Source: an uncultured Acidimicrobiia bacterium (GTDB lineage Bacteria > Actinomycetota > Acidimicrobiia > Spongiisociales > Spongiisociaceae). Taken from it: a stretch of DNA of 64,000 bases. Positions 1 to 64,000 of the stretch are shown here, piece by piece (the stretch's first letter is position 1; the number at the start of each line of letters is the position of its first letter). The translations under genes were made by a program, and so were the position numbers. Below the pieces are notes generated by a model, which saw nothing but the letters and a program-made list of their open reading frames with translations, searched no databases and was not told the origin of the DNA. Location: assembly GCA_958295745.1 (NCBI GenBank), contig OY282370.1, forward strand, positions 248,001 through 312,000, given 5' to 3'.

Positions 1-80
1 AAGGACTCCTTGAACTCAACGCGGTCGGATTCACCTTTAGCGATGATCTGCAACAGTTGTTCGTCTGTCAGGTCCGGCAC
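1..80 (-). CDS. AlbA_2 (Schlafen-type) domain protein, N-terminal fragment
   Basis: The gene runs off the window edge, so only 26 codons are visible. The start is a GTG preceded by GAGGAG at about 5 nt. The peptide begins MPDLTDEQ and contains GESDRVEFKES, the signature opening of AlbA_2/Schlafen-type putative DNA-binding domains (G-E-[ST]-x(3)-EFK). In that family the domain usually precedes an ATPase-like or winged-helix part and is found in putative transcriptional regulators and defence-related proteins. Nothing after residue 26 is visible, so the full architecture is unknown. It points the same way as the downstream phosphomannomutase gene but an 83-bp gap separates them. Confidence 0.6.
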   Translation of the reverse strand, partial: MPDLTDEQLLQIIAKGESDRVEFKES

Positions 81-163
81 ATCTACTCCTCTGCCCCTCC
101 ATCTTACACTTGGATGCAAACCAATCCGGGCAACCGGCCGCCGAGGCCCTCCGAACACCACAG

Positions 164-1576
164 CTAGGAGAAAGCGGCGATCAGGTCTTTGACTTCGGAT
201 ACTAGGTCGTCCACGGCCTCTTGGTCGGGGGCTTCCACGTTCAGGCGCAACAAAGGTTCGGTGTTGCTGGGGCGGAGGTTGAACCAGCGGTCTCCCAGAT
301 CAACGGTGAGGCCGTCGAGGCGGTCTTGGGGCCGTCCGGCATAGGCAACCGCCGCGGCCTCTATCGCCCCGGACGGATCGGCGGCCTCGGTGTTGATCTC
401 ACCCGACGCGGCGTACGGTTCGTAACCTTGGCGCAGCTCCGACAGCGGCATCCCTGCCTCGGTGAGCACCGTCAACAGCACCAGCATGGCCAGCATCCCG
501 CTGTCCGCCCCGTAGTTGTCCCTGAAGTAGTAGTGGCCCGAGTGCTCGCCGCCGAACACCGCCCCCGTCTCGGCCATCACCCTCTTGATGAACGAATGGC
601 CCACCCTGGTGCGCACCGGCGTCCCCCCGGCGGCCAGGACGGCCTCGGCCACCGCCCTGGAGCAGATCAGGTTGTGAACGATGCGGGCGCCCGGCCGGCG
701 GGCCAGGAACCAGGCCGAGATGATGGCGGCGGCGGTGCTCCCCGACAGCGGCACCCCCGTCTCGTCCACGAAGACCGCCCGGTCGGCGTCGCCGTCGAAG
801 GCCACCCCCGCGTCGGCCCGCCCCGAGCGCACCAGCTCCTGGAGGTCCACGAGGTTGGAAGGGTCGAGCGGGTCGGCGGGGTGGTTGGGGAAAGACCCGT
901 CCGGCGTCAGGTACAAACCCAGCAGCCGGGCATCCAGGCGCTCGAACAGCCTGCCGATGACCGCCCCCGCCATACCGTTGCCGCCGTCCACCGCCACCAG
1001 CAGCCCTCCGATGCCGGACGGGTCGGCCACTCCCAGCAGATGTTCCAGATAACCGTCCATCGCATCGAACGGCCTCACCCGCCCCCTGGCAGCGCCGGAA
1101 ACAACGCCGGCAACCGCACCGCCGACATCAGCGCCGCCGCCGCCGCTCCGGGCGTATTCCCTGATCTCCTCCAGCCCCGCACCCATGCCGATGGGCGCCG
1201 CCCCGGCCAGGCACAGCTTGAACCCGTTGTATCCGGCGGGGTTGTGCGAGGCGGTAACCATGGCCCCCGGCGTCCGGTACAGGCCCGAATAGTGATACAC
1301 CACCTCGGTCGGCACCGCACCCAGATCGACCACATCCACCCCTCGAGATGCCACCCCCTCGGCGAAGGCATCGGCCAGCATCGGGGAGGAAAACCGGCAG
1401 TCGCGGCCCAGCGCCACCTCCGGCGCATCCGCATAACGGGCGAATCCGGCCCCGATCCGCTCCGCCGCCTCCTCGTCCAGCCCGCCCGGACCCGCCCGCC
1501 CCCGCACGTCGTAGGCCTTGAAAACCTCGTCCAGCACCGCATCGAAGGCGCCCGGCCCCCGTTCAGACCGGCCCAT
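164..1576 (-). CDS. manB: Phosphomannomutase/phosphoglucomutase
   Basis: Interconverts hexose 6-phosphate and hexose 1-phosphate (mannose or glucose) to feed GDP-mannose or UDP-glucose synthesis. The 470-residue product has all four signatures of the alpha-D-phosphohexomutase family in order: TASHNP with the phosphoserine near residue 110, the metal loop DGDADR near 262, the sugar-binding GEHSGH near 345, and the phosphate-binding RPSNTEP near 437. I chose the ATG at 1576 because a GAGGGG-type ribosome binding site lies just upstream and the product then starts shortly before the conserved KAYDVRG; an in-frame start at 1636 would add 20 arginine-rich residues of no family character. It is divergent from the GT2 gene at 1714. 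Nucleotide-sugar enzymes elsewhere in the window (35562-37810) suggest a shared role in envelope polysaccharide. Whether mannose or glucose is preferred cannot be read from the sequence. Confidence 0.92.
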   Translation of the reverse strand: MGRSERGPGAFDAVLDEVFKAYDVRGRAGPGGLDEEAAERIGAGFARYADAPEVALGRDCRFSSPMLADAFAEGVASRGVDVVDLGAVPTEVVYHYSGLYRTPGAMVTASHNPAGYNGFKLCLAGAAPIGMGAGLEEIREYARSGGGGADVGGAVAGVVSGAARGRVRPFDAMDGYLEHLLGVADPSGIGGLLVAVDGGNGMAGAVIGRLFERLDARLLGLYLTPDGSFPNHPADPLDPSNLVDLQELVRSGRADAGVAFDGDADRAVFVDETGVPLSGSTAAAIISAWFLARRPGARIVHNLICSRAVAEAVLAAGGTPVRTRVGHSFIKRVMAETGAVFGGEHSGHYYFRDNYGADSGMLAMLVLLTVLTEAGMPLSELRQGYEPYAASGEINTEAADPSGAIEAAAVAYAGRPQDRLDGLTVDLGDRWFNLRPSNTEPLLRLNVEAPDQEAVDDLVSEVKDLIAAFS

Positions 1577-1713
1577 GCCCGCCCCCCTCTCGTACCCGGA
1601 CCGCGGCATCACCCGGACCGGCCGCCGGCGCCGCACTCCGGGAACCGACCGCCGCCCTTCTATCTACACTCACCACACTCGCCGCGAGAACCACGGGAAC
1701 AAACCGTACACCA

Positions 1714-2652
1714 ATGACCGCACCGTCCTTCACCATCATCATCCCGGTACACAACGAGGCGGGCTTCATGGGTCCCGCCCTGGACCGCATCCGCAGCCAG
1801 GTAGACGCCGTCACCTCCGGCTGCTGGATCATCCTGGTCGAGAACGGCTCCACCGACAGCACCTACCGAGAGGCCGACCGCCTGGCCTCCGCCGACCCCC
1901 GCATCGAGGTGATCCGCCTCCCCGAAGCCGACTACGGGCTGGCCGTCCGGGCCGGTATGGACCGGGCGGTCATGGAGATGGAGGTCATGGAGATGATGGC
2001 CCTGAAGGACTCCGACCCCGAAGACCCCGAAGACCCCGAAGACCCCGAAGACCCCGAAGACCCCGAAGACCCCGAAGACCCCGAAGACCCCGAAGACCCC
2101 GAAGACCCCGAAGACCCCGAAGACCCCGAAGACCCCGAAGACCGCGAAGACAGCGAAGACCGAGGATGGCTGGTGCTGTTCGACATCGATTATTTCTCGG
2201 GGCCGTTCGTGGGGCGGGTCATCGAGGCGGCGGACCACGCCGACGTGGTGATCGGCTCCAAGCGGGCCCCCGGCGCCCGGGACCGAAGGCCGCGGCTCCG
2301 CCGTCTGGCCACCGGGGTGTTCAACTTCCTGCTCCGCGCGGCGGTCGGATCGGGGCTGAGCGACACCCACGGGATAAAGGCAATCCGGACCTCGGCGGCC
2401 CGGGATCTGCTCCCGGAGGTGGCCTCCACCGGGGACCTGTTCGACACGGAGCTGGTGCTGCGGGCAGAGCGGGCCGGATACCGGATCACCGAGGTGCCGA
2501 TGGACGTAGAAGAGCTGAGGGAGGCCCGCTCCTCACTGTTGCGCAGAGTCCCCCGCACCCTGCGCGGCCTGGCCGTCCTGCGGCGCAGACTGCGGGCGGT
2601 TCCGCCTCCCGAAGAAAACCCCAGCCCGGGCGCCCCCCGCCCAGACCACTAG
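1714..2652 (+). CDS. GT2 family glycosyltransferase with an internal Asp-Pro-Glu repeat
   Basis: Cytoplasmic GT-A fold transferase of the dolichyl-phosphate-mannose-synthase/GtrB-like branch. The N-terminus has the nucleotide-binding strand IIIPVHNE and the NGSTDST loop; after the insert come FDIDYF (metal-binding strand position), DVVIGSKR and the SDTHGIKA segment typical of this branch. Between them, residues about 101-148 are a run of Asp-Pro-Glu triplets encoded by a 9-bp tandem repeat (2014-2157). The insert lies in the loop just before the metal-binding strand, so the fold could tolerate it as an acidic linker, and any whole-unit change keeps the frame. The last 120 bp overlap, tail to tail, the 3' end of the membrane protein gene on the other strand. 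The donor sugar is unknown. Catalytic activity with this insert is not demonstrated. Confidence 0.8.
   Translation: MTAPSFTIIIPVHNEAGFMGPALDRIRSQVDAVTSGCWIILVENGSTDSTYREADRLASADPRIEVIRLPEADYGLAVRAGMDRAVMEMEVMEMMALKDSDPEDPEDPEDPEDPEDPEDPEDPEDPEDPEDPEDPEDPEDPEDREDSEDRGWLVLFDIDYFSGPFVGRVIEAADHADVVIGSKRAPGARDRRPRLRRLATGVFNFLLRAAVGSGLSDTHGIKAIRTSAARDLLPEVASTGDLFDTELVLRAERAGYRITEVPMDVEELREARSSLLRRVPRTLRGLAVLRRRLRAVPPPEENPSPGAPRPDH
2014..2157 (+). repeat. 9-bp coding minisatellite (GACCCCGAA)n in GT2 gene
   Basis: Fourteen perfect copies of GACCCCGAA occupy 2014-2139, followed by two degenerate copies (GACCGCGAA, GACAGCGAA) to 2157. Each unit encodes Asp-Pro-Glu. The perfect identity at all three codon positions points to recent expansion by slippage or unequal exchange rather than selection on the peptide alone. 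Copy number is probably variable between cells or strains, and is also likely to be collapsed or miscounted by short-read assembly. Confidence 0.97.
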
Positions 2653-5154
2653 CACCGCCACCGCCGCCAGGCTCGACCAGGCCCCGACATCCTCCACCCA
2701 GGTGTTCTCGAACCGCAGCTCCACCCTTTCCCGGGTGGGCACCACCACCATGAAGGACGGGGCGGCCCGCCAGGGCCCCTCGGCGCCGACCGCCGTCCAG
2801 TTGGGGAAATAGGAAACCTTGACCAGGTGCGGCAACCCCACCGCGGTGGTCCTGAAGGAGATGCGGTGATCCTCCAGCACCACGTCCGACACCTCGCCCG
2901 CCGCCCCCAGGGGAACGGACGCACCGTCCATCTCCGGGGTGATGCGTTCCCACTCCTCCGGCCCGTCCGCCGCCACCCACTGGTCCAGCATCTCGATGTC
3001 GTCGTACCAGTCGAGCGCCACGTCCACGAACTCGGTCTCGTCTCCCTCCGTGAAGATGCCGGACAGGGAACCGATGATCCGGGCCTCCGGCTCCTCGAAC
3101 ACCCAGGGCCGGTTGACGGCTATATCCACCAGGGAGCTCTCCGGCAGGGAATAGACGACAAAGCGGGCCGTCGCCTCCGGACATGAGAGGGAATCTTCCA
3201 TCTCGGACCGCTCCACACATTCCGGCGCCGCCGCCCCGACCTCCGCCAGACGATGGAAGCCCGGATGCCGGTCGGCTCTTTCCTTGGCCGTGTCGGTGTA
3301 TGCGACGTAGTAGGCCACGTTGAACAGCTCCATGTGGCGGGCCCCGCGTTCGTAGTCCCCGTTGTGATACCGCAAACCGGGAATCGGATTGGAAGGTTTG
3401 GTGCTCACCTCCGCCGTATTCAGGAAATGGAAGGGGGTGGTGAGGGAAGACTCGAAATACAGGCCCTCCATGGAAGGGTGGGTCCCCCCGCTCCAATAGG
3501 GGTAGAGCATGGGGGCCATCGGCGTGCCGTACTTGTTCAGCTCGTTGTTGGCCTCCCACTGCACGCGGCCCGGGGGCAGCCCGGCCACGGTCTTCATCAG
3601 ATCCCGGTATTCGGGCCAGGTTTCCTTCGCCTCGTATCCCTGGTAGTTCCATCTGGCCCAGCCGGACGTGTAGTTCTCGCCGGTGAGGGCGCCCAGAAAA
3701 GCGGGGGTGATCAGCAGGATCACCGCACAGAACGGAAGCACCGCCCCCATATGCGGCGGCGCCCGGCGGCCTATCTGCACGATCGCGAGCAACGCCGCCG
3801 CCAGTATGAGCATATCGGGCCCCGAGATGCGGACAACGGCGGCTTCCACCCCCAGGGTGCTCCACAATTCCCAGCCCGCCGGACCGGAAGCATCCGCGGC
3901 GGCGCGGGGCGGGCCTCCCACGTTGGGACCGAACATGACCACCAGGGTTGCCGCCGCCACCCCGGCCTGGATCAGCCACGGGGATATCCGGGCCGGCAAA
4001 CGGCGCACCCCTTCGACGACCAGCAGGCCGACCCCGATGCCGGCGAACAGGTAGAGGCCGAAGAACCAATGCGGCAGCACCCGGCCGTTCCATAGCTTGG
4101 CGCCCTGGCTGAGCAGGAAGAATGCCGGAATCGGGAGCAGGGTGAGGGCCGCCAGGGGAAGGACCCGCCCGGTGCGCCGCCAGGCCGCCGCCATCCCCAT
4201 CAACCCCAGGACGGCGATCGGCCAGAACTCGACCGGGAACAGCTCGTCCAAGCCCGCCAGGGGCTGCCAGTCCATGTCGGTGGTGTAGCCCAGCCGGACG
4301 ACCAGGGGCAAAGCCCAGAAAGCCGACAGGGCGAACCCGAACAGCCAGGTCCCCGCCACGATCCACCGGACCCGCCGCCCCTTGCCCCCGCCGGGCGCGT
4401 CCTCCGATGGGGCCGGCCTGCGGAACCGCCGGATCAGCAGGAACAAGGACGCCGCCACCACCCCGATGGTGGGGATCACGTGGCAGAGGGCGGTGGCCGC
4501 CAACGCCGCCGCCGCCCACGGGAAGTACTTGCGGTCGTCGTACACCGCCCGCAGCAGCAACCCCAGGTAGACGAGCGAAAAGGCGAAGGACCAGGAATAC
4601 GCGAACTCGCCCGCCAGGCTGGAGGCGATGGTCCCGCCGAAGATGTTGGGGGTGGGGGTCTCCATGAAGGCGTAGGCGCCTCCCGCGGCCGCCGCCACAG
4701 CAGCCACCGGACGGGTGAAGGTCATCGAGCGGGCCAGGTAGTAGGCGGCGGGGGCCAGAGCCGCCAGCCCCATGACGGTCACGATCTTGAAAGCCACCCC
4801 GTACGGGAGCAGCAGGTCGAGGCCCACGATCACCAGGGACGGCAGCGGAAAGTAGAAATAGAAGATCGGGAACCCGGCGAACCAGTGGTTCGACCATCCC
4901 ATGACACGCCCGCTCGGCAGCAGGACGTCCCGCAGGTAGGCGGGGCCGAGCACGTGGGCACCCATATCGCCCCCGGTCGGAGTGTTGGCCACCAGCAGGA
5001 GATGGGGCGCCATGGCCGCAAAGATGAGCAGCGAGACCACCGCCACCGCCACCGCCGAGCATCGGGATGTCCACCCCGTCCGGGGCGGATGCCCCGAGGC
5101 AGGCCTGCGGCGGAAAGCAGGAGGTGCCTCGTCCGTCTTGGGGCGGATGATCAT
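2533..5154 (-). CDS. Polytopic GT-C-like membrane protein (PTPS-related membrane protein family)
   Basis: An 873-residue integral membrane protein. After a cytoplasmic Arg-rich N-terminus and a first membrane segment, the first outer loop carries GGDMGAH, matching the acidic-His loop of GT-C glycosyltransferases and of the '6-pyruvoyl-tetrahydropterin synthase-related' membrane family (which despite its name is not a pterin enzyme). Roughly twelve hydrophobic segments follow up to about residue 510, then a long extracytoplasmic domain with a WARWNYQGYE segment, and a final membrane segment near 835-855. The family is linked to surface glycan assembly using lipid-linked sugars. The neighbouring manB and GT2 genes fit this. 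Another long open frame over the same bases lacks any membrane pattern and was discarded. The 3' end overlaps the convergent GT2 gene by 120 bp. The substrate is unknown. Confidence 0.75.
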   Translation of the reverse strand: MIIRPKTDEAPPAFRRRPASGHPPRTGWTSRCSAVAVAVVSLLIFAAMAPHLLLVANTPTGGDMGAHVLGPAYLRDVLLPSGRVMGWSNHWFAGFPIFYFYFPLPSLVIVGLDLLLPYGVAFKIVTVMGLAALAPAAYYLARSMTFTRPVAAVAAAAGGAYAFMETPTPNIFGGTIASSLAGEFAYSWSFAFSLVYLGLLLRAVYDDRKYFPWAAAALAATALCHVIPTIGVVAASLFLLIRRFRRPAPSEDAPGGGKGRRVRWIVAGTWLFGFALSAFWALPLVVRLGYTTDMDWQPLAGLDELFPVEFWPIAVLGLMGMAAAWRRTGRVLPLAALTLLPIPAFFLLSQGAKLWNGRVLPHWFFGLYLFAGIGVGLLVVEGVRRLPARISPWLIQAGVAAATLVVMFGPNVGGPPRAAADASGPAGWELWSTLGVEAAVVRISGPDMLILAAALLAIVQIGRRAPPHMGAVLPFCAVILLITPAFLGALTGENYTSGWARWNYQGYEAKETWPEYRDLMKTVAGLPPGRVQWEANNELNKYGTPMAPMLYPYWSGGTHPSMEGLYFESSLTTPFHFLNTAEVSTKPSNPIPGLRYHNGDYERGARHMELFNVAYYVAYTDTAKERADRHPGFHRLAEVGAAAPECVERSEMEDSLSCPEATARFVVYSLPESSLVDIAVNRPWVFEEPEARIIGSLSGIFTEGDETEFVDVALDWYDDIEMLDQWVAADGPEEWERITPEMDGASVPLGAAGEVSDVVLEDHRISFRTTAVGLPHLVKVSYFPNWTAVGAEGPWRAAPSFMVVVPTRERVELRFENTWVEDVGAWSSLAAVAVLVVWAGGARAGVFFGRRNRPQSAPQDGQAAQGAGDSAQQ

Positions 5155-5232
5155 ACGGGAGAGTGTTTCATAGGAAGCTGATCCGAGTCGCCGGCCGGGG
5201 AGGCGAATCGTAACGGGATCGTAGGCGGAAAC
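5155..5232. other. Short spacer between module array and GT-C gene
   Basis: Seventy-eight bases with no open frame of note. It lies between the last stop of the module array (5233-5235) and the ATG of the membrane protein, both on the minus strand. I see no clear hairpin terminator. Confidence 0.5.
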
Positions 5233-5355
5233 CTAGGCGGTGCGGCGGGGAACGGCCCGTCCGGCGGGGTCCACCACGTGGAGATCGGGGAGAATGTCGG
5301 CCGCTATGACGGCGGGGCGGGCCCGGTTGGAGGGGGTGACCACCAGGATCGCCTC
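5233..5355 (-). other. Alternative C-terminal module R6 (last)
   Basis: Reading frame from GAG-GCG-ATC at 5355 to TAG at 5235-5233. The peptide starts EAILVVTPSN, contains ILPDLH and ends AVPRRTA. It matches the other modules of the array in the AIL start, the x-L-x-DLH core and the PRR end. It has no start codon or ribosome binding site, so it can only be translated by ribosomes arriving from upstream. With 10 G in the 5566-5575 tract, as sequenced, the frame coming from that tract is open across R4 and R5 and enters R6. It overlaps the end of R5 in a different frame. Confidence 0.7.
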
Positions 5356-5459
5356 GACAGGGCGCGGGTGGGGCGGCCCGCCGTGTGCAGGTCGAACAGC
5401 GTTCGGGTCACCAGCGCTGCGAACGGGAGCTGCGGGTCTTTCATGATCAGGATCGCCGG
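5304..5459 (-). other. Alternative C-terminal module R5
   Basis: Frame beginning CCG-GCG-ATC at 5459, peptide PAILIMKDPQLPF then LFDLHTAG and ALSRRS. Where R2 and R4 stop with TGA immediately after the RRS end, R5 has TGG, so it runs 14 residues further into a Pro-rich tail that ends at TAG 5306-5304. R5 is reached from the 5566-5575 tract when its length is a multiple of three. The TGA-to-TGG change may be a degenerate stop or simply reflect that no further module uses that frame. Confidence 0.65.
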
Positions 5460-5563
5460 GGCAGGGCTCTGGTCTGCCGGCCGGTGGCGCATAGGTCGAA
5501 GAGGATCCCGGTGGCGAGGGCGGTGAAGGGAAGTTGCTGGGTCTGGTTGACCAGGATCGCCGA
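5447..5563 (-). other. Alternative C-terminal module R4
   Basis: Frame from TCG-GCG-ATC at 5563 to TGA at 5449-5447. The peptide reads SAILVNQTQQLPF, then ILFDLCATG, then ALPRRS. It is reached when the adjacent G tract is 11 (n = 2 mod 3). Its final codons CGG-CGA-TCC-TGA overlap the start of R5 read one frame over (GCG-ATC-CTG), the same interlocked junction seen between R0/R1 and R2/R3. Confidence 0.7.
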
Positions 5564-5565
5564 TG

Positions 5566-5575
5566 CCCCCCCCCC
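5566..5575 (-). repeat. Poly-G tract 3 (10 G on coding strand)
   Basis: Ten C on the plus strand, read as ten G in the coding direction, directly after the motif GTAAC that contains the R3 stop. Translated from the open third frame of the preceding unit, n = 10 leads to R6, n = 11 to R4, and n = 9 or 12 to R5. No frame is wasted. Tracts of this length are classic sites of slipped-strand mispairing. The length in the assembly may be a population consensus or a sequencing error. Confidence 0.9.
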
Positions 5576-5576
5576 G

Positions 5577-5702
5577 TTACCTGCGGCGCGGGATCGTCCT
5601 GGTCTGCTGACCGGCCGCCATCGTGTGCAGGTCGGGCAGCAGACTCGCCGCCAGCACCCCGAAGGTCGCCATGTTGGACGGGCCGGTCATCAGGATCGCC
5701 GT
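5577..5702 (-). other. Alternative C-terminal module R3
   Basis: Frame entering through Pro-Gln-Thr then AILMTGPSNMATF, LLPDLHTM and TIPRRR, ending with TAA at 5579-5577. It is the module closest to the family consensus (I-x-x-T-G-x-S ... F-x-x-L-x-x-x-x-L-P-D-L-H ... Q ... PR). It is reached when tract 2 is 10 or 13 G long, after about 40 codons of low-complexity linker read across R2. Confidence 0.7.
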
Positions 5703-5818
5703 CTGGGGATGGCTCTGGAAGCTTGGAGGGTTCCCGCCGCGCAGAGGTCGCCGATGACTCCGGTCGCGAGAGTGCCGAAGACCGCTTTGTTGGACGGGGT
5801 GCTGACGAGGATCGCCGA
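5690..5818 (-). other. Alternative C-terminal module R2
   Basis: Frame from TCG-GCG-ATC at 5818 to TGA at 5692-5690. The peptide reads SAILVSTPSNKAVF, VIGDLCAAG and AIPRRRS. It is entered only when the 5820-5830 tract is a multiple of three. Its end interlocks with the start of R3: the same bases CGGCGATCCTGATG serve as Arg-Arg-Ser-stop in one frame and as Ala-Ile-Leu-Met in the next. Confidence 0.7.
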
Positions 5819-5819
5819 A

Positions 5820-5830
5820 CCCCCCCCCCC
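5820..5830 (-). repeat. Poly-G tract 2 (11 G on coding strand)
   Basis: Eleven C on the plus strand. The preceding coding-strand bases are CGCCGCAGGTAAC, whose TAA is the R1 stop. Reading from the open third frame across R1, n = 12 enters R2, n = 10 or 13 enters R3, and n = 11 (as sequenced) continues without a stop to tract 3. The flank GTAAC is shared with tract 3 and with the helicase tract, suggesting the tracts arose by duplication. Confidence 0.9.
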
Positions 5831-5831
5831 G

Positions 5832-5954
5832 TTACCTGCGGCGTGGTATCACCCGCGTCTGCTGCGACCCCTTGATCGCCGCCAGGTCCGTGAGGTTCGC
5901 CGATGCCAGCGCCTGGAAGATCATGTTGCTGCCGCTGCTGGTCAGTATCGCCGC
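5832..5954 (-). other. Alternative C-terminal module R1 (in frame as sequenced)
   Basis: Forty codons from GCG-GCG-ATA to TAA. The peptide reads AAILTSSGSNMIF, then NLTDLAAIKGSQQ, then VIPRRR. With tract 1 at 12 G this is the C-terminus of the enzyme. In one alternative frame the same DNA is stop-free and encodes a Gly/Asp/Gln-rich linker that carries ribosomes on to tract 2. Confidence 0.75.
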
Positions 5955-8612
5955 CTGACGATGAAACGCCCCCCCCCCCCGTCCTGGACCGACACTATTC
6001 AAATCCGGGAGAACACCAGAAGCCGCAAGAGAATCCGGGCTGCTGTTGTTCGATCCCCCGGTAACGGCATAGCTTTCAATCTCCTCGTCGCGAGGGAACA
6101 TAGCCGAAACCGTTTTGACTGCGGACAAAATCCGGTCGTCTTCATAGAGCCATAGTTTGGTAAAAGGACGATATAACACTTCTCGTATGCGAGATTCTTC
6201 AAAAACTATCTGTTTGCGTTGTCTCAAGCTGTTCTTCAAAGTACTCGTCCACTTGATCTCATCCAGTCTATGGTTGGTCGTAGCTCTCTCGATGACATCT
6301 CGCTTTGTATCATCCTCTACCCACTCCAGAGCATCATTGTAGGCTTCTATTAACCGAAGCATTCTTTCTATGAGCCGCTGGCGGCTAAAAGAATAAACAT
6401 AAACATCACAGCTGGTTCCTACGCCTCGAGCGTGCACAAGAGAAACTACCTCTGGATTTTTCTTATTATTATCACATATAGGTAACATTCTCTTAAAGGT
6501 TCCATCTGAAAGGTTTATCCAATCATGCCTTTGCGTCACTGGTACTATCTCCATATGAGAACTGGTTATATCATTCAGGTCAGCCAACCACTTGAACTTT
6601 TGATCCAGGCTCATATAATCGGGTACCTGAGTATAGTGTAACACGGCGAGTTGATCTTGCTTCTTGGCAGGATTTCTGACGAGGAATGTTATCTGAACTC
6701 CCTGCATAGAACCACCTCCAAACACCTTATCCCCCTCCATCTTCCATTCCTCTCCTGCCTTATAGGCGTTGCCTCGGAGGTTGACTACATAGATGTCAGT
6801 AAACTCATCACGTAATACGGCCCGCACCCCAGCTAGAGAAGTGCCGTCCGTCAAAGAGTTGGGATGCAGCAAGCCGACGATCGCAGGATGGTCACCGCGC
6901 TGTGCGTTCGGCAATACACGATCAGAGCACCATCGCAAAGCTTTCACATACAGATTTCCTGATGCATTGCCGCCAGGTGACCGTCCGATCACCTCTCGAT
7001 GTTTGGTACCATAAGTTTCTTTAACTCTCCTACCCATTTCTTCATATTCGAGGTTCGGATTGTCATCACCTGCGGACTTCTGGCCGGAGGACCATGGCGG
7101 ATTGGCCAGGACAATCGTCATCGGTGTGGCGTCCTGCTCCAGACGGCCGCGGATATTGTCCCCAAAAGCGGGAAAGATGGCTTGAGAGGGAGACTCCAAG
7201 AAGGTGTCTGTCAATAATATCTTGTCGTAGCCTTCATAAACTGACTCTATACCAGACTCGACTTCGCGGGAATGCTTGGCCTCTTCGACTTTGATGGCGG
7301 CTATGTAATAGGCCAGCAGTATCAGCTCGTTGGCATGCAACTCGTGCTTGTACTTGCGATCCAAATCTTCGGGGCTGATCAGGTAATTGCCGTCCTCGTC
7401 TTTCATCTCTATCAGGCGGGCCAGAAAAGTACCGGTGCCCGCGAACGGGTCCAGGATGTGCAGGTTCTCGCTGCCTATCGACCTGCCGAACTCCTTTTGG
7501 CAGATGGCCGCCGCCGACCGGACCATGAAATCGACTATCTCCACCGGGGTGTATACGATCCCGACCCGTTTCACGGTGTCCTTCATCGCCGCCTGGAAGA
7601 AGCCGTCGTACACTTCGCGAAGGATGTCCACCCGCTCGGCGCTGTTCACCGCCCCCTCGAAGGCCTTCGACATCTGCCGGTAGGCACGGGTGAGCGGCGC
7701 AAGCTCCTCGTCGAACGAAACCCCCATATCCCGGAAGGTCTTCAGAAGGCGCTCGACTTCCTGGCTGACCGGGTTCTGGTCGGCGAATCCGCTTCCGGCC
7801 AGCATCACATCGAACACCGGGATGGTCACCACGTGCTGGGCGATCATCTCCTGAGCTTGCCTGTGTGTTACATGATCCCCGATAGAGTCGCGGATGCCTT
7901 GCAGGAACCGTTCGAAGGCCGCCCTCGCTCTGCCTTCCTTCACTAGATCGGTGATCCGGGCATGCACTTGACGGCATATATCCGCCGCTCTCGCGCCCCA
8001 GCGAGGGTACATCTGCTTGTCGCCGATGGTCTCCACCACCTTGGAGGCGATGGCTTGGTCGAGCTGGAACTGCAGCTGTTCCTGCAACCGCTGCTCACGC
8101 TCGCCGGCATCGGTTTCCCGTCCGAACCTGCACGAAATACGGAGGGGGGCGTTCCTGATCCAGGCGGAGGCGTTGCTGACGTAGTGATTCATGCGAGAGT
8201 CGTGGGAACGCAGCGCCCGCACCACCTCCCACACGGTCTTGAAATCCGAAGCATTCAACATTTCCTGCGGGGCGGCCCCGTCGGGTACCACCACCGGGAT
8301 CACGATGTATCCTTTCTCCTTGCCCGGCGCCCTGCGCATCGCCCGGCCCACCGCCTGGGTGATATCCACCGTGGAGGAGCGGCTGTTGAGGAAGATCACC
8401 GCGTCCAGGCTGGGAACATCCACCCCTTCGGTCAGAACCCGGGCGTTGCTGAGCACCCGGCAGGTGGACGGCGCGCCTTCCCCGGAGTTTTCCCGGTGCC
8501 CCCTGAGTTTCTCCAGCAGATCGGTGCGTTCGGCGGCCGGGGTGGAACCGTCTATGTGGTCAACGTCGAGATGCAGAAACGGCGGAGACCCCCCCCCCGT
8601 TACTGTCCGCAT
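5832..8612 (-). CDS. Type ISP-like restriction enzyme, second part: helicase C-lobe, coupler, N6-adenine methyltransferase, specificity region
   Basis: Downstream part of a single-polypeptide restriction-modification enzyme. As sequenced it is out of frame with the upstream part by one G in the 8589-8598 tract; removing one G gives a continuous 1452-residue protein, close to LlaGI/LlaBIII-type enzymes. Visible features: helicase motif V/VI region (TEGVDVPSLDAV, QAVGRAMRR near residue 90), a helical coupler-like region about 150-340, methyltransferase motif I DPFAGTGTF near 390 and motif IV NPPW near 505, which is the gamma-type adenine methyltransferase arrangement, then a YRPF segment near 838 and the terminal modules R0 and R1. 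The final stop (TAA at 5834-5832) is that of module R1, reached because tract 1 is 12 G. The ATG at 8612 lies just before the tract and has no clear ribosome binding site, so independent translation is doubtful. The 5900-6800 stretch has lower GC than its neighbours, consistent with transfer. Confidence 0.85.
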   Translation of the reverse strand: MRTVTGGGSPPFLHLDVDHIDGSTPAAERTDLLEKLRGHRENSGEGAPSTCRVLSNARVLTEGVDVPSLDAVIFLNSRSSTVDITQAVGRAMRRAPGKEKGYIVIPVVVPDGAAPQEMLNASDFKTVWEVVRALRSHDSRMNHYVSNASAWIRNAPLRISCRFGRETDAGEREQRLQEQLQFQLDQAIASKVVETIGDKQMYPRWGARAADICRQVHARITDLVKEGRARAAFERFLQGIRDSIGDHVTHRQAQEMIAQHVVTIPVFDVMLAGSGFADQNPVSQEVERLLKTFRDMGVSFDEELAPLTRAYRQMSKAFEGAVNSAERVDILREVYDGFFQAAMKDTVKRVGIVYTPVEIVDFMVRSAAAICQKEFGRSIGSENLHILDPFAGTGTFLARLIEMKDEDGNYLISPEDLDRKYKHELHANELILLAYYIAAIKVEEAKHSREVESGIESVYEGYDKILLTDTFLESPSQAIFPAFGDNIRGRLEQDATPMTIVLANPPWSSGQKSAGDDNPNLEYEEMGRRVKETYGTKHREVIGRSPGGNASGNLYVKALRWCSDRVLPNAQRGDHPAIVGLLHPNSLTDGTSLAGVRAVLRDEFTDIYVVNLRGNAYKAGEEWKMEGDKVFGGGSMQGVQITFLVRNPAKKQDQLAVLHYTQVPDYMSLDQKFKWLADLNDITSSHMEIVPVTQRHDWINLSDGTFKRMLPICDNNKKNPEVVSLVHARGVGTSCDVYVYSFSRQRLIERMLRLIEAYNDALEWVEDDTKRDVIERATTNHRLDEIKWTSTLKNSLRQRKQIVFEESRIREVLYRPFTKLWLYEDDRILSAVKTVSAMFPRDEEIESYAVTGGSNNSSPDSLAASGVLPDLNSVGPGRGGGAFHRQAAILTSSGSNMIFQALASANLTDLAAIKGSQQTRVIPRRR
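5942..6071 (-). other. C-terminal module R0 with hidden tail
   Basis: R0 is the module fused to the body of the enzyme: YAVTGGSNN, then GVLPDLN, then GPGR followed by the 12-G tract. With 11 G the frame continues RFIVRRRY and stops at TGA 5944-5942, giving the natural family-type ending (basic residues followed by a terminal Tyr). With 12 G that ending is skipped and R1 is read instead. The tail codons CGG-CGA-TAC-TGA overlap the R1 start GCG-ATA-CTG in another frame. Confidence 0.7.
5969..5980 (-). repeat. Poly-G tract 1 (12 G on coding strand)
   Basis: Twelve C on the plus strand inside the specificity region. Reading from the enzyme frame, n = 11 ends with the R0 tail, n = 12 (as sequenced) reads into R1, and n = 10 or 13 enters a third frame that is open across R1 to tract 2. 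Unlike the other tracts it is flanked by GGAC rather than GTAAC. Confidence 0.92.
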
Positions 8613-10191
8613 CGTCGCTCTGGCGGGCCAGGGCGTCCACCAACTTCGGCCAGACCAGCGCCGCCGTCTCCGAGGTGCGCACCAGGTTGGTGAAGGCGAT
8701 GGCCGAGCGGGCCGGTTCTCCCCCGTCCGTGAATATCTGGCCGGGGAAACGGCCCGGCTGCACCTCGGTGGTGGCGGGCGAGGCCAGCGCGTCCCAGCAC
8801 CCGGCCAGCTTCACCGCGTCGTCCAGCGCCAGGTTGGTGCCCTCCTGGACCAGTACCTCGTGGGACAGGCCGGCGTTGGCGAGCGACTGCCGATACGCCT
8901 CCTCGGAAGCGGTGATCACCAACACCTCATAGTCGGTGAGGAACTCGCCCTCCACCGCATCGCTGAACGCCATATCGTAGAAGCGATCCCCGAACACTTC
9001 GGGGTCGGCCATGCTGTAGCTGTCGCCCTCGAAAGCCGGATCGTCGACCTTGCTCTTCTGCCGTGCGGTGAACACCCTGGGGGTGGCGGTCATGTACAGG
9101 CGCTTGCGGCCCCGGATATGCGCGTCGTCGTGGACGATCCGGAACGGGGAAACCCCGAGGCCCTCGCTCGATGCCTCGATCCCGGTGGTGCGGTGAGCCT
9201 CGTCGCAGATGATCAGATCGAACCCCCATCCCCCGCCGATCCGCTCCTGGGCGGCGGCGATCTTGGGGGATGATTGGTAGGTGCTGAACACCACCTGCAT
9301 GGCGTCGTCCGGCGGCGGCCCGGCCAGCACCGCCGCCAGCTTCTCTGGGTCGGTAGTCACCGGGATGGCCAGCTCGGTCAGGTCTCCGGCCACATCCGCA
9401 TTCCTCGACGCCCGGCGGCCCGCGGTGGGATCCGAGCAGACCCCCAGGTAGCGCAGTGGCATCTCCCGCTGTCGGGACCATTCCCGCATCGTCTGTCCGA
9501 TCAGGGCGATGGACGGCACCAGATACAGAACCCGGCCCCCCCGCCCGGCCACCTTCTCCGCCGCCCGGAGCGCCACCAGGGACTTGCCGGTCCCGCAGGG
9601 GAGGATCAGCTGCCCCCGGTCCGCGTCCCGGAACCCTCCGGAGATGCGGTCCACGGCGTCCCGCTGGAAGGGGTAGAGGTCGTGTTTGGGGGGCGGGGCT
9701 ATCTCCAGCCGCTCCGGGGTGTCTGCCACCTCCCGCCAGTCGTCCACCCAGCGGTCCATCTCGGAAGTGGACAGCACCTCGCACCGTGGATCGGCCCGGC
9801 GGATCTTGATCATCCCGTTCTTGGAGACCGGGGCGGTGGCCACCAGCAATCGGGACACGAAGTCGGCCGTTCCCGAAGCGGAGAGGAAACTGTCCACCCC
9901 GCGGGTGGGAACCTGTCCGTCGTGGAACTTGCACTGGACGGCGCACAGGCCGCCGCCGTAGGCCGGGGTCTGGCTGGCCACGATGTCGATCCCGATGTCC
10001 TGCCCGTACCCCCGAGCCGTTCGGTCGGGCCACTCGTTCCACAGCCAGACCTCTTCGAAGCGTTCCCGTCCGTACTCGCCGGGATGCTCCCGCAGCGCCG
10101 CCTGCACCAGCCGCTCGAACCTCCGCCCCTGGACCACCGTCCTCGGGGCGTCGGCGGTGAGCCTGCGCAGAACCTCGGTCAGATGCGGCAT
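8560..10191 (-). CDS. Type ISP-like restriction enzyme, first part: Mrr-like nuclease and helicase N-lobe
   Basis: Upstream part of the restriction enzyme, 543 residues in the sequenced (OFF) state. The N-terminus shows a PD-(D/E)xK-type nuclease core with GIDIVA near residue 69 and the QCK signature near 84. The superfamily 2 motor follows with Walker A CGTGKS near 200, DEAH (CDEAHRTTG) near 328 and motif III TATPR near 367. After AIAFTN (start of the second RecA lobe) the frame enters a 10-G tract and terminates 9 residues later with VSAVSASRR. The ATG at 10191 has AGGAG at 8 nt and lies 10 bp after the stop of the gene upstream, so both are probably one transcript. In the known family the nuclease and motor act in cis with the methyltransferase to cleave after translocation. 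A truncated motor would give neither cleavage nor modification. Confidence 0.88.
   Translation of the reverse strand: MPHLTEVLRRLTADAPRTVVQGRRFERLVQAALREHPGEYGRERFEEVWLWNEWPDRTARGYGQDIGIDIVASQTPAYGGGLCAVQCKFHDGQVPTRGVDSFLSASGTADFVSRLLVATAPVSKNGMIKIRRADPRCEVLSTSEMDRWVDDWREVADTPERLEIAPPPKHDLYPFQRDAVDRISGGFRDADRGQLILPCGTGKSLVALRAAEKVAGRGGRVLYLVPSIALIGQTMREWSRQREMPLRYLGVCSDPTAGRRASRNADVAGDLTELAIPVTTDPEKLAAVLAGPPPDDAMQVVFSTYQSSPKIAAAQERIGGGWGFDLIICDEAHRTTGIEASSEGLGVSPFRIVHDDAHIRGRKRLYMTATPRVFTARQKSKVDDPAFEGDSYSMADPEVFGDRFYDMAFSDAVEGEFLTDYEVLVITASEEAYRQSLANAGLSHEVLVQEGTNLALDDAVKLAGCWDALASPATTEVQPGRFPGQIFTDGGEPARSAIAFTNLVRTSETAALVWPKLVDALARQSDDADSNGGGVSAVSASRR
8589..8598 (-). repeat. Poly-G tract H between helicase lobes (10 G on coding strand)
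   Basis: Ten C on the plus strand, preceded on the coding strand by AGTAAC. The upstream frame arrives exactly at a codon boundary (531 codons from the ATG at 10191), so only n divisible by three joins it to the helicase C-lobe frame. With 10 G the product stops after 9 codons; with 11 G it stops after about 16. This is a standard phase-variation layout, with the sequenced state being OFF. Confidence 0.93.
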
Positions 10192-10201
10192 GACGGCGCT
10201 C

Positions 10202-10909
10202 CTACCTCTGGCCTTCCAGTGAGGGCGGCAGGCCGGCGATGATCCGGGCGCTGGTCACGCTCACGTACACCAGCCGCCGCAGATGGCGTATCAGCTCGAA
10301 CGGGTCGTCGGCCCATGCGTGCCAGCCGTTGGGGTCGTCGGCGATGCCGGAGGGCTTGTCCAGTTTGAAACGAAGGCTGTCGATCGCCCAATCCAAGGGC
10401 GACCGCCCCGACACCTTGTAGTCCTGGGCCTCGGCGGGTATGCCCACCAGCCGGCACCGGTCGTTGATGTGGAGCTCGGTGCGGTCGACCTCAGGCTTGC
10501 GTTTCTCGTTCTTGACCCGGTTCCACTTCATCTTCTTCTGTATCCGGTAGACGTCCGAGTCGGGGGCGCCGCCCTCATCCGGGAAACCGTCCACCAGACA
10601 GTCCACTTCCGGCCATTCAGGGCAGGTCTCGTAGCCGATGTGGAGGTTCATCAGCTCCCGGCCTGCCTTGCGGAAGGTTTCGAAGTCGGCGGCCAGCGGC
10701 ACCCTAGGCAGGTTGCGCTGCAGGTCGTGGCGGTACCGTTCCCGCCAGTCGGGGGCGTGCATCACCCCGTACAGGTACTCCCAGATGTCGTCCTTGATGA
10801 TGCCGGGATCGCCGTAGCGGGTGCGGAACTCCTCCAGACACCAGTCGGTGATGTTATCGGTGTCCTCCGACAGTTCTTCCATGGGAAGAGTTCTATATTT
10901 CAACGTCAA
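10202..10909 (-). CDS. Detached C-terminal domain of the Type ISP-like enzyme
   Basis: In LlaGI/LlaBIII-like and related predicted helicase-methyltransferases the FPRY-type module is followed in the same chain by a helical region beginning NITD and ending near a vSv-T-x-x-I-x-x-LPP segment. This gene encodes just that part: NITDWCLEEFRTRYGD, KDDIWEYLYGVMHAPDWRER, AGRELMNLHIGYE, YKVSGRSPLDW, a SGI-x-DDPNGW segment, and SVTSARIIAGLPP at the end. It is therefore the missing C-terminal end of the enzyme encoded just downstream, moved in front of it. I chose the TTG at 10909 because GGAGG precedes it by 5 nt; an ATG at 10882 without a good site is the alternative. It probably binds the main subunit in trans. 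No catalytic motif is visible. Confidence 0.8.
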   Translation of the reverse strand: MTLKYRTLPMEELSEDTDNITDWCLEEFRTRYGDPGIIKDDIWEYLYGVMHAPDWRERYRHDLQRNLPRVPLAADFETFRKAGRELMNLHIGYETCPEWPEVDCLVDGFPDEGGAPDSDVYRIQKKMKWNRVKNEKRKPEVDRTELHINDRCRLVGIPAEAQDYKVSGRSPLDWAIDSLRFKLDKPSGIADDPNGWHAWADDPFELIRHLRRLVYVSVTSARIIAGLPPSLEGQR

Positions 10910-10950
10910 GCCCGCCTCCGGCCCATCCGGGCAACCCGGCAAGCATAGCG

Positions 10951-11051
10951 ATGGAACAGACCCGAACCGCACCCAACCCATGCGACGGCCAGCTCCAGGG
11001 TGATGGGTTGCTTGTTCAGCATGGAACAGACCCGAACCGCACCCAACCCAT
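10951..11051. repeat. 31-bp direct repeat pair upstream of the RM operon
   Basis: Two identical copies, 10951-10981 and 11021-11051, start ATGGAACAGACC and end ACCCAACCCAT, 70 bp apart start to start. They begin 42 bp upstream of the start codon of the first restriction gene. The location suits an operator or a duplicated promoter segment; it could also be debris of a mobile element. No protein binding it can be named. Confidence 0.85.
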
Positions 11052-11391
11052 TCGCCACATCCGCAGAACGCGAAAATCGCCGCCTTCCCCCGCCGGCCCG
11101 TTGGGCTCCCTCCCCGCCACCACCCCGCTGTCCAAGGCCGGGGATTGTGGGCGCGTGGACCCTACCCCGGTCCGAAGTCTTGATTCGGATTCAGGCTATT
11201 GCTCGCCTTTTGTCTCCGTTACCTGGGAAGGCCGGAGCGCCGGGCGAGGCTTCGTCTGGATCCACCGCCGTCCGGACCTGGTAGCGGTGGATTTCTTCCT
11301 GCCTCTACAGCATCTCCTATTTTCGGGGAAAGGTCAACCCCTTTCTTTCGCGTTCTCCGTCCGGGGGGTCCTGTTTGTCACAGGGGTGTTG

Positions 11392-11397
11392 TATAAT
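11392..11397 (+). promoter_or_regulatory. -10 element TATAAT of a leaderless promoter
   Basis: A consensus TATAAT ends 8 nt before the ATG at 11405. Transcription would start at or next to the A of the ATG, so the message is probably leaderless, as is common in actinobacteria. No good -35 hexamer is visible at the right distance, and there is no ribosome binding site upstream, which supports the leaderless reading. Confidence 0.65.
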
Positions 11398-11404
11398 CAT
11401 ACGT

Positions 11405-12952
11405 ATGTTCGATTTCATGCAGGACTACCCGCCTTACGAGGGTATGGCCGTCGAGACTCAGCCCGTCGCCGCCGACGTCGGGGGAAGGTCTGACGGTGAG
11501 CGGCCGGCCTGGCTGGATGCTTATATGAGCGGCTACCAGAAGCAGCGCCAAGGGGCCTACGATCGGGTGAATCGTCTGAAAGAGGAATATCCCTCGGCGG
11601 GGGGCCTCGATCCGGTGGGGAGCCGTGTCTTTGAGGATGCCAAAGCTGAGGCGGGGCTGGTGCGGGCCGAGGCCGGGGTCAGCCGGGCCCGGGGCGAGCA
11701 GCTCGACTGGATCCGGTCTCTCATCCGCAGGGGCGGGGTCGCCCGATTCGGGTATCGCAACCCTATCGATATGACCGCCGCCTTGCTCGACATTCATCGG
11801 GAAACCGCCAAGGAGCTCGTGTATCTGGCCGAACGGGTCGATGGTCTCACCATCGGCCGGATACGCCAAGGCCGTATTTCATATACCCGGGTGTTGGAGG
11901 AGACCCGCCTTCGGGAGGCCGGCGCCACCCGTGAGCAGATCGAGCAGTCCCGCCGTCTCGACTTGGGCCGGGTGCGGCGCTTCTGGCAGAAACTCAAGAA
12001 GATGACCCGTTCGGACGAGAAGAAGATATTCGACAGCCAATACATCAGCTTCCAGCCTTCTCTGGACGGAACGCATTACCGGGTGGCGGGCAGGCTGGGC
12101 GGCTACGAAGGCGAGATCTGCCGCAAGGCGCTCCAGCAACGCTCGGAGCGCATCATCCCCATGGCCGAACAAGAACGGGACCAGGATCGGCCCGACCCGG
12201 GCTGGCGCCGGGCGCTGGCGTTGACCACACTCTGCCAGGACGAACTCGACCAGACCAGCCGGCCCCCCAACAGCGGCGCCTCAGCCGATGCGAACGACGA
12301 AGAGAACGCCCGATGGAATTCCCTCGATGCCGCCGATCACGCCGACGAAACCGATGAGACCATCCGCCAAGACGGATACGAGTACATCAACCCCGGCCTA
12401 ACACCCGGCTCCGCCGCAACGACCCGCCCCGCGGAAACGCCCGAACCGGCGAGGAACCATCGCGAGCCGCTGCTCATGGTGATAGCCGACCAGACACTCG
12501 CCGAAGCCTCGGACTACGAACAGGGCGTCAACATCCTCGCCGGCCCTCGAGTCGGACCCGACACCATCGACCTCATCCGATGCACAGGCCGCACCGAACA
12601 CGTCACCGTCACCGAACACGACAGCACCGGCCGCCGGGCACAACGGCAGATACGCCCAGGCCTGCGCAGGGCGGTGCTCGCCCGGGACGACGGATGCGTA
12701 ATCGACGGATGCCAAAACACCTACCGGCTCCAAGTCCACCACATCACCCCTAGATCCCAAGGCGGTGTCAACCGGCCGCACAACCTCGCCGCCCTCTGCT
12801 GGTACCACCACCACGTCGCCATCCACCGACACGGACTCCAACTCGACCCCCGCTCACCACCCCACCGAAGGCGGCTCTCCCCACCCCCCCGACCAACCAA
12901 GCGGTATTACCCGCCGCCCCGCATCCTCGACCTCATCTACAAAACGGCGTAG
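11405..12952 (+). CDS. HNH endonuclease domain protein (DUF222/13E12-like)
   Basis: A 515-residue protein of the large actinobacterial family with a long helical N-terminal region (DUF222-like) and a C-terminal HNH nuclease domain. The HNH part is clear: DGCVIDGC with the metal Cys pair, then LQVHHITPRSQGG, then NLAALCWYHHH. The middle contains a charged, low-complexity region (about 285-345). Members are often multi-copy in actinobacterial genomes and their role is not established. The ATG at 11405 is chosen because of the -10 box 8 nt upstream; an in-frame TTG at 11375 would lie in the promoter. A fragment of a second, decayed copy lies at 13622-13692. Confidence 0.82.
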   Translation: MFDFMQDYPPYEGMAVETQPVAADVGGRSDGERPAWLDAYMSGYQKQRQGAYDRVNRLKEEYPSAGGLDPVGSRVFEDAKAEAGLVRAEAGVSRARGEQLDWIRSLIRRGGVARFGYRNPIDMTAALLDIHRETAKELVYLAERVDGLTIGRIRQGRISYTRVLEETRLREAGATREQIEQSRRLDLGRVRRFWQKLKKMTRSDEKKIFDSQYISFQPSLDGTHYRVAGRLGGYEGEICRKALQQRSERIIPMAEQERDQDRPDPGWRRALALTTLCQDELDQTSRPPNSGASADANDEENARWNSLDAADHADETDETIRQDGYEYINPGLTPGSAATTRPAETPEPARNHREPLLMVIADQTLAEASDYEQGVNILAGPRVGPDTIDLIRCTGRTEHVTVTEHDSTGRRAQRQIRPGLRRAVLARDDGCVIDGCQNTYRLQVHHITPRSQGGVNRPHNLAALCWYHHHVAIHRHGLQLDPRSPPHRRRLSPPPRPTKRYYPPPRILDLIYKTA

Positions 12953-12974
12953 CCGGCCCAAGCCCTTGGGCCGG
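12953..12974 (+). terminator. Hairpin after HNH gene
   Basis: A perfect inverted repeat CCGGCCCAAG / CTTGGGCCGG starts right after the stop codon of the HNH gene. The central bases must form the loop, leaving a stem of about 9 bp. No U-tract follows, as often seen for actinobacterial intrinsic terminators, so termination is probable but not certain. Confidence 0.6.
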
Positions 12975-13068
12975 GCGCGCCGCGGGCGGCCCTATCGTTT
13001 CGCTGGCGGGGGGGGAATTGTGATCTTTGGACCTCATCCTGATGACGATCCCCAGGAAACGGGAGATC

Positions 13069-13335
13069 TCAGGCATGTTGCTTCAGCGAGTGTGCTCCTG
13101 GCATCAGCTCCTCAACGGGTAAGCCGGTTATCTCTAAATAGAGGGCATCCGGGCAGAGGTCCAGGTTTTCTCCCCAAGCGACTTCTCCATAATCTGATAT
13201 GTGTACTTGCTCGAAAAAGGCGCGGTCTTCCCAGACGTTGAACACTCCTCGACCGGCTACGTCGGAGAGATCTACCTCCCCCTCGCTGCCGTCTGAGAAT
13301 CTGATCCATATCCGGTATCCCTCCCGGGCTTCCAC
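13069..13335 (-). CDS. DUF2442 domain protein (orphan)
   Basis: Small protein with the DUF2442 pattern: RIWIRFSDGSEGEVDLSD, then a VF...FF segment and WGENLDLCPDALY. The family is usually found beside a DUF4160 protein in toxin-antitoxin-like pairs, as at 54644-55200 in this window; here no partner is present. The GTG at 13335 is the first in-frame start, but the coding signal continues upstream without a start codon into a HigA-like remnant, so this may be the 3' part of a disrupted fusion rather than a complete gene. Confidence 0.6.
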   Translation of the reverse strand: MEAREGYRIWIRFSDGSEGEVDLSDVAGRGVFNVWEDRAFFEQVHISDYGEVAWGENLDLCPDALYLEITGLPVEELMPGAHSLKQHA

Positions 13336-13527
13336 TTCGGCGACGCGAATGGTCGACGTGCGCTCCGGGAGGTTGCTCGTCCGTACGCGTACGGATGCGT
13401 AGTCTTCGACGAGGGCGTCTAGAGAATCGAGTTCGGCCCTTTCGGCGGTCCCTTCCTCGGCGCCGAGAAGTTCCTCGAACCGATCCAGAGCACGCTCGAG
13501 GGCTTCGTCGGTGCGGATCGGGTCTAC
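13336..13527 (-). pseudogene. HigA-like antitoxin remnant fused in frame to DUF2442
   Basis: In the same frame as the DUF2442 gene, the upstream bases encode PIRTDEALERALDRFEEL, GAEEGTAERAELD and LDALVEDY. This matches the conserved opening of HigA-type antitoxins (PIRTEADY...ALxxIExLM...AEPGTPEGDELDxLATLVExYE). There is no start codon in frame before an upstream TGA; the ATGs nearby are in other frames. I read it as a broken antitoxin gene joined to DUF2442 by a deletion. The family assignment rests on recognition of the motif. Confidence 0.5.
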
Positions 13528-13621
13528 AGCCGTCGTTGCCCTGTCCCTTCCATGCGTCCTGTCGGATCATACCTCCGTCCTGATGCCAAGGCCGCCTCGA
13601 TGGCCCTGCTCTGCGCACCGC

Positions 13622-13692
13622 CGCGAGCCGCTGCTCATGGTGGTCGCCGACCAGACGGGCGTGGGCGGCGGCGGCCCTATCGTTTGCCGGTG
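13622..13692 (+). pseudogene. Fragment of a second HNH gene copy
   Basis: Bases 13622-13656 match 12461-12495 of the HNH gene almost exactly (REPLLMV-ADQT in both). Bases 13670-13687 match the sequence 3' of the HNH gene near 12987-13001 (GCGGCCCTATCGTTT). The roughly 480 bp that separate these blocks in the intact copy are missing here. This is a deleted second copy of the HNH 3' region. Confidence 0.6.
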
Positions 13693-13699
13693 GAGGGGG

Positions 13700-16600
13700 T
13701 CATGTGCCTTCGCCGCCTGTTCCTCCTTCGCCTTCCGGGGCGGGGGTGGGGGGTGGGACGGGCACCAGGTCTATGGCGCGGACGAAGAAGGATGCCATTT
13801 GGGCTCGAGTTACGGGTTGGTTGGGGCAGTAGTTGAGGGGGGTGGTGCTGCAGCCTTTGGTTACGCCGCTGTGGTACATCCCTTCGATGGCGTGGATCAC
13901 TGCTGGGTCTACGCCTTCTACATCCTCGAAGAGGCCTTCGGGTTCGGCTACTGATTCCAGGTGGGGGAAGGCGGCGATCATCATGATGGCCATGTCGGCT
14001 CGGGTTACTACTCCGTTGGGGTTGAAGGCGCCGTCGGTTAGGGCGAAGGCGCCTATCGAGACTACCCAGTTGGCGTAGGAGCGGAACCAGACATCGGCGG
14101 GGACGTCGGGGATTTCTGTTCCTTCGGGGGGGTCTTGGATCGTCCAGCGCTGCGACACGGCCCGGTAGAGGAAGGCGGCCATCTGCCTGCGGGGGATCTG
14201 TACGTTCGGGCAGTATTTGGTGGGGTCGTTGGCGTCGCAGCCGAGGGTGATCTGCCATCCGGCGATGCGTTCGATGTTGGCTTCGTGGCCGTTGCCATCG
14301 TCGTCGCAGAACCGGCCTGAGCATATGACCGGCGGGGGCGCGGGCGGGGGTGCGGGTGCGGGGGGTGGGGGCGCACCACCGCCGCCTCCACCTCCACCTC
14401 CGCCGCCGCCACCGCCGCCACCTCCACCCCCTCCTCCTCCGCCGCCGCCTCCGGTGGGGGGCGGGTCCGCAGGCGGCGGGTCCGCAGGCTGCGGAGGCGC
14501 CGGTACGTCGTTGTCGACGATGTTGATGTAGGCGGTAGCTCTGGCGTTGTTGAGGTCGGCGGCGGTTCCGGTCAGGGCGATGCGTTCGTTGTCGTCGTCG
14601 GCGGTGTCGTCGATGATGGTTATGTTGCGGGTTGCTTGTCCTTGGTTCTGTTCGGCGGGGATGATTACGGTAAACGAAGACGCCTGGTAGTCGGCGGCGG
14701 TTGCTCCCCGGTTGCCGCTCACGGTAACCCTTACCGGGGTGTCGGCGGCCAGTGTTTTAGAACCCGCCAGGCGGACGGTAACGGTTACCGCGGCGGTGCC
14801 GGCGGCCTCGGTCAGGCTGGTGGGGGAAACCGTCAGGGTGATCCCGGTGGGGGCTGTGTCGTCTGTGCTGTCCCGCACGGTCAGCGACGCCGCCTGGATG
14901 GTGAACGGGGCTGTCCCGCCTGTTACCTGTAGGGTTTCGTCTCCTTCTACGATGTCGTCGTTGTAGGAGCCGTCCAGCTTGAGGTCGAAGCTCTTGGTTC
15001 CTTTGTTGGCGTTGGCGGGGATGATTATGTCGAAGGCGGGCACCCGCTGGTAGTCGCTTCCGGGTGCGGCGCCCCTCTGGGCGGCGGCTTCCACGGTAAC
15101 GGGCACGGTGGTTTCTTCGGGTAGGGTCACCCCGGCGGGGAAGGCGGCTTTTACTTTGACGGTTGCTGTTTCTCCTTCGGTTACCTCCAGCAGGGGTTCA
15201 CTGTCGGAGGCGGCTGCGAACAGGGACAGACCAACGATGGCGTCGTCGTCGATTATGGTCAGGGTCGCGTCGCCGACGGTGAACCCCGCCAGGGTGTCGG
15301 AGGGGTCGCCCTCTATGGTCAAAGCTTCGGGGCCTTCGAAGTCGTCGTCGTTTTCGGTTTCGCCGATCACCAGATCGAAGCTCGTAGCCGCGGTGCGGGT
15401 GTAGGCGGGGATGGTGATCAGGAGCTGGTCGGTTATCTCCTGGTAGTCGGTTCCGGATTCTGCCCCGTCGCCTGCCTTGCCTACTGTAAGGGGCACGGTT
15501 ACCGCTCCGGGCAGCGTCCGGGTGCCGGTGTAGGAAGCCCGCACATGAACCCGGGTGGTTCCGCTGTCCTCCTCCACCCCAGCCAAAGCCTCTCCTTCAG
15601 CGTTTTCGACGCTGAGACCGATCGCTGTAGGAGCGGCGTCGTTGTCGGTAATACCGAGGCCGGCTGACACCACCGGCAGGGAATCACCGCCAACTGTTAC
15701 GTTCCCGCCCTGTATCAGGATGGTCTCCGCGTCGGAGCCTTCGGCTGCGGTGTCGTCGTGGACGGTCAGCGTGAAATCAGCGGATCCGGTGGTGGACCCG
15801 GCGTCGATGCTGATCCCCAACAAATGACCAGCAGGCGGACTGCCCGAAGGGTACGACACCCGGGCGTCTTCGCCGGCCTCGAAGCTGGAACCGGTGTCCA
15901 GGACGGCGGTTCCGCCCACCGCGTTCACTCCTACCACCACCCCGCCGAAGGGGGCGGCGACCGGCAGCGTGGCTGTGACCCGCACGGTGGTGTCGCCGCT
16001 GTTCTCGGCCAAGGCGGTAAGAGCGTTGCCGCCGGTGTCCGTCAACGCCAGGGTGATGCCGCTGTCCACGATGGTTATCTCGGCGTCGGCGATGGTTGCC
16101 GCCGATCCGTCTACCGAGGCGGCTGCGGACAACGCGACTTTCTCTGCGTCTTCGTTGCTGCCGTCGTCGCGGGCCGTCAGCTCGAAGCTTCCCGACCCGG
16201 CGGTCTGTCCGGCGGGGATGGAAACCGTGAACGAGTTGCCGGTCTGGTCGGTGGTGAAGTCCCCCGAAGCGCCCAAGAGGGCGCCGTCCGTCCCGCCGCC
16301 GCCCGCCACGGTAACCGTTACCGAAGTCGCGGCAGTGCGGGTAGACGAACCGGCCCCGGCGAAGCGGGCGGCAACCGTAACCGTGTGCGCCCCGACGCGT
16401 TCGGTCACCGTTGCGGGGGAGGCGGTAACCGTGATGCCGGTGTCGGTGTCGGTGATCGCCAGGTCCGTCCCCGATACCCCAACCCCGACAGCGGTGGTTC
16501 CGGTTATCCGCAGCATTTCCGGCCCTTCGGTTACCGTATCGTCGCTGATGGCCAGCCCAGCCAGCGACCCGGTGTCGGTGCTGCTCGTAGTCCCGGTGGG

Positions 16601-19600
16601 GATGGTTACCGTGTTGGCAGTGCCCGGTGTGTAGTCGTAGTCGGCGGCGCTGGCGGTTCCGTCCTCCACCGACAGCACAACCTCCAAGTCGGCGGCGAAC
16701 TCCGAGTCGGTCGTTCCCGTCTGGAAAGCGGCCGATACCGCCACCCCCGACCCGTTCCCGCCCTCAGATACCGCCGTCCCGCCGGGGATCGACAGCACCA
16801 CCGCCGAGTCGTCGTCGACGATCGTCAAAACCGTCCCGGTAACGGTGTACCCGGCGGCTGTTCCCCCCACCGTGATGTCCTCGTCGGGCTCGGCCCGCTG
16901 GTCGCCGGTAATCGTCAACCCCGACAGCGCCACCGCCGGGCTGGTCGTGGAACCCGCCGGGATGGTCACCGTGATCTCGCTGCCCGACCCCGGAGCACCG
17001 AAATCGGCGGCTTCTGTACCCGCGGCGGCGGTGAACGACAGCTCCACCTCCACAGCCGAACCCAAAACCGAGGTGTCCGCCCCCACAAAACGGACTACAG
17101 CGGTTACCGCCCCCGCCCCCGCGTCGGTGTCTGTCTCGTCTACCGTGCTGCGGCTGAGTACCACAGCGATGTCCGAGTCGTCATCGACGATGCCCAGGGT
17201 TTCGGTTTCTACCGGCAAGGAAACACCGCTGATATCTACAGAGCCGCCCGACACCCGGATGGTTTCCGCGGTAATGCCCTCCGCAACCCGGTCGTCGTTG
17301 ACTGTTACGGTCACAACCGCCGACCCGGTGGTTTGGCCGGCGGCGATGGATATCCCCATCGGATACCCGTCGCCGGGAGCGGGATCGGACGGGTACGACA
17401 CCCGGAAGTCCTCCCCCGCCGCCCACACGGAATCGGTGTCCAGAACAGCCGTCCCGCCCGTTACCCGCAACGGAACCACCACCACCCCGGCTGCGGCGGC
17501 GGGCAGGGTAGCCGTAACCGTAACCTGGGCGGCGCCGCCGTCTTCGGCCAGGCCGGTCAGCGCAGTTCCGCCGCTGTCCGCGAACGAGAGGGTGACGCCG
17601 TTGTCCACGATGGTCATTGCGGCGTCGCTGATGGAAACCGCCGACCCGTCCACCACAGCCGACGCCGACAACGCGACTTTCTCCGCCACCTCGCTGTCGC
17701 CGTCGTCGCGGGCAACCAGCTCGAAGCTCCCCGACCCGGCGGTCTGTCCGGCGGGGATGGAAACCGTGAACCTGTTGTTGGTCTGGTCGGTGGTGAAATC
17801 CCCCGAAGCGCCCAGGACGGCGCCGTCCGCACCGCCGCCGCCGGCGACGGTAACCGTTACCGGAGTCGCGGTAGTGCGGGTAGAGGAAGAAACCCCGACA
17901 AAGCGGGCGGTAACCGTAACCGTGTGCGCCCCGGCTTGTTCCTCCACCGTCGCAGGCGACACCGCAATCTCGATGGCCGTGTCAGCGTCCGAAACCCCCA
18001 GCACCGCCCCCGTAGCCGTCCCCAGCGGGGAGCTTCCGTTTATCCGAACCGTTTCCGGCCCCTCGGTGATCGCATCGTCTTCGATGGTCAGCCCGTCCAG
18101 GGAGGCGGCGGTGCTGCTGCTCGTAGCCCCCGCAGGGATGGTTACCGTGTCCGACCCTCCCGAATACCGGTAGTCGGCGGGGGAAACAGCGGTCCCGTCC
18201 GCTACCGACAACGTAACCACCGTATCCGAGGCAATATCAGACGAAGTAGTCCCCGACTCGAACCCGGCAGACACCGCCACCCCGGAGCCGTCCCCGCCCT
18301 CCGACACCGACGCCCCGGACGGAACCGACAACACCACCGCCGCGTCGTCGTCGGTGATGGGCAGGGCCGCTCCGGTTATCGTATATCCGGCAGCGGCGCC
18401 GGACACCGCTATGGTCTCCCCCGCCTCGGCGATCGTGTCGTCCGTTACCGCCAGCCCGCCCAAGCCAACAGTGTTGCTGACCGCACCCGCCGGGATGCTC
18501 ACCGTGATCTCGCTGCCCGAGGCCGGGGCGGTGAAGTCCGCCGCTTCGGTCCCCGCCCCGGCAGCGAACGACAGCTCCACCGGAGTCGCCGCGCCGATCT
18601 CGGAAGCGTTCGCCCCCACGAACCGGGCGGTGATCATGGCGTCGCGGGCGTCGCCGTCTGCTTCGTCCGCTGTTGTGGAACCGAAACTGAGAGAGATGGT
18701 CGTGTCGTTGTCCGCGATTCCCAGGGCGGCGGGCAACACCGGCAGCGGGCTGGCGTTGACGACAACATCCCCGCCGCTCACCAAAACAGTCTCCGCCGCG
18801 GCGCCTTCCGCCGTGTTGTCGTCGTTGACCGCCACAGTGATATCGGCGTACCCCGACTTCGACCCCGCAGGGATCCTGATCCCCAACAAATGACCGTCAG
18901 GCGTACCCGCCAGCTTCGACGGATACACAACCCGATAGTCCTCCCCGACGCTGAAAGAACCATCCGTGTCCGCGACGGCGGTTCCGCCCGCCGCGTTGAG
19001 CCCCACCACCACACTGTAAGCAGCCACAACCTGCAAGGTGGCCGTAACCCGGACGGTATTGGCGCCGCTGTCTTCGGCCAGGCTGGTCAACGGGTTCCCG
19101 CCGCTGTCCGCGAACGACAGGCTGACACCGGTATCCACGATGGTCACCTCGGCGTCGGCGATGGTGGCCGCCGCCCCGTCCACGGTGGCCGCCGCCGACA
19201 ACGCCACTTTCTCCGCTCCCTCATCGGCGCTGTCCGCCGGGGCGGTCAACCCGAAAGAAACCCGCCCGCTGGTCTGCCCCGCCGGGATGGTAATGGTGAA
19301 CGAGTTGGCGGTCTGGTCGGTGGTGAAGTCCTTACCGGCGCCGGTTCCGAGAACGGCGCCGTCCGTGCCGCCGCCCCCCGCCACGGTAACCGTCACCACA
19401 ACATCGGAATCACGAACCGAAGAGGCCGCATCAGCGAACCGGGCAACCACCGATATGGTCTGCGCCCCGGCCTGCTCCACCACCGTCGCGGGCGACACCG
19501 AAAGCTCGATACCCGAATCGGCGTCGGCAACCGCCAGATCGAACCCGACCGCCGCGCCCAAAGTCGACGACCCGCCCACCGCTATCGTCTCCGGCCCCTC

Positions 19601-22600
19601 CGCGATGGTGTCGTCCTCCACGGTCAACCCGGCCAGCGACCCGGCGGTGCTGCTGCTCACAGCCCCGGCGGGGATGGTCACCGTGTTCGGAACCGACGGC
19701 GCATAACCATAATCGCCGGGAGAGGTAGCCGTCCCGTCCGCCGCCGACAACGTAACCACCGTATCCGAGGAGATATCAGACGAAGTCGTCCCCGACCCGA
19801 ACCCGGCAGACACCGCCGCCGCCGAACCGTTCCCGCCCTCCGACACCGTTGTCCCGCCCAGAACCGACAAGTGCACCACCGCGTCGTCGTCCACGATGGA
19901 CAGGTCGGCCCCCGTAACCGAATACCCGGCGGCGGTACCGGACACCGCAATCGCCTCCGACTCCTCGGCGATGGCGTCGTTGGTAACCGACAACCCCGAC
20001 AGGGCCGCCGCCGTGCTGCTGACCGACCCCGCCGGGATGGTCACCGTGATCTCGCTGCCCGACGCCGGGGCGGTGAAGTCCGCCGCTTCCGCACCCGCCC
20101 CGGCCGCGAACGACAGCACCACCACGGTGTCCGACCCGATCTCGGAAGCCGAGGCCCCCGTGAAAGAAGCCGTGATCAACGCGTCCCCGGCGTTGCCGTC
20201 AGACTCCTCCGCCGTTGCTGTGGAACCGAACCCCAGGCTGATGGCCGTGTCGTTGTCCGCTATCCCCAACGAGGCGGACAAAACCGGCAGCGAACCCCCG
20301 CCGGCCGTCACGTTCCCGCCGCTCACCACAACAGTCTCAGCAACGGAACCCTCCGCCACGTCGTCGTCGTTGACCACCAAAGTTACATCGGCGTACCCCG
20401 AAGTAGACCCCGCCGCAATCAAGATCCCCAGCAGATGACCGGCAGGCGTACCCGCCGCCTTCGACGGATACACAACCCGGAAGTCCTCCCCCTCCGCGAA
20501 CGTCGCCCCGCCGCCCAACAAAGCAGTACCCCCCAACACATTCACCCCCACCACCACATCCAAAACCGCCGCCACCGGCAACGCAGCGGTCACCCGCACC
20601 TGCGTAGAGCCGCTGCTCTCGGCCAAACTGGTCAGCGCGTTCCCGCTGCTGTCCCCCAAAGACAACGTAACGCCGCTGTCCACGATGGTGATATCCGCGG
20701 AGGTCACCGCCACCGCCAACCCGCCCACCGACGCCGCCCCCGACAAGGTCACCTTCTCCGCTCCCTCGGTGGACCCGTCAGCCGGGGCGGTCAACCGGAA
20801 AGTCCCCTGCCCGCTAACCTGCCCCGCCGGAATAGTGATCGTGAACTGGTTGCCTACCACGTCGGTGGTGAAATCACCGAGAACAGCCCCGTCCTCCCCC
20901 GAACCGCCCGCGATGTTCACCGTCACCGCAGTGGCCGACGTCAACACCGAAGAAGAACCATCGAACCGGGCCGTAACAGTAATCGTATGCGCCCCGGCCT
21001 GTTCCACCACCGTCCCAGGCGACACCGACAACACGATGTCGGCGTCGTCGTCGTCGATAGTCAACACAGCGCCGGTAGCCGCCCCCCACGCAGATGTCCC
21101 GCCCACCGTCAGCGTCTCCGGGCCTTCCACGATGTCATCATCGGTGATCGACAGCCCCGTCAACACCGCAGCCGCGGTGCTGCTGATCGTGTTGGCAGGA
21201 ATAGAAACCGTCTGCGGAGACGACGGCGAATACGAGAAATCAGCCGACCCCGCCTGCCCCGCCCCGCTGCCGCCCGTTACCGACAACGCAACCGACGTCA
21301 CCGAACCGATAGTGGAAGAAGTAACCCCCGACGGGAACCCCGCCGACACCGCCGCCCCCGCCACCGCTCCTACATCCTCCGATATCACGGTCTGGTTTTC
21401 GTCCGTGCCGCTGTCGGTGTCCGCCGTCAGCACCACCTGCCTGTCATAAGGATCCCGAACCGTCATCGTAGCCGGAACCGCAACAAACCCGGCCGGAAGG
21501 TCCGTCAACGTCACATTGAAAGTATCGTCATCCTCCGCCACATTATCCGCGGCCGTACCCAATCTTACAATTCGCGAATTAAAGCTGTCCTCTAGGTACT
21601 CAGAAAGCGAACCCGCGCTGATATCGACATACAACGGGAAACCCGCCAAATCCAAATCCTTACGAATGTTACTGCCACTACTCAAACGGATAGGCCGATC
21701 ATCCAACCGCGCTCTAATTGTGCTGCTGTAAGTAGACGAAGTAGAAGCAGTAAAAACAGAACCGGTAACACCGCCCAAAGTAACCTTCGCCCAATCAAGA
21801 CTAAGATTATTTTCACACCTACCCGAAGCGCATTCATCACCCGACGACCTCGCCGTCGTAACCTCGAGGGCCCGGTCCTGGTCGGTGATCCGCAAGTCCC
21901 CAGGGTTTACCAGATACAAAGGAGCAGACCCGGAGAAGCGGATAGTCTCGTGATCCTCGGTGATCTTATCGCTGCGGGGAGTAACAACAACATCAGCGGA
22001 CCCGGTGGTCTGACCGTTGAGAATAGTAACCGTGGCCGTAGAAGCCCCGACCGTGTAGTCACCTGCGGAACCCGCCGTGGCGGTGCTGCCCGCACCTCCG
22101 ATGTTCACCGTCACTGTCGTGTTGGACTCTACCGCCGCCGACGCAGTCGCCACCACCCGTACCGTCTGCGCTCCCCCATCCTCCGCGACCGCGGTAACCA
22201 CCGCCGGCGTGCTGGCGGTGTCGGTGAAACTGAGACCGATAGTCCGAGAACCGACATCGAAGATAGTCACCTCCGCCGCGTCCACCGTCACCGACGCGCC
22301 GCCCACCGTGGCCGAACCCGTCAACGCCACCTTCTCCGTAGCGGCCTCGGTCTCACCGTCGGACCGGGCCGTCAGCTCGAAGGTTCCGGTGCCGCTGAGC
22401 TGCCCGGCCGGGATGGTGATCGTCAACCTGTTGTTGGTCAAGTCGGTGTAGAAATCCCCGGTAGGCGGCGGCCCCGCCGACCCCAAAGTGGCTCCGTTGG
22501 TGGATGCCCCGGCAATATCCACGGTCACTGTCGTGGCCGCCGCCAACACCGAGGAAGAACCCTTGAACCGGGCCGTAACCGTAACCGTATGCGCCGCCGC

Positions 22601-25600
22601 CTGCTCCAACACCCCCGCCGGAGACACCACCAGCTCGATGTCAGCATCGTCGTCGCCGATAGTCAACACAGCCCCCGCAACCGTCCCCAACGAAGTTGAC
22701 GTTCCGCCCACCGTCAACGTCTCCGGGCCCTCCACGATATTGTCGTCGGTGATACTCAACCCCGTCAACGTCCCGTCCGTGGTGCTGCTGATCGTGTTGG
22801 CAGGAATAGAAACCGTGTTCGGAGACGAAGGCGAATACGTAAAGTCAGCCGACCCCGCCGCCCCCGCCCCGCTGCCGCCCGTTACCGACAACGCAACCGA
22901 CGTCGCGGAACCGATAGTAGAAGAAGTAACCCCCGACGGGAACCCCGCCGACACATCCACCTCCGAACCGGCGTCGCCCTCCACTATCACGGTCTGATCA
23001 CCGATAGTGTCGCTTTCGGTATCCACCCCCAACACCACCCCCCTGTCATGAGGATCCCGAATCGTCATCGTAGCCGGAACCGCAGTGAACCCGGCCGGAA
23101 GGTCCGTCAACGTCACATTGAAAGTCTCGTTATCCTCCGCCGCATTATCCGCTGGTGTACTCATCAGTACAATTTGTGAACCACCACTTTCTTGTAGGTT
23201 CCCGGTAAGCGAACCCGCGCTGATATCAACATGCATCGGGACGCCTCCCGTACCCAAATTATGGGTAATGGCATTGTCGCTACTAACAGAGTTGAGAGGC
23301 CCCTCATCCAACCGCGCTCTAATCGCGCTGCTGTAAGTAGACGAAGTAGAAGCAGTAAAAACAGAACCGGACAAGCCGCCCAAAGTAACCCTCGCCCAAT
23401 CAAGATCAAGATTATTAGAACAGGTACCCGAAGCGCATTCATCACCCGACGACCTCGCCGTCGTAACCTCGAGGGCCCGGTCCTGGTCGGTTATCTGTAG
23501 GTCTCCGGAGTTTACCAGATACAGGGAAGAAGTAGACCCGAAGAAGCGAATAGTCTCGTGATATTCAGTGATCGTGTCGCTGCGGGGAGTAACAACAACA
23601 TCGGCGGAGGAACCGGTGGTCTGACCATTGAGAATAGTAACCGTGGCCGTAGAAGCCCCGACCGTGTAGTCACCTGCGGAACCCGCCGCAGCGGTGCTGC
23701 CCGCACCTCCGATGTTCACCGTCACCGTCGTGTCAGCGTCTACCGCCGCCGACGCGGTGGCCACTACCCGTATCGTCTGCGCTCCCCCGTCCTCCGCAAC
23801 CGCGGTAATCGCCGCCGGTGTGGGGCTGGCGGTGTCGGTGAAACTGAGACCGATGGTACGGGAACCGACATCGAAGATAGTCACCTCGGCCGCGTCGACC
23901 GTCACCTCCGCGCCGCCCACCGTGGCCGAACCCGTCAACGCCACCCCCTCCGGAGTAGCCTCGGTCTCACCGTCGGACCGGGCCGTCAGCTCGAAGGTTC
24001 CGGTGCCGCTGAGCTGCCCGGCCGGGATGGTGATCGTCAACCTGTTGTTGGTCGCGTCGGTGTAGAAGTCCCCGGTAGACGACGACCCCAAAGTGGCCCC
24101 GTTGTCGGCGGCCCCGGCAATATCCACCGTCACATCGGTGGCCGCCGTCAGAACCGAGACCGCACCCTTGAACCGGGCCGTAACCGTAATAGTATGCGCC
24201 GCCGCCTGCTCCAACACCCCCGCCGGGGACACCATCAGCTCGATGTCGGCGTCGTCGTCGCCGATAGTCAACACCGCCCCCGTCGTATCTGCCCCCAACG
24301 CAGACGTTCCGCCCACCGTCAGCGTCTCCGGGCCCTCCACGATATTGTCGTCGGTGATACTAAATCCCGTCAATGTCACGTCCGTGGAACTGCTGATCGT
24401 GTTGGCAGGAATAGAAACCGTCTGCGGAGACAACGGCGAATACGAAAAGTCGTCGCTGCCCGCCTGCCCCGTCGTCGGGTTCATATAACCCGTTACCGAC
24501 AACGTAACCGACGTCGCGGAACCGATAGTAGAAGAAGTAACCCCCGAAGGGAACCCCGCCGACACATCCACCCCCGAACCGGCGGCGCCCTCCACGATAG
24601 TAGTCTGATCACCGCTCGTACCGCTGTCGGTATCCAGCCCCAACACCACTCGACTGTCATGAGGATCCCGCAACGTAAACACCGCCCGCCTCACCGTAAA
24701 CCCCGCAGGATCCACCTGATCCACCGTTGCATAACCATGCTCATCCCCCTCTGCTTTATCATCATGATAGAAAATAATCGCTAGAGTACCTCCATAAATC
24801 GAATTATAAAAACCACCCGAAAGAGACCCAGCCGGAATACTAATCGTTATCTCCTCTGACGCATCATAAACTTCATACAGATAATCACCCTCAGACCACT
24901 GCTCAAAGTTTACCCCGCGCTCAATCCGCACCCGCATACTCAAAGCAGAACTATACGTAGAGCTAGTAGAAGCAGTAAACACATCACCCGACACCCCACC
25001 CAAAGAAGCCCCTCCATTCAACGACTTCGAAAGCCCAAATTGACCAGAAGCCTTCTCATCGAACTCCGTATCACCTGTCAAATAGACCCCTATAACCCGG
25101 TCCTGGTCGGTGATCTCCAAATCAGTCTGACCCGGGTACAGATCGGCGGCAGTGTCGGCGGTGAAGCGGATGGTTTCGTGATCCTCGGTTATCGTGTCGC
25201 TGCGGGGAGTTATAGTAATATTCCCGGAGGAACCGGTGGTCTGGCCGCTGCGGATAGTTACCGTGGTCGTTGAAGCATCCACCGTGTAGTCACCGGCGGA
25301 TCCCGCCGTTGCGGTGCTGCCCGCCGCGGCGATGTCCACGTTTATGACAGTATCGGAGGTTACCGCCGACGGTAAGGTTGCTGTTACCCGTATCGTCTGC
25401 GCTCCGCCGTCCTCCGCAACGGCGGTAACAGCCGCCGGCGTGCTGGCGGTGTCGGTGAAACCGATAACGATGGCCTGATCCGGATCGTAGATCTTCACCT
25501 CTGTCCCGGTTACAGTCACCGCCCGCCCCCCCACCGAAGCCGACCCGGTAACAGCCGCCGTTTCTATATCCTCGGTGTTGTCGCCGTCGACCCGGGCGGT

Positions 25601-28600
25601 GATGTTGAAAGTGCCCGAACCGCTGAGCTGCCCGGCCGGGATGGTGATCGTCAGCTCGTCGTTGGTCGCATCGGTCCAGAAATCCCCGGCAGCCGGCGGC
25701 CCCGCCGACCCCAAAGTAGCTCCCTTCGTTCCCGCCCCGTCCGCCATGGTTACCGTCACTTCGGTGGGTTCGGTCAGAACCGAGCTGGTGCCCTTGAACC
25801 GGGCCGTAACCGTTACCGACTGCGCGGCCGCCTGCTCTACGAACTTGGAGGTGGACACCTCCAGGTCGATGTTTGCGTCGTCGTCGGCTATCGTCACCCA
25901 CCCGACGGGATCTCTCAAAATAGTCGAGCTGGTGTACGTGCCGGCCAGATCCAAAGTTTCCGGCCCCTCCACCACCCGGTCGTCGGTGATCGACAACCCA
26001 GCCAAAGAAACCGTGGTGCTGCTAACGAAAGCCCCGCTGGGTATAGTCATCGCCGCCGGGGGAGGCGAAGGCCGGGTATAAGTGAAATCGGTGCTGTCCG
26101 CCCTACCCGCCAGTCCACGCAAACGAGTAGACTCGGCTATGAGCTCCCAATGGTCAACGTCCGGGACGAGCCTAGCACCCGTCCCCGGCGACACCGAAGT
26201 AAGGGTAGCGGTTGTCACGGTAGAAAACTTCAGGGAAGTTGCCTCGTCCGGGAAACGGGCCGTCACCCTCACCGCCGAACCCGACCCGCCCTCGGCAACC
26301 AGCATATCCGGTTTGAAAAACACCCGCCCCTCGACATCGGCGATCTTTATCACCGCCGGTTCCACCGTCCACCCCTCCGGGGCGGTCACCGTCGCCTGCA
26401 TGGTTTCCTCCCCCTCCACTTGATAATCCCCCGGAAAGGATATAGTCACACGACTACTCCTATTGGCCCTCAGAGCAACCGCAGAAACATCACCGGCCCC
26501 GATGGTCACAGTCAGCGGATGACCAGCCTGGTCGTGGTCGTGGTAGTAATCTTGGGAGGTCAACGCTTCGCTCGCGGCATTAGGCAAGTTCCCGGGTGGG
26601 AACAAAACCGGCAAAACCAAATCCTCACTCAAAGTAGAAGACGCCCCGCTCACGGCAGCAGACACCGTCATAACATGCGAATCTCGAGCATCGTAAGACT
26701 CAACAGCGGTATCGTCACTGACGGTCACCTTGATGGTCCGATCCGCGTCGGTGATCTCCAGATCAGCCGACCTCACCAAATCGGCCTCACCGGTGATCTT
26801 GATTATCTCATGGTCCTCGGTAACCGTATCAGACAACGGAGTGATAGTAATATCACCCGAAGTAATCTCGGTCGTATTAGCCAACAACGTCATCGTCGTC
26901 GTGGCAGGGCTGGCGGTGTAATCACCCGAAGCGCCCCGCACCGCCCCACTGCCCACGCCCCCTATCGTAACCGTCACCGTCCTGTCGGTAGCTATCGACT
27001 TGGTGGCCACGGCCTTCACCCGCACCGTCGCCGCTCCGTCGTCTTCGCCCAACGCAGTCACCGCCGCCGGGTTCGTCTCTGCGGTATCGATGACGCTGAG
27101 GTCGATAACCCGATCCGGGTCGTAGACAGCGATCTCGGCGCCGGTTACCGCCACCGTCGACCCGCCCACCGTCGCCGACCCCGAAACGGCCACCCTCTCA
27201 CCGCTGTCCTCAACGGTGTCCGAGTTGGCGGTCAGCATGAACGTCCCGGTCCCCTTCAGCTCCCTCGCCGGGATGCTGACCGTCAACTGATTGTTGGTTT
27301 GGTCGGTGAAAAAATCCCCGGTGGGGGTCTCCCCTCCCATACCCAGAGTCGCCCCGTTCACAGCAGCCCCGGCGATGTCCACCGTCACGGCCGTAGCCGA
27401 AGCCAGAACAGACGAAGCCCCCTTGAACCGGGCCGTAACCGTAATCTCCGTAGCAACATCGTTCTCGAACACATTCGTCGGGGAAACCTCCAGCTCGATA
27501 TCAGCATCGTCGTCGTAGATCGTCAACGAAGCCGCAGTAGCCGCCCCCCACGAAGACGACCCGCCCACCAACAGCGTCTCCGGGCCCTCCACCACCGTGT
27601 CATCCACCAAAGACAACCCCGCCAACGACCCCGCCGTAGAACTGATAATCGAGTTGGCGGGTATGGTCACCGTTTCCGGCGTCGAGGGCGAATAAGTGAA
27701 ATCGGCGCTGGTTGCCTTACCCGCCCCGGCGGGGGTCTCCGCCGTAACCGACAACGTAACCGTAGTCGCGGACCCGATAGTAGAAGAAGTAACCCTCGAC
27801 GGGAACCCCGCCGACACCGCCACCCCCGAACCCGTCCCGGCGTCCTCAGACACCACACTCTGATTCCCGTCCGTATCACTGTCAGAATCCAAACCAAACA
27901 CCACCCGCCTGCCATGAGGATCCCGAACCGTGAACGCCGCCCGCCGAACTGTAAACCCCTCCACAGCATCCACCCTCACATAACCCCGCTCATTTTCCTC
28001 TGCCACCGCATCATTATAGAAAAGAAGGGATAAACGACCTCCAAAAATCGCATTATGAAAATCCCCCGAAATAGACCCAACCGGAATACTGATCGTTAAC
28101 GCCTCATCTTCACCACCAGAAGTGTCATAAAAGTAATCACTAGGCCATGTAAGTTCCCCGCTATCAACCCGCACCCGCATACTCAAAGCAGAACTATACG
28201 TAGAACTAGTAGAAGGAGTAAACACCCCACCCGACACCCCACCCAAAGAAGCCCCTCCAAGAAACGACTTCGCAAGAGTCCCAGACCCATATTCCCCAGA
28301 CAACGGCTCATCAACCTCTGTATCACCTTCCAATTTGACCTCGATAACCCGGTCCTGGTCGGTGATCGTCAAAGTGACGGTATTAGCTGCTGTATACCTC
28401 GGGGCGGAGGCAACGAAAATGATGGTCTCGTGATCTTCCGTAATAGTGTCGCTGTTGGGAGTGATCGTTATAATACCGGAAGTTCTAGAAGTCTCACCGG
28501 CATTGAAATAGATATTACTAAACCTATGAGTCGTACTGTAATCACCCGTACAAACCCTCTTATTAGTAGACCAATCCGTCCGGCAACGCCCCTGAGTAGC

Positions 28601-28861
28601 CGTACTGCCCGAACCAGTCGCACCAACCCCGAACGACACCCTCACCCGAGAACTCGCCGCCTGCGACAACACCACCTTCACCCGCAAACTCAAAGGCGAA
28701 CCATCCTCCCCCAACGAAGTAGCAGAAAGCGGCGACCCCGAAGTATCGACCAAACTCAACGTAAACGTAGCCGCCTGCGCCCCCGCCGGACGAAAAGGAA
28801 CCACCGGCAACACAGCCAACACCAACCCCAACGCCAGCACCACCGCCAAAACCCTCCGCAT
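13700..28861 (-). CDS. Giant secreted Calx-beta-like repeat protein with poly-Gly hinge and SLH-like C-terminus
   Basis: A 5053-residue exported surface protein. Residues 1 to about 32 form a signal peptide (RR then a long hydrophobic stretch, ending AGAQAA). About residues 35-4785 are Calx-beta-like beta-sandwich repeats of roughly 110 residues, recognisable by recurring (D)D-x-I-x-E-[GD]-x-E-[TX] and [TI]-[DV]-[DN]-[DN]-D ends that in this family bind Ca2+; I estimate about 40. They are arranged in higher-order blocks of several domains. Then come Pro-rich linkers, a run of 26 Gly (14375-14452), another Pro-rich linker, and three SLH-like repeats (about 4850-5035) with the actinobacterial GC...YCP...RxQMA pattern. 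The ATG at 28861 is preferred over a GTG at 28867. Function is probably adhesion or a surface fibre held to the envelope by the SLH-like part. Parts of the array are near-identical at DNA level, so assembly errors and recombination are both likely. Confidence 0.85.
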   Translation of the reverse strand: MRRVLAVVLALGLVLAVLPVVPFRPAGAQAATFTLSLVDTSGSPLSATSLGEDGSPLSLRVKVVLSQAASSRVRVSFGVGATGSGSTATQGRCRTDWSTNKRVCTGDYSTTHRFSNIYFNAGETSRTSGIITITPNSDTITEDHETIIFVASAPRYTAANTVTLTITDQDRVIEVKLEGDTEVDEPLSGEYGSGTLAKSFLGGASLGGVSGGVFTPSTSSTYSSALSMRVRVDSGELTWPSDYFYDTSGGEDEALTISIPVGSISGDFHNAIFGGRLSLLFYNDAVAEENERGYVRVDAVEGFTVRRAAFTVRDPHGRRVVFGLDSDSDTDGNQSVVSEDAGTGSGVAVSAGFPSRVTSSTIGSATTVTLSVTAETPAGAGKATSADFTYSPSTPETVTIPANSIISSTAGSLAGLSLVDDTVVEGPETLLVGGSSSWGAATAASLTIYDDDADIELEVSPTNVFENDVATEITVTARFKGASSVLASATAVTVDIAGAAVNGATLGMGGETPTGDFFTDQTNNQLTVSIPARELKGTGTFMLTANSDTVEDSGERVAVSGSATVGGSTVAVTGAEIAVYDPDRVIDLSVIDTAETNPAAVTALGEDDGAATVRVKAVATKSIATDRTVTVTIGGVGSGAVRGASGDYTASPATTTMTLLANTTEITSGDITITPLSDTVTEDHEIIKITGEADLVRSADLEITDADRTIKVTVSDDTAVESYDARDSHVMTVSAAVSGASSTLSEDLVLPVLFPPGNLPNAASEALTSQDYYHDHDQAGHPLTVTIGAGDVSAVALRANRSSRVTISFPGDYQVEGEETMQATVTAPEGWTVEPAVIKIADVEGRVFFKPDMLVAEGGSGSAVRVTARFPDEATSLKFSTVTTATLTSVSPGTGARLVPDVDHWELIAESTRLRGLAGRADSTDFTYTRPSPPPAAMTIPSGAFVSSTTVSLAGLSITDDRVVEGPETLDLAGTYTSSTILRDPVGWVTIADDDANIDLEVSTSKFVEQAAAQSVTVTARFKGTSSVLTEPTEVTVTMADGAGTKGATLGSAGPPAAGDFWTDATNDELTITIPAGQLSGSGTFNITARVDGDNTEDIETAAVTGSASVGGRAVTVTGTEVKIYDPDQAIVIGFTDTASTPAAVTAVAEDGGAQTIRVTATLPSAVTSDTVINVDIAAAGSTATAGSAGDYTVDASTTTVTIRSGQTTGSSGNITITPRSDTITEDHETIRFTADTAADLYPGQTDLEITDQDRVIGVYLTGDTEFDEKASGQFGLSKSLNGGASLGGVSGDVFTASTSSTYSSALSMRVRIERGVNFEQWSEGDYLYEVYDASEEITISIPAGSLSGGFYNSIYGGTLAIIFYHDDKAEGDEHGYATVDQVDPAGFTVRRAVFTLRDPHDSRVVLGLDTDSGTSGDQTTIVEGAAGSGVDVSAGFPSGVTSSTIGSATSVTLSVTGYMNPTTGQAGSDDFSYSPLSPQTVSIPANTISSSTDVTLTGFSITDDNIVEGPETLTVGGTSALGADTTGAVLTIGDDDADIELMVSPAGVLEQAAAHTITVTARFKGAVSVLTAATDVTVDIAGAADNGATLGSSSTGDFYTDATNNRLTITIPAGQLSGTGTFELTARSDGETEATPEGVALTGSATVGGAEVTVDAAEVTIFDVGSRTIGLSFTDTASPTPAAITAVAEDGGAQTIRVVATASAAVDADTTVTVNIGGAGSTAAAGSAGDYTVGASTATVTILNGQTTGSSADVVVTPRSDTITEYHETIRFFGSTSSLYLVNSGDLQITDQDRALEVTTARSSGDECASGTCSNNLDLDWARVTLGGLSGSVFTASTSSTYSSAIRARLDEGPLNSVSSDNAITHNLGTGGVPMHVDISAGSLTGNLQESGGSQIVLMSTPADNAAEDNETFNVTLTDLPAGFTAVPATMTIRDPHDRGVVLGVDTESDTIGDQTVIVEGDAGSEVDVSAGFPSGVTSSTIGSATSVALSVTGGSGAGAAGSADFTYSPSSPNTVSIPANTISSTTDGTLTGLSITDDNIVEGPETLTVGGTSTSLGTVAGAVLTIGDDDADIELVVSPAGVLEQAAAHTVTVTARFKGSSSVLAAATTVTVDIAGASTNGATLGSAGPPPTGDFYTDLTNNRLTITIPAGQLSGTGTFELTARSDGETEAATEKVALTGSATVGGASVTVDAAEVTIFDVGSRTIGLSFTDTASTPAVVTAVAEDGGAQTVRVVATASAAVESNTTVTVNIGGAGSTATAGSAGDYTVGASTATVTILNGQTTGSADVVVTPRSDKITEDHETIRFSGSAPLYLVNPGDLRITDQDRALEVTTARSSGDECASGRCENNLSLDWAKVTLGGVTGSVFTASTSSTYSSTIRARLDDRPIRLSSGSNIRKDLDLAGFPLYVDISAGSLSEYLEDSFNSRIVRLGTAADNVAEDDDTFNVTLTDLPAGFVAVPATMTVRDPYDRQVVLTADTDSGTDENQTVISEDVGAVAGAAVSAGFPSGVTSSTIGSVTSVALSVTGGSGAGQAGSADFSYSPSSPQTVSIPANTISSTAAAVLTGLSITDDDIVEGPETLTVGGTSAWGAATGAVLTIDDDDADIVLSVSPGTVVEQAGAHTITVTARFDGSSSVLTSATAVTVNIAGGSGEDGAVLGDFTTDVVGNQFTITIPAGQVSGQGTFRLTAPADGSTEGAEKVTLSGAASVGGLAVAVTSADITIVDSGVTLSLGDSSGNALTSLAESSGSTQVRVTAALPVAAVLDVVVGVNVLGGTALLGGGATFAEGEDFRVVYPSKAAGTPAGHLLGILIAAGSTSGYADVTLVVNDDDVAEGSVAETVVVSGGNVTAGGGSLPVLSASLGIADNDTAISLGFGSTATAEESDGNAGDALITASFTGASASEIGSDTVVVLSFAAGAGAEAADFTAPASGSEITVTIPAGSVSSTAAALSGLSVTNDAIAEESEAIAVSGTAAGYSVTGADLSIVDDDAVVHLSVLGGTTVSEGGNGSAAAVSAGFGSGTTSSDISSDTVVTLSAADGTATSPGDYGYAPSVPNTVTIPAGAVSSSTAGSLAGLTVEDDTIAEGPETIAVGGSSTLGAAVGFDLAVADADSGIELSVSPATVVEQAGAQTISVVARFADAASSVRDSDVVVTVTVAGGGGTDGAVLGTGAGKDFTTDQTANSFTITIPAGQTSGRVSFGLTAPADSADEGAEKVALSAAATVDGAAATIADAEVTIVDTGVSLSFADSGGNPLTSLAEDSGANTVRVTATLQVVAAYSVVVGLNAAGGTAVADTDGSFSVGEDYRVVYPSKLAGTPDGHLLGIRIPAGSKSGYADITVAVNDDNTAEGAAAETVLVSGGDVVVNASPLPVLPAALGIADNDTTISLSFGSTTADEADGDARDAMITARFVGANASEIGAATPVELSFAAGAGTEAADFTAPASGSEITVSIPAGAVSNTVGLGGLAVTDDTIAEAGETIAVSGAAAGYTITGAALPITDDDAAVVLSVPSGASVSEGGDGSGVAVSAGFESGTTSSDIASDTVVTLSVADGTAVSPADYRYSGGSDTVTIPAGATSSSTAASLDGLTIEDDAITEGPETVRINGSSPLGTATGAVLGVSDADTAIEIAVSPATVEEQAGAHTVTVTARFVGVSSSTRTTATPVTVTVAGGGGADGAVLGASGDFTTDQTNNRFTVSIPAGQTAGSGSFELVARDDGDSEVAEKVALSASAVVDGSAVSISDAAMTIVDNGVTLSFADSGGTALTGLAEDGGAAQVTVTATLPAAAAGVVVVPLRVTGGTAVLDTDSVWAAGEDFRVSYPSDPAPGDGYPMGISIAAGQTTGSAVVTVTVNDDRVAEGITAETIRVSGGSVDISGVSLPVETETLGIVDDDSDIAVVLSRSTVDETDTDAGAGAVTAVVRFVGADTSVLGSAVEVELSFTAAAGTEAADFGAPGSGSEITVTIPAGSTTSPAVALSGLTITGDQRAEPDEDITVGGTAAGYTVTGTVLTIVDDDSAVVLSIPGGTAVSEGGNGSGVAVSAAFQTGTTDSEFAADLEVVLSVEDGTASAADYDYTPGTANTVTIPTGTTSSTDTGSLAGLAISDDTVTEGPEMLRITGTTAVGVGVSGTDLAITDTDTGITVTASPATVTERVGAHTVTVAARFAGAGSSTRTAATSVTVTVAGGGGTDGALLGASGDFTTDQTGNSFTVSIPAGQTAGSGSFELTARDDGSNEDAEKVALSAAASVDGSAATIADAEITIVDSGITLALTDTGGNALTALAENSGDTTVRVTATLPVAAPFGGVVVGVNAVGGTAVLDTGSSFEAGEDARVSYPSGSPPAGHLLGISIDAGSTTGSADFTLTVHDDTAAEGSDAETILIQGGNVTVGGDSLPVVSAGLGITDNDAAPTAIGLSVENAEGEALAGVEEDSGTTRVHVRASYTGTRTLPGAVTVPLTVGKAGDGAESGTDYQEITDQLLITIPAYTRTAATSFDLVIGETENDDDFEGPEALTIEGDPSDTLAGFTVGDATLTIIDDDAIVGLSLFAAASDSEPLLEVTEGETATVKVKAAFPAGVTLPEETTVPVTVEAAAQRGAAPGSDYQRVPAFDIIIPANANKGTKSFDLKLDGSYNDDIVEGDETLQVTGGTAPFTIQAASLTVRDSTDDTAPTGITLTVSPTSLTEAAGTAAVTVTVRLAGSKTLAADTPVRVTVSGNRGATAADYQASSFTVIIPAEQNQGQATRNITIIDDTADDDNERIALTGTAADLNNARATAYINIVDNDVPAPPQPADPPPADPPPTGGGGGGGGGGGGGGGGGGGGGGGGGGAPPPPAPAPPPAPPPVICSGRFCDDDGNGHEANIERIAGWQITLGCDANDPTKYCPNVQIPRRQMAAFLYRAVSQRWTIQDPPEGTEIPDVPADVWFRSYANWVVSIGAFALTDGAFNPNGVVTRADMAIMMIAAFPHLESVAEPEGLFEDVEGVDPAVIHAIEGMYHSGVTKGCSTTPLNYCPNQPVTRAQMASFFVRAIDLVPVPPPTPAPEGEGGTGGEGT
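14375..14452 (-). repeat. 26-codon poly-glycine tract
   Basis: Twenty-six consecutive GGN codons of mixed third base (GGT, GGC, GGA, one GGG), flanked by Pro-rich segments. The mixed codons mean the peptide rather than a DNA slippage unit is maintained. It forms a flexible hinge between the Calx-beta stalk and the SLH-like anchor. Confidence 0.93.
21555..21705 (-). repeat. Variable patch A1 inside a duplicated Calx-beta block
   Basis: The blocks 21440-21870 and 23040-23480 are near-identical on both sides, but about 150 bp in the middle (here and 23158-23310) are diverged and visibly more AT-rich. The encoded peptides share frame and length class but little sequence (for example RLSSGSNIRKDL here). 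A cassette-like replacement or relaxed/diversifying selection is likely. Confidence 0.6.
23158..23310 (-). repeat. Variable patch A2 inside a duplicated Calx-beta block
   Basis: Counterpart of the patch at 21555-21705, bounded by the same conserved sequence (YVDISAGSL or HVDISAGSL just beyond one half, TSSTYSS at one edge). The encoded middle reads NSVSSDNAITHNL, unrelated to the other copy. A second such pair of patches occurs near 24740-25060 and 27960-28300. Confidence 0.6.
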
Positions 28862-29171
28862 GACCACCTAACCCTTTCTCCCGGCCTTCAAAACCAACGA
28901 ACCAAGCACCAATCCCCCGGCCCCCCGCAGCTCAGCCCCCGGCCTACAAGCCCGCCGACCCGCCAACCGCCGCGCCCACGGGACCACCACAACCGAAGAC
29001 GCTACACCCCACCCGACACCCCATAACACGCCGAGCATAAACAACTAAGATACCCCCCCCCCCGCGGATTCTGTCAAAATCAGACACCCCGCCGCCGCCG
29101 GCCATACAACGGACAACGACCCGGCGATCCGGCAATCAGACATCCCTCTTTCGGGGGAACCATGGGCGCGG
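28862..29171. other. Upstream region of the giant gene
   Basis: About 310 bp between the giant gene and the thioredoxin-fold gene, both on the minus strand. It is C-rich on the plus strand, has an 11-C tract at 29053-29063, and otherwise shows no convincing gene. The giant gene promoter must lie here; I cannot assign -35/-10 boxes with confidence. Confidence 0.55.
29053..29063 (-). repeat. Poly-G tract (11 G) about 190 bp upstream of the giant gene
   Basis: Eleven C on the plus strand, not inside any credible gene. It is the only other homopolymer of 10 or more in the window besides the four in the restriction gene. Its place upstream of a surface-protein gene makes length-dependent promoter or regulator-site spacing plausible. 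Confidence 0.85.
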
Positions 29172-29558
29172 TTACAAGCCTGTTTTCCGCACCGCCCGCC
29201 GGAGGGCCGCCGCTCCGGGCACCCCGGAGAAGGCCGCCGCCTCCCGTCCCGAGGCGTCCACCACCGCGCCCCTCGGTATCCCCTCCACGCCCAGGTCGGT
29301 GAGCAGGTACGGATGTTCCTCCCAGGTCAGCTCGGTGAACCCTTCCTCTCCCAGCACCTCCGTGTAGACGGCCCGCGCCTCCCCGCACGAATCACAGGCG
29401 GAAGAGGTGAACAGGTAAACCCCCGGGCCTTCCAGGTTTCCTTCCACGGACAGGGGCGGCGGGCGGCGCCGGGGCCGGGGCCGGAAACGGGCCGCACCCA
29501 CCACCAACACGACGGCCAGCCCCACCGCCAGCAGCCTCAGCCAGACCTCACCGCTCAA
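29172..29558 (-). CDS. Membrane-anchored thioredoxin-fold protein
   Basis: A 128-residue protein with one N-terminal membrane segment (about 8-25), a short Arg/Pro-rich linker, and a thioredoxin-like domain carrying CDSC in SSACDSCGEA near residue 55 and the cis-Pro loop GIPRGAVVD near 95. It would act outside the membrane as a disulfide oxidoreductase or in electron transfer. The start is TTG at 29558, overlapping the last 11 bases of the upstream gene, with GGAGG about 11 nt before it; this implies translational coupling. The substrate is unknown. Confidence 0.65.
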   Translation of the reverse strand: MSGEVWLRLLAVGLAVVLVVGAARFRPRPRRRPPPLSVEGNLEGPGVYLFTSSACDSCGEARAVYTEVLGEEGFTELTWEEHPYLLTDLGVEGIPRGAVVDASGREAAAFSGVPGAAALRRAVRKTGL

Positions 29559-30855
29559 CCGGCGCCGCTCCTCCGAACATCACCCTTCCCTCCGATTCGG
29601 CCCACCATCCGACGCTGAAGGCCCCCTCCCCCGACACGAGCACCCCCGCCGCCCCGGAATCCCTCACGGCCACCGTCGCGACGGACAGGGGCGGCAGCTC
29701 GAGGGACGCCGACCGGCCCGCCCCCGACGGCCTCAGGATCGTGTAGGTGAGCTCGAACGCGGTAACCCCGGTGTTCAGAAACCGGAGCCGGGCGTCGGCG
29801 GGAACCGACCTTGGTCCGGGGACCAGCCAGAGGGAGGCGTTGGCGGGGATGCCCGGAGTGGCCGCCGCGGCCGTCTCGGACCTTCCCCGCACCGCGGCGC
29901 CGAAGGGTCCGTCGCCGGTCACGCGGAGCCCGAGCCCGGAGGAGGCGACCGCCCCCAGATCCAGCCTGGTTTGACCGGGTCCGGCGATGACCCCGCTCAC
30001 CGGATCGAACAGGGCGCCCGTCTCGTCGAACACCTCCACCAGGAAATCGACCCCGATAGAGGCTTCGTTGGTGAGTATCAGCTCGGCCGCCAGGCCGTCC
30101 ACCGCGGCGATCGGGAACTCCCAGGCTTCGTAGGCGCCGGTGCCCGGCCACACGGCGAGGTCGGCGCCGGTGTCAAGGAGCATCACCGGAATCACCGAGC
30201 CCGAGGCCGGCCGCACCAGGATCGACAGCGCATCCCGCCCGGGCAGTATCTTTTCGAGCTCGACGATTCGGGTCCTTCGGGCCGGCACCGTCAACCCCTC
30301 CAGCTGCTCGGCGGCCTCGGTGCCCAGCTCGCTCAGCGCCCAGAGGTCCACCCGGGCATCGACGGTGAACGGGTTGAAGAGCCGGAGGGTGAGGCGCTCC
30401 CCTTCCAGAGTGGACCCGCCCGGAAGATGCCAGACGGCGGGAATCGCCCCCGGGCACAGGTCGCCCGCCAGCATGTCACCGCCCTGGGCCGCCACCGCCG
30501 CCGCCCCGGCGCCTTCCGAGAACTCCACCAAAGCCGAGACGGCGCCGATGAGGGGGTTGTCCAGCTTCGCCGCCGCATCCGGCGCCGCTTCCCCGGACAG
30601 CCGCGGACCCGCTGCGCCTCCATCCGGGAAGGAGACGGAGAATCGGGCGGCGCTCTCCGCGGCCACCGTATACACGGAGCTGACGCGTCCGTCCGAAAAC
30701 GCCCACGGGCAGTGGACGTACCGCGAGGGGCCGGGGTCGGCCGCCCCCACCCCGCCGAAGGGATCGGGAACCGGATCGGGCGAGGGGGGCGGAGTGAGGC
30801 CGACGGCGGCCGCCGCGAAGAAAACCCCCACCACCAAGGCGGCCAACCGGGTCAT
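29548..30855 (-). CDS. Secreted/anchored DUF5719-like protein
   Basis: A 435-residue protein with an N-terminal signal or anchor segment (LAALVVGVFFAAAAVGL) and an all-beta exported region (CPWAFSD near residue 50, repeated V-x-L-x-N-P strands). The position next to a GT2 membrane protein and an F420 cofD gene is the usual actinobacterial context of DUF5719 proteins, whose role is unknown. The ATG at 30855 overlaps the stop of the upstream gene as ATGA, a typical coupled start. The family call is from context and general pattern, so it is only moderately certain. Confidence 0.6.
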   Translation of the reverse strand: MTRLAALVVGVFFAAAAVGLTPPPSPDPVPDPFGGVGAADPGPSRYVHCPWAFSDGRVSSVYTVAAESAARFSVSFPDGGAAGPRLSGEAAPDAAAKLDNPLIGAVSALVEFSEGAGAAAVAAQGGDMLAGDLCPGAIPAVWHLPGGSTLEGERLTLRLFNPFTVDARVDLWALSELGTEAAEQLEGLTVPARRTRIVELEKILPGRDALSILVRPASGSVIPVMLLDTGADLAVWPGTGAYEAWEFPIAAVDGLAAELILTNEASIGVDFLVEVFDETGALFDPVSGVIAGPGQTRLDLGAVASSGLGLRVTGDGPFGAAVRGRSETAAAATPGIPANASLWLVPGPRSVPADARLRFLNTGVTAFELTYTILRPSGAGRSASLELPPLSVATVAVRDSGAAGVLVSGEGAFSVGWWAESEGRVMFGGAAPVER

Positions 30856-33662
30856 CCGGACTGCTCCTGGCTGTCCTCCCGGCGGCGGTAGGGGCGGAAC
30901 CCTACCGACAGACCCACCAACACCACGGCCCAGGCGCCCGCCGCCAGGGCGAGCCATCGGTACGAATCCACCCCTCCGAAGGCGGCCGTCCCCGTCCGGG
31001 CCGGCACCCGGTTGGCCCAACCCACCTGCTCCCATCCTTCGGCGCCCCAGCGCGGGTCGGCGTTCTCGCTGATCCTCACCGTGTTTCCGAACGACCAGCC
31101 CTCGTAGTCGGGGCCCGCCCGGGACCAGGGGATTCCCCGATCGGTCACCGCCCGGTAGGCGCCGACCTCGTTCTCCCACACACCCCCCGATTCCCCGATG
31201 AACAGCCCGCCGAGAGGCCGCATGTCCAGCTGGGTGGACATCTTCTCGACCAGCGGGCTCCATCCGGCGGCCGCCACCCATTCCACCCCGTATTCAGCCA
31301 GCTTCTCGCCCGGACGCAGCTCCTCCCCCGACAGTATCCCCTCCAGGGTCTGCTCCAGGGCGGCGTCGCCCAGCAAGGGCCGGGGCAGCCAGGCCTGCGG
31401 GTAGTCCAAGCGCCCGCCTATCAGCCGGTAGGCTGTGCCGTCCTCCAGACGTCTGTACTCGCCGGGGAGGGTGCGGCCCGGCCCCGTCATCAGGATCCGG
31501 CCGGGGCCGCGCCGTTCCGCCCGGCTGTCCGCGAAAGCCAGCACCCCGAACTGGTCGTCGGGCAGTCCCATCCGACCGGCAGGCAGGGCCGCCAGGGTCG
31601 ACAGGGCAACCAGAATCGCGGCGGCCGCCGCGATGCGGGCCGCCGCCCGCCTGGGAAATCGGGCCTCCTCGAGCGTGGAAGGACCGTCGATCGCCCCCGC
31701 CGCCGCCAAGGCCGCACCCAGGCCGGCCAACAGTATTCCCGCCGCGGTGAGCTCCTGCCCGGCGCCCAGGCTCGAGGCGCGGGCCGCGAAGAACCCGGCG
31801 GAACCGAACACCAAGCCGACCGCCGCCGCAGTCGAAGGCCTCCCTCGACCGGAGACCGCCGCCGTCAGACCCGCCGCCGCCGGCATCCAGACCCACCAGG
31901 CCGGATCGAGGTGGAAAGCAACCCCGCCCGCCGCCAACGCAGCCGGGTCCCAGACGATCCACCAGTCCAACCAGGGAAACAGCACCGGCAACGCCAGGAT
32001 GGACGCCGCCGGACCGATGATCATGGCCCGACGGACCCGGGCCGCCCCCGCCCATACCAACCCGAAGAGGGCGGGAACCACGACCAGCATGGGGACGAAA
32101 ACCGCCGACCACGCCGCGGCCAGACCGACCCTGGCCAGGCGGCCGATCCAGCCCGGGATACCGTCCGGCGCGGGCGCCGCTGCGCCGGCCAGCGCCCAGG
32201 GCAGCCCCCCCACCGCCAGCAGGCCGGGCCAGTACCCCTCGCCCGCCAAGGCCAGCATCGGGAATCCGGCCACGAACACCGCCCCCGCCGCCAGGCCGGC
32301 CCAAGCCCCGAGCCCCATCCTCCGCACCAGCACCGCCGCTCCGGCAAACCCCGAGACCGCCGAGGCCGCCGTCAACCAGGACGCCGCCCATTCCTGGTTT
32401 CCCAACAGCAGCCGGGCGGCGGCAGTCGCCCCCACGGAAGGATGCATGGGTTCGGGGCTGCCCAGCCCGCCCTGATGCCACCCGCCTGCGTAGGCCCGCA
32501 ACGCGTCCCAGGCCGAATCAGAGAGCGGCAGGACGTACCCGGTGGACGGGAGTCCGTCCAGGAGGGCCGAGCGGACCAGTACCAACAGGAATCCCGCCCC
32601 CAGCACCATCGCTATCACCGAAGGCCGTTGCCAGAAAGCAGGGGGGGCGTCCCGGAAAGGCCCGTCCTCTTCCGGATCCTTGCCGCCCATCACCCAGGCC
32701 CCCAGCCCGGAAGCCATCGTCCGCAGCTCGACCGAACCCCGCACCTGGAAGCGGAACAGCTCGGCGTCGGCGGCCATCGAGATGGTCCGCTTCCTCCGAC
32801 GGGCTTCCCAGGTCGAAGGCAGATGCAGCGCGTTCCACGCCCAGACCCGCACCCAGTCCACCGGAGCGAGAAAAGCGCCCTTGGCCAGACGGTGCAGAGC
32901 CATGAGCAACCCCAGGAAGAACAGGGCGGGCACCGCCCACAGAAGGGTCACGGCCGAATAGGTCTTGAGCATCACCCGAAGCCGGCCCGCCTGCTCCCGC
33001 CAGGTGCGCAGACGGTGTTCGCCGGAAGCCCGGCTGAAGACCTCCGAGGCGGGCGCCAGCACCACCCGGCCTCCCGTCACCCGGGCCCGTTGGCACAGAT
33101 CCAACCCGGAGGATATGTAGGGGAGCCGGAGATCCAGACCGCCCAGCCCCGCGGCCAGGTCCCTTCGCACCAACACCGAGGCGGGCTCGAGGTAGGCCAC
33201 GTCCCGGATGACGTCGAACTGTTCCTGATCGAGCTCGCCGTGGTCGAGAGCGGTGTAGGGGAACCCGAAGACATCGGTGGCGCCCCCCACCGAGAGCAGC
33301 TGTTCGGGGTTCCGGGCGTCGAGGACCTTCGAACCGACCACCGAGGCGTCTACCTGTTCGGCCGTAGCGACCAGGGCCTCCAGCGCGTCGGGGCGGGCGG
33401 TGGTGCGGGAATCCAGCAGCCATAGGTAATCGACCGGGCCGTCGACAGACGCCAAGGCCTGTTTGAGCGTTCTCGCCTTTTTCGGCGGGGAGGCGCCGCC
33501 GGGCGGTGCTTCGATGACATGGCCGGCCACCACGACCGCCTCTTCGGCCTCGTACACTTGCGCCTCGATGGTTTCCAACACGCCGATGATGTCGTCACCC
33601 TTCCTGGCAAGCACTACCGGAAGGACGCGTGGGGGCGCGGGCGGGTCGGAAGGTGCAGTCAT
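30852..33662 (-). CDS. GT2-domain polytopic membrane glycosyltransferase
   Basis: A 936-residue protein. The N-terminal third is a GT2-like cytoplasmic domain (LPVVLARKGDD, YLWLLDSRTTARPDAL where Asp-x-Arg replaces the usual DxD, VGSKV, and the late SSGLDLCQRAR segment in place of ED). Then come two membrane segments near 245-275, and a C-terminal half with about ten more membrane segments and an outer domain. Related large GT2 proteins lie upstream of DUF5719 genes in actinobacteria. The ATG at 33662 is chosen for AGGG 5 nt upstream; a GTG at 33689 is an alternative. It is divergent from cofD. The role is presumably in cell-wall glycan; the donor is unknown. Confidence 0.72.
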   Translation of the reverse strand: MTAPSDPPAPPRVLPVVLARKGDDIIGVLETIEAQVYEAEEAVVVAGHVIEAPPGGASPPKKARTLKQALASVDGPVDYLWLLDSRTTARPDALEALVATAEQVDASVVGSKVLDARNPEQLLSVGGATDVFGFPYTALDHGELDQEQFDVIRDVAYLEPASVLVRRDLAAGLGGLDLRLPYISSGLDLCQRARVTGGRVVLAPASEVFSRASGEHRLRTWREQAGRLRVMLKTYSAVTLLWAVPALFFLGLLMALHRLAKGAFLAPVDWVRVWAWNALHLPSTWEARRRKRTISMAADAELFRFQVRGSVELRTMASGLGAWVMGGKDPEEDGPFRDAPPAFWQRPSVIAMVLGAGFLLVLVRSALLDGLPSTGYVLPLSDSAWDALRAYAGGWHQGGLGSPEPMHPSVGATAAARLLLGNQEWAASWLTAASAVSGFAGAAVLVRRMGLGAWAGLAAGAVFVAGFPMLALAGEGYWPGLLAVGGLPWALAGAAAPAPDGIPGWIGRLARVGLAAAWSAVFVPMLVVVPALFGLVWAGAARVRRAMIIGPAASILALPVLFPWLDWWIVWDPAALAAGGVAFHLDPAWWVWMPAAAGLTAAVSGRGRPSTAAAVGLVFGSAGFFAARASSLGAGQELTAAGILLAGLGAALAAAGAIDGPSTLEEARFPRRAAARIAAAAAILVALSTLAALPAGRMGLPDDQFGVLAFADSRAERRGPGRILMTGPGRTLPGEYRRLEDGTAYRLIGGRLDYPQAWLPRPLLGDAALEQTLEGILSGEELRPGEKLAEYGVEWVAAAGWSPLVEKMSTQLDMRPLGGLFIGESGGVWENEVGAYRAVTDRGIPWSRAGPDYEGWSFGNTVRISENADPRWGAEGWEQVGWANRVPARTGTAAFGGVDSYRWLALAAGAWAVVLVGLSVGFRPYRRREDSQEQSG

Positions 33663-33734
33663 CGAATCCCTATTGTGTACGGGTGACACAGCTAAGGCAA
33701 CGATCTACGCCGATGCGGGCGGGAAGCGGCGCCT

Positions 33735-34658
33735 ATGAGCCGCCGGGTGGTGCTGCTGTCGGGCGGCGTGGGGGGCGCCCGCCTGGCGCGCGGCTTCGAA
33801 CACCTGCCGGGGGTGGACGCAACGGTGGTGGTCAACGTGGGAGACGACGAAACCTTCTACGGTCTGTCGGTGTCCCCCGACATCGACACCGTGCTGTACA
33901 CGCTGGCCGGGGTGGAAGGCCCTCAGGGGTGGGGCCGGGCGGACGACACCATGGTGCTGATGGAGCATTTGGCGGCGTTCGGCCTCGACACCCGCTTCCG
34001 GCTGGGCGATGCGGACGCCGCCCTGAACATCTACCGGACCATGCGGCTGGCGGCGGGAGACCCGCTCCACGAGATCATCTCCTCCCTGGCCGGGATGCTG
34101 GGGGTCGGTTCGACCGTCCTCCCCGCCGCCGACGACGAGCTGCGCACCGAGGTGCGGGTGGAACCGGACGGCTGGATGTCCTTCCAGGAATACTTCGTCC
34201 TGCGCGGACACCGGGACGAGGTGCTGGGGCTGAGGTTCACCGGCGCGGAGCAGGCGCGGGCCGCCCCCGGAGTGCTGGAAGCCGTCCGGGAGGCCGACGC
34301 GGTGATCATCACCCCCTCCAACCCGCCGTTGTCCATCTGGCCGATCCTGGCAGTGGAGGAGATCGCCGAGGCGGTCGGACAGGCCGGGCGGGTCATGGCG
34401 GTCAGCCCTTTGTTCGGCGGACGGGCCCTCAAGGGGCCGGCGGACCGGGTGATGTCGTCGCTGGGGCTGCCGCCGGGGAATCGGGGCGTGGCCGAGGCCT
34501 ACGAAGGGCTGCTGGACGACCTGTTCATCGACACCGGCGACCGCCGGGACCGGGCGGAGCTGGCCGAGCTCGGCATATCGGTGCATGTCGGATCCACCCT
34601 GATCGCCGAGCGCCGGCAGGCTATGGCCTTCGCCGGGCGGATGATGGAGATGCTGTGA
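33735..34658 (+). CDS. cofD: 2-phospho-L-lactate/phosphoenolpyruvate transferase of F420 synthesis
   Basis: Transfers the 2-phospho-L-lactate (or enolpyruvyl-phosphate) moiety to the deazaflavin Fo, giving F420-0 or its dehydro form. The 307-residue protein has the family features: LSGGVGGARLARG at the N-terminus (nucleotide-binding loop), NVGDDE near 35, SPDIDTVLYTLAG near 50, and the SNPPLSIWPIL loop near 195. Length fits CofD/FbiA. Its TGA overlaps the GTG of cofE (GTGA), so the two are translationally coupled. It starts 72 bp from the divergent membrane glycosyltransferase gene. Actinobacterial FbiA uses phosphoenolpyruvate, which would be expected here as well. Confidence 0.93.
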   Translation: MSRRVVLLSGGVGGARLARGFEHLPGVDATVVVNVGDDETFYGLSVSPDIDTVLYTLAGVEGPQGWGRADDTMVLMEHLAAFGLDTRFRLGDADAALNIYRTMRLAAGDPLHEIISSLAGMLGVGSTVLPAADDELRTEVRVEPDGWMSFQEYFVLRGHRDEVLGLRFTGAEQARAAPGVLEAVREADAVIITPSNPPLSIWPILAVEEIAEAVGQAGRVMAVSPLFGGRALKGPADRVMSSLGLPPGNRGVAEAYEGLLDDLFIDTGDRRDRAELAELGISVHVGSTLIAERRQAMAFAGRMMEML

Positions 34659-35356
34659 CGGTTTCGATAATCCCTGTGTGCGGCATCGGCGAGGCCCGTC
34701 CGGGCGACGACGTCGCCGGCATGTTGTTGGGCGGATTGGAGTCGTCGGGGATGACGCTCGCCGACGGGGACGTGGTGGTGGTAACCCACAAGTTGGTCTC
34801 GAAGGCGGAGGGCCGGGTGATGGAGATCGGGGACGATCCGGAGGCCCGCCTGCGGGTGATCGAACAGGAGGCGGCCGCGGTGCTGCGCCGCCGTGATCAG
34901 CTGGTGATCACCGAGACCCGCCACGGGTTCGTGTGCGCCAACGCCGGAGTGGACCGCTCCAACGCGGCCCCCGGCCAGATCGTCCTGCTGCCGGTCGATC
35001 CGGACCTCTCGGCCCGGCGGATACGGGCCCGCCTCCGGCAGGCAACGGGGACGGCGCCGGGGGTGATCATCACCGATACGTTCGGGCGCGCCTGGCGCCA
35101 CGGATTGTGCGACGTGGCCATCGGGGTGGCGGGCATCCCGGCGGTGGTCGACTATCGAGGCACCCCGGATACCTTCGGGAACATCCTGGAGGTGACGGAG
35201 GTGGCCTTGGCGGACGAGCTGGCCGCCGCCGCCGACCTAGTGATGGGAAAAGCCCGCGGGATCCCGGCCGCGGTGATAAGAGGCCTCGAATACCCCCCCG
35301 GAGACGGCAGCAGCGCCGACCTCATAAGAAACCCCGCCGAAGACATGTTCCGCTGA
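34655..35356 (+). CDS. cofE: Coenzyme F420:L-glutamate ligase
   Basis: Adds glutamate residues to F420-0 using GTP. The 233-residue product starts MTVSIIPVCGIGEARPGDD and carries DVVVVTHKLVSKAEG, ETRHGFVCANAGVDRSN and TDTFGRAWRHG, all characteristic of CofE. It has the length of stand-alone CofE and lacks the C-terminal nitroreductase-like (dehydro-F420 reductase) domain of mycobacterial FbiB, so that step would need another gene not seen here. The GTG start at 34655 overlaps the cofD stop. Confidence 0.93.
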   Translation: MTVSIIPVCGIGEARPGDDVAGMLLGGLESSGMTLADGDVVVVTHKLVSKAEGRVMEIGDDPEARLRVIEQEAAAVLRRRDQLVITETRHGFVCANAGVDRSNAAPGQIVLLPVDPDLSARRIRARLRQATGTAPGVIITDTFGRAWRHGLCDVAIGVAGIPAVVDYRGTPDTFGNILEVTEVALADELAAAADLVMGKARGIPAAVIRGLEYPPGDGSSADLIRNPAEDMFR

Positions 35357-35561
35357 CCGGCCTAACGCGTAGGCTCTATCTACTCACACGTTATATTGTC
35401 GCTGGGGTCGGAAGCTGGGGCGGCGCGCCCAGGGTGAAAAAACGGAGACCTGGGGTGGACTGCTCCGGTAAACCCCTAGGTCAATCCCCACGAAATGGGG
35501 AAAAGTAACTAAAAGTCTGATCGTTTCTTATCTATCAATCTAGATGAAATTGTGTCGATCT
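35357..35561. terminator. Convergent intergenic region with two hairpins
   Basis: Lies between cofE (plus) and the epimerase gene (minus). CCTGGGGT (35449-35456) can pair with ACCCCTAGG (35472-35480) with one bulged T. CCCCA-CGAAA-TGGGG (35486-35500) forms a second small hairpin followed by AAAAG. These are reasonable bidirectional terminator candidates. The rest is AT-richer than its surroundings with no gene seen. Confidence 0.5.
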
Positions 35562-36524
35562 TCAGGGGTTTTCGCCGAACCAGTCCACCGTCAGGCGGAT
35601 GCCTTCCTCGAAGGAGGTGTAGGGCTGCCAGCCCAGCTCTCTGCGGGCCTTCCTGCAGTCGAGGGCAGAGTGGGGTAGATCGCCGGGACGCGGAGGACCG
35701 TAAACCGCTCCGCCCCTGAAGCGGACGCAGCGGGCTATGGCCTCGAAAACCTCGGTGGTCGAGGTCTCCACTCCGGTTCCGATGTTGTAGACCCCGCCCT
35801 CGCCCGCCTCGGCAGCCCGCATGAGTGCATCCACCACATCGTCCACGTACACATAGTCCCTGGTGTCGGTTCCCTCCCCGAAGATGGTGGGGCGGGTGCG
35901 GTCCAGGCAGGCCCGGGCGAACACCGCCACCACCCCCGCCTCGCCGCCCGGGTCCTGGCGCGGCCCGTAGATGTTGGCGGGCCGGACGACCGCATAGTCC
36001 AACCCGTGGGCCTGTTTCCAGAAGTGCAGGTAGTCCTCCATGACCTTCTTGGATATCCCGTAAGGGGATTCGGGCCGGAGCGGGGTGTCCTCCGCCGTAG
36101 GCAGGGCCGCCCCGCTGCCGTAGAGGGCGCCGCCCGTCGATGTGAAGACCAGGCGCTCCACCCCCACCGCAACAGCCGCCTCCAGCAGGTTGACGCCGCC
36201 CGTGATGTTGATGTCCGCATCACGGCTCGGGTCGGCCATCGAGGCCGCCACGGAGGTCTGGGCCGCCAGATGGAACACCAGATCGGGGGAGAAGCGGGCC
36301 GCCGCCGCCGCCAGATCCCCCGAACGGACATCGACCTTGTGGATGGTCAGGGCGCCCCTCCGGCGGGCATCCGCCAGACGGGACAGCTTGCCCGAAGAGA
36401 GGTTGTCCACCACCAGCACCCGCCATCCTTCGCTCACCAACCGGTCGACCAGATGGGACCCCAGGAAGCCCGCCCCGCCGGTCACCAGAACCCTGCCGGC
36501 CGCGGCGGCCCGGTTGCGCACCAT
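35562..36524 (-). CDS. NAD-dependent sugar epimerase (UDP-glucose 4-epimerase type)
   Basis: Extended short-chain dehydrogenase/reductase of 320 residues. Rossmann motif VTGGAGFLGSHL near residue 14, LAAQTSV near 80, catalytic triad elements STGG and Y-x-x-x-K in PYGISKKVMEDYL near 150, and the RPANIYGPRQDP loop. Most similar in pattern to GalE/ArnA-type epimerases acting on UDP-sugars. The ATG at 36524 shares one base with the stop of the UDP-glucose dehydrogenase gene (TGATG), so both are made together; UDP-glucuronate made by that enzyme could be the substrate (UDP-galacturonate product), but UDP-glucose is equally possible. Confidence 0.82.
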   Translation of the reverse strand: MVRNRAAAAGRVLVTGGAGFLGSHLVDRLVSEGWRVLVVDNLSSGKLSRLADARRRGALTIHKVDVRSGDLAAAAARFSPDLVFHLAAQTSVAASMADPSRDADINITGGVNLLEAAVAVGVERLVFTSTGGALYGSGAALPTAEDTPLRPESPYGISKKVMEDYLHFWKQAHGLDYAVVRPANIYGPRQDPGGEAGVVAVFARACLDRTRPTIFGEGTDTRDYVYVDDVVDALMRAAEAGEGGVYNIGTGVETSTTEVFEAIARCVRFRGGAVYGPPRPGDLPHSALDCRKARRELGWQPYTSFEEGIRLTVDWFGENP

Positions 36525-37810
36525 CAGCGGCCCACCCCCTCGTATGAGAACCCGCAGGCCTCCACCGCCCGGCGGTCCAGCAGGTTGCGGGCGTCCACCA
36601 CCGCCCTGCCCCGCATGACCCGCCGCACCTCGGCCAGGTCCACCTCCCGAAACTCCTTCCATTCGGTGGCGATCAGCAGCACGTCCGCCCCGGCCGCGGC
36701 CGCAACCGCGTCGGGCGCCGCCTCGACCTCCGGTATGGACGCCTCGACCTGCGGGTCGTAGGCCTGCACGGTCGCTCCCGCCGCCCGGAGCCGCCCCGCC
36801 ATATCCACCGCCGGGGACTCGCGGATGTCGTCGGTATCGGCCTTGAAGGACAGGCCCCACATGCCGATCACCGCCCCCTCCGCGGAGCCGCCCGCCGCCG
36901 CAGCCGCCTTGTCGACGATGCGCTGCCTCTGCCGGTCGTTGACCTCGGCGACGGACCTCAGCAGTGCGAAGCCGCAGCCGTGCTGTTCGGCGATGGCCAG
37001 CAGGGCCTTGGTGTCCTTCGGCAGGCAGGACCCGCCGTATCCGGGGCCGGGGCTGAGGTAGTGGGCGCCGATGCGGTGGTCGCCGCCCATCCCGGCCAGC
37101 ACCTCGGCGGCGTCCGCCCCCACCTCCTCGCAGAGGTTGGCTATGGAGTTGACGAAGCTGATCCGGGCGGCCAGATAGGCGTTGGCCGCATACTTGATCA
37201 TCTCGGCGGAGCTCGGATCGGTGATGATGCGTTCTCCGGGAAGCCCCTCGTACAACCCCATCACCGTTTCCGCCGCCTCCCGGCGGGATGCGCCCACCAC
37301 TATCCGGTCCGGATGGAAGAAGTCGTCCACGGCCTTCCCCTCCCGCAGGAACTCGGGATTGGAAACCACCCGCACCCCTCTTTCGGAGAGGGCCGGCATC
37401 CGCCCTATCTGCTCCGCCGCCCCGACCGGGGCCGTGGATTTGACGGCCAGCACCGCGCCCGGCGCCAGCGACCCGGCCATCTGCTCTACGGCCCGGTGGA
37501 GGATGGAGGTGTCCACCGATCCATCGGGGTTCGAAGGGGTCGGGAGGGTGATGAACACCACCCGGGCATCTGCCGCCGCTTCGTCGTTGGCGCCGTGGAA
37601 GCTCAGGCGGCCCTGCGCCGTTCCCTCATCGATTAGCCGACCGAGGCCGGGTTCGTAGTTGGGCGCCCCGCCCGCCCGGAGAGCCCGCAGCCGGGCCGGG
37701 TCCCGTTCTCCGACCCGCACCCGATGCCCCAGACGGGCCAGCCCCCCGGCCTGGACCAAGCCCACGTAACCGGCCCCGATCACCGCCGTCTGTACGGGCG
37801 CCGAGTCCAT
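36524..37810 (-). CDS. UDP-glucose 6-dehydrogenase family protein
   Basis: Oxidises UDP-glucose (or a related nucleotide sugar) to the uronate with 2 NAD+. Visible: N-terminal Rossmann motif VIGAGYVGLV, the LPTPSNPDGSVD loop, KSTAPVGA, SNPEFLREG near 155, the catalytic Cys in PGYGGSCLPKDT near 257, and the second Rossmann domain with GLSFKADTDDIRESPA. Length of 428 from this ATG is normal. An in-frame GTG at 37864, right after the LCP stop, would add 18 residues and may be the true coupled start. It forms an operon with the LCP gene upstream and the epimerase downstream. Confidence 0.88.
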   Translation of the reverse strand: MDSAPVQTAVIGAGYVGLVQAGGLARLGHRVRVGERDPARLRALRAGGAPNYEPGLGRLIDEGTAQGRLSFHGANDEAAADARVVFITLPTPSNPDGSVDTSILHRAVEQMAGSLAPGAVLAVKSTAPVGAAEQIGRMPALSERGVRVVSNPEFLREGKAVDDFFHPDRIVVGASRREAAETVMGLYEGLPGERIITDPSSAEMIKYAANAYLAARISFVNSIANLCEEVGADAAEVLAGMGGDHRIGAHYLSPGPGYGGSCLPKDTKALLAIAEQHGCGFALLRSVAEVNDRQRQRIVDKAAAAAGGSAEGAVIGMWGLSFKADTDDIRESPAVDMAGRLRAAGATVQAYDPQVEASIPEVEAAPDAVAAAAGADVLLIATEWKEFREVDLAEVRRVMRGRAVVDARNLLDRRAVEACGFSYEGVGR

Positions 37811-37865
37811 GTCCGAGTTTGGCCCCGCGCCCCTCCCCGCCTCCTTGCGACCGCCGCCGGTCACC

Positions 37866-39278
37866 TCATCCCCCGGCGGGGGTTGCCTGGATGAGCGCGT
37901 CGGCCCCGATTATCACCACCGCGTCGAGCCCTCTATCCACCGAACCGGCCTGCACCTCCCCGAACCCCAAGGCCTGCACGATGGCCCGGCCCTTGTCCAG
38001 GTCCTCCGGGCGGACCGTTACGGTGGTGGTCGCGAAGTCGAAGGAGGCGGCGTCGGCCACGCCGGAAACCCCGAAGCCGAGCACCTCGAGCCGCCCCCTC
38101 CACGCGGTCGCCTGGCCGCTCCCGCCGTTGCCGTTCAGCACCTTGAGGGTCATCGATCCGGAGGCCGGCGCCGCCGCGGCCGACTCCGGATCCACCCCCG
38201 CGAATGCGGCGATGACCTCCGAGGCGGCCGGCTCGTCGGCCACCAGGAAGTACGCCCCCCCGTCGACGCTTTCAGCCACCGGCAGGGTGGCCACCTCTAT
38301 GGCCTCGCGATCGAGCTTGCGGGCGGCTATCACCAGGTCGGCCAGGAGGCTCCTGTCCAGGGCCGCATCGATGGTGATGTGGCTGCCGGCGGCGCGCATC
38401 ACGTCGGCGGCGTCGAAGATGATGGAGGGCCGCTTGGCGGACTCCAGCATGGCGAACAGCAGTATCTGCTGGCGGCGGATCCGGCCGAGGTCGGACCCGT
38501 CCACGGTTACCCATCCTTCACCCCGCCACTCCTCGTACTGGCGGGACCGGGCATAGGCGAGGGCGGTCTTGCCGTCCAGCTGCTGCAGACCGGCCTCCAC
38601 GTCGAGGAAGGACTTGAGGTCCCGCGCCCGGTACGGGAAGCTGATCTCCACCCCGCCCAGCTCGTCGACGATGCTCGCAAAACCGTAGAAGTCCAGCTCG
38701 AGGTAATGGTTGATCTCGATCCCCGTCAGTTCTCTCACGGTGCTGACCATCAGGGCCGGACCGCCGATGGAGTAGGCGGCGTTGAGCTTCTGCGGCCCGT
38801 ATCCTTCTATCACGACCCTGAGGTCCCTGGGCAGGCTGAGGATGCGGGCCCCGTTGCCGTCGAGGACGGCCAGCATGACCACGTCGGCCCGCCGGCCCAC
38901 CACCTGGTCGTCCACACCGAAGCCCTCGGGAAGGTCCTCGCGGGAATCGCTTCCCATCACGAGAAAGGTCACCGGCGGCGGTTCTTCCGGCGCATCCGCC
39001 TGCTCTTCCTCGGACACGGGGGTGAGCTCGGGGACCACATCCTCGTCGACGTTGGCCGTTTCGAAGATATCATCCACGGCCACGCTCACCACCGGACCCT
39101 CCACGATCCCGCCCACTGTGGAAACTATCGGAGTCCACAGCAATATCACCGCCAACACCAAGGCGTTCACCACCGCCAGGGAGATGATCAGCTTCCGCCA
39201 ACGCCGCAGGGCTGAAGCGGGCTGCACCGCCGATGCGGGTTCCGGCTGGATGGGGCTGGTCTGATCGTCGGTGGTCAT
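37866..39278 (-). CDS. LytR-CpsA-Psr (LCP) family glycopolymer transferase
   Basis: Membrane-anchored enzyme that attaches polysaccharide from undecaprenyl carriers to peptidoglycan. The 470-residue protein has a short cytoplasmic N-terminus, a membrane helix about 29-50, an acidic linker, then the LCP domain: LVMGSDSRED near 105, GRRADVVMLAVL, ILSLPRDLRV, KLNAAYSIGGP, and the YARSRQ segment near 235. A LytR_C-like domain (LKVLNGNG...) occupies about 370-465. It heads an apparent operon with UDP-glucose dehydrogenase and the epimerase, which supply sugars for the polymer. Three tandem 16-18 bp repeats lie 30-80 bp upstream. Confidence 0.9.
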   Translation of the reverse strand: MTTDDQTSPIQPEPASAVQPASALRRWRKLIISLAVVNALVLAVILLWTPIVSTVGGIVEGPVVSVAVDDIFETANVDEDVVPELTPVSEEEQADAPEEPPPVTFLVMGSDSREDLPEGFGVDDQVVGRRADVVMLAVLDGNGARILSLPRDLRVVIEGYGPQKLNAAYSIGGPALMVSTVRELTGIEINHYLELDFYGFASIVDELGGVEISFPYRARDLKSFLDVEAGLQQLDGKTALAYARSRQYEEWRGEGWVTVDGSDLGRIRRQQILLFAMLESAKRPSIIFDAADVMRAAGSHITIDAALDRSLLADLVIAARKLDREAIEVATLPVAESVDGGAYFLVADEPAASEVIAAFAGVDPESAAAAPASGSMTLKVLNGNGGSGQATAWRGRLEVLGFGVSGVADAASFDFATTTVTVRPEDLDKGRAIVQALGFGEVQAGSVDRGLDAVVIIGADALIQATPAGG

Positions 39279-39308
39279 AGAGAACGAACGCGATGGTAAT
39301 CCCCATTT

Positions 39309-39361
39309 TTCATGGAACGGCGCCGTTCATGGGACGGCGCCCGTTCATGGGGACGGCGCCG
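39309..39361. repeat. Three tandem copies of a TTCATGG...GGCGCC element
   Basis: Units of 17-18 bp read TTCATGG(G/GG)AACGGCGCC with small length changes, each holding the palindrome GGCGCC. They lie upstream of the LCP operon, at 31-83 bp from its ATG, a suitable place for regulator binding. A related CGTTCATGG motif recurs at 58184-58234. Confidence 0.75.
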
Positions 39362-39478
39362 GGTGAACAGGCAGTGGGCGGCCTTGTGTACCGGGATCGT
39401 CAGTTGCGGCGGTGATCCCCGGCCCGAATCGGGGCCGTCGTTGTTCAGCGCTTGGGGCAAACCTATCCGGGGGCAAAC

Positions 39479-40219
39479 CTATCCGAGCGCGGACGCCAGG
39501 ACAGCAAGCATCCGGGCGAAGGCATCCCCCGCCGCACCGTGGTGATAGGAATCGGAGTCGTCGTCGAGAAAGTCGTGGCCCACCCCCTCGTAGAGTATCC
39601 ACCGCCCGTGGGGATTGCGGCGCTGCGCCTCGTCCACTCCGGCCGCCGGAACCAGGGGATCCTCCGCCCCGTAGAGGCCCAGCACCGCCATCGGCAGCAT
39701 CTCCAGGGCGTCGGCCACCTGCAGCTCCCTGTGCTCGTCTCCGGCCAGAGGGGCGTAAGCGACGCAGAGGGCGCCCACCAGGCGCCGGCGGTAGGCCGCA
39801 TAGGTGATGGCGAACGATCCGCCGGTGTCTATTCCGATCACCCCCACCTTTCCCTCCCTGGCCCATCCCGCCGGATCGTTGACGGCGAAGGCGAGAGCAT
39901 CGTCGATATCCGCCAGGGCCCGGCGGGTGCCCACCCGTTGGTAGGCGGCCAGCAGATCGTCGAACGGGGCGTCCGGGCCGGGATGGGCGCCCCTGGTCAG
40001 ATCAGGCACCAGCACGGCGTATCGGTGGCGGGCCAGCCGACGGGCCATATCCTTGACGTAGGGGGTTATGCCCTGGAGCGGGGGAAGCAGCACCACCAGC
40101 GGATAGGCGCCGATCCGGTCGGGCCGGGCCAGATACCCGGTGGTGAAGCGGGCCCCGGTCGGCATGGTGAAATCACGGTAGAGGATCTCGATGGTGCCTT
40201 CATGCTGGAGAACCGCCAC
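39479..40219 (-). CDS. Dienelactone hydrolase family alpha/beta hydrolase
   Basis: A 246-residue alpha/beta hydrolase. The order fits the dienelactone hydrolase family: VLLPPLQGI oxyanion region near 42, nucleophile elbow GIDTGG near 128, acid Asp in YGAEDPLVP near 188, and His in GVGHDF near 215. The nucleophile position, usually Cys (GFCxGG), is Asp here. The GTG start is supported by AGGAGG about 4 nt upstream. The substrate is unknown, and the Asp could mean a different reaction or a non-catalytic protein. The gene stands alone between the LCP operon and the Fic remnant. Confidence 0.75.
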   Translation of the reverse strand: MAVLQHEGTIEILYRDFTMPTGARFTTGYLARPDRIGAYPLVVLLPPLQGITPYVKDMARRLARHRYAVLVPDLTRGAHPGPDAPFDDLLAAYQRVGTRRALADIDDALAFAVNDPAGWAREGKVGVIGIDTGGSFAITYAAYRRRLVGALCVAYAPLAGDEHRELQVADALEMLPMAVLGLYGAEDPLVPAAGVDEAQRRNPHGRWILYEGVGHDFLDDDSDSYHHGAAGDAFARMLAVLASALG

Positions 40220-40271
40220 CCTGCCTCCTATTCAGCTTGACCGCCGCTTCGGGCCGGACCCACGGCAACCC

Positions 40272-40529
40272 ATGCTAGCTACCCGGGGACCCGCCGAGGT
40301 TCGACCGGCAAGGGCCGGCTATCCGAGCATCATCATCCGCCGCAAGGACCGCCTCAGATACTACGAGGCCTTGGCCGAGTCTGATCTCGGGGGCGACCTC
40401 CTACCCATCTCGGAGCTGATCCTTGCCAGAGCGGAGGACGCACTACGGGACCTGGAGCGCAGGGCAACCGCGCACGCAGGAGGGTTCAGGGTCGGTGGTG
40501 GCGCACCTCTGATACGGCGCCTGATGTGA
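40272..40529 (+). pseudogene. Fic-domain protein C-terminal remnant
   Basis: An 85-codon frame whose middle reads GYPSIIIRRKDRLRYYEAL, then ESDLGGDLLPISELI and RAEDALRDLE. This is the pattern found just C-terminal to the HxFx(D/E)GNGR core of Fic proteins (P-x-I-I-I-x-x-x-D-R-x-x-Y-x-x-A-L). The catalytic core itself is absent upstream. The 3' end overlaps the convergent biotin ligase gene by 44 bp. I treat it as a leftover of a toxin-type gene; a very short intact gene cannot be excluded. Confidence 0.45.
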
Positions 40530-41238
40530 GGGCCGCCGGGCCTCGGTCCGTCTCTACCAGCAGACCGCCTTCGGGTGTCACGTCTACGGCCTTGCCCTTC
40601 CCGTCCGGAGCCCAGGTGATCTCCTGCCCCAGGGTGGAACAGCGGCGGCGGTACTCCTCGCGGGGCCAGTCGGCGGCTTCCCCCGACAGCATCTCCAGGA
40701 GAAGGCCGGCCCATCGGCGGGCCAATACCTCGGCGAACCCGGGGCCGGGATCGTTCCCGAACAACGCACCCCGGCCGGGCGGAGGGTCCGGCCAGTAGAG
40801 GTTGAACCCCCACCCCACCACCGCTAGGCCGCCTGAAGCCTCCGTGAGTATCCCGCCCAGCTTGTCGGTACCTCTCATCAAATCGTTGGGCCACTTGAGC
40901 GTCAGGCGCCCCCCCTCCGCACTCTCCGCCGCCTCGTCCAGAGACCGGAGGGCGGCAACCCCGGCCGTGAGGGTCACCCGCGGCCAATCAGAGGGCGGCC
41001 ATGACGGGCGCACACCCAAGGAGGCGGCCAGCGCCCGGGGTGCGGTGTCCCAGGCGGCGCCGGAACGCCCTCTTCCCTCTGTCTGGCGGCCCGCCACCAC
41101 CAGCAGCGAACCGGCGCCGGCCCGCCTGCGCACCTCGTCCTGGGTGGAGGTGGTCCGGTCGAGCACCAGCATTTCATAGGGCGGCGTTTCAAAGGCCAAC
41201 GCTTCATCGGCCGGCGTTTCATAGGGCGGTGTAGCCAT
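40486..41238 (-). CDS. birA: Biotin--[acyl-CoA carboxylase] ligase
   Basis: Activates biotin to biotinyl-AMP and attaches it to the biotin carrier domain of the carboxylase encoded at 43097-44839. The 250-residue protein is the single-function type without the N-terminal winged helix. Visible: STQDEVRRR, the adenylate loop GRGRSGAAWD near 57, LTLKWPNDLM near 113, KLGGILTEASG, and a short C-terminal SH3-like part. The N-terminal 22 residues contain a repeated (F/T)ETPPYE/ADEALAFE element encoded by short direct repeats around 41172-41238; the conserved enzyme begins at MLVLDRTTSTQ, so an internal ATG may be the original start. Confidence 0.9.
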   Translation of the reverse strand: MATPPYETPADEALAFETPPYEMLVLDRTTSTQDEVRRRAGAGSLLVVAGRQTEGRGRSGAAWDTAPRALAASLGVRPSWPPSDWPRVTLTAGVAALRSLDEAAESAEGGRLTLKWPNDLMRGTDKLGGILTEASGGLAVVGWGFNLYWPDPPPGRGALFGNDPGPGFAEVLARRWAGLLLEMLSGEAADWPREEYRRRCSTLGQEITWAPDGKGKAVDVTPEGGLLVETDRGPAALTSGAVSEVRHHRP

Positions 41239-41464
41239 CGTCCGTCCCCGGAGGTCTAAAGGATCAGGCCAACAGAATACGCGCCTTACGGCGGCTCGCA
41301 GCGGCCCGCATCCGTGGGATGTTTCGTTCTCCGGCGGGTGCGGCGCCTATCGTGAACCCGCCTTCAGGCCTCGGGTTGCCTCGGGCTCCTGCCCGGCCCG
41401 ACCGGCGGGCGCACCGCCCCCGGGCGGCGGCAACCCAAGCTACGAACCGACGAACGGGTGGTAA

Positions 41465-43015
41465 GTGGGCACCGAACAACGAATCGAATATCTACGAAAG
41501 CTGCGCCGCGAGGCCGAGCAGCCCGACTCCAAGCAGGCAGTCGACCGGCAGCACGAACAGGGGAAGCTCACCGCCCGGGAACGGATCGCCCTGCTGCTGG
41601 ACAAGGACAGCTTCCAGGAGATCGACATTTTCGTGCGGCATCAGGCCCGGGGATTCGGCATCGAGAACCGCAGGCCCTTGGGCGATGCGGTGGTCACCGG
41701 CTACGGCGCCGTCGACGGACGCACCGTGTTCGTGTTCGCCGAGGACTTCACGGTGTTCGGCGGCAGCCTCGGCAAGGCGGTGGCCGACAAGATAACCAAG
41801 GTCATGGACATGGCCATGAAGGTGGGCGCCCCCGTCGTCGGCCTGAAGGACTCGGGCGGCGCCCGCATCCAGGAAGGTGTGCAGGCCCTCGACGGGTACG
41901 GAAGGATCTTCTACCGGAACGTGCGGGCCTCGGGGGTAATCCCCCAGATCTCGGTGATCATGGGGCCGTGCGCGGGCGGCGCCGTCTACTCCCCGGCCAT
42001 CACCGACTTCGTATATCAGGTGAACGGGACCAGCCATATGTTCATCACGGGACCCGACGTGATCAAGGCGGTGACCGGCGAGGACGTCACCTTCGAGGAT
42101 CTGGGGGGGGCGGTAACCCACGCCACCACCTCCGGGGTCACCCACTTCGTCTGCAGCTCCGGGGAGGCGGCCCTCCAGGAAGTCCGGTATCTGCTGTCGT
42201 TCCTGCCGCAGAACAACATGGAGCCGCCCCCCTACTTCGTTCCCTCCGACTCGCCGGATCGGGAGGACGACCCGCTCGACCTGATCATCCCCGATTCTCC
42301 CAACCAGCCCTACGACATGGTGGAGATCATCGAGTCCGTGGTGGACGACGGAGAGTTCTACCAGGTCCACGAGTACTGGGCCCGCAACATCGTGGTGGGT
42401 CTGGCCCGCTTCGACGGTTATTCGACGGGGATCGTGGCCAACCAGCCCTCGCACTTGGCCGGCACCCTCGACATCGCCGCATCCGAGAAGGCGGCCCGGT
42501 TCGTGCGCATGTGCGACGCCTTCAACATTCCTATCTGCACCTTCGTGGACGTGCCGGGCTTCATGCCGGGGGTGGAGCAGGAACACGGGGGCATCATCCG
42601 CCACGGCGCCAAGCTGCTCTACGCCTACTGCGAGGCCTCCGTGCCCAGGGTGACGGTCATCACCCGCAAATCGTACGGGGGCGCCTACCTGGTGATGAAC
42701 GCCCGCGGGGTGGGCGCCGACCTGGTGTACGCGTGGCCTTCCGCCGAGATCGCGGTCATGGGCGCGCCGGGGGCGGTGAACATCATCCACCGGAGGGATA
42801 TCGCCACCTCCTCCGACGCCGATTCCCGCCGCGACGCTCTGGCCGCCGAATACGAGAAACGCTTCGCCAACCCCTATGCCGCCTCCGAGCTCGGGCTGGT
42901 GGACAACGTGATCGAGCCTCGTGAAACCCGCCTCCGCCTCATAAAGGGATTCGAGATGCTGCGCAACAAGCGGGACGCCCTGCCCCCCAAGAAGCACGGG
43001 AACATCCCGCTCTGA
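41465..43015 (+). CDS. accD: Acyl-CoA carboxylase carboxyltransferase (beta) subunit
   Basis: Transfers carboxyl from carboxybiotin to acetyl-, propionyl- or related acyl-CoA. The 516-residue protein is full length for the PccB/AccD5-type family: KLTARERIALLLD near 33, GGSLG, KDSGGARIQEG near 123, GPCAGGAVYSP near 158, and the C-terminal-domain segment YGGAYLVM near 405 with AWPSAEIAVMGA. In the characterised Streptomyces enzymes the residue after GGAY is Asp for propionyl- and Ile for broader/acetyl specificity; here it is Leu, favouring the broader type. The GTG at 41465 is the first start. It is followed within 16 bp by a tiny gene and then the alpha subunit. Confidence 0.92.
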   Translation: MGTEQRIEYLRKLRREAEQPDSKQAVDRQHEQGKLTARERIALLLDKDSFQEIDIFVRHQARGFGIENRRPLGDAVVTGYGAVDGRTVFVFAEDFTVFGGSLGKAVADKITKVMDMAMKVGAPVVGLKDSGGARIQEGVQALDGYGRIFYRNVRASGVIPQISVIMGPCAGGAVYSPAITDFVYQVNGTSHMFITGPDVIKAVTGEDVTFEDLGGAVTHATTSGVTHFVCSSGEAALQEVRYLLSFLPQNNMEPPPYFVPSDSPDREDDPLDLIIPDSPNQPYDMVEIIESVVDDGEFYQVHEYWARNIVVGLARFDGYSTGIVANQPSHLAGTLDIAASEKAARFVRMCDAFNIPICTFVDVPGFMPGVEQEHGGIIRHGAKLLYAYCEASVPRVTVITRKSYGGAYLVMNARGVGADLVYAWPSAEIAVMGAPGAVNIIHRRDIATSSDADSRRDALAAEYEKRFANPYAASELGLVDNVIEPRETRLRLIKGFEMLRNKRDALPPKKHGNIPL

Positions 43016-43031
43016 GGCGGCGAGAGGACCG

Positions 43032-43100
43032 ATGAAGAAGATGAAGCAGATCCCGCCTGCGCAGCCGGCGCCGACGCACCTCCCGGACGGGCAGCCGTGA
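43032..43100 (+). CDS. 22-residue ORF between carboxylase subunits
   Basis: ATG at 43032 is preceded by GAGAGG at 5 nt. The peptide starts MKKMKQIPPAQ and is Pro-rich. Its TGA overlaps the GTG of the alpha subunit (GTGA), so at minimum it couples translation. The place between beta and alpha subunit genes is where some actinobacterial carboxylases have a small epsilon subunit, but this peptide is much shorter than known ones (about 60-75 residues), so homology is not claimed. Confidence 0.45.
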   Translation: MKKMKQIPPAQPAPTHLPDGQP

Positions 43101-44839
43101 ACTCGCTCCTGGTGGCGAACCGCGGCGAGATCGCCGTGCGGATCATCCGCACCGCCAAAGAGATGGGCCTACGCACCATCGCCGTGTATTCGGAGCTGGA
43201 CCGCGACGCTCTCCACACCCGGCTGGCGGACGAGGCCTGGAACATCGGCGGGGCGCCCGCCTCCGAGTCCTACCTGGCCGCCGAACGCATCATCGAGGCG
43301 GCCCGGGAGTCGGGCGCCGACGCCGTCCATCCGGGATACGGGTTCCTGGCCGAGAACGCCTCCTTCGCCCGCATGGCAACGGGCGCCGGGCTGACCTGGG
43401 TGGGCCCCCCGGCCTCGGCCATCGAGCTGATGGGTGACAAGATCCTCTCCCGCCGGACCGCCGAGAAGGCGGGGGCGGCGCCGGTGCCCGGCACCGACGA
43501 GGCGGTGGAGAGCTTCGAGGAGGCCGCCCGGATAGCCGCCAAGATCGGGTATCCGGTGGCGGTCAAGGCGTCGCACGGAGGCGGAGGTAAAGGCCTGCGG
43601 GTGGCGGCCAACCGCAAGGAGCTGGCCGAAGCCTTCGAGGGGGCCCGGCGAGAGGCCGGCGCCTATTTCGGGAACCCGGAGGTCTACCTGGAGTCCTATA
43701 TAGCCAAGCCCCGGCACATCGAGGCCCAGATACTGGTGGACGGGCATGGGAACTACCGGTTCCTCGGCGAGCGGGAATGCTCCGTCCAGCGGCGGCACCA
43801 GAAGCTGATCGAGGAGGCGCCGTCGACCGCCCTCTCCCCCGACCAGCGCAGATCCCTGGGAGAGGCGGCCCTGGCGGTGGCCGAAGCCTGCGGTTACGTG
43901 AACGCCGGAACGGTGGAGTTCCTGCTGTGCCCGGACGGCAACTTCTATTTCCTGGAGATGAACACCCGGCTTCAGGTGGAGCACACCGTGACCGAGATGG
44001 TCACCGGGATCGACTTGGTGGCCGAACAGCTGGCCATCGCCGCCGGAGAGCCCCTTTCCTTCGGACGCCTGCCGGTCAACGGGCACGCAATCGAGCTGCG
44101 AATCAACGCCGAAGACCCCAGGGACGGTTTCCGCCCCACTCCGGGCGCCGTGACCAAATACCGGGAACCGGCCGGGCCGGGGGTGCGGGTGGATTCGTGG
44201 ATCGAACCCGGCGCGGCCGTCAGCCAGTACTACGACAACCTGCTGGCCAAGCTGGTGGTGTGGGGCCGCACCCGGCGCCAGGCCATCGCCCGGGCCAAGC
44301 GCGCCCTCGACGAGTACCTGGTGGCCGGAGTCGCCACCACCATCCCGGCCCACCGCGCCGTACTCTCCCACCCCGCCTTCGAGGCCGGCGAGGTGCACAC
44401 CCGGTTCGTGGAGGACGAGCTGAGCTTCGATCCCGAGCCGTTCGACCGGGGGACGGCCCCGCCGGGCAACCGCGCCCAGACCGGAAGGAACATGACCGTC
44501 GAGGTCGGGGGGCGGCGGTTCGACGTCACCTATTGGCTGCCGGACGGCCCTGCCCGGGGCGGTTCCGACCGGCCGGTGCTCCGCCCGCCCACCCGCCGGG
44601 TCGGAAACGCCCTGGCATCCGTAGAACCGGGGGCGGTGACCGCGCCCATGCAGGGCACCATCGTCAAGGTGTCGGCCAAGGTCGGCGACCGGGTGGAGGA
44701 AGGCCAGCAGATCTGCGTCCTCGAAGCCATGAAGATGGAGAACGAGATAACCAGCCCCCAGGACGGAAAGCTGGTGGAGGTGAGGGTGGCGCCGGGCGAC
44801 AACGTGAGGAACAACGACGTCCTAGCCGTAGTCCGCTGA
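43097..44839 (+). CDS. accA: Acyl-CoA carboxylase alpha subunit (biotin carboxylase and biotin carrier)
   Basis: Carboxylates biotin with ATP and bicarbonate and carries it to the beta subunit. The 580-residue protein begins NSLLVANRGEIAVRI, has the ATP-grasp Gly-rich loop KASHGGGGKGLRV near 157, HIEAQILVD, EFLLC...FYFLEMN near 275-290, RLQVEHTVTE near 292, and GHAIELRINAED. The C-terminal carrier domain has the biotinylation site EAMKMENEI near 548. The start is a GTG overlapping the small upstream ORF. With beta subunit and biotin ligase nearby it makes a complete enzyme. Together with the mutase gene it suggests a propionyl/methylmalonyl-CoA route, although the product specificity is open. 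Confidence 0.93.
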   Translation: MNSLLVANRGEIAVRIIRTAKEMGLRTIAVYSELDRDALHTRLADEAWNIGGAPASESYLAAERIIEAARESGADAVHPGYGFLAENASFARMATGAGLTWVGPPASAIELMGDKILSRRTAEKAGAAPVPGTDEAVESFEEAARIAAKIGYPVAVKASHGGGGKGLRVAANRKELAEAFEGARREAGAYFGNPEVYLESYIAKPRHIEAQILVDGHGNYRFLGERECSVQRRHQKLIEEAPSTALSPDQRRSLGEAALAVAEACGYVNAGTVEFLLCPDGNFYFLEMNTRLQVEHTVTEMVTGIDLVAEQLAIAAGEPLSFGRLPVNGHAIELRINAEDPRDGFRPTPGAVTKYREPAGPGVRVDSWIEPGAAVSQYYDNLLAKLVVWGRTRRQAIARAKRALDEYLVAGVATTIPAHRAVLSHPAFEAGEVHTRFVEDELSFDPEPFDRGTAPPGNRAQTGRNMTVEVGGRRFDVTYWLPDGPARGGSDRPVLRPPTRRVGNALASVEPGAVTAPMQGTIVKVSAKVGDRVEEGQQICVLEAMKMENEITSPQDGKLVEVRVAPGDNVRNNDVLAVVR

Positions 44840-44892
44840 CCCCTTCCCCTGAACGGGCGGGGTCAGAAGGGGCGGGGTCAGAAGGGGCGGTG
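44840..44892. repeat. 15-bp tandem repeat in convergent terminator region
   Basis: GGGGCGGGGTCAGAA occurs in about two and a half copies between the carboxylase gene and the convergent mutase gene, the last copy entering the mutase stop region. CCCCTTC at 44842-44848 can pair with either GAAGGGG, so it may form alternative terminator hairpins. Confidence 0.55.
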
Positions 44893-46491
44893 TACTCCGA
44901 AAACCCGGCGCAGTGAGTCGGACACCTCACCCAGGGTGGCGCCGGCCGCCAGCGCCGCCTTCATGGGGAACATCAGATTGGCCCCGCCCGCCGCCGTCTC
45001 GTCCAGCTCGGCCAGCGCCCGGTCGACGGACGGCCGGTCCCTCCCCGCCCGGAAGTCCGCCACCCGGTCCCGCTGGGCTTTCTCGATCGCCGGATCCACC
45101 GTGAGGGGCTGAACGGACGGGCCGGCGTCATCGGCGTAGCGGTTCACGCCCACCACCCCTTCCTCGCCCGACTCGATGCGCAGGGAGGCCCGGTAGGAGG
45201 CCTCCTCGATCTCGGCCTGCGGGAACCCCTGCTCAACGGCGGCCACCGCCCCCCCGAGCCGGTCGATCTCGTCGATTAGGCGGCCGGCGGCCTCTTCCAG
45301 TCCGTCGGTGAGCCGCTCCACGTAATAGGAACCGGCCAGCGGGTCCACCGTGTCGGTGACCCCCGACTCGGCGGCCAGTATCTGCTGGGTTCTGAGGGCG
45401 ATGGTGGCCGAGCGCTCGGTGGGCAGGCCCAGCGCCTCGTCGAAGGCGTTGGTGTGCAGGGACTGGGTGCCGCCCAGGACAGCGGCCAACGCCTGCACGG
45501 CGGTGCGGACGATGTTGTTCGCGGGCTGCTGGGCGGTGAGGGTGGAGCCGGCGGTCTGGGTGTGGAACCGCATCCGCCGGGCGGCGGGATCCGAGGCGCC
45601 GAACCGCTCCGCCATGATGCGGGCCCACATCCGCCGGGCGGCCCGGAACTTGGCGGCTTCCTCGAAGAGGTTGTTGTGGGAGTTCCAGAAGAACGACAGC
45701 CTGGGCCCGAAGCGGTCCACATCCAGGCCGGCTTCGACGGCGGCCTCCACGTAGGCGATCCCGTTGGCCAGCGTGAAGGCGATCTCCTGGGCGGCGGTGG
45801 CCCCGGCCTCCCTTATGTGATACCCGCTGATCGAGATGGTGTTCCAGTTGGGAAGCTCCCGCCCGCAGTAGGCGAACAGGTCGGTCACCAGCCGCATGGA
45901 GGCCGCCGGAGGGTAGATGTAGGCGCCGCGGGCAATGTATTCCTTGAGGATGTCGTTCTGGACCGTCCCCCGGATCCGCTCCGGCGGCGCCCCCTGTTCC
46001 TCGGCCACCAGCTGGTAGAGCAGCAACAGGATGGGGGCGGTGGCGTTGATGGTCATCGAGGTGGTCACCTCGGCGAGCGGCAGCCCGTCTAGCAGGGTGC
46101 GCATGTCATCCAGGCTGTCGATCGCCGCGCCTACCCTGCCCACCTCCCCCTCCGCCAACGGGGAATCGGAGTCGAACCCCATCTGGGTGGGCAGATCGAA
46201 GGCCACCGACAGGCCCGTCTGCCCGGCGGCCAGGAGCTTCTTGAAACGCCGGTTGGTCTCCTCGGCGGTCCCGAACCCCGCGTACTGGCGCATGGTCCAG
46301 GGCCGGCCCCGGTACATGGTGGGATAGGGCCCGCGGGTGAAGGGGAAGCGACCCGGGTCGCCCAGCTCGCCGTGGGAACGATCCGGTCCGTAGACCACCT
46401 CGACCTCGAGGCCGCTGGAGGTGGTTCGGGGAGAAGGTGATGACGGATTGGACACTGACCTGGGTATCCTGACGTGTCGATGACCCGGCAT
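44878..46491 (-). CDS. Methylmalonyl-CoA mutase-type acyl-CoA mutase, large (catalytic) subunit
   Basis: Catalyses a cobalamin-dependent 1,2-rearrangement between branched and linear acyl-CoAs. The 537-residue protein covers only the TIM-barrel substrate domain: RGPYPTMY with the Tyr typical of methylmalonyl-CoA mutases, [35 protein letters not shown] near 195, [20 protein letters not shown] and [15 protein letters not shown]. The B12-binding domain (DxHxxG) is missing, as in two-component mutases, so a separate small subunit must be encoded outside the window. The start is uncertain: ATG at 46491 or a GTG near 46455. With the acyl-CoA carboxylase next door it fits propionate or branched-chain degradation. 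Confidence 0.88.
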
Positions 46492-46526
46492 CCTAACCCT
46501 GTACAGCGGCGGCCCAGGGTGACGGC

Positions 46527-49010
46527 ATGACCGAACCGGCCGTCGAACCGACCATCCACGACATCGAGCGGAGCGAAATCCGCCGGAGATGGTCGCTGGC
46601 CCTAGTCATGAGCGTGGCCGTCACCCTGGTGCTCGCCACCTGGATCGGCCTGTTCGGCTTTCTGGGCGCCAACGCCTCCTACGCCGTCTTCGACCGGTTC
46701 ATCGAGCGGTGGATGCCGGAGACCGCAACCGAGGCCGCCCAGCTGGAACTGCCTGACCTGTCCAGGATATCCCACGTCTACACCGAGGACGGGGTGCTGT
46801 TGGCCGAGCTGCATGCCGGGCGGAACTCGGCGCCGGCCCGCATATCGGATGTACCCGACGCCCTGATCTACGCGGTGCTGGCCGCCGAGGACGGGGACTA
46901 TTTCGAGCACGAAGGGATCGACTTCACGGCCATCGTCAGCGCCGTGCGCGACTACGTGACCGGCGCCTCCCGCCGGGGCGGCTCCACGATCACCCAGCAG
47001 GTGGTCAAGAACAACATCGTGGGCGACGAGCTGACCGTCCGGCGCAAGATCCAGGAGGCGCTCCTCGCCATCGAGCTGGAGCAGCGCCACACCAAGCGGG
47101 AGATCCTCGAGTTCTACCTCAACTCGGTCTATTTCGGGTGGTCCGCCTACGGGGTGGGGGCGGCGGCCCTCGAGTACTTCGGAAAGGATCTGCAGGATCT
47201 CACCATCGCCGAGGCGGCCACCATCGCGGTCACCATCCGCAACCCATCCCTCTACGACCCGAGACGGCAGGAGGAACGGGCCCACGACCGACGCAACGAC
47301 GTCATCGACGCCATGGCCGCCTCCGGGTTCATCACCTTCGAGGAGGCGGCGGAAGCCAAGGAAGATCCCTATCTGATCCAGCCGCCGTCCCAGTTCGAGA
47401 GCCCGGCCGACCACGTGGTGGCCGAGGTGCGCCGCCAGATCCTCAACGACCCGGAGTTCGCCTTCCTGGGCGAAACCAAGGAGGAGCGAAGGTGGGCCAT
47501 CTTCGGCTGTCCGGCCCACGAGACGGACTGCGAGGGCGGCGGCGGCCTCGACATCTACGTTACGGTGGACCTCGAGCTGCAGGAGGCGGCCAACCGGATC
47601 CTCAGGTCGTGGCTGCCGGTCCCCGGGCCGGAATTCTCCGACGCCAGGGGCGCCCCCACCGGCGCCATCGCCATGGTCGAGAACAACACCGGGGCGGTGC
47701 TGGCCATGTCGTCGGGCCTCCCCTTCGAACAGGAACAGTTCGACCTGGCCGTCCAGGGAAGACGCAACCCGGGTTCGGCCTTCAAGCCCTTCGTGCTGGC
47801 CTCCTACCTGGAAAGCGGGGGAAGCCTCCAGTCCTATTGGGACGCCCGGAGCCCGATCGAGATCGAATGCGAGGACCCGTGCGGGCCGGACGGCGGTTAC
47901 ATCTGGACGGTGCGCAACGCCGGCAACGTGGACGACCTAATCACGGTGGCCCAGGCCACGCAGTCGTCCGTCAACACGGTGTACGCCCAGCTGGCGGTGA
48001 GGATCGGGCCCAGGGCCATCATCCGCACCGCCCGGAACCTGGGCATCACATCGGATCTCGAGGAGGTCTACTCGCTGGCTCTGGGCGCCGGAGCGGTGAG
48101 CCCCCTGGAAATGGCCTCCGCCTACAGCACCTTCGCCGCCAACGGCGTCCACGCCGATCCCTACCTGATTTCCCGCATCACCACCGGCGACGGGGGGATC
48201 CTCTACGAGCGCGACGTGAGCACCGACCAGGCGCTCGACCCGGCCCTGGCCGCGGCGGTGCGCCGGCCGATGGAGCAGGTGGTCTGCTGCGGAACAGCCC
48301 GCCGGGCCATCATCGAAGGAGTGCCTCAGGCCGGCAAGACAGGCACCCACCAGGCCTACCGGGACGCCTGGTTCGTTGGTTACGTGCCCAACTTCACCAC
48401 CGCCGTCTGGGTCGGGTTCCCGGACGAGCAGGTGGCCCTGCGGGACGTGTTCATCAACGGGGAGACCTACACCCGGGTGTTCGGCGGCTCGGTGCCGGCG
48501 CCGATCTGGAAGGAGTTCATGGAGGTAGTGCTGGCCAAGTACCCGGCGGGCGAGTTCCCCGGCAGCCTGGGGATCGGCTACTACAACGAGGTGCCGTTCA
48601 CCAACGTCCCGGAGGTGGCGGGCCTTTCCTTGGAGGAGGCCGAAGACGCGGTGTTCGGCGCCCATCTGCGGCCCGAGGAGCAGGAGGTCGGATCGCCGGC
48701 GCCGCCGGGTACCGTGCTGGGAACCGATCCGGAGGCGGGGGAAGAGATCGACCACGGCGCGACCGTGCTGATACGGGTTTCGGGCGAGGGGGCGGGTCTG
48801 GTGGTGCCCGACCTGGTGGGGCAGAGCGCCGAGGCAGCCTTGGCGTCCATCGAGGCCGTCCAAGGCCAGGCAGGCGGCGCCGTCACCGTAACGACCGGAT
48901 ACGAGCAGACCGACGACCCCGACCTGTTGGGCCTGGTGATCCGCACCGTCCCGGCCGCCGGAGAAATCGTCGCCCCCGACGGGACCCTTTCTCTCGTCAT
49001 CGGGGCCTGA
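46527..49010 (+). CDS. Bifunctional penicillin-binding protein (GT51, transpeptidase, two PASTA domains)
   Basis: Class A PBP of 827 residues that polymerises and crosslinks peptidoglycan. Membrane helix about 23-50. GT51 domain: [14 protein letters not shown] near 120, [14 protein letters not shown] near 153, and the [15 protein letters not shown] segment. Transpeptidase: SAFK (SxxK) near 412, SVN (SxN) near 483 in [13 protein letters not shown] near 606. Two C-terminal PASTA domains start at [12 protein letters not shown] and [17 protein letters not shown] domains in such enzymes sense or bind muropeptides. It is divergent from the mutase gene with about 35 bp between. Confidence 0.93.
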
Positions 49011-49134
49011 AGGCCCGCGTCGAGCTCCGAGAACCTCCTGATCGGCGGTCGCAGCCTCGGCAACGCGAAAAGAAATCCCCGGTTCGCGAAATATAACTAT
49101 TGAAAACTATCGCTAATCATGGATAATAGGGTCT
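49011..49134 (+). promoter_or_regulatory. AT-rich promoter region with TTGAAA and GATAAT boxes
   Basis: A -35-like TTGAAA (49100-49105) and -10-like GATAAT (49122-49127) are separated by 16 bp. The -10 box ends 8 nt before the ATG at 49135, the same distance as at the HNH gene, so the transcript is probably leaderless. Confidence 0.7.
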
Positions 49135-49581
49135 ATGCGGTATGCAGCGCCCGGAACAGTCCGTCTGGATGACAGTCCTCCCGTCGCCGCGGACATCGCG
49201 CCCTCTCCGGGCGTTGCCTGCCGCATACCCGCCCAGCAGCAGTATCGAATCGCCCCCCGCCTGCTGCCGTCGGAATTGCGAGGCGGCATCGATCCCTCCC
49301 ACCCCTACGTACGCACCTACTGGACGGCGGCGCTGGGGCCGGGCGTGGTGGCGGATCTGCTCCGTTTGATCGCCGCGGCGCGACGCGGCGAGACCATCCC
49401 TCATCCCCCGTTTCTGCCCGTGCTGTGCCGGGAAGGACTGATCCATTACGCAAACAGGTCTGTTTGGGTGTGCGGCACGGTGCCCCCGCTCGACAGCCGC
49501 CACCTGGTACGGCTCTCACCGACCATGAGAAAGCGCCACCGCCGCGACCTGTCTGCGGCCCGCACGTCTGCCCCCGCCTAG
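49135..49581 (+). CDS. Conserved actinobacterial protein of unknown function
   Basis: A 148-residue soluble protein. The segment PSHPYVRTYWTAALGPG followed by VADLLRLIAAARRG, and later VPPLDSRHLVRLSPTMR, resembles a short family I have the impression of from actinobacterial genomes, without known function. The ATG is fixed by the promoter just upstream (-10 box 8 nt away) and the absence of a ribosome binding site. There is no signal peptide or membrane segment. The C-terminus is basic (RKRHRRDL), perhaps nucleic-acid contacting. The sirtuin gene follows after about 100 bp. Confidence 0.6.
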   Translation: MRYAAPGTVRLDDSPPVAADIAPSPGVACRIPAQQQYRIAPRLLPSELRGGIDPSHPYVRTYWTAALGPGVVADLLRLIAAARRGETIPHPPFLPVLCREGLIHYANRSVWVCGTVPPLDSRHLVRLSPTMRKRHRRDLSAARTSAPA

Positions 49582-49679
49582 GATGCCCCCGCCTCCGGCA
49601 TCCGGCGCCGGGACGCCGACCCTGCGGCTAGTCGCCCTTCCCTCCCGGCCGGGAGTCACCCTCTACCATCGGCCTAGCC

Positions 49680-50447
49680 GTGCCGGACCCGACCCGACAA
49701 GCCGCCGATCTCCTATACGGATGCACCCGCCTGCTGGTCTTCACCGGCGCGGGGATATCCACCGAGTCTGGGATACCGGACTTCCGCGGGCCCGACGGCC
49801 TGTGGACCAAAGTCGACCCCGACGACTTCACCATCGAGCGTTACCTGTCTTCTTCGGAAGTTCGGAAACGGAGCTGGATCAGGTGGGCCGCCTCGCCCCT
49901 GCGCCGCGCCCGGCCCAACCCCGCCCACCGGGCGGTGACGGAGCTGGCAGACATGGGGCACCTGGAAGGATGCGTGACCCAGAACATCGACGGCCTGCAT
50001 CAGGCGGCCGGTCTGCCCGAAGAGCTCACCGTCGAGGTCCACGGCAACGTATGGTCGGTGCGCTACCTGGTATGTCAGGCCGGCTGGCCGACCGGGGAGG
50101 TGTTCGATCGGGTGGAGGCGGGCGAGGAAGACCCTCACTGCCCGGACTGCGGCGGGATGATCAAGCTGACGGTGGTCTCCTTCGGCCAAGCCATGCCAGA
50201 GGAAGCGATGAGCCGCGCCTACGGGATGGCCAGCCGCGCCGACGGGGTGCTGGCGGTGGGCACCACCCTCTCGGTATGGCCCGCCGCCGACATTCCCCTG
50301 ACCGCCGCCCGCCGGGGTGTTCCCTTCGTGATCGTGAACATGGGGGCCACCGACTTCGACCGAACCGCCCATCTGAAGGTCGAGCGCCCGGCCGGGGAGG
50401 TCCTGCCCGAGCTGGTGGATCTGATCAGGGCGGGTTTACAGGATTGA
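49680..50447 (+). CDS. NAD-dependent protein deacylase, sirtuin family
   Basis: Removes acyl groups from lysine using NAD+. The 255-residue protein has GAGISTESGIPDFRG near 23, TQNIDGLH near 100 and the catalytic His in VHGN near 120. The zinc ribbon normally has two CxxC pairs; the second (CPDC) is intact, but the first has only one Cys (VCQAG). FGQAMP stands where FGExxP is usual. Loss of one zinc ligand may weaken metal binding or be replaced by a nearby residue. The GTG at 49680 is chosen as it precedes the conserved start. The adjacent acyl-CoA genes make a role in reversing acyl-lysine marks (for example propionyl) attractive, but that is inference. Confidence 0.88.
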   Translation: MPDPTRQAADLLYGCTRLLVFTGAGISTESGIPDFRGPDGLWTKVDPDDFTIERYLSSSEVRKRSWIRWAASPLRRARPNPAHRAVTELADMGHLEGCVTQNIDGLHQAAGLPEELTVEVHGNVWSVRYLVCQAGWPTGEVFDRVEAGEEDPHCPDCGGMIKLTVVSFGQAMPEEAMSRAYGMASRADGVLAVGTTLSVWPAADIPLTAARRGVPFVIVNMGATDFDRTAHLKVERPAGEVLPELVDLIRAGLQD

Positions 50448-50476
50448 AGACAAACGACCGGCATCTGCTTTGAGAT

Positions 50477-50800
50477 CTATGAGGCATATAATCTAGTTCT
50501 GGTCTGTTCGATTCTTTCGCGAAAGTAAGGATTCTCAAAACCCTTGGCATTCCACATGATCAGACCTACCGAACAATCCAACAAAGATGAGAGTTCTCGC
50601 TCCAGCTTGAAGTATATTTTCAAGAGAGACCTGTTGGGATTAGGATTAGGGTGGAAGTCCACCAGGAATTCTATTTCTTCCTCCATGGACGGATGGAAAT
50701 CCCCGGTTACAGCTGAGCCTACGATCTCCAAAACTTTGACATGGTGCTCCTTGCAGAGATCTATTATCTTGTCGGTCTGGTCGGCTACCTGGGAGATCAT
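50477..50800 (-). CDS. MNT-like nucleotidyltransferase domain protein
   Basis: A 107-residue protein with the minimal nucleotidyltransferase fold: IVGSAVTGDFHPS followed by EEIEFLVDF, then the LERELSSLLDCSVGLI segment and a C-terminal NPYFRERIEQTRTRLY. In active MNT antitoxins the sequence after GS is S-D-I-D-hydrophobic; here the acidic pair is E-I-E. No HEPN partner gene lies next to it, so it is not a normal HEPN-MNT pair. The ATG at 50800 has GGAGAGGG just upstream. The GC content is lower than its neighbours. Confidence 0.65.
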   Translation of the reverse strand: MISQVADQTDKIIDLCKEHHVKVLEIVGSAVTGDFHPSMEEEIEFLVDFHPNPNPNRSLLKIYFKLERELSSLLDCSVGLIMWNAKGFENPYFRERIEQTRTRLYAS

Positions 50801-50865
50801 CGTCCCTCTCCTGTCATCCCCGGCAGTGTAACGGTTGCCTGCACAGATCGGGTACCCTGTTCGGT

Positions 50866-52071
50866 ATGGCGCTCTCGTACAGCGAGCTGGTGGCCGACGC
50901 CCGGCGGCAGATCCGGGAGATATCGGTCGACGAGCTGGCCGCCCTCCACGGACGGCCGGTGATGCTGGTGGACGTACGGGAACAAGTGGAGTGGGAGCAG
51001 GGGAAGATACCGGGGGCGGTCCATGTTCCTCGAGGGGTACTGGAAGGCGCCGTCGGTCGGTTGGCCGGGCCGGCTGCGGCAACCGACCATGCCGACGGAC
51101 GCACCATCGTGCTCTATTGCGCATCGGGGATCCGCTCGGCCCTGGCCGCCTACACCCTGAAGACGATGGGATACACCAATGCCTGCTCGTTGGCGGGCGG
51201 CTTCCAGGCCTGGAAGTCCAGAGGAGGCCCCTGGGAGCTGCCCGGGGGTCTGTCCGTTGCGCAACAGGCGCGCTACGACCGCCATATCCGGCTTCCCGAG
51301 GTGGGAGAGGCCGGACAGCAGGAGCTGTTGGAGGCCAGGGTGCTGGTGGTGGGGGCGGGAGGGCTCGGCTCGCCGGCCGCCCTCTATCTGGCCGCGGCCG
51401 GGGTGGGGACCATAGGCATAGCCGACCACGACCGGGTGGACATCTCCAACCTGCAGCGCCAGATACTCCACAACGTGCGGTGGGTGGGGCAGAAGAAGGT
51501 CGAATCGGCCCGCGACATGCTCGGAGGGTTGAACCCCGACGTAACGGTCGAGGCCCACGACACACGCTTGGAGGCGGCGGGGGTGCTCGACCTCCTGGAA
51601 GGATACGACCTGGTGGTCGACGGCACCGACAACTTCCCGACCCGCTACCTGCTCAACGACGCCTCGATCCGCCTGGGGATCCCGGTGGTCCACGGCTCGG
51701 TGTTCCGCTTCGAGGGCCAGGTGAGCACCTTCGACCCGGGCAGCGGACCCTGCTACCGATGCCTGTTCCCCGAGCCGCCCTCCCCAGATCTGGCCCCCGA
51801 CTGCAACGAAGCCGGCGTGCTAGGCGTGCTGCCCGGCGTGATAGGAACCCTGCAGGCCGTCGAAGCCCTAAAGCATCTGCTGGGCATCGGCGACACCCTC
51901 GTAGGCAGGATCCTCCTCTACGACGCCCTAGCCCAGGAGTTCCGCATCCTGACCTTCGCCAAAGCCGCCGCCTGCCCGGCCTGCGGCGACCCGGCCAACC
52001 CCCCGCCCCTGACCGACTACGACGAGACCTGCACCGCCCGGACCACTGGCCGACCCTCCTCCATCGAGTAG
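50866..52071 (+). CDS. Rhodanese-ThiF/MoeB fusion (sulfur-carrier adenylyltransferase)
   Basis: Activates the C-terminus of a ubiquitin-like sulfur carrier (MoaD/ThiS type) and probably supplies the sulfur. The 401-residue protein has an N-terminal rhodanese domain (VDVREQVEWEQGKIPGA near 36, active-site Cys in YCASGIRS near 85) and a C-terminal E1-like domain (GAGGLGSPAALYL near 165, DRVDISNLQRQ near 190, VVDGTDNFPTRYL near 248, zinc Cys pairs CYRC and CPAC). In the better-known MoeZ/MOCS3 type the rhodanese is C-terminal, so the order is reversed. The cofactor could be molybdopterin, thiamine or a sulfurated amino-acid pathway. Confidence 0.87.
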   Translation: MALSYSELVADARRQIREISVDELAALHGRPVMLVDVREQVEWEQGKIPGAVHVPRGVLEGAVGRLAGPAAATDHADGRTIVLYCASGIRSALAAYTLKTMGYTNACSLAGGFQAWKSRGGPWELPGGLSVAQQARYDRHIRLPEVGEAGQQELLEARVLVVGAGGLGSPAALYLAAAGVGTIGIADHDRVDISNLQRQILHNVRWVGQKKVESARDMLGGLNPDVTVEAHDTRLEAAGVLDLLEGYDLVVDGTDNFPTRYLLNDASIRLGIPVVHGSVFRFEGQVSTFDPGSGPCYRCLFPEPPSPDLAPDCNEAGVLGVLPGVIGTLQAVEALKHLLGIGDTLVGRILLYDALAQEFRILTFAKAAACPACGDPANPPPLTDYDETCTARTTGRPSSIE

Positions 52072-52115
52072 GCAGTCCGGGGGGGGAGGTAGCAAAGCGA
52101 AAATCCACCAACCAG

Positions 52116-52220
52116 TTGGTCGAAGCAGATAATTGGAATAATCCTGATGAAATTACGTTTATGAGATTAGTAGAGCTGCACCGCTGCGAGGTGTGGCAGA
52201 CCAAATACTCACGGAGGTGA
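52116..52220 (+). CDS. Small ORF upstream of DUF2188
   Basis: An open frame, protein-like and of lower GC, reads ADNWNNPDEITFMRL then VELHRCEVWQTKYSRR and ends TGA 4 bases before the DUF2188 ATG. From the first plausible start (TTG 52116) it gives 34 residues. An 8-G run (52079-52086) lies just upstream in the same frame, which stays open through it. It may be the tail of a gene truncated at the insertion boundary. No family recognised. Confidence 0.35.
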   Translation: MVEADNWNNPDEITFMRLVELHRCEVWQTKYSRR

Positions 52221-52223
52221 GCT

Positions 52224-52469
52224 ATGCGTAAAAGAAACGAACGACATGTCACCCCCCACCCCGATGGTGGCTGGAACGTAAAGAAACCCGGGGCATCCAG
52301 AGCCAGCGCTCAGGCACGTACACAGAAAGAAGCCATGGACCGAGCTAGGGAGATACTACGGAACAGCGGTGGCGGTGAGTTGGTGATTCATGATCGCAAG
52401 GGCAGGATTCGTGACTCGGACACCGTACCTCCAGGCAACGACCCTTATCCACCGCGTGATAAGCGATAA
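52224..52469 (+). CDS. DUF2188 domain protein
   Basis: An 81-residue protein with the DUF2188 pattern: HVTPHPDGGWNVKKPGA, then ASAQARTQKEAMDRAREI and GGELVIHDRKGRI. These small proteins are widespread and occur near mobile and defence genes; the function is not known. The strong ribosome binding site GGAGG at 52213-52217 sets the ATG. The Abi_C gene follows after 11 bp, so both are probably one transcript. Lower GC than the surroundings points to transfer. Confidence 0.78.
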   Translation: MRKRNERHVTPHPDGGWNVKKPGASRASAQARTQKEAMDRAREILRNSGGGELVIHDRKGRIRDSDTVPPGNDPYPPRDKR

Positions 52470-52480
52470 AGGATTACCTA

Positions 52481-53335
52481 ATGAGAAGAATTGACAATAC
52501 CCGACACCCGGTAAGTGATGAAATAGCAGCTACACTAGGGGCTTTTGTTTCAGGCGGTGATGGGCCAACTCATACCGTGCTAACTCAAATATTCGATCGG
52601 ACCGGATATGGGTCTATTGCACCCTACAACTGGGACGATAAGAGTCAGCAACCTAACAAAGAAAATCGAGTTCGCTTAACAGTCCTAGAATCGGTAGGTA
52701 ATCCCGCGAGATCACGTGATCTAATAGAGGGACTTCTAGCCGAATATCGAGCGTTCAGATTTTTTACCCAAGGTGAGGATCCTGCCAAAGAAAAGGAGCG
52801 CCTGATAAAATGCCGATCCGCACAGCAAGCCTTTATGCGGATCGGCTGGGATCTAACCACATCAGGTGAGATTCACCCTGCGGGTGTAGCATCTGTAGCT
52901 TCCGCAGAAGGTCGGCCAGCAATTGAAGATCAACTTGAACGACTCAGGCGCGGTTCGGATGATCCAGCCTTGATGCTTGGGACAGCAAAAGAAATGCTGG
53001 AATCAACCGCCAAGTACGTATGCGAAGACTTCAGTGTGCCGTATCGTCCAAACACATCGTTTGACGAATTGTGGCACCATGCTCGAGAGCGACTAGGTAT
53101 CCTGCCAAATCAAGTAAATCTTAGTGAGCCAGGAGCCAAAGAGCTTCGTACGATCCTGCAATCTTCATGGACAATTGCTAGCATGGCTAACAAGCTTCGT
53201 AACAACGAAGGTACCGGACATGGAAGGACTTTACCTACAGCTATCAGTCCGAGCGTGGCACATATAGTGGTCCGGGAAGCTTGTAGTATCGTCCAACTTG
53301 TCTTGGAGACGCTTGATATTCAGATGGGTAGGTAG
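52481..53335 (+). CDS. Abortive-infection (Abi_C domain) protein
   Basis: A 284-residue soluble protein. The C-terminal half matches the Abi_C pattern: LGTAKEMLESTAKYV near 167, the DELWHHARERLG segment, LRTILQSSWTIASMAN near 225, and RNNEGTGHGR near 245, followed by a long helix. The N-terminal half (about 1-150) is of unknown type. Abi_C proteins are linked to phage-triggered growth arrest or death, generally by an unknown mechanism. The His-containing GTGHGR motif is the best candidate active site. The low GC and the flanking gene fragments indicate a recently acquired insert. Confidence 0.72.
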   Translation: MRRIDNTRHPVSDEIAATLGAFVSGGDGPTHTVLTQIFDRTGYGSIAPYNWDDKSQQPNKENRVRLTVLESVGNPARSRDLIEGLLAEYRAFRFFTQGEDPAKEKERLIKCRSAQQAFMRIGWDLTTSGEIHPAGVASVASAEGRPAIEDQLERLRRGSDDPALMLGTAKEMLESTAKYVCEDFSVPYRPNTSFDELWHHARERLGILPNQVNLSEPGAKELRTILQSSWTIASMANKLRNNEGTGHGRTLPTAISPSVAHIVVREACSIVQLVLETLDIQMGR

Positions 53336-53400
53336 TCGTATTGGTGATGATACACTACCGGCTCATCGAGGATTTCAGGGCGAGTGAAGGTGGGGAGTAC

Positions 53401-53520
53401 TTGGTTGTCAACGGCACCGACAAACGGCCCGGTCTGCGGAGAACCCGGCCACTAAGGGGCCGCTGGTCGACTACAACGAGACCTGCGCCGTAGCCCGCGC
53501 CTCGATAACCGCCTCCGGTA
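53401..53520 (+). pseudogene. Remnant of a MoeB-like gene
   Basis: Two short blocks resemble the intact rhodanese-MoeB gene: 53401-53423 matches 51610-51632 (LVV(N/D)GTD) and 53469-53486 matches 52015-52032 (DY(N/D)ETC) with one mismatch. The 380 bp between them in the intact copy is missing. The defence insert thus lies between the real moeB 3' end and a collapsed second copy, as if insertion came with a partial duplication. Confidence 0.5.
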
Positions 53521-53550
53521 GACGAACCCCCGGACGGGTAGCCTGGGTTC

Positions 53551-54537
53551 ATGGGATACGACCTGGTCTCCATAGGGGAGACGATGCTCCGCCTGTGGGT
53601 GCCCGCCGGGGAGCGGCTGGAAGACGCCCCCCGCTACCGGGTGGGGCTGGGGGGAACGGAGGGCAACACCGCGGTGGCCGCCGCCCGCCACGGGCTGTCT
53701 GCGGCCTGGATATCCCGCCTGCCGGACAACCCGCTGGGGAGGCGGGCGGCCCGCTTCCTGGCTGGACAAGGAGTGGATGTCTCGCATGTGAGGTGGGACC
53801 CGGAAGGGCGGATGGGGGTGTATTTCCTGGAGCTGAGCGAAGGCGTGCGCCCCGTGTCGGTGCTCTACGACCGGGCGGGATCAGCCGCCGCCGCCCTGTC
53901 CCCCGAAGACGTGGACCGGGAAGTGGTGGAACAGGCCAAGGCGGTCCACCTGACCGGCGTCACCATGGGCATCTCCGAATCCGCCCGGCGGACGGTGCTG
54001 GAAGCCGCGGCCCGGGCCCGGCAGGCCGGGGCGAAAGTGGTGGTGGACGTCAACTATCGGAGCAAGCTGTGGCCGCCGGAAACCGCCGCCCCGGCCATTC
54101 GGAATCTGTGCGCGCGGGCGGAAGTGGTGATAACCACCCGGGAGGACGCCCGGGACCTGTTCGGCGTTGCCGGTGAGTCGGCGGCAGCGGCGGCCGCGGT
54201 CAAAGAGCTCACCGGAGCGGAGGTGATAGTCGTAACCGACGGAGCTGCGGGCGCGGCCTGGGAGGGCGGAGATGTCTACGGGCGCGGGCATCGGGGCGGA
54301 TACCCGGCGCCGGTGATCGACCGGGTGGGCGCGGGGGACGCTTTCGCGGCCGGGGTGATCATCGGCCTGGTCCGAACCGGAGGCAGGGCCGGCTTGGAGG
54401 AGGGCGTGGAGCGGGGTTTGGCCATGGCCGCCGTCAAACTGGGGATCACGGGCGACTATCTGACCGCCTCCCCGCAAGAAATCGAAAGCGTACTGTCTTC
54501 CGATGCCCACCGCCCCGGAAGACAGGTGAGCAGATGA
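53551..54537 (+). CDS. PfkB-family sugar kinase (2-keto-3-deoxygluconate kinase-like)
   Basis: Ribokinase-fold kinase of 328 residues. SIGETMLRL at the N-terminus, the GGTEGNTAVAAARHG segment near 34, and the signature with catalytic Asp, DRVGAGDAFAAG near 262. The early pattern (GETM-L with GG-x-x-N-x-A) is nearest to 2-keto-3-deoxygluconate kinases, but fructokinases and ribokinases cannot be excluded. VDVNYRSKLWP near 165 is also usual in KDG kinases. No other Entner-Doudoroff gene is in the window. Confidence 0.82.
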   Translation: MGYDLVSIGETMLRLWVPAGERLEDAPRYRVGLGGTEGNTAVAAARHGLSAAWISRLPDNPLGRRAARFLAGQGVDVSHVRWDPEGRMGVYFLELSEGVRPVSVLYDRAGSAAAALSPEDVDREVVEQAKAVHLTGVTMGISESARRTVLEAAARARQAGAKVVVDVNYRSKLWPPETAAPAIRNLCARAEVVITTREDARDLFGVAGESAAAAAAVKELTGAEVIVVTDGAAGAAWEGGDVYGRGHRGGYPAPVIDRVGAGDAFAAGVIIGLVRTGGRAGLEEGVERGLAMAAVKLGITGDYLTASPQEIESVLSSDAHRPGRQVSR

Positions 54538-54643
54538 GGGAAGCCGGTCGGCCGAGGACTGTTCAGCGTTTCTGCTCCAACGAGAGGAGCGAATCGGACC
54601 TGTTATGACTATGGTTGAAGAAGACTGCGGTAGGAGAACGACC

Positions 54644-54898
54644 ATGGCGACCGAGCTCGACGTTGTAGATGTCGAACCTCGTGAGGACTGGAGAATCTGG
54701 GTTGAGTTCGAAGACGGGGTGCGGGGGGAAGTCGACGTGAGCAACCTGCAGAACCTGCATGTTTTCGCCGCTTTACACGACCGAAGTGTGTTCGAGAAGG
54801 TTTACGTTCACCCTATATTGAAGATGGTGTGCTGGGGAGAGGACCTGGAAATATCTTCCTGTAGCTTATATGCCAGCCTTATCTCAGAAAGAGTTTGA
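54644..54898 (+). CDS. DUF2442 domain protein
   Basis: An 84-residue protein: VDVEPREDWRIWVEFEDG, GEVDVSNLQN, FEKVYVHPILKMVCWGEDLEIS. It is the usual partner of DUF4160 proteins; the pair is regarded as a likely toxin-antitoxin-type or mobile accessory module, with the mechanism unknown. The ATG is fixed by AGGAGA 7 nt upstream. Its TGA overlaps a TTG that may start the next gene. Related to the orphan at 13069-13335 (shared RIW(I/V)xFxDG and GEVD). Confidence 0.78.
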   Translation: MATELDVVDVEPREDWRIWVEFEDGVRGEVDVSNLQNLHVFAALHDRSVFEKVYVHPILKMVCWGEDLEISSCSLYASLISERV

Positions 54899-54900
54899 TT

Positions 54901-55200
54901 TTGCCATGCGTGTGCATGTTCGCCGGCTTGAGAATCTATTTTCATTGGAATGAAGAAAGCCACTACACGCCTCATTTCCATGTAAGGCTCCGCAATGGGC
55001 AACGGGTCGCATCCATAGCCATAGAGACCGGACAAGTTTTAGCCGGGAATGCGGCATACACCAAGCTAGCCAACAAACAGCGCAACCTACTGGAGGAATG
55101 GAGAAAAAACAACCAGAACGAACTAATGAGAATCTGGGGCCAAGCTCAGGCGGGTAATATTCCAGACAGAATACCCCCACCGAAAGGGATCTCTCCCTGA
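54901..55200 (+). CDS. DUF4160 domain protein
   Basis: About 99 residues beginning MPCVCMFAGLRIYFHWNE, then YTPHFHVRL, AIETGQVLAG and LLEEWRKNNQNELMRIWG. This is the DUF4160 pattern (GI-x-I-x-x-Y...PHFH...G-x-x-x-G...W...EL). The PHFH motif is the likely functional site. The start is a TTG at 54901, or at 54895 where TTG overlaps the DUF2442 stop; both imply coupling with DUF2442. The pair has lower GC than neighbours. Confidence 0.78.
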   Translation: MPCVCMFAGLRIYFHWNEESHYTPHFHVRLRNGQRVASIAIETGQVLAGNAAYTKLANKQRNLLEEWRKNNQNELMRIWGQAQAGNIPDRIPPPKGISP

Positions 55201-55274
55201 ATTGTCGTATATTGATTATATTCGGGTCTTAGCGACTGATGGAATGACTCTGAATATTGTATGTACCCCCTCTG

Positions 55275-56555
55275 CTATCGGGCGCCGAAGCCGCTCAGCA
55301 CCGTCCAGCAGCTCCGCCCGAGGATCTCGAGGTCGAGCCAGGGGCTCATGTGTTTGAGGTAGAAGAGGTCGTAGGTCAGCTTCTCGATGGTGTCGGCGTC
55401 GCCGTCGGCGTATCCATAGTTCACCTGCGCCCAGCCCGTTATGCCGGGGCGGATCAGGTGACGGTGCGAGTAGAAGGGAATCTGTCGGTTGAACCGGCGG
55501 ACGAAATCCACCTGCTCCGGACGGGGGCCCACCAGGCTCAGATCGCCCTTCAGCACGTTCCACAGCTGCGGGATCTCGTCCAGCCGAAAGCGCCGCATCA
55601 CCCGTCCGAACGGAACCACCCGTTCGTCACCCTTCTGGGTAAAGGCAGGCCCGCCGAGTTCCGAACCCTCCCACATGGACCGGAACTTGTATTGAGTGAA
55701 GAGCTCCCCTCCCCGGCCTACCCGGGTCTGGCGGAAGATGATCGGCCCGGGCGAGCTGAGCCGGATGACCGCCGCCAATCCCGCCGCCGCCGCCAGGGTC
55801 AGGGGCGCCGTCACCGTGACGGCCAACACATCGAACAGCCGCTTACCGGGCAGATAGGGGGCGGTGCGCAAGACCGGGGCCGACAGCTCCCATCCCTCCG
55901 CCAGGGAAACGATCGGCATCCGTCCGGTATGCATCTCGTATATCTCGGACAGCGGACGAACATCGAATCCGGCCAGCGTGCAGGACGAGACGTACTGCGC
56001 CATCCGGTCCGACAACACCGACCTCAGGTCGACGCCCAGTACCACCCCTTCCGCCAGCGGTTCGACATGGCCTTCGGTCGAGGGGTCCATGACCGAAACG
56101 ACCTCGGTATGGGGGGCGCCGCGCAGATCGTCCACCAGACCCTTCTCGGCCGTGACCAGCACCATGGACTCCGTCCAAGGCCTCCCGCCGCGCACCGCCC
56201 GATGCGCCAGAGCCCCTATCAGAAAGAGGGTCATCGACCATCCGATGAGAGATCGGGAGAAATACACCCGGGTGGCGATGAGCGCCAAGGAGGTGACCCC
56301 CAGGGTCATGAAAACCACCGCCGCCGCCCGGCCGTAGCTGGGCCGGGGGGCGCTCCCCGCCGACAACCGGGCGCCGGTCCACTCGGCCAAAGCGAGGCTT
56401 CCGAACATGATCACCAGCAGAGAAAACACCTGCCGCTCGAACAACCACGGGAAGGGAGTGCCGAAGTTGACGACAGACGCCAGGCCGATCGACAGCAAAA
56501 GGGTGGCCGCATCGAGAAGGGCTTGGGTCCACAAGAACCTGCGTCGCATCATCAC
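55275..56555 (-). CDS. Undecaprenyl-phosphate sugar phosphotransferase (bacterial sugar transferase)
   Basis: Starts a surface polysaccharide by moving a sugar-1-phosphate to undecaprenyl phosphate. The 426-residue protein has four to five N-terminal membrane helices (to about 125), a CoA-binding-like soluble region, and the C-terminal catalytic domain: KRLFDVLAVTV near 240, SSPGPIIFRQTRVGRGG near 270, QYKFRSMW, RRFRLDEIPQLWNVLKGD near 328, SLVGPRPE, and RPGITGWAQVNYGY. This is the WbaP/PglC-type core with the DE pair. The initiating sugar is unknown. Confidence 0.92.
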   Translation of the reverse strand: MMMRRRFLWTQALLDAATLLLSIGLASVVNFGTPFPWLFERQVFSLLVIMFGSLALAEWTGARLSAGSAPRPSYGRAAAVVFMTLGVTSLALIATRVYFSRSLIGWSMTLFLIGALAHRAVRGGRPWTESMVLVTAEKGLVDDLRGAPHTEVVSVMDPSTEGHVEPLAEGVVLGVDLRSVLSDRMAQYVSSCTLAGFDVRPLSEIYEMHTGRMPIVSLAEGWELSAPVLRTAPYLPGKRLFDVLAVTVTAPLTLAAAAGLAAVIRLSSPGPIIFRQTRVGRGGELFTQYKFRSMWEGSELGGPAFTQKGDERVVPFGRVMRRFRLDEIPQLWNVLKGDLSLVGPRPEQVDFVRRFNRQIPFYSHRHLIRPGITGWAQVNYGYADGDADTIEKLTYDLFYLKHMSPWLDLEILGRSCWTVLSGFGAR

Positions 56556-56641
56556 CCCGAGGTCGGCGGTGCCGGGACGGCGCCGCTCAGACTAGCCGCC
56601 CGGCCCGAAAAACAGCGCTATCGGGATATCTCACACACGAT

Positions 56642-58105
56642 CTATACCTTCCGTTCGGGTTGGACGCCGTGTCTGGCCAGATCCGCCGCTAGGGCCACCA
56701 GGGTGCGCACCCCGTAGCCCGATCCGCCCTTGGCCTGATAATGCTCGTCCTTGGTCCAGCGCGCCGGGCCGGCTATGTCCAGATGCGCCCAGGGAACCTC
56801 GCCCACGAACTCCTTCAGTATCAAAGCGGCGGTCAGGGCGCCCCCCCACCTCCCGCCTATGTTCTTCATGTCGGCTATGGGCGTGTCAAGCAAGGAGCGG
56901 TAGTCGTCGGGAATCGGGAGGTGCCACATCCGCTCCCCTGCTTCCCTCCCGATCATCGTGATCCGGCGGACGAGGCGGTCGTCGTTTCCCATTATCCCGG
57001 CGATCTTCTCCCCGAGGGCCACTTTGCAGGCGCCGGTGAGCGTGGCGAGATCCACCATCAGGTCGGGGCCTTGCTCGGCGCCGTAGGCCAAGGCGTCGGC
57101 CAACACCAGCCGGCCCTCGGCGTCGGTGTTCAGCACCTCGATGGTCTTGCCGTTGCGGGTCTTCAGTACGTCTCCCGGCTTGGTGGCCAGCGGTCCGATC
57201 ATGTTGTCGGTCAGCGGGGTTACTCCGAGCACCTTGACCGGCAGCCTCAGGCGGGCGATGGCCTGCATGGCGCCGAGCACCGCCCCCGCCCCCGCCATGT
57301 CGGTCTTCATCGTTTCCATGGCGCCGGCAGGTTTGATGCTCAACCCGCCCGAGTCGAAGATGATTCCCTTGCCAACGAACACCGCGAACGCCCGGGAGTC
57401 CTCCGGCTCGTACCAAACCTCCAGCAGGCGGGGCGGACGGTCGGAACCGGCCGCCACACCCAACACACCGCCGAAGCCTCCCTCGGCCAGCGCATCGCGG
57501 TCGTGTGCAACCGCCCTGAGACCGAGTGCGGCCGCCTGCTGCTCCACTTGGCGGGCGATGGCGGCGGGCGGCTTGTCCCGGGAAGGGGTGTTGACCAGAT
57601 CACGGGCCCAACACACCGCCTCGGCCACCACGCGGCCGGCCTCGCAAGCGTCCGGATCGTCCTCTCCCACCAGGATCAGCGCCTCTGTCTGCGCCGGTTT
57701 GGGCTCGCTCACATACCGGTCGAAGGAGTATTGGGACATCAGGAATCCCTCCACCGCAGCATCGGCATGGCCCGACAGGCCCAGGGTGGTGGCCGCCGCC
57801 TGCTCCTTCCACGCATGCCGCCCCAATATCCCCGCCGCTTGCCGGACGTCATCGGCGGAAGGTTCGTCCCCCAGACCCAGAGCCACCACGGTGTGCGGAC
57901 GGATCCCTCCCGTCCCGTACACCGCACTCTGGCCCCTCTTGCCCTCGAACTTCGCCCGGTCCAGGGCGCCCCGGAATCCTGCGCCGAGGGATGCGGCGTA
58001 TTCTCCGGCGCCTCCCAACCATTCGACGCCCGGAAGAGCGGCCAAGCCCAGTATTCCTGCCGAGGCGGAGGCGGCGGGAAGGGATGGAAGGAACGATATC
58101 TGCAC
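56642..58105 (-). CDS. pepA: Leucyl aminopeptidase (M17 family)
   Basis: Two-metal cytosolic aminopeptidase, 487 residues. The C-terminal catalytic domain shows GKGIIFDSGGLSIKP near 245, KTDMAGAGAVL near 265, and the signature NTDAEGRLVLADAL near 328, which carries the metal ligands. The N-terminal half is the regulatory domain. The GTG start at 58105 is preceded by AGAGGGA. It is likely a hexamer that degrades peptides. It is transcribed in the same direction as the sugar transferase, separated by about 85 bp. Confidence 0.94.
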   Translation of the reverse strand: MQISFLPSLPAASASAGILGLAALPGVEWLGGAGEYAASLGAGFRGALDRAKFEGKRGQSAVYGTGGIRPHTVVALGLGDEPSADDVRQAAGILGRHAWKEQAAATTLGLSGHADAAVEGFLMSQYSFDRYVSEPKPAQTEALILVGEDDPDACEAGRVVAEAVCWARDLVNTPSRDKPPAAIARQVEQQAAALGLRAVAHDRDALAEGGFGGVLGVAAGSDRPPRLLEVWYEPEDSRAFAVFVGKGIIFDSGGLSIKPAGAMETMKTDMAGAGAVLGAMQAIARLRLPVKVLGVTPLTDNMIGPLATKPGDVLKTRNGKTIEVLNTDAEGRLVLADALAYGAEQGPDLMVDLATLTGACKVALGEKIAGIMGNDDRLVRRITMIGREAGERMWHLPIPDDYRSLLDTPIADMKNIGGRWGGALTAALILKEFVGEVPWAHLDIAGPARWTKDEHYQAKGGSGYGVRTLVALAADLARHGVQPERKV

Positions 58106-58183
58106 GATTCCCTCTTTTCGGTTCGTGTGGAGGATGGGGCGGCTCTGCGCCCGGATGAGTTGGAACAGCTTACCTCAACCCCC

Positions 58184-58234
58184 AGATCGTTCATGGGTTC
58201 ACGGCCGGATCGTTCATGGCCGGATCGTTGATGA
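58184..58234. repeat. Three copies of a GGATCGTTCATGG element
   Basis: Copies start at 58184, 58207 and 58222 (the third reads GATCGTTGATGA). They lie 80-130 bp upstream of pepA, and share CGTTCATGG with the tandem repeats at 39309-39361. A regulator site is possible; a decaying repeat family is the alternative. Confidence 0.55.
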
Positions 58235-58282
58235 GGGTTGCGCTGTGGTGTCGTCAGGGCAAGGCCCCCATGGACTACGGCG

Positions 58283-59011
58283 TCAACCGAGGCCCACCGG
58301 TCCACCGGCCAACGCCCTCCCGAGCGCCACCGACCCCAGACAAGTGAGAACCGCCAGGTAGCTGAGCCCGGTGGCCGCCATCACGCCCGAATAGGACGGC
58401 TGGTCGAGGGAGAACCACACCCCGGCCATGAGAAGCACGCTCATCCCCCCCAGCGCCAGCAGCGCCGCCGAAGCAGCCGTCGAGCCCGCCAACGGGGAAC
58501 CGACCGCAAAGACCGCCGCGGTGTCCAGCGCCACCCCGATCCCGCCGGTCAGAGCCAGCCGGCGGAGGGCCTGACGCGGCATCCGGGGGCTCACCAAGTA
58601 CCAGTGCCCGAGCAGCATCTCACCGGTTATCCCGCCCAGCGCGGCGGCGCCGGTGACCGCGGTGAGGGTGAGGCCCGGACCCGAAGCCCCCAAGAGGAGG
58701 AGCACTCCGGAGGCCCCCAACAGCCCGGCGGCCGCCGGCGGTTTCCGGGCGGCCAGCCCCCCGCCTACCCCCGCCAGGAAACCCAGCGACACCACCGGGC
58801 CCGGCTCGAAGAACCAGGCCGCCCCTCCGAGCAGGGCCGCAGTTCCCGAAGACAACAACAGAAACCCCGGCCCGACGATGCGCCATCTGGCCACCGCCGC
58901 GCCCGCGCCGGCCACCCCCGCCGCCCAGATCGCCATCAACGAGGCGGGGTCGAACCCCAGATCCAGAAAGAACATATCGCGAAGTATGTATCCGGCCGAG
59001 AAGAGCGGCAA
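58283..59011 (-). CDS. Polytopic membrane protein of unknown function
   Basis: About 242 residues with around eight hydrophobic segments and almost no long loops. The only distinctive piece is GHWYLVSPRMPRQALRRLAL near residue 135, which joins two membrane segments and would face the cytoplasm as a positive loop. I do not recognise the family. The start may be the TTG at 59011 or the ATG at 58975. Divergent from the GT2 gene at 59114. Confidence 0.6.
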   Translation of the reverse strand: MPLFSAGYILRDMFFLDLGFDPASLMAIWAAGVAGAGAAVARWRIVGPGFLLLSSGTAALLGGAAWFFEPGPVVSLGFLAGVGGGLAARKPPAAAGLLGASGVLLLLGASGPGLTLTAVTGAAALGGITGEMLLGHWYLVSPRMPRQALRRLALTGGIGVALDTAAVFAVGSPLAGSTAASAALLALGGMSVLLMAGVWFSLDQPSYSGVMAATGLSYLAVLTCLGSVALGRALAGGPVGLG

Positions 59012-59113
59012 ACCCGAAACCGGCGCCTACCCTTGAGAGGGAACCCAACCAGGCCGGGATCACCCAGAACCGGCCGCCCCCAGCGGAGGCACCCCCTGCC
59101 CGGATTACCCGCC

Positions 59114-60079
59114 GTGTCGGTCGTGATGGCGGTGCGCAACGAGGCCGCCAACCTCGAGGCAGCGCTCGACGCCGTCTTCGGTCAGGACTACACCGGACCG
59201 ATGGAGGTGGTGGTGGCCGACGGGTGCAGCACCGACGAAACACCGGCCATCCTGCAGCGGCGCCTCGCCGCCGAGCCCCGGCTGCGGGTGGTCGGCAACC
59301 CCGACAGGGAAGTGGCATCCGGGCTGAACCGGGCCATAGAGGCGGCCGGAGGCGAGGTGGTGGTACGCTGCGACGGACACGCCGAACCGGCCGCCGACTA
59401 CGTACGGACCGCGGTGGAGATACTCGAGGAAACCGGCGCCGCCGCCGTCGGAGGCCGCCAGGCGGCCGAAGGGACCGCCCTGCTCCAGCGGGCGGCCTCC
59501 ATCGCCATGACCTCCCCTTTCGGCATGGGAAACTCCCGCTTCCGCTACTCCGCCGCCGCAGGGCCGGCCGACACCGTGTACCTGGGCGCCTTCACCCGCA
59601 CGGCGCTGGAGGAAGCGGGCGGCTTCGATCCGTCCCTGCGCCGCAACCAGGACTACGAGCTGAACTACCGCCTCCGGCGGGCGGGCAAGCTGGTCTGGTT
59701 CGACCCCAGACTGAAGGTGGTCTACCGGCCTCGATCGTCGCTCCGCGCCCTCTGGAGGCAGTATCTGGACTACGGACGTTGGAAGCGGGTCGTGTTGCTG
59801 AGGAACCCCGGATCGCTGGCCTGGCGGCAGACCGCTCCGCCGTTGCTGGTGATCGGCCTGACCCTCTCGGCCGCGGCCGCCGCGGCGCGCCGGCCCTTCT
59901 GGTGGGTGGTCCCGCTTTGCTACCTGGCCTTCCTGACGGCAGGAACCGCGGTCGAGATGCTCCGCCGCCGGGACCTATCGGCCTGGCTGCTGCCCGCCGT
60001 GATGCCGACCATGCACCTAGCCTGGGGAATAGGCTTCCTGCTGGTCCCCGTCAAGGAGGTGAGGGCCCGAACCAGATGA
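59114..60079 (+). CDS. GT2 glycosyltransferase, ExoA-like
   Basis: A 321-residue GT2 enzyme. VVMAVRNEAANLEAAL at the N-terminus, VVVADGCSTDET, VVRCDGHAEP with the D-x-H in place of DxD near 85, GAFTRTALEEAGGFD near 165, and the RNQDYELNYRLRRAG segment with the ED-type acceptor motif near 185. Two to three C-terminal membrane helices start near 235. The pattern is like ExoA of succinoglycan synthesis. The GTG at 59114 starts directly at the first strand; there is no clear ribosome binding site. It overlaps the 3' end of the convergent SpoIID gene by 29 bp. Confidence 0.83.
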   Translation: MSVVMAVRNEAANLEAALDAVFGQDYTGPMEVVVADGCSTDETPAILQRRLAAEPRLRVVGNPDREVASGLNRAIEAAGGEVVVRCDGHAEPAADYVRTAVEILEETGAAAVGGRQAAEGTALLQRAASIAMTSPFGMGNSRFRYSAAAGPADTVYLGAFTRTALEEAGGFDPSLRRNQDYELNYRLRRAGKLVWFDPRLKVVYRPRSSLRALWRQYLDYGRWKRVVLLRNPGSLAWRQTAPPLLVIGLTLSAAAAAARRPFWWVVPLCYLAFLTAGTAVEMLRRRDLSAWLLPAVMPTMHLAWGIGFLLVPVKEVRARTR

Positions 60080-62135
60080 AGGCCCGGGCCAGGAGGGTGG
60101 CGATGGCGCCCCTGGTCAACAGCCCCTCGGGACAGAACCTGGTCCCGTCACCGCACCCGATCGTCACCCCCTCCTCGGCGATGGCGTAGATGGCGCCTCG
60201 ATGGGTATGGCCCTCGGAGACATCCTCGAACGTCCGCCCCTCGAATGAAGACAGAGGCTCGAGACCCATCGCCCTCATCAGGAAGGAAGCCATCTGCCCC
60301 CTGGTCAAAGAGTCGCCGGGGCAGAACCGGGCGCCGTCACCGCATCCCAGGGTGATCTCCCGCTCGACCAGCGCGTAGATGTCGTCGGCGTTCGGGTGGG
60401 ACGGGGGGATATCCTCGAACATCGGCACCCCGGCCGCGTACGGCGGAGTCCCCCGCCACAACGCCCGGGACAGGAAGGCGGCCATAGTGACCCTGTCCAC
60501 TTCTTCGTCGGGGCAGTACGCGAAGCGGTCGAGGCTGCATCCCTGGGTGAATCCGGCCTCGTAGATAGCCCTGATTCCCTGTTCGTGCCCCGAACCTTCG
60601 ATGTCCTCGAACTCGGGCAGCGGGTCGTAGGTGTCTTCCGGCTCTTCCTGTTCCGGCTCTTCCTGCTCCGGCTCTTCCTGTTCCGGGTCCTGATCGTCGT
60701 CTTCCCTTTCGTCAGGCTCCTCCGGCGCGACAGGCTCCTCGGGCGCAGGCGACGACCGGCCGTCGACAGCCAGGATGTGGGATGACCTGAGCCCGAGTCC
60801 GTACCGCACCCATGCCCCCGACGCGGTCTTGGTGACCTCCTCCCCCTCGTCCGTTCCCGTGAACCGCACCCGGGCCGGCGCGACAAGGACGTCGCGGGTT
60901 TCCAAGTCGACCGCGGTCACCTCGTCCCAACCCAGCAGACCTGCGATCTTGGAGGCCGTTATCTGCCTCGTCCACGAAGCGTGGGGGTTGCCCCACTGCG
61001 GGTCGACGGCCCATGGATCCTCCACCGGGGCCAGATAGGGCCAGGCCTTGTTCCGAGGAGTCCTTCCGTCCCATTCGGTGAAGAACCCGTACTGGTTGCT
61101 GACGGTTACCCCGCCCGTGGAGGCCGAGTAGAAACCCTGGATGACCCCGCCCTTGGTGTAGCGCTCCCAGTCGGGGCCGAAGTAGGTGAGCACCCGGCCC
61201 CGGGTGTTCTCCACGCCCGACACCCAGGCTGCGTGGTTGGGCCCGTCCTCCCGCCACCAACCCACGTACTCCTGATCCCGGGTGTTGTCGTACATGTGAC
61301 ACCAGCAGGAGTCCCTGCGGGAGGCGCCGATCCCCGGATCCCGGTCCGGGTCGGTCGGGCGTTCATCCACCTCGTACTGGAAGAACTTGAAGACCGCGTA
61401 GCTGCGGGACGCCACCGCCTGGGCCTCGTTGACCCCCGGCTCTTCCCAATAGGGCAGAACTTCGGCGATGCCCCGGAGGTAATCTTCCAACCCGACGGCC
61501 AATACGACATGGAAGCCCTCCTCGACCGGGTCGTCCCGTATCTTCAGCTCGCCGTGCCGGTATTCGCACTCCGAAGAGCGCAGGGCGCAGATCTTGCGCC
61601 GGTCGGATCCGTGGCGAAGCCGGACCCCCGCCGCCTCGGGCCAGGAGATCGAAGCACGGCACCTGCCTTCCGTTCCCTGCAGCGAACCGTCCTTGAAGAA
61701 ACCGCATCTCCCCTGCTCGATGCGGCGGAACTCCCACCGCTCCCCCTCCTGCGGACGCTCGGGCTTGGGGCAGGGGCCCTCGCCGTCCTCGAACAGGCAC
61801 AGCTCGAGTGGTCCCCCCACGGCGGTGAACTCCAGCAGGGTGATCTGGGCGCCCAGGTTGATCCAGAGGGGTTTGTCCAACTCGGAGAGCAGGTCGTTGG
61901 GGAGGTTCAGATCCGAGAGGGAAGCCGGTTCCGAGCCCGGGTAGTAGTGGGCGGCGATATCCTCGCCCGGCTTGGAGGGGTCTTCCTGCGCTTGGCCGTA
62001 GGCGCCCCACTGACTGAAACCCACGGCATGACCCCATCCGGCGCCCTCGAACTCGAAGGAGTCGTCTTGGGCCTGGACGGGTGCCGCCGCCGATACCGCC
62101 ACTAAGATCGCAGCGGGCAGAACCTTCTTGAACAT
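60051..62135 (-). CDS. Secreted SpoIID/LytB-domain protein with SLH-like repeats
   Basis: A 694-residue exported protein. Signal peptide to about residue 22 (ending PVQAQ). A split SpoIID/LytB-like domain (GWGHAVGFSQWGAYG near 33; VGLEDYLRGIAEVLP near 220; EAQAVASRSYAVF near 240; SASTGGVT near 350), which in the family binds or cleaves denuded glycan strands. Then an acidic linker with four EQEEP-type repeats near 490-510, and three SLH-like repeats (GCSLDRFAYCP, GCGDGARFCP, GCGDGTRFCP, each followed by a TRGQMASF-like end). The C-terminal part is of the same kind as in the giant surface protein, suggesting a common attachment mode. Confidence 0.88.
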   Translation of the reverse strand: MFKKVLPAAILVAVSAAAPVQAQDDSFEFEGAGWGHAVGFSQWGAYGQAQEDPSKPGEDIAAHYYPGSEPASLSDLNLPNDLLSELDKPLWINLGAQITLLEFTAVGGPLELCLFEDGEGPCPKPERPQEGERWEFRRIEQGRCGFFKDGSLQGTEGRCRASISWPEAAGVRLRHGSDRRKICALRSSECEYRHGELKIRDDPVEEGFHVVLAVGLEDYLRGIAEVLPYWEEPGVNEAQAVASRSYAVFKFFQYEVDERPTDPDRDPGIGASRRDSCWCHMYDNTRDQEYVGWWREDGPNHAAWVSGVENTRGRVLTYFGPDWERYTKGGVIQGFYSASTGGVTVSNQYGFFTEWDGRTPRNKAWPYLAPVEDPWAVDPQWGNPHASWTRQITASKIAGLLGWDEVTAVDLETRDVLVAPARVRFTGTDEGEEVTKTASGAWVRYGLGLRSSHILAVDGRSSPAPEEPVAPEEPDEREDDDQDPEQEEPEQEEPEQEEPEDTYDPLPEFEDIEGSGHEQGIRAIYEAGFTQGCSLDRFAYCPDEEVDRVTMAAFLSRALWRGTPPYAAGVPMFEDIPPSHPNADDIYALVEREITLGCGDGARFCPGDSLTRGQMASFLMRAMGLEPLSSFEGRTFEDVSEGHTHRGAIYAIAEEGVTIGCGDGTRFCPEGLLTRGAIATLLARAFIWFGPSPP

Positions 62136-62277
62136 CGCCGGGAGTGTAGGGTGAGAACGGCACCAATCGATATCTATACGGCGCCAGACCAGACGAGCTG
62201 CGTCCGAACCACCTGCTCCTACGCATGCCTACCGTCTGGAGCCGGGCCGCTCTATTCCATTCGACTTTGCAGATCGC

Positions 62278-63789
62278 ATGACCGTATCGGGGGTTAGAGC
62301 TTCCACCGTTTCACGTCTCCACCCCCGGTTCAGCTGGGCGATGGTGTTCCTGATCGCCTTGGCGGTATTGGCGGCCTGGTTGTCCGACCTGCATCTCCCC
62401 TTGGGCGACAGTGACGACGGCCGGATACTCGCCCGCTTTGGCATGTCGGCCCGTAACTTCTGGGATCTCGGTCCGATCGAATCCGGATTCGGTGCGCGGA
62501 TCGATCCCTACATCCGCGCCGAGTACGGAATCGAGCCGGGCGGCTCACCGCCAGTGGAGGCCGTGACCTACGCACACCATCCGCCCCTGCAGACCTTCAT
62601 CACGATCCTGTCGGTCGGGCTGTTGGGTGACACCCACGCGGCGTTGCGCATCGTGGGCTTCCTGCTCGGCGCGGCCACGATCCCCTTCATGGTGTCACTG
62701 GCGCGCACCTCAGGAATGGCGTGGGGTCCGACCCTTCTCGGCACAGGCGCCATGACGGCCACCGGGTTCTTCTTCGTATATGGCCGGATCGGGGTGGGGT
62801 TTTCACTGATCGCGGCGTCCGTCGCTATGGTCGCCTACCTGCGGAAGGTGGACGACCCGCCGGGGTGGGTAACCCTCACCGCCGCGGGTCTGTCCTGCCT
62901 CACAGCCATGCAGTCCTGGATCGCAATAGCGGCGATGGGCCTGCTGGTGATCTGGCTGTTCAAAGCCAAGGGGCTGTCGGGTACAACCCGCCGTGTGGCC
63001 ATCGGCGCCCTCGTGGGCATGGTCATCACCGGAGGATGGCTACTCCTAGGTACTGACATCTCCGAGTTGGGTGCGCGAGCTGCCTTTCGTGTCGATACTG
63101 CCGACTACCCGCTCGGAGATTTCCTTGCCCGACAGTGGGCCTTCGCCGAAGAACTCACCCCGGTATGGTTCCGCGTGCTGGCGCCGTTCGCCTTGGCGGC
63201 GGGCCTGGTCGATCGCCGCACCCGCATCCCGGTAGCGATCACCTTGGCAGTAGCGGCTGCTTGGACCTTCGGACTGCGCCAAGGGGCCTGGATCCACCGG
63301 CTGTGGAACTTCCCCTGGGTAGCACCGATCACTATAGGGATGATCGCCCTGTACGACGTCGTGCGCCGTCGAATCAGCAGCCGCTGGATTGCTCATATCA
63401 GTGCAGTAGGGGCGGCAGTGATTGTCATCACGTTCTATGGACTGGTTACCGGACCAGTTCATGACACATACCTCCGTACACCTGCCAAAGCGGGAGCGCT
63501 CCTTCAACAGGTGTCGGCGCCGGAGGGACTCATGTGGGTCACCCCCGGCATTCCGACGCCTCGGTGGGTCTCCTACCACCTCAACGTCCCGGTCTGGACA
63601 CTCGAGGAACGCTACCTCGACGACCTGCGCCCCGGTGACCTGGTACTGACGCGGACCGATAGGAGACGTGATTACATCCCTTTGCCCGAGAAATCCATAC
63701 TCCAAGACGGTCACTACCGACTGTTGGAAGGCGAGGCGGTAATATACGCGCGAAACCATAGTCAGAACAATCACTCGCGAGGCAACTGA
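62278..63789 (+). CDS. GT-C-type polytopic glycosyltransferase
   Basis: A 503-residue membrane protein with about ten hydrophobic segments. After the first helix the outer loop has GDSDDGRIL and, further on, a TYAHHPPLQTF segment; such acidic and HPP motifs are typical of ArnT/PMT-like GT-C enzymes that use polyprenyl-phosphate sugars. A small C-terminal outer domain follows the last helix (about 400-503). The ATG at 62278 is the first start after a stop; no clear ribosome binding site. It is divergent from the SpoIID gene. The acceptor is unknown; with the neighbouring GT2 genes it is probably in surface polysaccharide assembly. Confidence 0.72.
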   Translation: MTVSGVRASTVSRLHPRFSWAMVFLIALAVLAAWLSDLHLPLGDSDDGRILARFGMSARNFWDLGPIESGFGARIDPYIRAEYGIEPGGSPPVEAVTYAHHPPLQTFITILSVGLLGDTHAALRIVGFLLGAATIPFMVSLARTSGMAWGPTLLGTGAMTATGFFFVYGRIGVGFSLIAASVAMVAYLRKVDDPPGWVTLTAAGLSCLTAMQSWIAIAAMGLLVIWLFKAKGLSGTTRRVAIGALVGMVITGGWLLLGTDISELGARAAFRVDTADYPLGDFLARQWAFAEELTPVWFRVLAPFALAAGLVDRRTRIPVAITLAVAAAWTFGLRQGAWIHRLWNFPWVAPITIGMIALYDVVRRRISSRWIAHISAVGAAVIVITFYGLVTGPVHDTYLRTPAKAGALLQQVSAPEGLMWVTPGIPTPRWVSYHLNVPVWTLEERYLDDLRPGDLVLTRTDRRRDYIPLPEKSILQDGHYRLLEGEAVIYARNHSQNNHSRGN

Positions 63790-63886
63790 TGCACCCGATT
63801 CTATCCTCAATCGGTATCCGTAGTCGAAGATCCCGAAACCGTACCCATATGCCGTTGGTGGAAGGATGAAGGTGACTTGATCCGCT

Positions 63887-64000
63887 ATGGGTAATGACTT
63901 CGTATCCAGCCCCGGCCGTCCGATCCGACGGTCGTATGAGGTCCCTCCCGCACGAGTACACGGCAACGACTGGAGGGCACTGGAGGTCTCCGAACCCGAC
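63887..64000 (+). CDS. Start of a gene cut by the window edge
   Basis: An open frame begins MGNDFVSSPGRPIRRSYEV and continues PPARVHGNDWRALEV to the end of the window. The second segment recalls the opening of some GT2 glycosyltransferases, in which an (R)GNDW-type piece precedes the first strand, and the neighbourhood is rich in such enzymes, but 38 codons are not enough to assign it. Confidence 0.4.
   Translation, partial: MGNDFVSSPGRPIRRSYEVPPARVHGNDWRALEVSEPD

What the first reader, a model, noticed from the sequence alone, without database searches (positions are those of the whole stretch)
5233..6071. Array of seven alternative C-terminal modules read through three poly-G tracts, each tract a three-way frame selector
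On the minus strand, after the methyltransferase part of a Type ISP-like enzyme, there are seven versions (R0-R6) of a roughly 40-residue module with a shared pattern (AIL start, L-x-DLH core, PRR end). They are in different frames and have no starts of their own. I translated every frame across the array. Tract 1 (12 G): n=2 mod 3 ends in the R0 tail, n=0 gives R1, n=1 goes on to tract 2. Tract 2 (11 G): n=0 gives R2, n=1 gives R3, n=2 goes on to tract 3. Tract 3 (10 G): n=2 gives R4, n=0 gives R5, n=1 gives R6. No path is aborted by a random stop. This looks like a ternary switch able to give one enzyme seven C-termini. Known phase-variable R-M systems use ON/OFF tracts or recombining specificity genes; I know of none with a serial three-way frame selector, though I cannot search.
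Basis: partly seen in the sequence, partly recalled or inferred. Interest (0 to 1): 0.97.

Follow-up and report, generated by a model that had tools for sequence, protein, structure and literature searches.

The report
Slipping-repeat switch among DNA-recognition modules
A restriction-modification gene of uncultured (largely sponge-associated) actinobacteria ends in a row of interchangeable DNA-recognition pieces written in three overlapping reading frames, and slippage of short repeats between them chooses which piece finishes the enzyme, so that one gene appears able to change its DNA target among up to about nine settings.

Summary
It is not chance or decay. The same array occurs in at least 24 loci of Acidimicrobiia MAGs; shorter ones occur in Dehalococcoidia. 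The grammar is fixed: each non-terminal selector is followed by two modules plus a pass-through frame, the terminal selector by three modules. Selectors may be poly-G, poly-C, (GA)n, (CA)n or (GACC)n. Stops are missing exactly where read-through is needed. Modules evolve under purifying selection (dN/dS 0.18). They fall into about a dozen classes, almost never repeated within an array. The module aligns with the Loop VI stretch of the Type ISP target-recognition domain (LlaGI H1368 / LlaBIII N1360 read target base +3). The rest of that domain is always a separate ORF (window 10202-10981), so any module can be the chain end. Best explanation: repeat slippage selects which Loop-VI module completes a split Type ISP-like enzyme and so switches its DNA target. 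Slippage in populations and the specificity change are inferred, not shown. Closest precedents: H. pylori JHP1272/HP1353 (one tract adds a C-terminal recognition domain) and 'C-terminal phase variation'. I found no serial, many-module version reported.

The parts
5832..8612 (-). ORF: helicase part 2, ISP coupler, N6-adenine MTase, first half of Type_ISP_C; in the assembled tract state it ends in module R1
   Evidence: Pfam ISP_coupler, N6_Mtase, Type_ISP_C positions 6-147/342
8560..10191 (-). ORF: Mrr-type nuclease and SF2 helicase part 1 (N-terminal part of the same enzyme, out of frame across tract 8589-8598)
   Evidence: Pfam Mrr_cat_2, ResIII; frame offset
8589..8598 (-). poly-G tract (10) between the two enzyme ORFs: putative ON/OFF switch; G tracts in the same helicase region in L030, L035, L037-L039, L043 and L047
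10202..10981 (-). separate ORF: second half of the specificity domain (TRD core helices + guide), probable start ATG at 10882
   Evidence: Type_ISP_C positions 160-339/342; model matches LlaBIII 1381-1577, Z 14.4; 64-74% identity to separate ORFs in relatives
5945..6068 (-). module R0 (AVTGGSNNSS..DLNSVGPG-polyG-RFIVRRRY*), split by tract 1
5969..5980 (-). selector 1, poly-G (12)
5835..5951 (-). module R1 (base-contact residue A)
   Evidence: dN/dS 0.06 vs L030
5820..5830 (-). selector 2, poly-G (11)
5693..5815 (-). module R2 (C)
   Evidence: dN/dS 0.22
5580..5699 (-). module R3 (H)
   Evidence: dN/dS 0.17
5566..5575 (-). selector 3, poly-G (10)
5450..5560 (-). module R4 (C)
   Evidence: dN/dS 0.12
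5307..5456 (-). module R5 (H), with a longer tail
   Evidence: dN/dS 0.13
5236..5352 (-). module R6 (H)
   Evidence: dN/dS 0.15

Best explanation
The locus encodes a Type ISP-like restriction-modification enzyme whose target-recognition domain (TRD) is split into two polypeptides. The large chain (nuclease, helicase, coupler, MTase, first part of the TRD) runs into an array of alternative C-terminal modules. Each module supplies the TRD stretch that ends in recognition Loop VI. The remaining TRD (core helices + guide) is a separate constant protein that completes the domain in trans. Short repeats are three-way frame selectors: a gain or loss of one unit rotates the frame. Each non-terminal selector sends translation to one of two modules or onward through a stop-free frame; the last selector chooses among three. 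Module units of length 2 mod 3 overlap by a few bases, so successive copies fall in successive frames. Different modules carry different Loop-VI residues at the position that reads target base +3 in LlaGI/LlaBIII, so slippage should switch DNA specificity. A separate tract in the helicase turns restriction on and off. Shown: architecture, conserved grammar, selection on modules and on read-through frames, homology of module and C-half. Inferred: replication slippage in populations, trans-assembly, specificity change.
For: Exact paths. Null test: 77 reachable modules vs 36.6 +/- 4.0, max 49; 15/17 arrays fully reachable vs mean 2.1, max 5. Stops: 0/28 first-position modules have a stop in either off-frame; 0/61 in the +2 frame where passage is needed vs 6/14 where it is not, Fisher p=1.5e-5. 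Grammar conserved in 24 arrays, 54/55 tract-free junctions step by 2 mod 3. Selector type replaced (G, C, GA, CA, GACC) while function is kept. dN/dS 0.176 over 41 pairs. Module classes with a fixed residue after D-L (A 19/19, H 19/19, K 6/6) and almost no duplicates within arrays (1 vs 14.4 +/- 2.9). Module aligned to LlaGI 'SDMHVIGGQ' and LlaBIII 'PDVN', with N1360 matching exactly (PMC4872093). C-half always separate when an array is present, fused in array-less L044. Precedent that a frameshift-added C-terminal recognition domain changes specificity: PMC3936762.
Against: No reads or strain sets were available, so tract-length mixtures are not shown; homopolymer lengths in assemblies can be wrong. 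Distal isoforms carry an out-of-frame insert of up to 247 aa here (318 in L030) inside the TRD, and how the domain folds around it is unexplained; the hydrophilic character of the insert is no more than base composition predicts. AlphaFold gave no confident model of the module-bearing TRD half without the C-half (pLDDT about 30 over residues 640-723). A few modules are broken (TAG in G367; fragments in L047, L120, L122).
Confidence: 0.8

Rival explanations
1. The same array is decoded by transcriptional or ribosomal slippage at the repeats, so each cell makes a mixture of C-termini at once rather than one heritable setting.
For: Long G and dinucleotide runs could slip on RNA polymerase or ribosome; the stop pattern fits this equally well.
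Against: Selectors are of many repeat types, including (GA)n, (CA)n and (GACC)n, which are typical contingency-locus repeats but not typical frameshift sites; assembled states differ among genomes, selecting first, second or later modules; the genome carries many other phase-variation-type tracts, several in front of surface-protein genes.
Confidence: 0.12
2. The array is a silent cassette store that changes the expressed module by recombination or gene conversion; the repeats are secondary.
For: Module order differs between arrays, e.g. the two arrays of L031, and orphan module fragments lie nearby in L047 and L120, so modules do move over evolutionary time.
Against: A silent store needs neither stop-free pass-through frames nor a selector every 2-3 modules, nor frames rotating in register; all are conserved.
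Confidence: 0.05
3. The array is a decaying tail of duplicated TRD fragments, open by chance in a GC-rich genome.
For: GC-rich sequence has fewer stops; one module in G367 has a stop.
Against: dN/dS 0.06-0.22 for R1-R6; null tests; conserved grammar in 24 arrays.
Confidence: 0.02
4. The modules switch something other than the base read, for example an ON/OFF or affinity state of the MTase, or evasion of a phage anti-restriction protein.
For: Specificity change is inferred from homology only; the Loop VI contact covers a single target position.
Against: Classes differ exactly at the base-contact residue and are non-redundant within arrays.
Confidence: 0.15

Closest known systems
H. pylori Type IIG JHP1272 / HP1353-HP1354 (frameshift-mediated specificity switching, PMC3936762)
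   Same: One homopolymer tract switches the enzyme on/off, a second near the 3' end adds a C-terminal domain similar to part of the TRD and changes the bases recognised (GGWTAA to GGWCNA; CRTTRA to CRTCNA), shown by SMRT sequencing.
   Different: Type IIG, MmeI-like; two settings; one added domain; no serial selectors, no modules in all three frames, TRD not split.
C-terminal phase variation (Helicobacter canadensis PMC2823697; Neisseria gonorrhoeae PMC5320596)
   Same: A repeat near the 3' end gives three alternative C-termini according to length mod 3.
   Different: Single tract per gene, tails not described as homologous alternative modules, no cascade; in most H. canadensis cases a change of a few residues.
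Type ISP restriction-modification enzymes LlaGI (5ffj) and LlaBIII (4xqk)
   Same: Mrr nuclease, SF2 helicase, coupler, gamma N6-MTase and Type_ISP_C TRD; module equals the Loop-VI stretch.
   Different: Classical ones are one polypeptide with one fixed TRD; here the TRD is split and its Loop VI is exchangeable.
Phase-variable Type I systems with recombining hsdS genes (PMC7394358, PMC4948785)
   Same: One R-M enzyme with several alternative specificities.
   Different: Switching there is by recombination/inversion between hsdS genes, not by repeat-length frame selection.

Membership tests
Type ISP restriction-modification | Mrr-family nuclease, SF2 helicase-like ATPase, coupler, gamma-class N6 MTase | tested here: met
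   Pfam Mrr_cat_2, ResIII, ISP_coupler, N6_Mtase; LlaGI E=5.5e-143
Type ISP restriction-modification | Type ISP C-terminal specificity domain | tested here: met
   profile positions 6-147 and 160-339 of 342, on two different ORFs; C-half model vs LlaBIII Z 14.4
Type ISP restriction-modification | all functions in a single polypeptide (the SP in the name) | tested here: not met
   second half of the specificity domain is a separate ORF in the window and in all array-bearing relatives where it was found, upstream, downstream or divergent; fused in L044. I call it a split-TRD derivative of Type ISP
C-terminal phase variation | repeat tract near the 3' end; every frame gives a protein with a different C-terminus | tested here: met
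C-terminal phase variation | tract length varies within a population | not testable with these tools
   no reads; one genome per species; tract lengths differ between related arrays but that is not within-strain variation
Frameshift-mediated specificity switching (Krebes et al.) | alternative frame supplies a domain homologous to part of the TRD | tested here: met
   modules are homologous to one another and to the Loop-VI stretch of LlaGI/LlaBIII
Frameshift-mediated specificity switching (Krebes et al.) | methylation motif changes with tract state | not testable with these tools
   needs SMRT/nanopore methylomes
Phasevarion | methylation switching alters expression of a regulon | not tested
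   no expression data

The most novel reading that the evidence does not exclude
A general genetic device not described before: a serial base-3 decoder in which slippage of repeats addresses one of many homologous protein modules stored in three overlapping reading frames, paired with a split recognition domain so that any module can be the chain end. It gives one restriction-modification enzyme 3 to about 9 heritable DNA specificities.
Probability: 0.75. Interest if true: 0.96.

Novelty: new variant of a known kind. Interest (0 to 1): 0.92.

Why it matters
Known phase-variable methyltransferases are mostly ON/OFF, two-state by tract, or multi-state by recombination. This device reaches many states by slippage alone, without a recombinase, and stores alternatives in overlapping frames. 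It makes two questions directly testable: how modular Type ISP base recognition is (natural, interchangeable Loop-VI modules with different contact residues amount to a ready-made code), and whether uncultured sponge symbionts hedge their phage defence or epigenome by switching DNA specificity. The modules could also help engineer enzymes with chosen targets, which PMC4872093 calls an unaccomplished challenge.

Tried and rejected
Decay and chance openness: rejected. That poly-G itself is the essential element: rejected, since (GA)n, (CA)n, poly-C and (GACC)n replace it. That hydrophilic pass-through peptides are selected as linkers: not supported, GRAVY equals the synonymous-shuffle null. That the own genome's other poly-G tracts are similar arrays: those I inspected are single or paired tracts, several in front of surface-protein ORFs. 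Viral contigs: no relatives. Even draw from the whole phylum: only the own genome has modules; class draw 12/395; class of the Dehalococcoidia relative L033: 3/393, one of them weak; family 3/15. AlphaFold of a module-bearing half (L034) gave an unusable TRD. Literature searches found no serial or multi-module version, but only open-licence PMC papers were searched.
Full report
Observation. On the minus strand, ORF 8612..5832 (coupler, N6-adenine MTase, first half of Type_ISP_C) runs into seven copies of a roughly 40-residue module separated by G tracts of 12, 11 and 10.

What the module is. The full-length relative L044 (36% identical, Selenomonadaceae) is unsplit and has one such module inside its specificity domain. 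Its alignment to solved enzymes places the module core 'D-L-x' on LlaBIII 'PDVN1360' and LlaGI 'SDMHVIGGQ'. In PMC4872093 these residues (LlaGI H1368, G1372, Q1373; LlaBIII N1360) lie in TRD Loop VI and read target position +3. LlaBIII numbering matches directly; for LlaGI I infer the register from the H-x3-G-Q spacing. Upstream Loop V is in the constant part.

Where the rest of the TRD is. Profile positions 160-339 of Type_ISP_C are on a separate ORF, 10202..10981. A model of it matches LlaBIII 1381-1577 (Z 14.4, 4.4 A, 197 residues). In array-bearing relatives this C-half is a separate ORF that is upstream (window, L030, L031, L041), divergent upstream (L032, L033, L046) or downstream (L034-L037, L039, L040, L042, L045, L047). 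It is better conserved (64-74% identity) than the MTase. A split lets every module be a chain end while one constant subunit completes the domain; this reading is inference.

Relatives. A scan of 84,980 species genomes with the MTase gave 19 loci, mostly Acidimicrobiia MAGs plus Dehalococcoidia. The module profile finds arrays in 12 of 395 genomes of the class (two of these hits single and weak), in 11 of 12 relatives' genomes, several with 2-3 arrays each, and in none of the other genomes of an even phylum draw. I count 24 arrays of three or more modules. In all but one (L030, two modules plus a non-module frame) the terminal selector is followed by three modules. Of 25 non-terminal selectors, 19 are followed by two detected modules, and six by one detected module; in the five of those six that I examined, the tract splits an R0-type module, which makes two. 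None has three. Tract-free junctions step by 2 mod 3 in 54 of 55 cases, usually with a few bases of overlap. Selectors are poly-G, poly-C, (GA)n, (CA)n or (GACC)n. That many of these MAGs come from sponges is my reading of their record names and general knowledge, not a tested result.

Selection. (i) Synonymous re-encoding of modules leaves 36.6 +/- 4.0 of the modules reachable (max 49 in 300 trials) against 77 observed, and 2.1 arrays fully reachable (max 5) against 15 of 17. (ii) First-position modules have no stop in either off-frame (0/28); in the +2 frame stops are 0/61 where passage is needed and 6/14 in third position where it is not (p=1.5e-5). Arrays share ancestry, so these p-values overstate independence, but relatives differ by up to half of their residues. 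(iii) dN/dS is 0.176 pooled over 41 pairs and 0.06-0.22 for R1-R6. (iv) Modules fall into discrete classes with a near-fixed residue at the base-contact position (A 19/19; H 19/19; H 18/19; C or S; K 6/6; N 5/5; N 4/4), and arrays almost never hold two of one class (1 vs 14.4 +/- 2.9 by shuffling). That is what a repertoire of alternative specificities should look like.

Second switch. A G tract in the helicase region (8589-8598; also L030, L035, L037-L039, L043, L047) lies between ORFs; several assembled genomes are out of frame there, the window included. Two others (L032, L046) have a tract inside the MTase instead.

Mechanism and its weak points. DNA slippage is inferred from the repeats, their replacement by other repeat types, and assembled states that select first, second or later modules. 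Transcriptional or ribosomal slippage would use the same anatomy. Distal isoforms carry an out-of-frame insert of up to 247 aa (318 in L030) between Loop V and the module; how the TRD accommodates it is not shown. The H. pylori Type IIG precedent, where an appended C-terminal domain appears to displace or substitute for part of the TRD and changes specificity, makes it plausible. AlphaFold could not help.

Known kinds. Closest in mechanism: C-terminal phase variation and the H. pylori two-state specificity switch. Closest in protein family: LlaGI/LlaBIII. It is not a strict Type ISP, because the single-polypeptide feature was tested and not met. I therefore file it as a new variant of repeat-driven specificity switching, with an encoding architecture (serial base-3 selection among overlapping-frame modules) for which I found no description in the open-licence library.

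Noticed in passing
window 29053-29063 (C11) and ORF 28867..13700 (-): An 11-G tract (minus strand) lies just upstream of a 5055-aa giant repeat protein with a poly-Gly/Pro stretch and a C-terminal surface-layer-like region: candidate promoter-type phase variation.
   Followed up: no
L010 (G000:C1:2728000-2747999), also L014, L021: Several surface-protein genes with nearly identical leaders spaced about 4 kb apart, each preceded by one or two poly-G tracts (8 tracts in 20 kb): looks like a phase-variable surface-protein family.
   Followed up: partly
window 2014-2161 in ORF 1714-2652 (+): A glycosyltransferase-like ORF contains a 16-copy 9-bp tandem repeat (GACCCCGAA) coding for Glu-Asp-Pro units; unit length is a multiple of 3, so copy number changes linker length, not frame.
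   Followed up: no
L031 5724-16373: Two Type ISP-like systems head to tail in one genome, the second with a truncated C-half in front and its own array with a different module order: evidence that modules are reshuffled.
   Followed up: partly
L047 12042-12611, L120 1074-1307, L122 2151-2384, L129 3162-3401: Module fragments or pairs without a detectable selector near some arrays: possible cassette reservoir or remnants.
   Followed up: no
L043 10543: A relative whose contig ends in a (CA)n selector right after Loop V; the array, if any, is cut off.
   Followed up: no
window 11120-10940 (-): Imperfect direct repeats (ATGGGTTGGGTGCGGTTCGGGTCTGTTCCATG...) just upstream of the C-half ORF.
   Followed up: no

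What the first reader, a model, noticed from the sequence alone, without database searches (positions are those of the whole stretch)
52079..53520. Low-GC DUF2188/Abi_C defence insert bounded by moeB 3' sequences
The insert starts right after the intact rhodanese-MoeB gene and ends before a collapsed remnant carrying two pieces of the same gene (GTD and DY-x-ETC regions). An 18-bp direct repeat (one mismatch) at 52015-52032 and 53469-53486 thus flanks it. This could be an integration hotspot at the moeB 3' end.
Basis: partly seen in the sequence, partly recalled or inferred. Interest (0 to 1): 0.5.

Follow-up and report, generated by a model that had tools for sequence, protein, structure and literature searches.

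The report
Foreign phage-defence gene pair behind moeB
A bacterium has gained a small pair of probable virus-defence genes in a spot that is empty in its relatives, and the first gene of the pair belongs to a little-studied family that often stands at the head of very different bacterial immune systems.

Summary
A low-GC gene pair (DUF2188, 11 bp, then an Abi_C "abortive infection" gene) lies between intact moeB and a moeB 3'-end remnant (49 of 63 bases identical). In 12 of 13 family genomes with moeB, moeB and the convergent sugar-transferase gene nearly touch (gap -23 to 96 bp); here they are 3203 bp apart, and the gap also holds pfkB and a DUF2442/DUF4160 pair. So the site is empty in relatives and the cargo was gained. 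A hotspot is not supported: no relative examined carries cargo there.

The Abi_C protein looks AbiJ-like, with an invariant R-x6-H that I read as a HEPN RNase motif. Of 12 relatives examined, none has DUF2188 beside it, so the pair is not obligate.

The larger lead is DUF2188 (PADLOC candidate PDC-S16). In 8 of 42 other loci a CBASS operon, with varied effectors, follows it directly; others precede TIR, KAP or (named plasmids) ubiquitin-like conjugation genes, several beside an XRE/ImmA-type regulator. I read it as a portable antitoxin- or regulator-like leader gene. That function is inferred, and more than half of the loci show no known immune gene directly downstream.

The parts
50866..52071 (+). 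intact moeB (rhodanese-ThiF); its 3' end is the source of the repeat
   Evidence: Pfam ThiF E 1.1e-81, Rhodanese E 1e-20
52015..52032 (+). 18-bp repeat, left copy, inside moeB 3' end
   Evidence: one mismatch to 53469-53486
52224..52469 (+). DUF2188 gene (PADLOC PDC-S16), 81 aa
   Evidence: Pfam E 2e-25; PADLOC E 2.2e-28
52481..53335 (+). Abi_C gene, 284 aa, AbiJ-like layout; R240/H247 read as HEPN motif; 11 bp after DUF2188
   Evidence: Pfam E 3.3e-15; PADLOC AbiJ E 0.0077; R240 and H247 invariant in 7 of 7
53399..53423 (+). possible moeB piece (GTD region)
   Evidence: 22 of 25 identical; 3 of 1000 shuffles reach the score
53427..53490 (+). moeB 3'-end remnant with the right copy of the 18-bp repeat (53469-53486)
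   Evidence: 49 of 63 identical; 0 of 1000 shuffles, 0 of 607 segments reach the score
53551..54537 (+). pfkB-type kinase, also absent from the junction in relatives; closest relatives found in another family (46%)
   Evidence: Pfam
54605..55200 (+). low-GC DUF2442 and DUF4160 pair, also absent from the junction in relatives
   Evidence: Pfam
55275..56555 (-). sugar-transferase gene (sugT), the ancestral convergent neighbour of moeB
   Evidence: adjacent to moeB in 12 of 13 family genomes with moeB and in 5 of 16 order-level genomes

Best explanation
A foreign two-gene defence module entered the moeB/sugT junction in this lineage. The likeliest route is recombination through moeB homology: incoming DNA with a moeB 3' part ahead of the cargo crossed over in resident moeB, leaving an intact (perhaps chimaeric) moeB, then the cargo, then a cut-off resident moeB 3' end that has decayed. 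The cargo works as an abortive-infection unit: the Abi_C protein, a HEPN-type RNase held in check by its N-terminal part and perhaps by DUF2188, cleaves RNA when a phage component is sensed, so that the cell stops or dies before phage release. DUF2188 is a portable small leader gene that damps or licenses the effector made after it. Shown: the insert, the empty sites, the family matches, the invariant motif, the repeated linkage of DUF2188 to immune operons. Inferred: RNase activity, the phage trigger, the role of DUF2188, the recombination route.
For: Empty junction in 12 of 13 family genomes with moeB, gap -23 to 96 bp against 3203 bp here, and in 5 of 16 order-level genomes. Low GC. moeB remnant far above both controls. 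The remnant codes LVDY, like all 15 relatives read, while the intact gene codes LTDY, so the remnant is not a recent copy of the present gene end. Within moeB the use of C against G at fourfold sites shifts (change after residue 339, permutation p 0.0015; none of 15 homologues exceeds LR 6.7 against 15.3). Abi_C relatives (59-66% identity; 3 family genomes and 6 Acidimicrobiia MAGs) have among their neighbours an Eco57I-type methylase, HsdM, a DEAD helicase, TIR, an NgoFVII-type PLD nuclease and an nSTAND-type ATPase. DUF2188 is followed directly by CBASS genes in 8 of 42 other loci and by immune-type genes in 8 of 18 plasmid records looked at. AbiJ mechanism as proposed in PMC3710099 (section 12 read).
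Against: 0 of 12 Abi_C relatives looked at have DUF2188 beside them (9 loci, of which L087 has only 360 bp upstream; 3 plasmids), so DUF2188 is not a fixed partner. The composition shift in moeB is not special (12 of 213 genes of this genome, moeB included, are as strong), it is not placed at the GTD site, and segment identities show no change of descent. The GTD piece is weak and the profile search of the remnant is not significant. The PADLOC AbiJ match is weak. The Abi_C model is poor (pLDDT 67) and finds no fold match. No activity of any kind was measured.
Confidence: 0.55

Rival explanations
1. DUF2188 and Abi_C are chance neighbours brought in together; DUF2188 has no role in the action of Abi_C.
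For: 0 of 12 Abi_C relatives looked at have DUF2188 beside them.
Against: 11-bp spacing on the same strand with a Shine-Dalgarno-like stretch before each start, and the same close spacing (7-20 bp) of DUF2188 ahead of effectors elsewhere.
Confidence: 0.35
2. Integrase-type island: a mobile element recombined at an att core in the moeB 3' end (the 18-bp repeat as attL/attR), replaced the gene's 3' end and later lost its integrase.
For: Direct repeat at both ends of the cargo, left copy at a gene 3' end.
Against: The moeB match reaches 42 bases upstream of the repeat, possibly to the GTD region; no integrase among the five proteins between moeB and sugT; no other cargo at this site in 17 junctions.
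Confidence: 0.2
3. Tandem duplication: moeB or its end was duplicated first, the second copy decayed, and the genes between came in later by unrelated events; the remnant marks no insertion event.
For: The remnant is most like the window's own moeB, then like G004 and G003 (scores 32, 28, 24). The stretch up to sugT also holds other gained genes, so several events took place.
Against: It needs one more event; the remnant keeps the V codon of the relatives that the intact gene lacks.
Confidence: 0.25
4. Abi_C here acts as an ordinary toxin of a maintenance (toxin-antitoxin) module with DUF2188 as its antitoxin, without a phage role.
For: Small gene before a predicted RNase gene; HicB antitoxins rank first for the DUF2188 model; DUF2188 proteins beside HicA- and BrnT-like genes.
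Against: Abi_C relatives stand without DUF2188 and near restriction and other defence genes.
Confidence: 0.2

Closest known systems
AbiJ-type abortive-infection proteins (HEPN with N-terminal AbiJ-NTD domains; PMC3710099, section 12 and passages read)
   Same: N-terminal part plus C-terminal Abi_C/HEPN part; PADLOC AbiJ matches the same region, residues 168-275; relatives near restriction genes, as that paper reports for solo AbiJ
   Different: AbiJ match weak (E 0.0077); the N-terminal part matched nothing in Pfam and was not compared with AbiJ-NTD1-5; DUF2188 neighbour
PADLOC candidate PDC-S16 (DUF2188)
   Same: full-length match
   Different: PADLOC lists it as a single-gene candidate; here and in 15 of 42 other loci another known or candidate defence gene follows directly
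CapH+CapP control genes of CBASS and Bub operons (PMC13373217, passages seen)
   Same: an XRE/HTH regulator, in three cases with an ImmA/IrrE peptidase, stands beside DUF2188 in 8 of 18 plasmid records looked at
   Different: none is next to the window's pair; whether those regulators are CapH/CapP was not tested
HicB antitoxins
   Same: first-ranked Foldseek match of the DUF2188 model (6hpb_B, probability 0.97)
   Different: E 0.096 over 39 columns only; VIA-align Z 3.3-3.4, below an anti-CRISPR protein (7f45, 5.4) and YegP (4.3)

Membership tests
Abi_C / HEPN abortive-infection protein | Abi_C domain above Pfam's cut-off | tested here: met
   56.4 bits against cut-off 24
Abi_C / HEPN abortive-infection protein | HEPN R-x4-6-H motif (recalled) conserved | tested here: met
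   R240-x6-H247 invariant in 7 of 7
Abi_C / HEPN abortive-infection protein | HEPN four-helix fold | tested here: inconclusive
   helical C-terminal half in a poor model, no fold match
Abi_C / HEPN abortive-infection protein | RNase activity and phage protection by growth arrest | not testable with these tools
   needs bench work
AbiJ | match to the PADLOC AbiJ model | tested here: inconclusive
   E 0.0077, residues 168-275
PDC-S16 / DUF2188 | full-length match to the model | tested here: met
   E 2.2e-28, model 1-74 of 75
type II toxin-antitoxin pair | fixed pairing of the two genes in relatives | tested here: not met
   0 of 12 Abi_C relatives looked at
integrase-borne genomic island | integrase gene within the element | tested here: not met
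   five proteins between moeB and sugT scanned with Pfam, none an integrase
integration hotspot | different cargo at the same site in other genomes | tested here: not met
   17 of 17 moeB-sugT junctions without cargo; G006 has another, non-defence gene by eye
CBASS | CD-NTase gene in the operon | tested here: not met
   none of the five insert proteins matches one; no SMODS match in the window's genome

The most novel reading that the evidence does not exclude
DUF2188 of this type is a general, portable first gene of bacterial immune operons. It is made ahead of very different killers (CBASS cyclases with phospholipase, SLATT-type or HNH-SAVED effectors; TIR; KAP NTPase; ubiquitin-like conjugation operons; here an Abi_C HEPN protein), often beside an XRE/ImmA-type switch, and acts as a shared guard, antitoxin-like or a sensor, that sets the threshold of whatever immune system stands behind it.
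Probability: 0.35. Interest if true: 0.7.

Novelty: new member of a known kind. Interest (0 to 1): 0.42.

Why it matters
The insert itself is one more small defence module gained by an Acidimicrobiia bacterium. What could matter is DUF2188: a small gene listed so far only as a nameless defence candidate that recurs as the first gene of several unrelated immune operons. If it has one shared job (antitoxin, damper or phage sensor), it is an overlooked common part of CBASS, TIR, KAP and ubiquitin-like systems, and deleting it from a CBASS operon in a laboratory strain would test this directly.

Tried and rejected
Structure of Abi_C: pLDDT 67, no significant Foldseek match; not used. Sequence search of the PDB for both proteins: nothing useful. 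moeB chimaera as proof of recombination: rejected as proof, since 12 of 213 genes (moeB included) have as strong a change point and segment identities show no switch. Profile search of the remnant: not significant. That pfkB brought the remnant with it: tblastn (E up to 0.01) finds no moeB in the pfkB regions of three genomes of family f3. Abi_C in viral contigs: none confirmed of 4 stretches. Rfam over 50000-56000: none at gathering score. Promoter scan: no clear excess. Abi_C in plasmids: 28 records, 6 with at least 80% coverage, best 46.9%. Papers: 'DUF2188' 7 papers, none about defence by title; with 'CBASS' 0; 'PDC-S16' 0. read 'Abi_C' as 'abic' and gave nothing used; two searches were seen as listings only.

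Limits of the DUF2188 count. Sets: phylum (22 places), viral, class. Left out: the window's own place (twice), four at a contig edge (L159, L161, L174, L125) and one locus found twice (G041). This leaves 42. A partner is the best-scoring same-strand ORF within 400 bp. The picker mis-set the window's own Abi_C start (gap 107 instead of 11). Nine loci had no such ORF or only a non-coding one (L165, L167, L171, L176, L177, L179, L136, L140, L143). All other partners were scanned with PADLOC except L129, whose printed start equals that of L128. Of the 15 positives, 8 are CBASS; the others are TIR, KAP/QatA-like, Dsr1-like, PDC-M14A, PDC-S39 (L128 and L129) and a weak LeoBC match (L124). In 27 of 42 nothing known follows directly. 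The control of 60 genes comes from one genome and reports families, not members; 16 families matched, at most 2 members each. The plasmid records were chosen for spread, not at random.

Full report
What is there. The window is G000:C1:248001-312000 of a 3.3 Mb genome. The named relatives of its Abi_C protein are Acidimicrobiia MAGs; that some of these come from sponges is recalled. Between moeB (50866-52071) and a sugar-transferase gene on the other strand (sugT, 55275-56555) lie, in order: DUF2188 (52224-52469), 11 bp, Abi_C (52481-53335), a moeB-like remnant (53399-53490), pfkB (53551-54537) and a DUF2442/DUF4160 pair (54605-55200). GC is 56.8% and 48.7% for the first two genes, 70.7% for pfkB, 51.2% and 49.8% for the last pair, 65.7% for the window.

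Is it foreign? Of 14 relatives of the same family, 13 have a full-length moeB (G002 has only a weak rhodanese-type match). In 12 of these 13, moeB and sugT are directly convergent, with -23 to 96 bp between the stop codons; here the gap is 3203 bp. Of 16 further genomes of the order whose moeB loci I had, 5 show the same order. None of those 29 loci matches any insert protein at E 1e-5 (flanks about 1.5 kb). In G006 a different long gene follows moeB (by eye a LysM and solute-binding protein). So the junction is ancestral and empty, and the cargo is specific to this lineage among the genomes held. No species of the same genus was among them. A recurring hotspot is not shown.

The remnant. The 18-bp repeat is real and is the best part of a match of 63 aligned bases (49 identical) to the moeB 3' end; shuffles and other window segments stay well below it. 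Similarity falls from the window's own moeB (32) through G004 (28) and G003 (24) to the rest. The remnant codes LVDY where the intact gene codes LTDY; all 15 relatives read have V there. So the remnant is not a recent copy of the present gene end. The GTD piece is weaker, and a profile of the relatives' moeB does not find the remnant significantly. The picture fits a crossover inside moeB by incoming DNA that carried its own moeB 3' part, leaving the resident 3' part downstream to decay. A composition change inside moeB fits loosely, but it is not at the GTD site and is not rare in this genome, so I hold this route at about even odds.

The Abi_C protein. It matches Abi_C well above the cut-off and AbiJ weakly. 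Relatives with 59-66% identity: three in the family and six in other Acidimicrobiia MAGs. Of 198 genomes searched, 9 have any match at E 1e-3, the window's own included. The C-terminal half is the better conserved (67-70% against 50-56%), with R240 and H247 invariant in 7 of 7. Among the neighbours of the nine are an Eco57I-type methylase (L056, L057), a DEAD helicase (L055), HsdM and an NgoFVII-type PLD endonuclease (L085), TIR (L084), an nSTAND-type ATPase (L083) and DUF3800 (L087); HsdM-like genes in L086 and L088 are by eye. No DUF2188 shows in these nine at tblastn E up to 1 (L087 has only 360 bp upstream), nor in the annotation of three plasmid relatives. PMC3710099 (section 12 read, passages) proposes for AbiJ that N-terminal domains sense phage parts and restrain a C-terminal HEPN RNase; I adopt that here as inference.

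DUF2188. The window's protein is a full-length PDC-S16. In the phylum sample 21 of 396 genomes have it (22 places). Leaving out the window's own and three at contig edges, 18 loci remain; in 3 a CD-NTase operon follows directly (G658; G424 with a SLATT-type gene first; G471), in 3 another PADLOC match (TIR in G526, a Dsr1-type SIR2 in G449, PDC-M14A in G482), in 12 none. In the viral collection 2 of 5 loci have CBASS genes (L157: phospholipase, cyclase, E2; L180: cyclase, then E1-E2). In the class sample (22 places in 18 of 395 genomes) 20 loci remain: CBASS in 3 (G008 phospholipase and cyclase; G004 HNH-SAVED and cyclase; G347 cyclase), a KAP/QatA-like NTPase in G017, PDC-S39 in two, a weak LeoBC match in one, none in 13. 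One locus (G041, negative) is in both samples. Together 8 of 42 loci have CBASS and 15 of 42 any PADLOC match directly downstream; 27 of 42 have none.

Base rate and control. Pfam SMODS finds 31 places in 27 of the same-sized phylum sample of 396 genomes, about 0.08 per genome, so by chance a SMODS gene within 1 kb is expected at roughly 3 in 100,000 loci; by the same model 2 of the 18 phylum loci have one (G424, G471). G467 has both genes but far apart. Sixty genes of the window's genome gave 16 PADLOC families, at most two members each, none of them cyclase, CBASS effector or E2.

Named records. Of 385 plasmid records with a match I looked at 18, chosen for spread. In 8 of 18 an immune-type operon starts directly downstream by annotation: CBASS phospholipase and nucleotidyltransferase (Roseovarius, Alisedimentitalea), nucleotidyltransferase and SLATT (Rhodococcus), multiubiquitin-ThiF operons (Sulfitobacter, Rhizobium), TIR (Agrobacterium vitis), DUF1883-TIR (Gordonia; Pfam), Vsr and cytosine methyltransferase (Methylocaldum). 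In 8 of 18 an XRE/HTH-type regulator is next to DUF2188 or one gene away, with an ImmA/IrrE peptidase in three. Of the other ten, five lie within 4 kb of a DndB, Cas9, DarT, HicA/HEPN or Abi gene and five show nothing of the kind. Passages of PMC13373217 describe CapH+CapP, a repressor and peptidase switched by DNA damage, as controlling CBASS and Bub operons; whether these regulators or operons are of those kinds was not tested.

What DUF2188 might do. The model (pLDDT 84.8) has three strands, a helix and two strands. Foldseek ranks a HicB antitoxin first (probability 0.97, E 0.096, 39 columns); VIA-align gives an anti-CRISPR protein Z 5.4, YegP 4.3 and HicB 3.3-3.4. None is decisive. Some DUF2188 proteins carry a second part or sit beside toxin-like genes: a Mycobacterium prophage gene annotated antitoxin beside one annotated BrnT-like (Pfam finds DUF2188 in the first and nothing in the second), a DUF2188-DUF7387 fusion, and a 203-aa DUF2188 protein beside a HicA gene in Curtobacterium. 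Together this suggests a guard- or antitoxin-like role. Against it: the window's Abi_C family manages without DUF2188 elsewhere.

Verdict. As a locus it is a new member of a known kind. Why DUF2188 heads so many immune operons is the part that deserves a bench test. In the library searched, 'DUF2188' gave 7 papers, none about defence by title, and none together with CBASS.

Noticed in passing
L115, L117, L135, L157, L160, L164, L175, L180, L186, L190: DUF2188 directly ahead of CBASS genes with different effectors (patatin phospholipase, SLATT-type, HNH-SAVED).
   Followed up: partly
L185, L188: DUF2188 directly ahead of multiubiquitin/E2/ThiF/DUF6527 operons, next to HTH and ImmA/IrrE genes, on alphaproteobacterial plasmids.
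   Followed up: no
L183:932-1823: HicA toxin gene beside a 203-aa DUF2188 protein, with a HEPN gene nearby (Curtobacterium plasmid).
   Followed up: no
L056:1020-4316, L057:7762-11361: Eco57I-type methylase genes near Abi_C relatives encode short peptide repeats (Pfam PT repeat in L057) that could come from a slippage-prone DNA tract; the DNA was not examined.
   Followed up: no
window about 50477-50800, minus strand: Low-GC (45.6%) small gene between Sir2 and moeB, by eye a lone nucleotidyltransferase-type (MNT) protein.
   Followed up: no
window 54605-55200: Low-GC DUF2442/DUF4160 pair between pfkB and sugT, a second gained module at the same junction.
   Followed up: partly
window 53551-54537: pfkB-type kinase whose closest relatives found are in another family of the order (46%), not in its own.
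   Followed up: partly
window 13703-28867, minus strand: 5055-codon ORF with internal repeats about 1.5-1.6 kb apart.
   Followed up: no
L060:3172-3564 (G000:C1:421165-421563): Second, distant Abi_C domain (33% identity) in the same genome, among transport and metabolic genes by eye.
   Followed up: no
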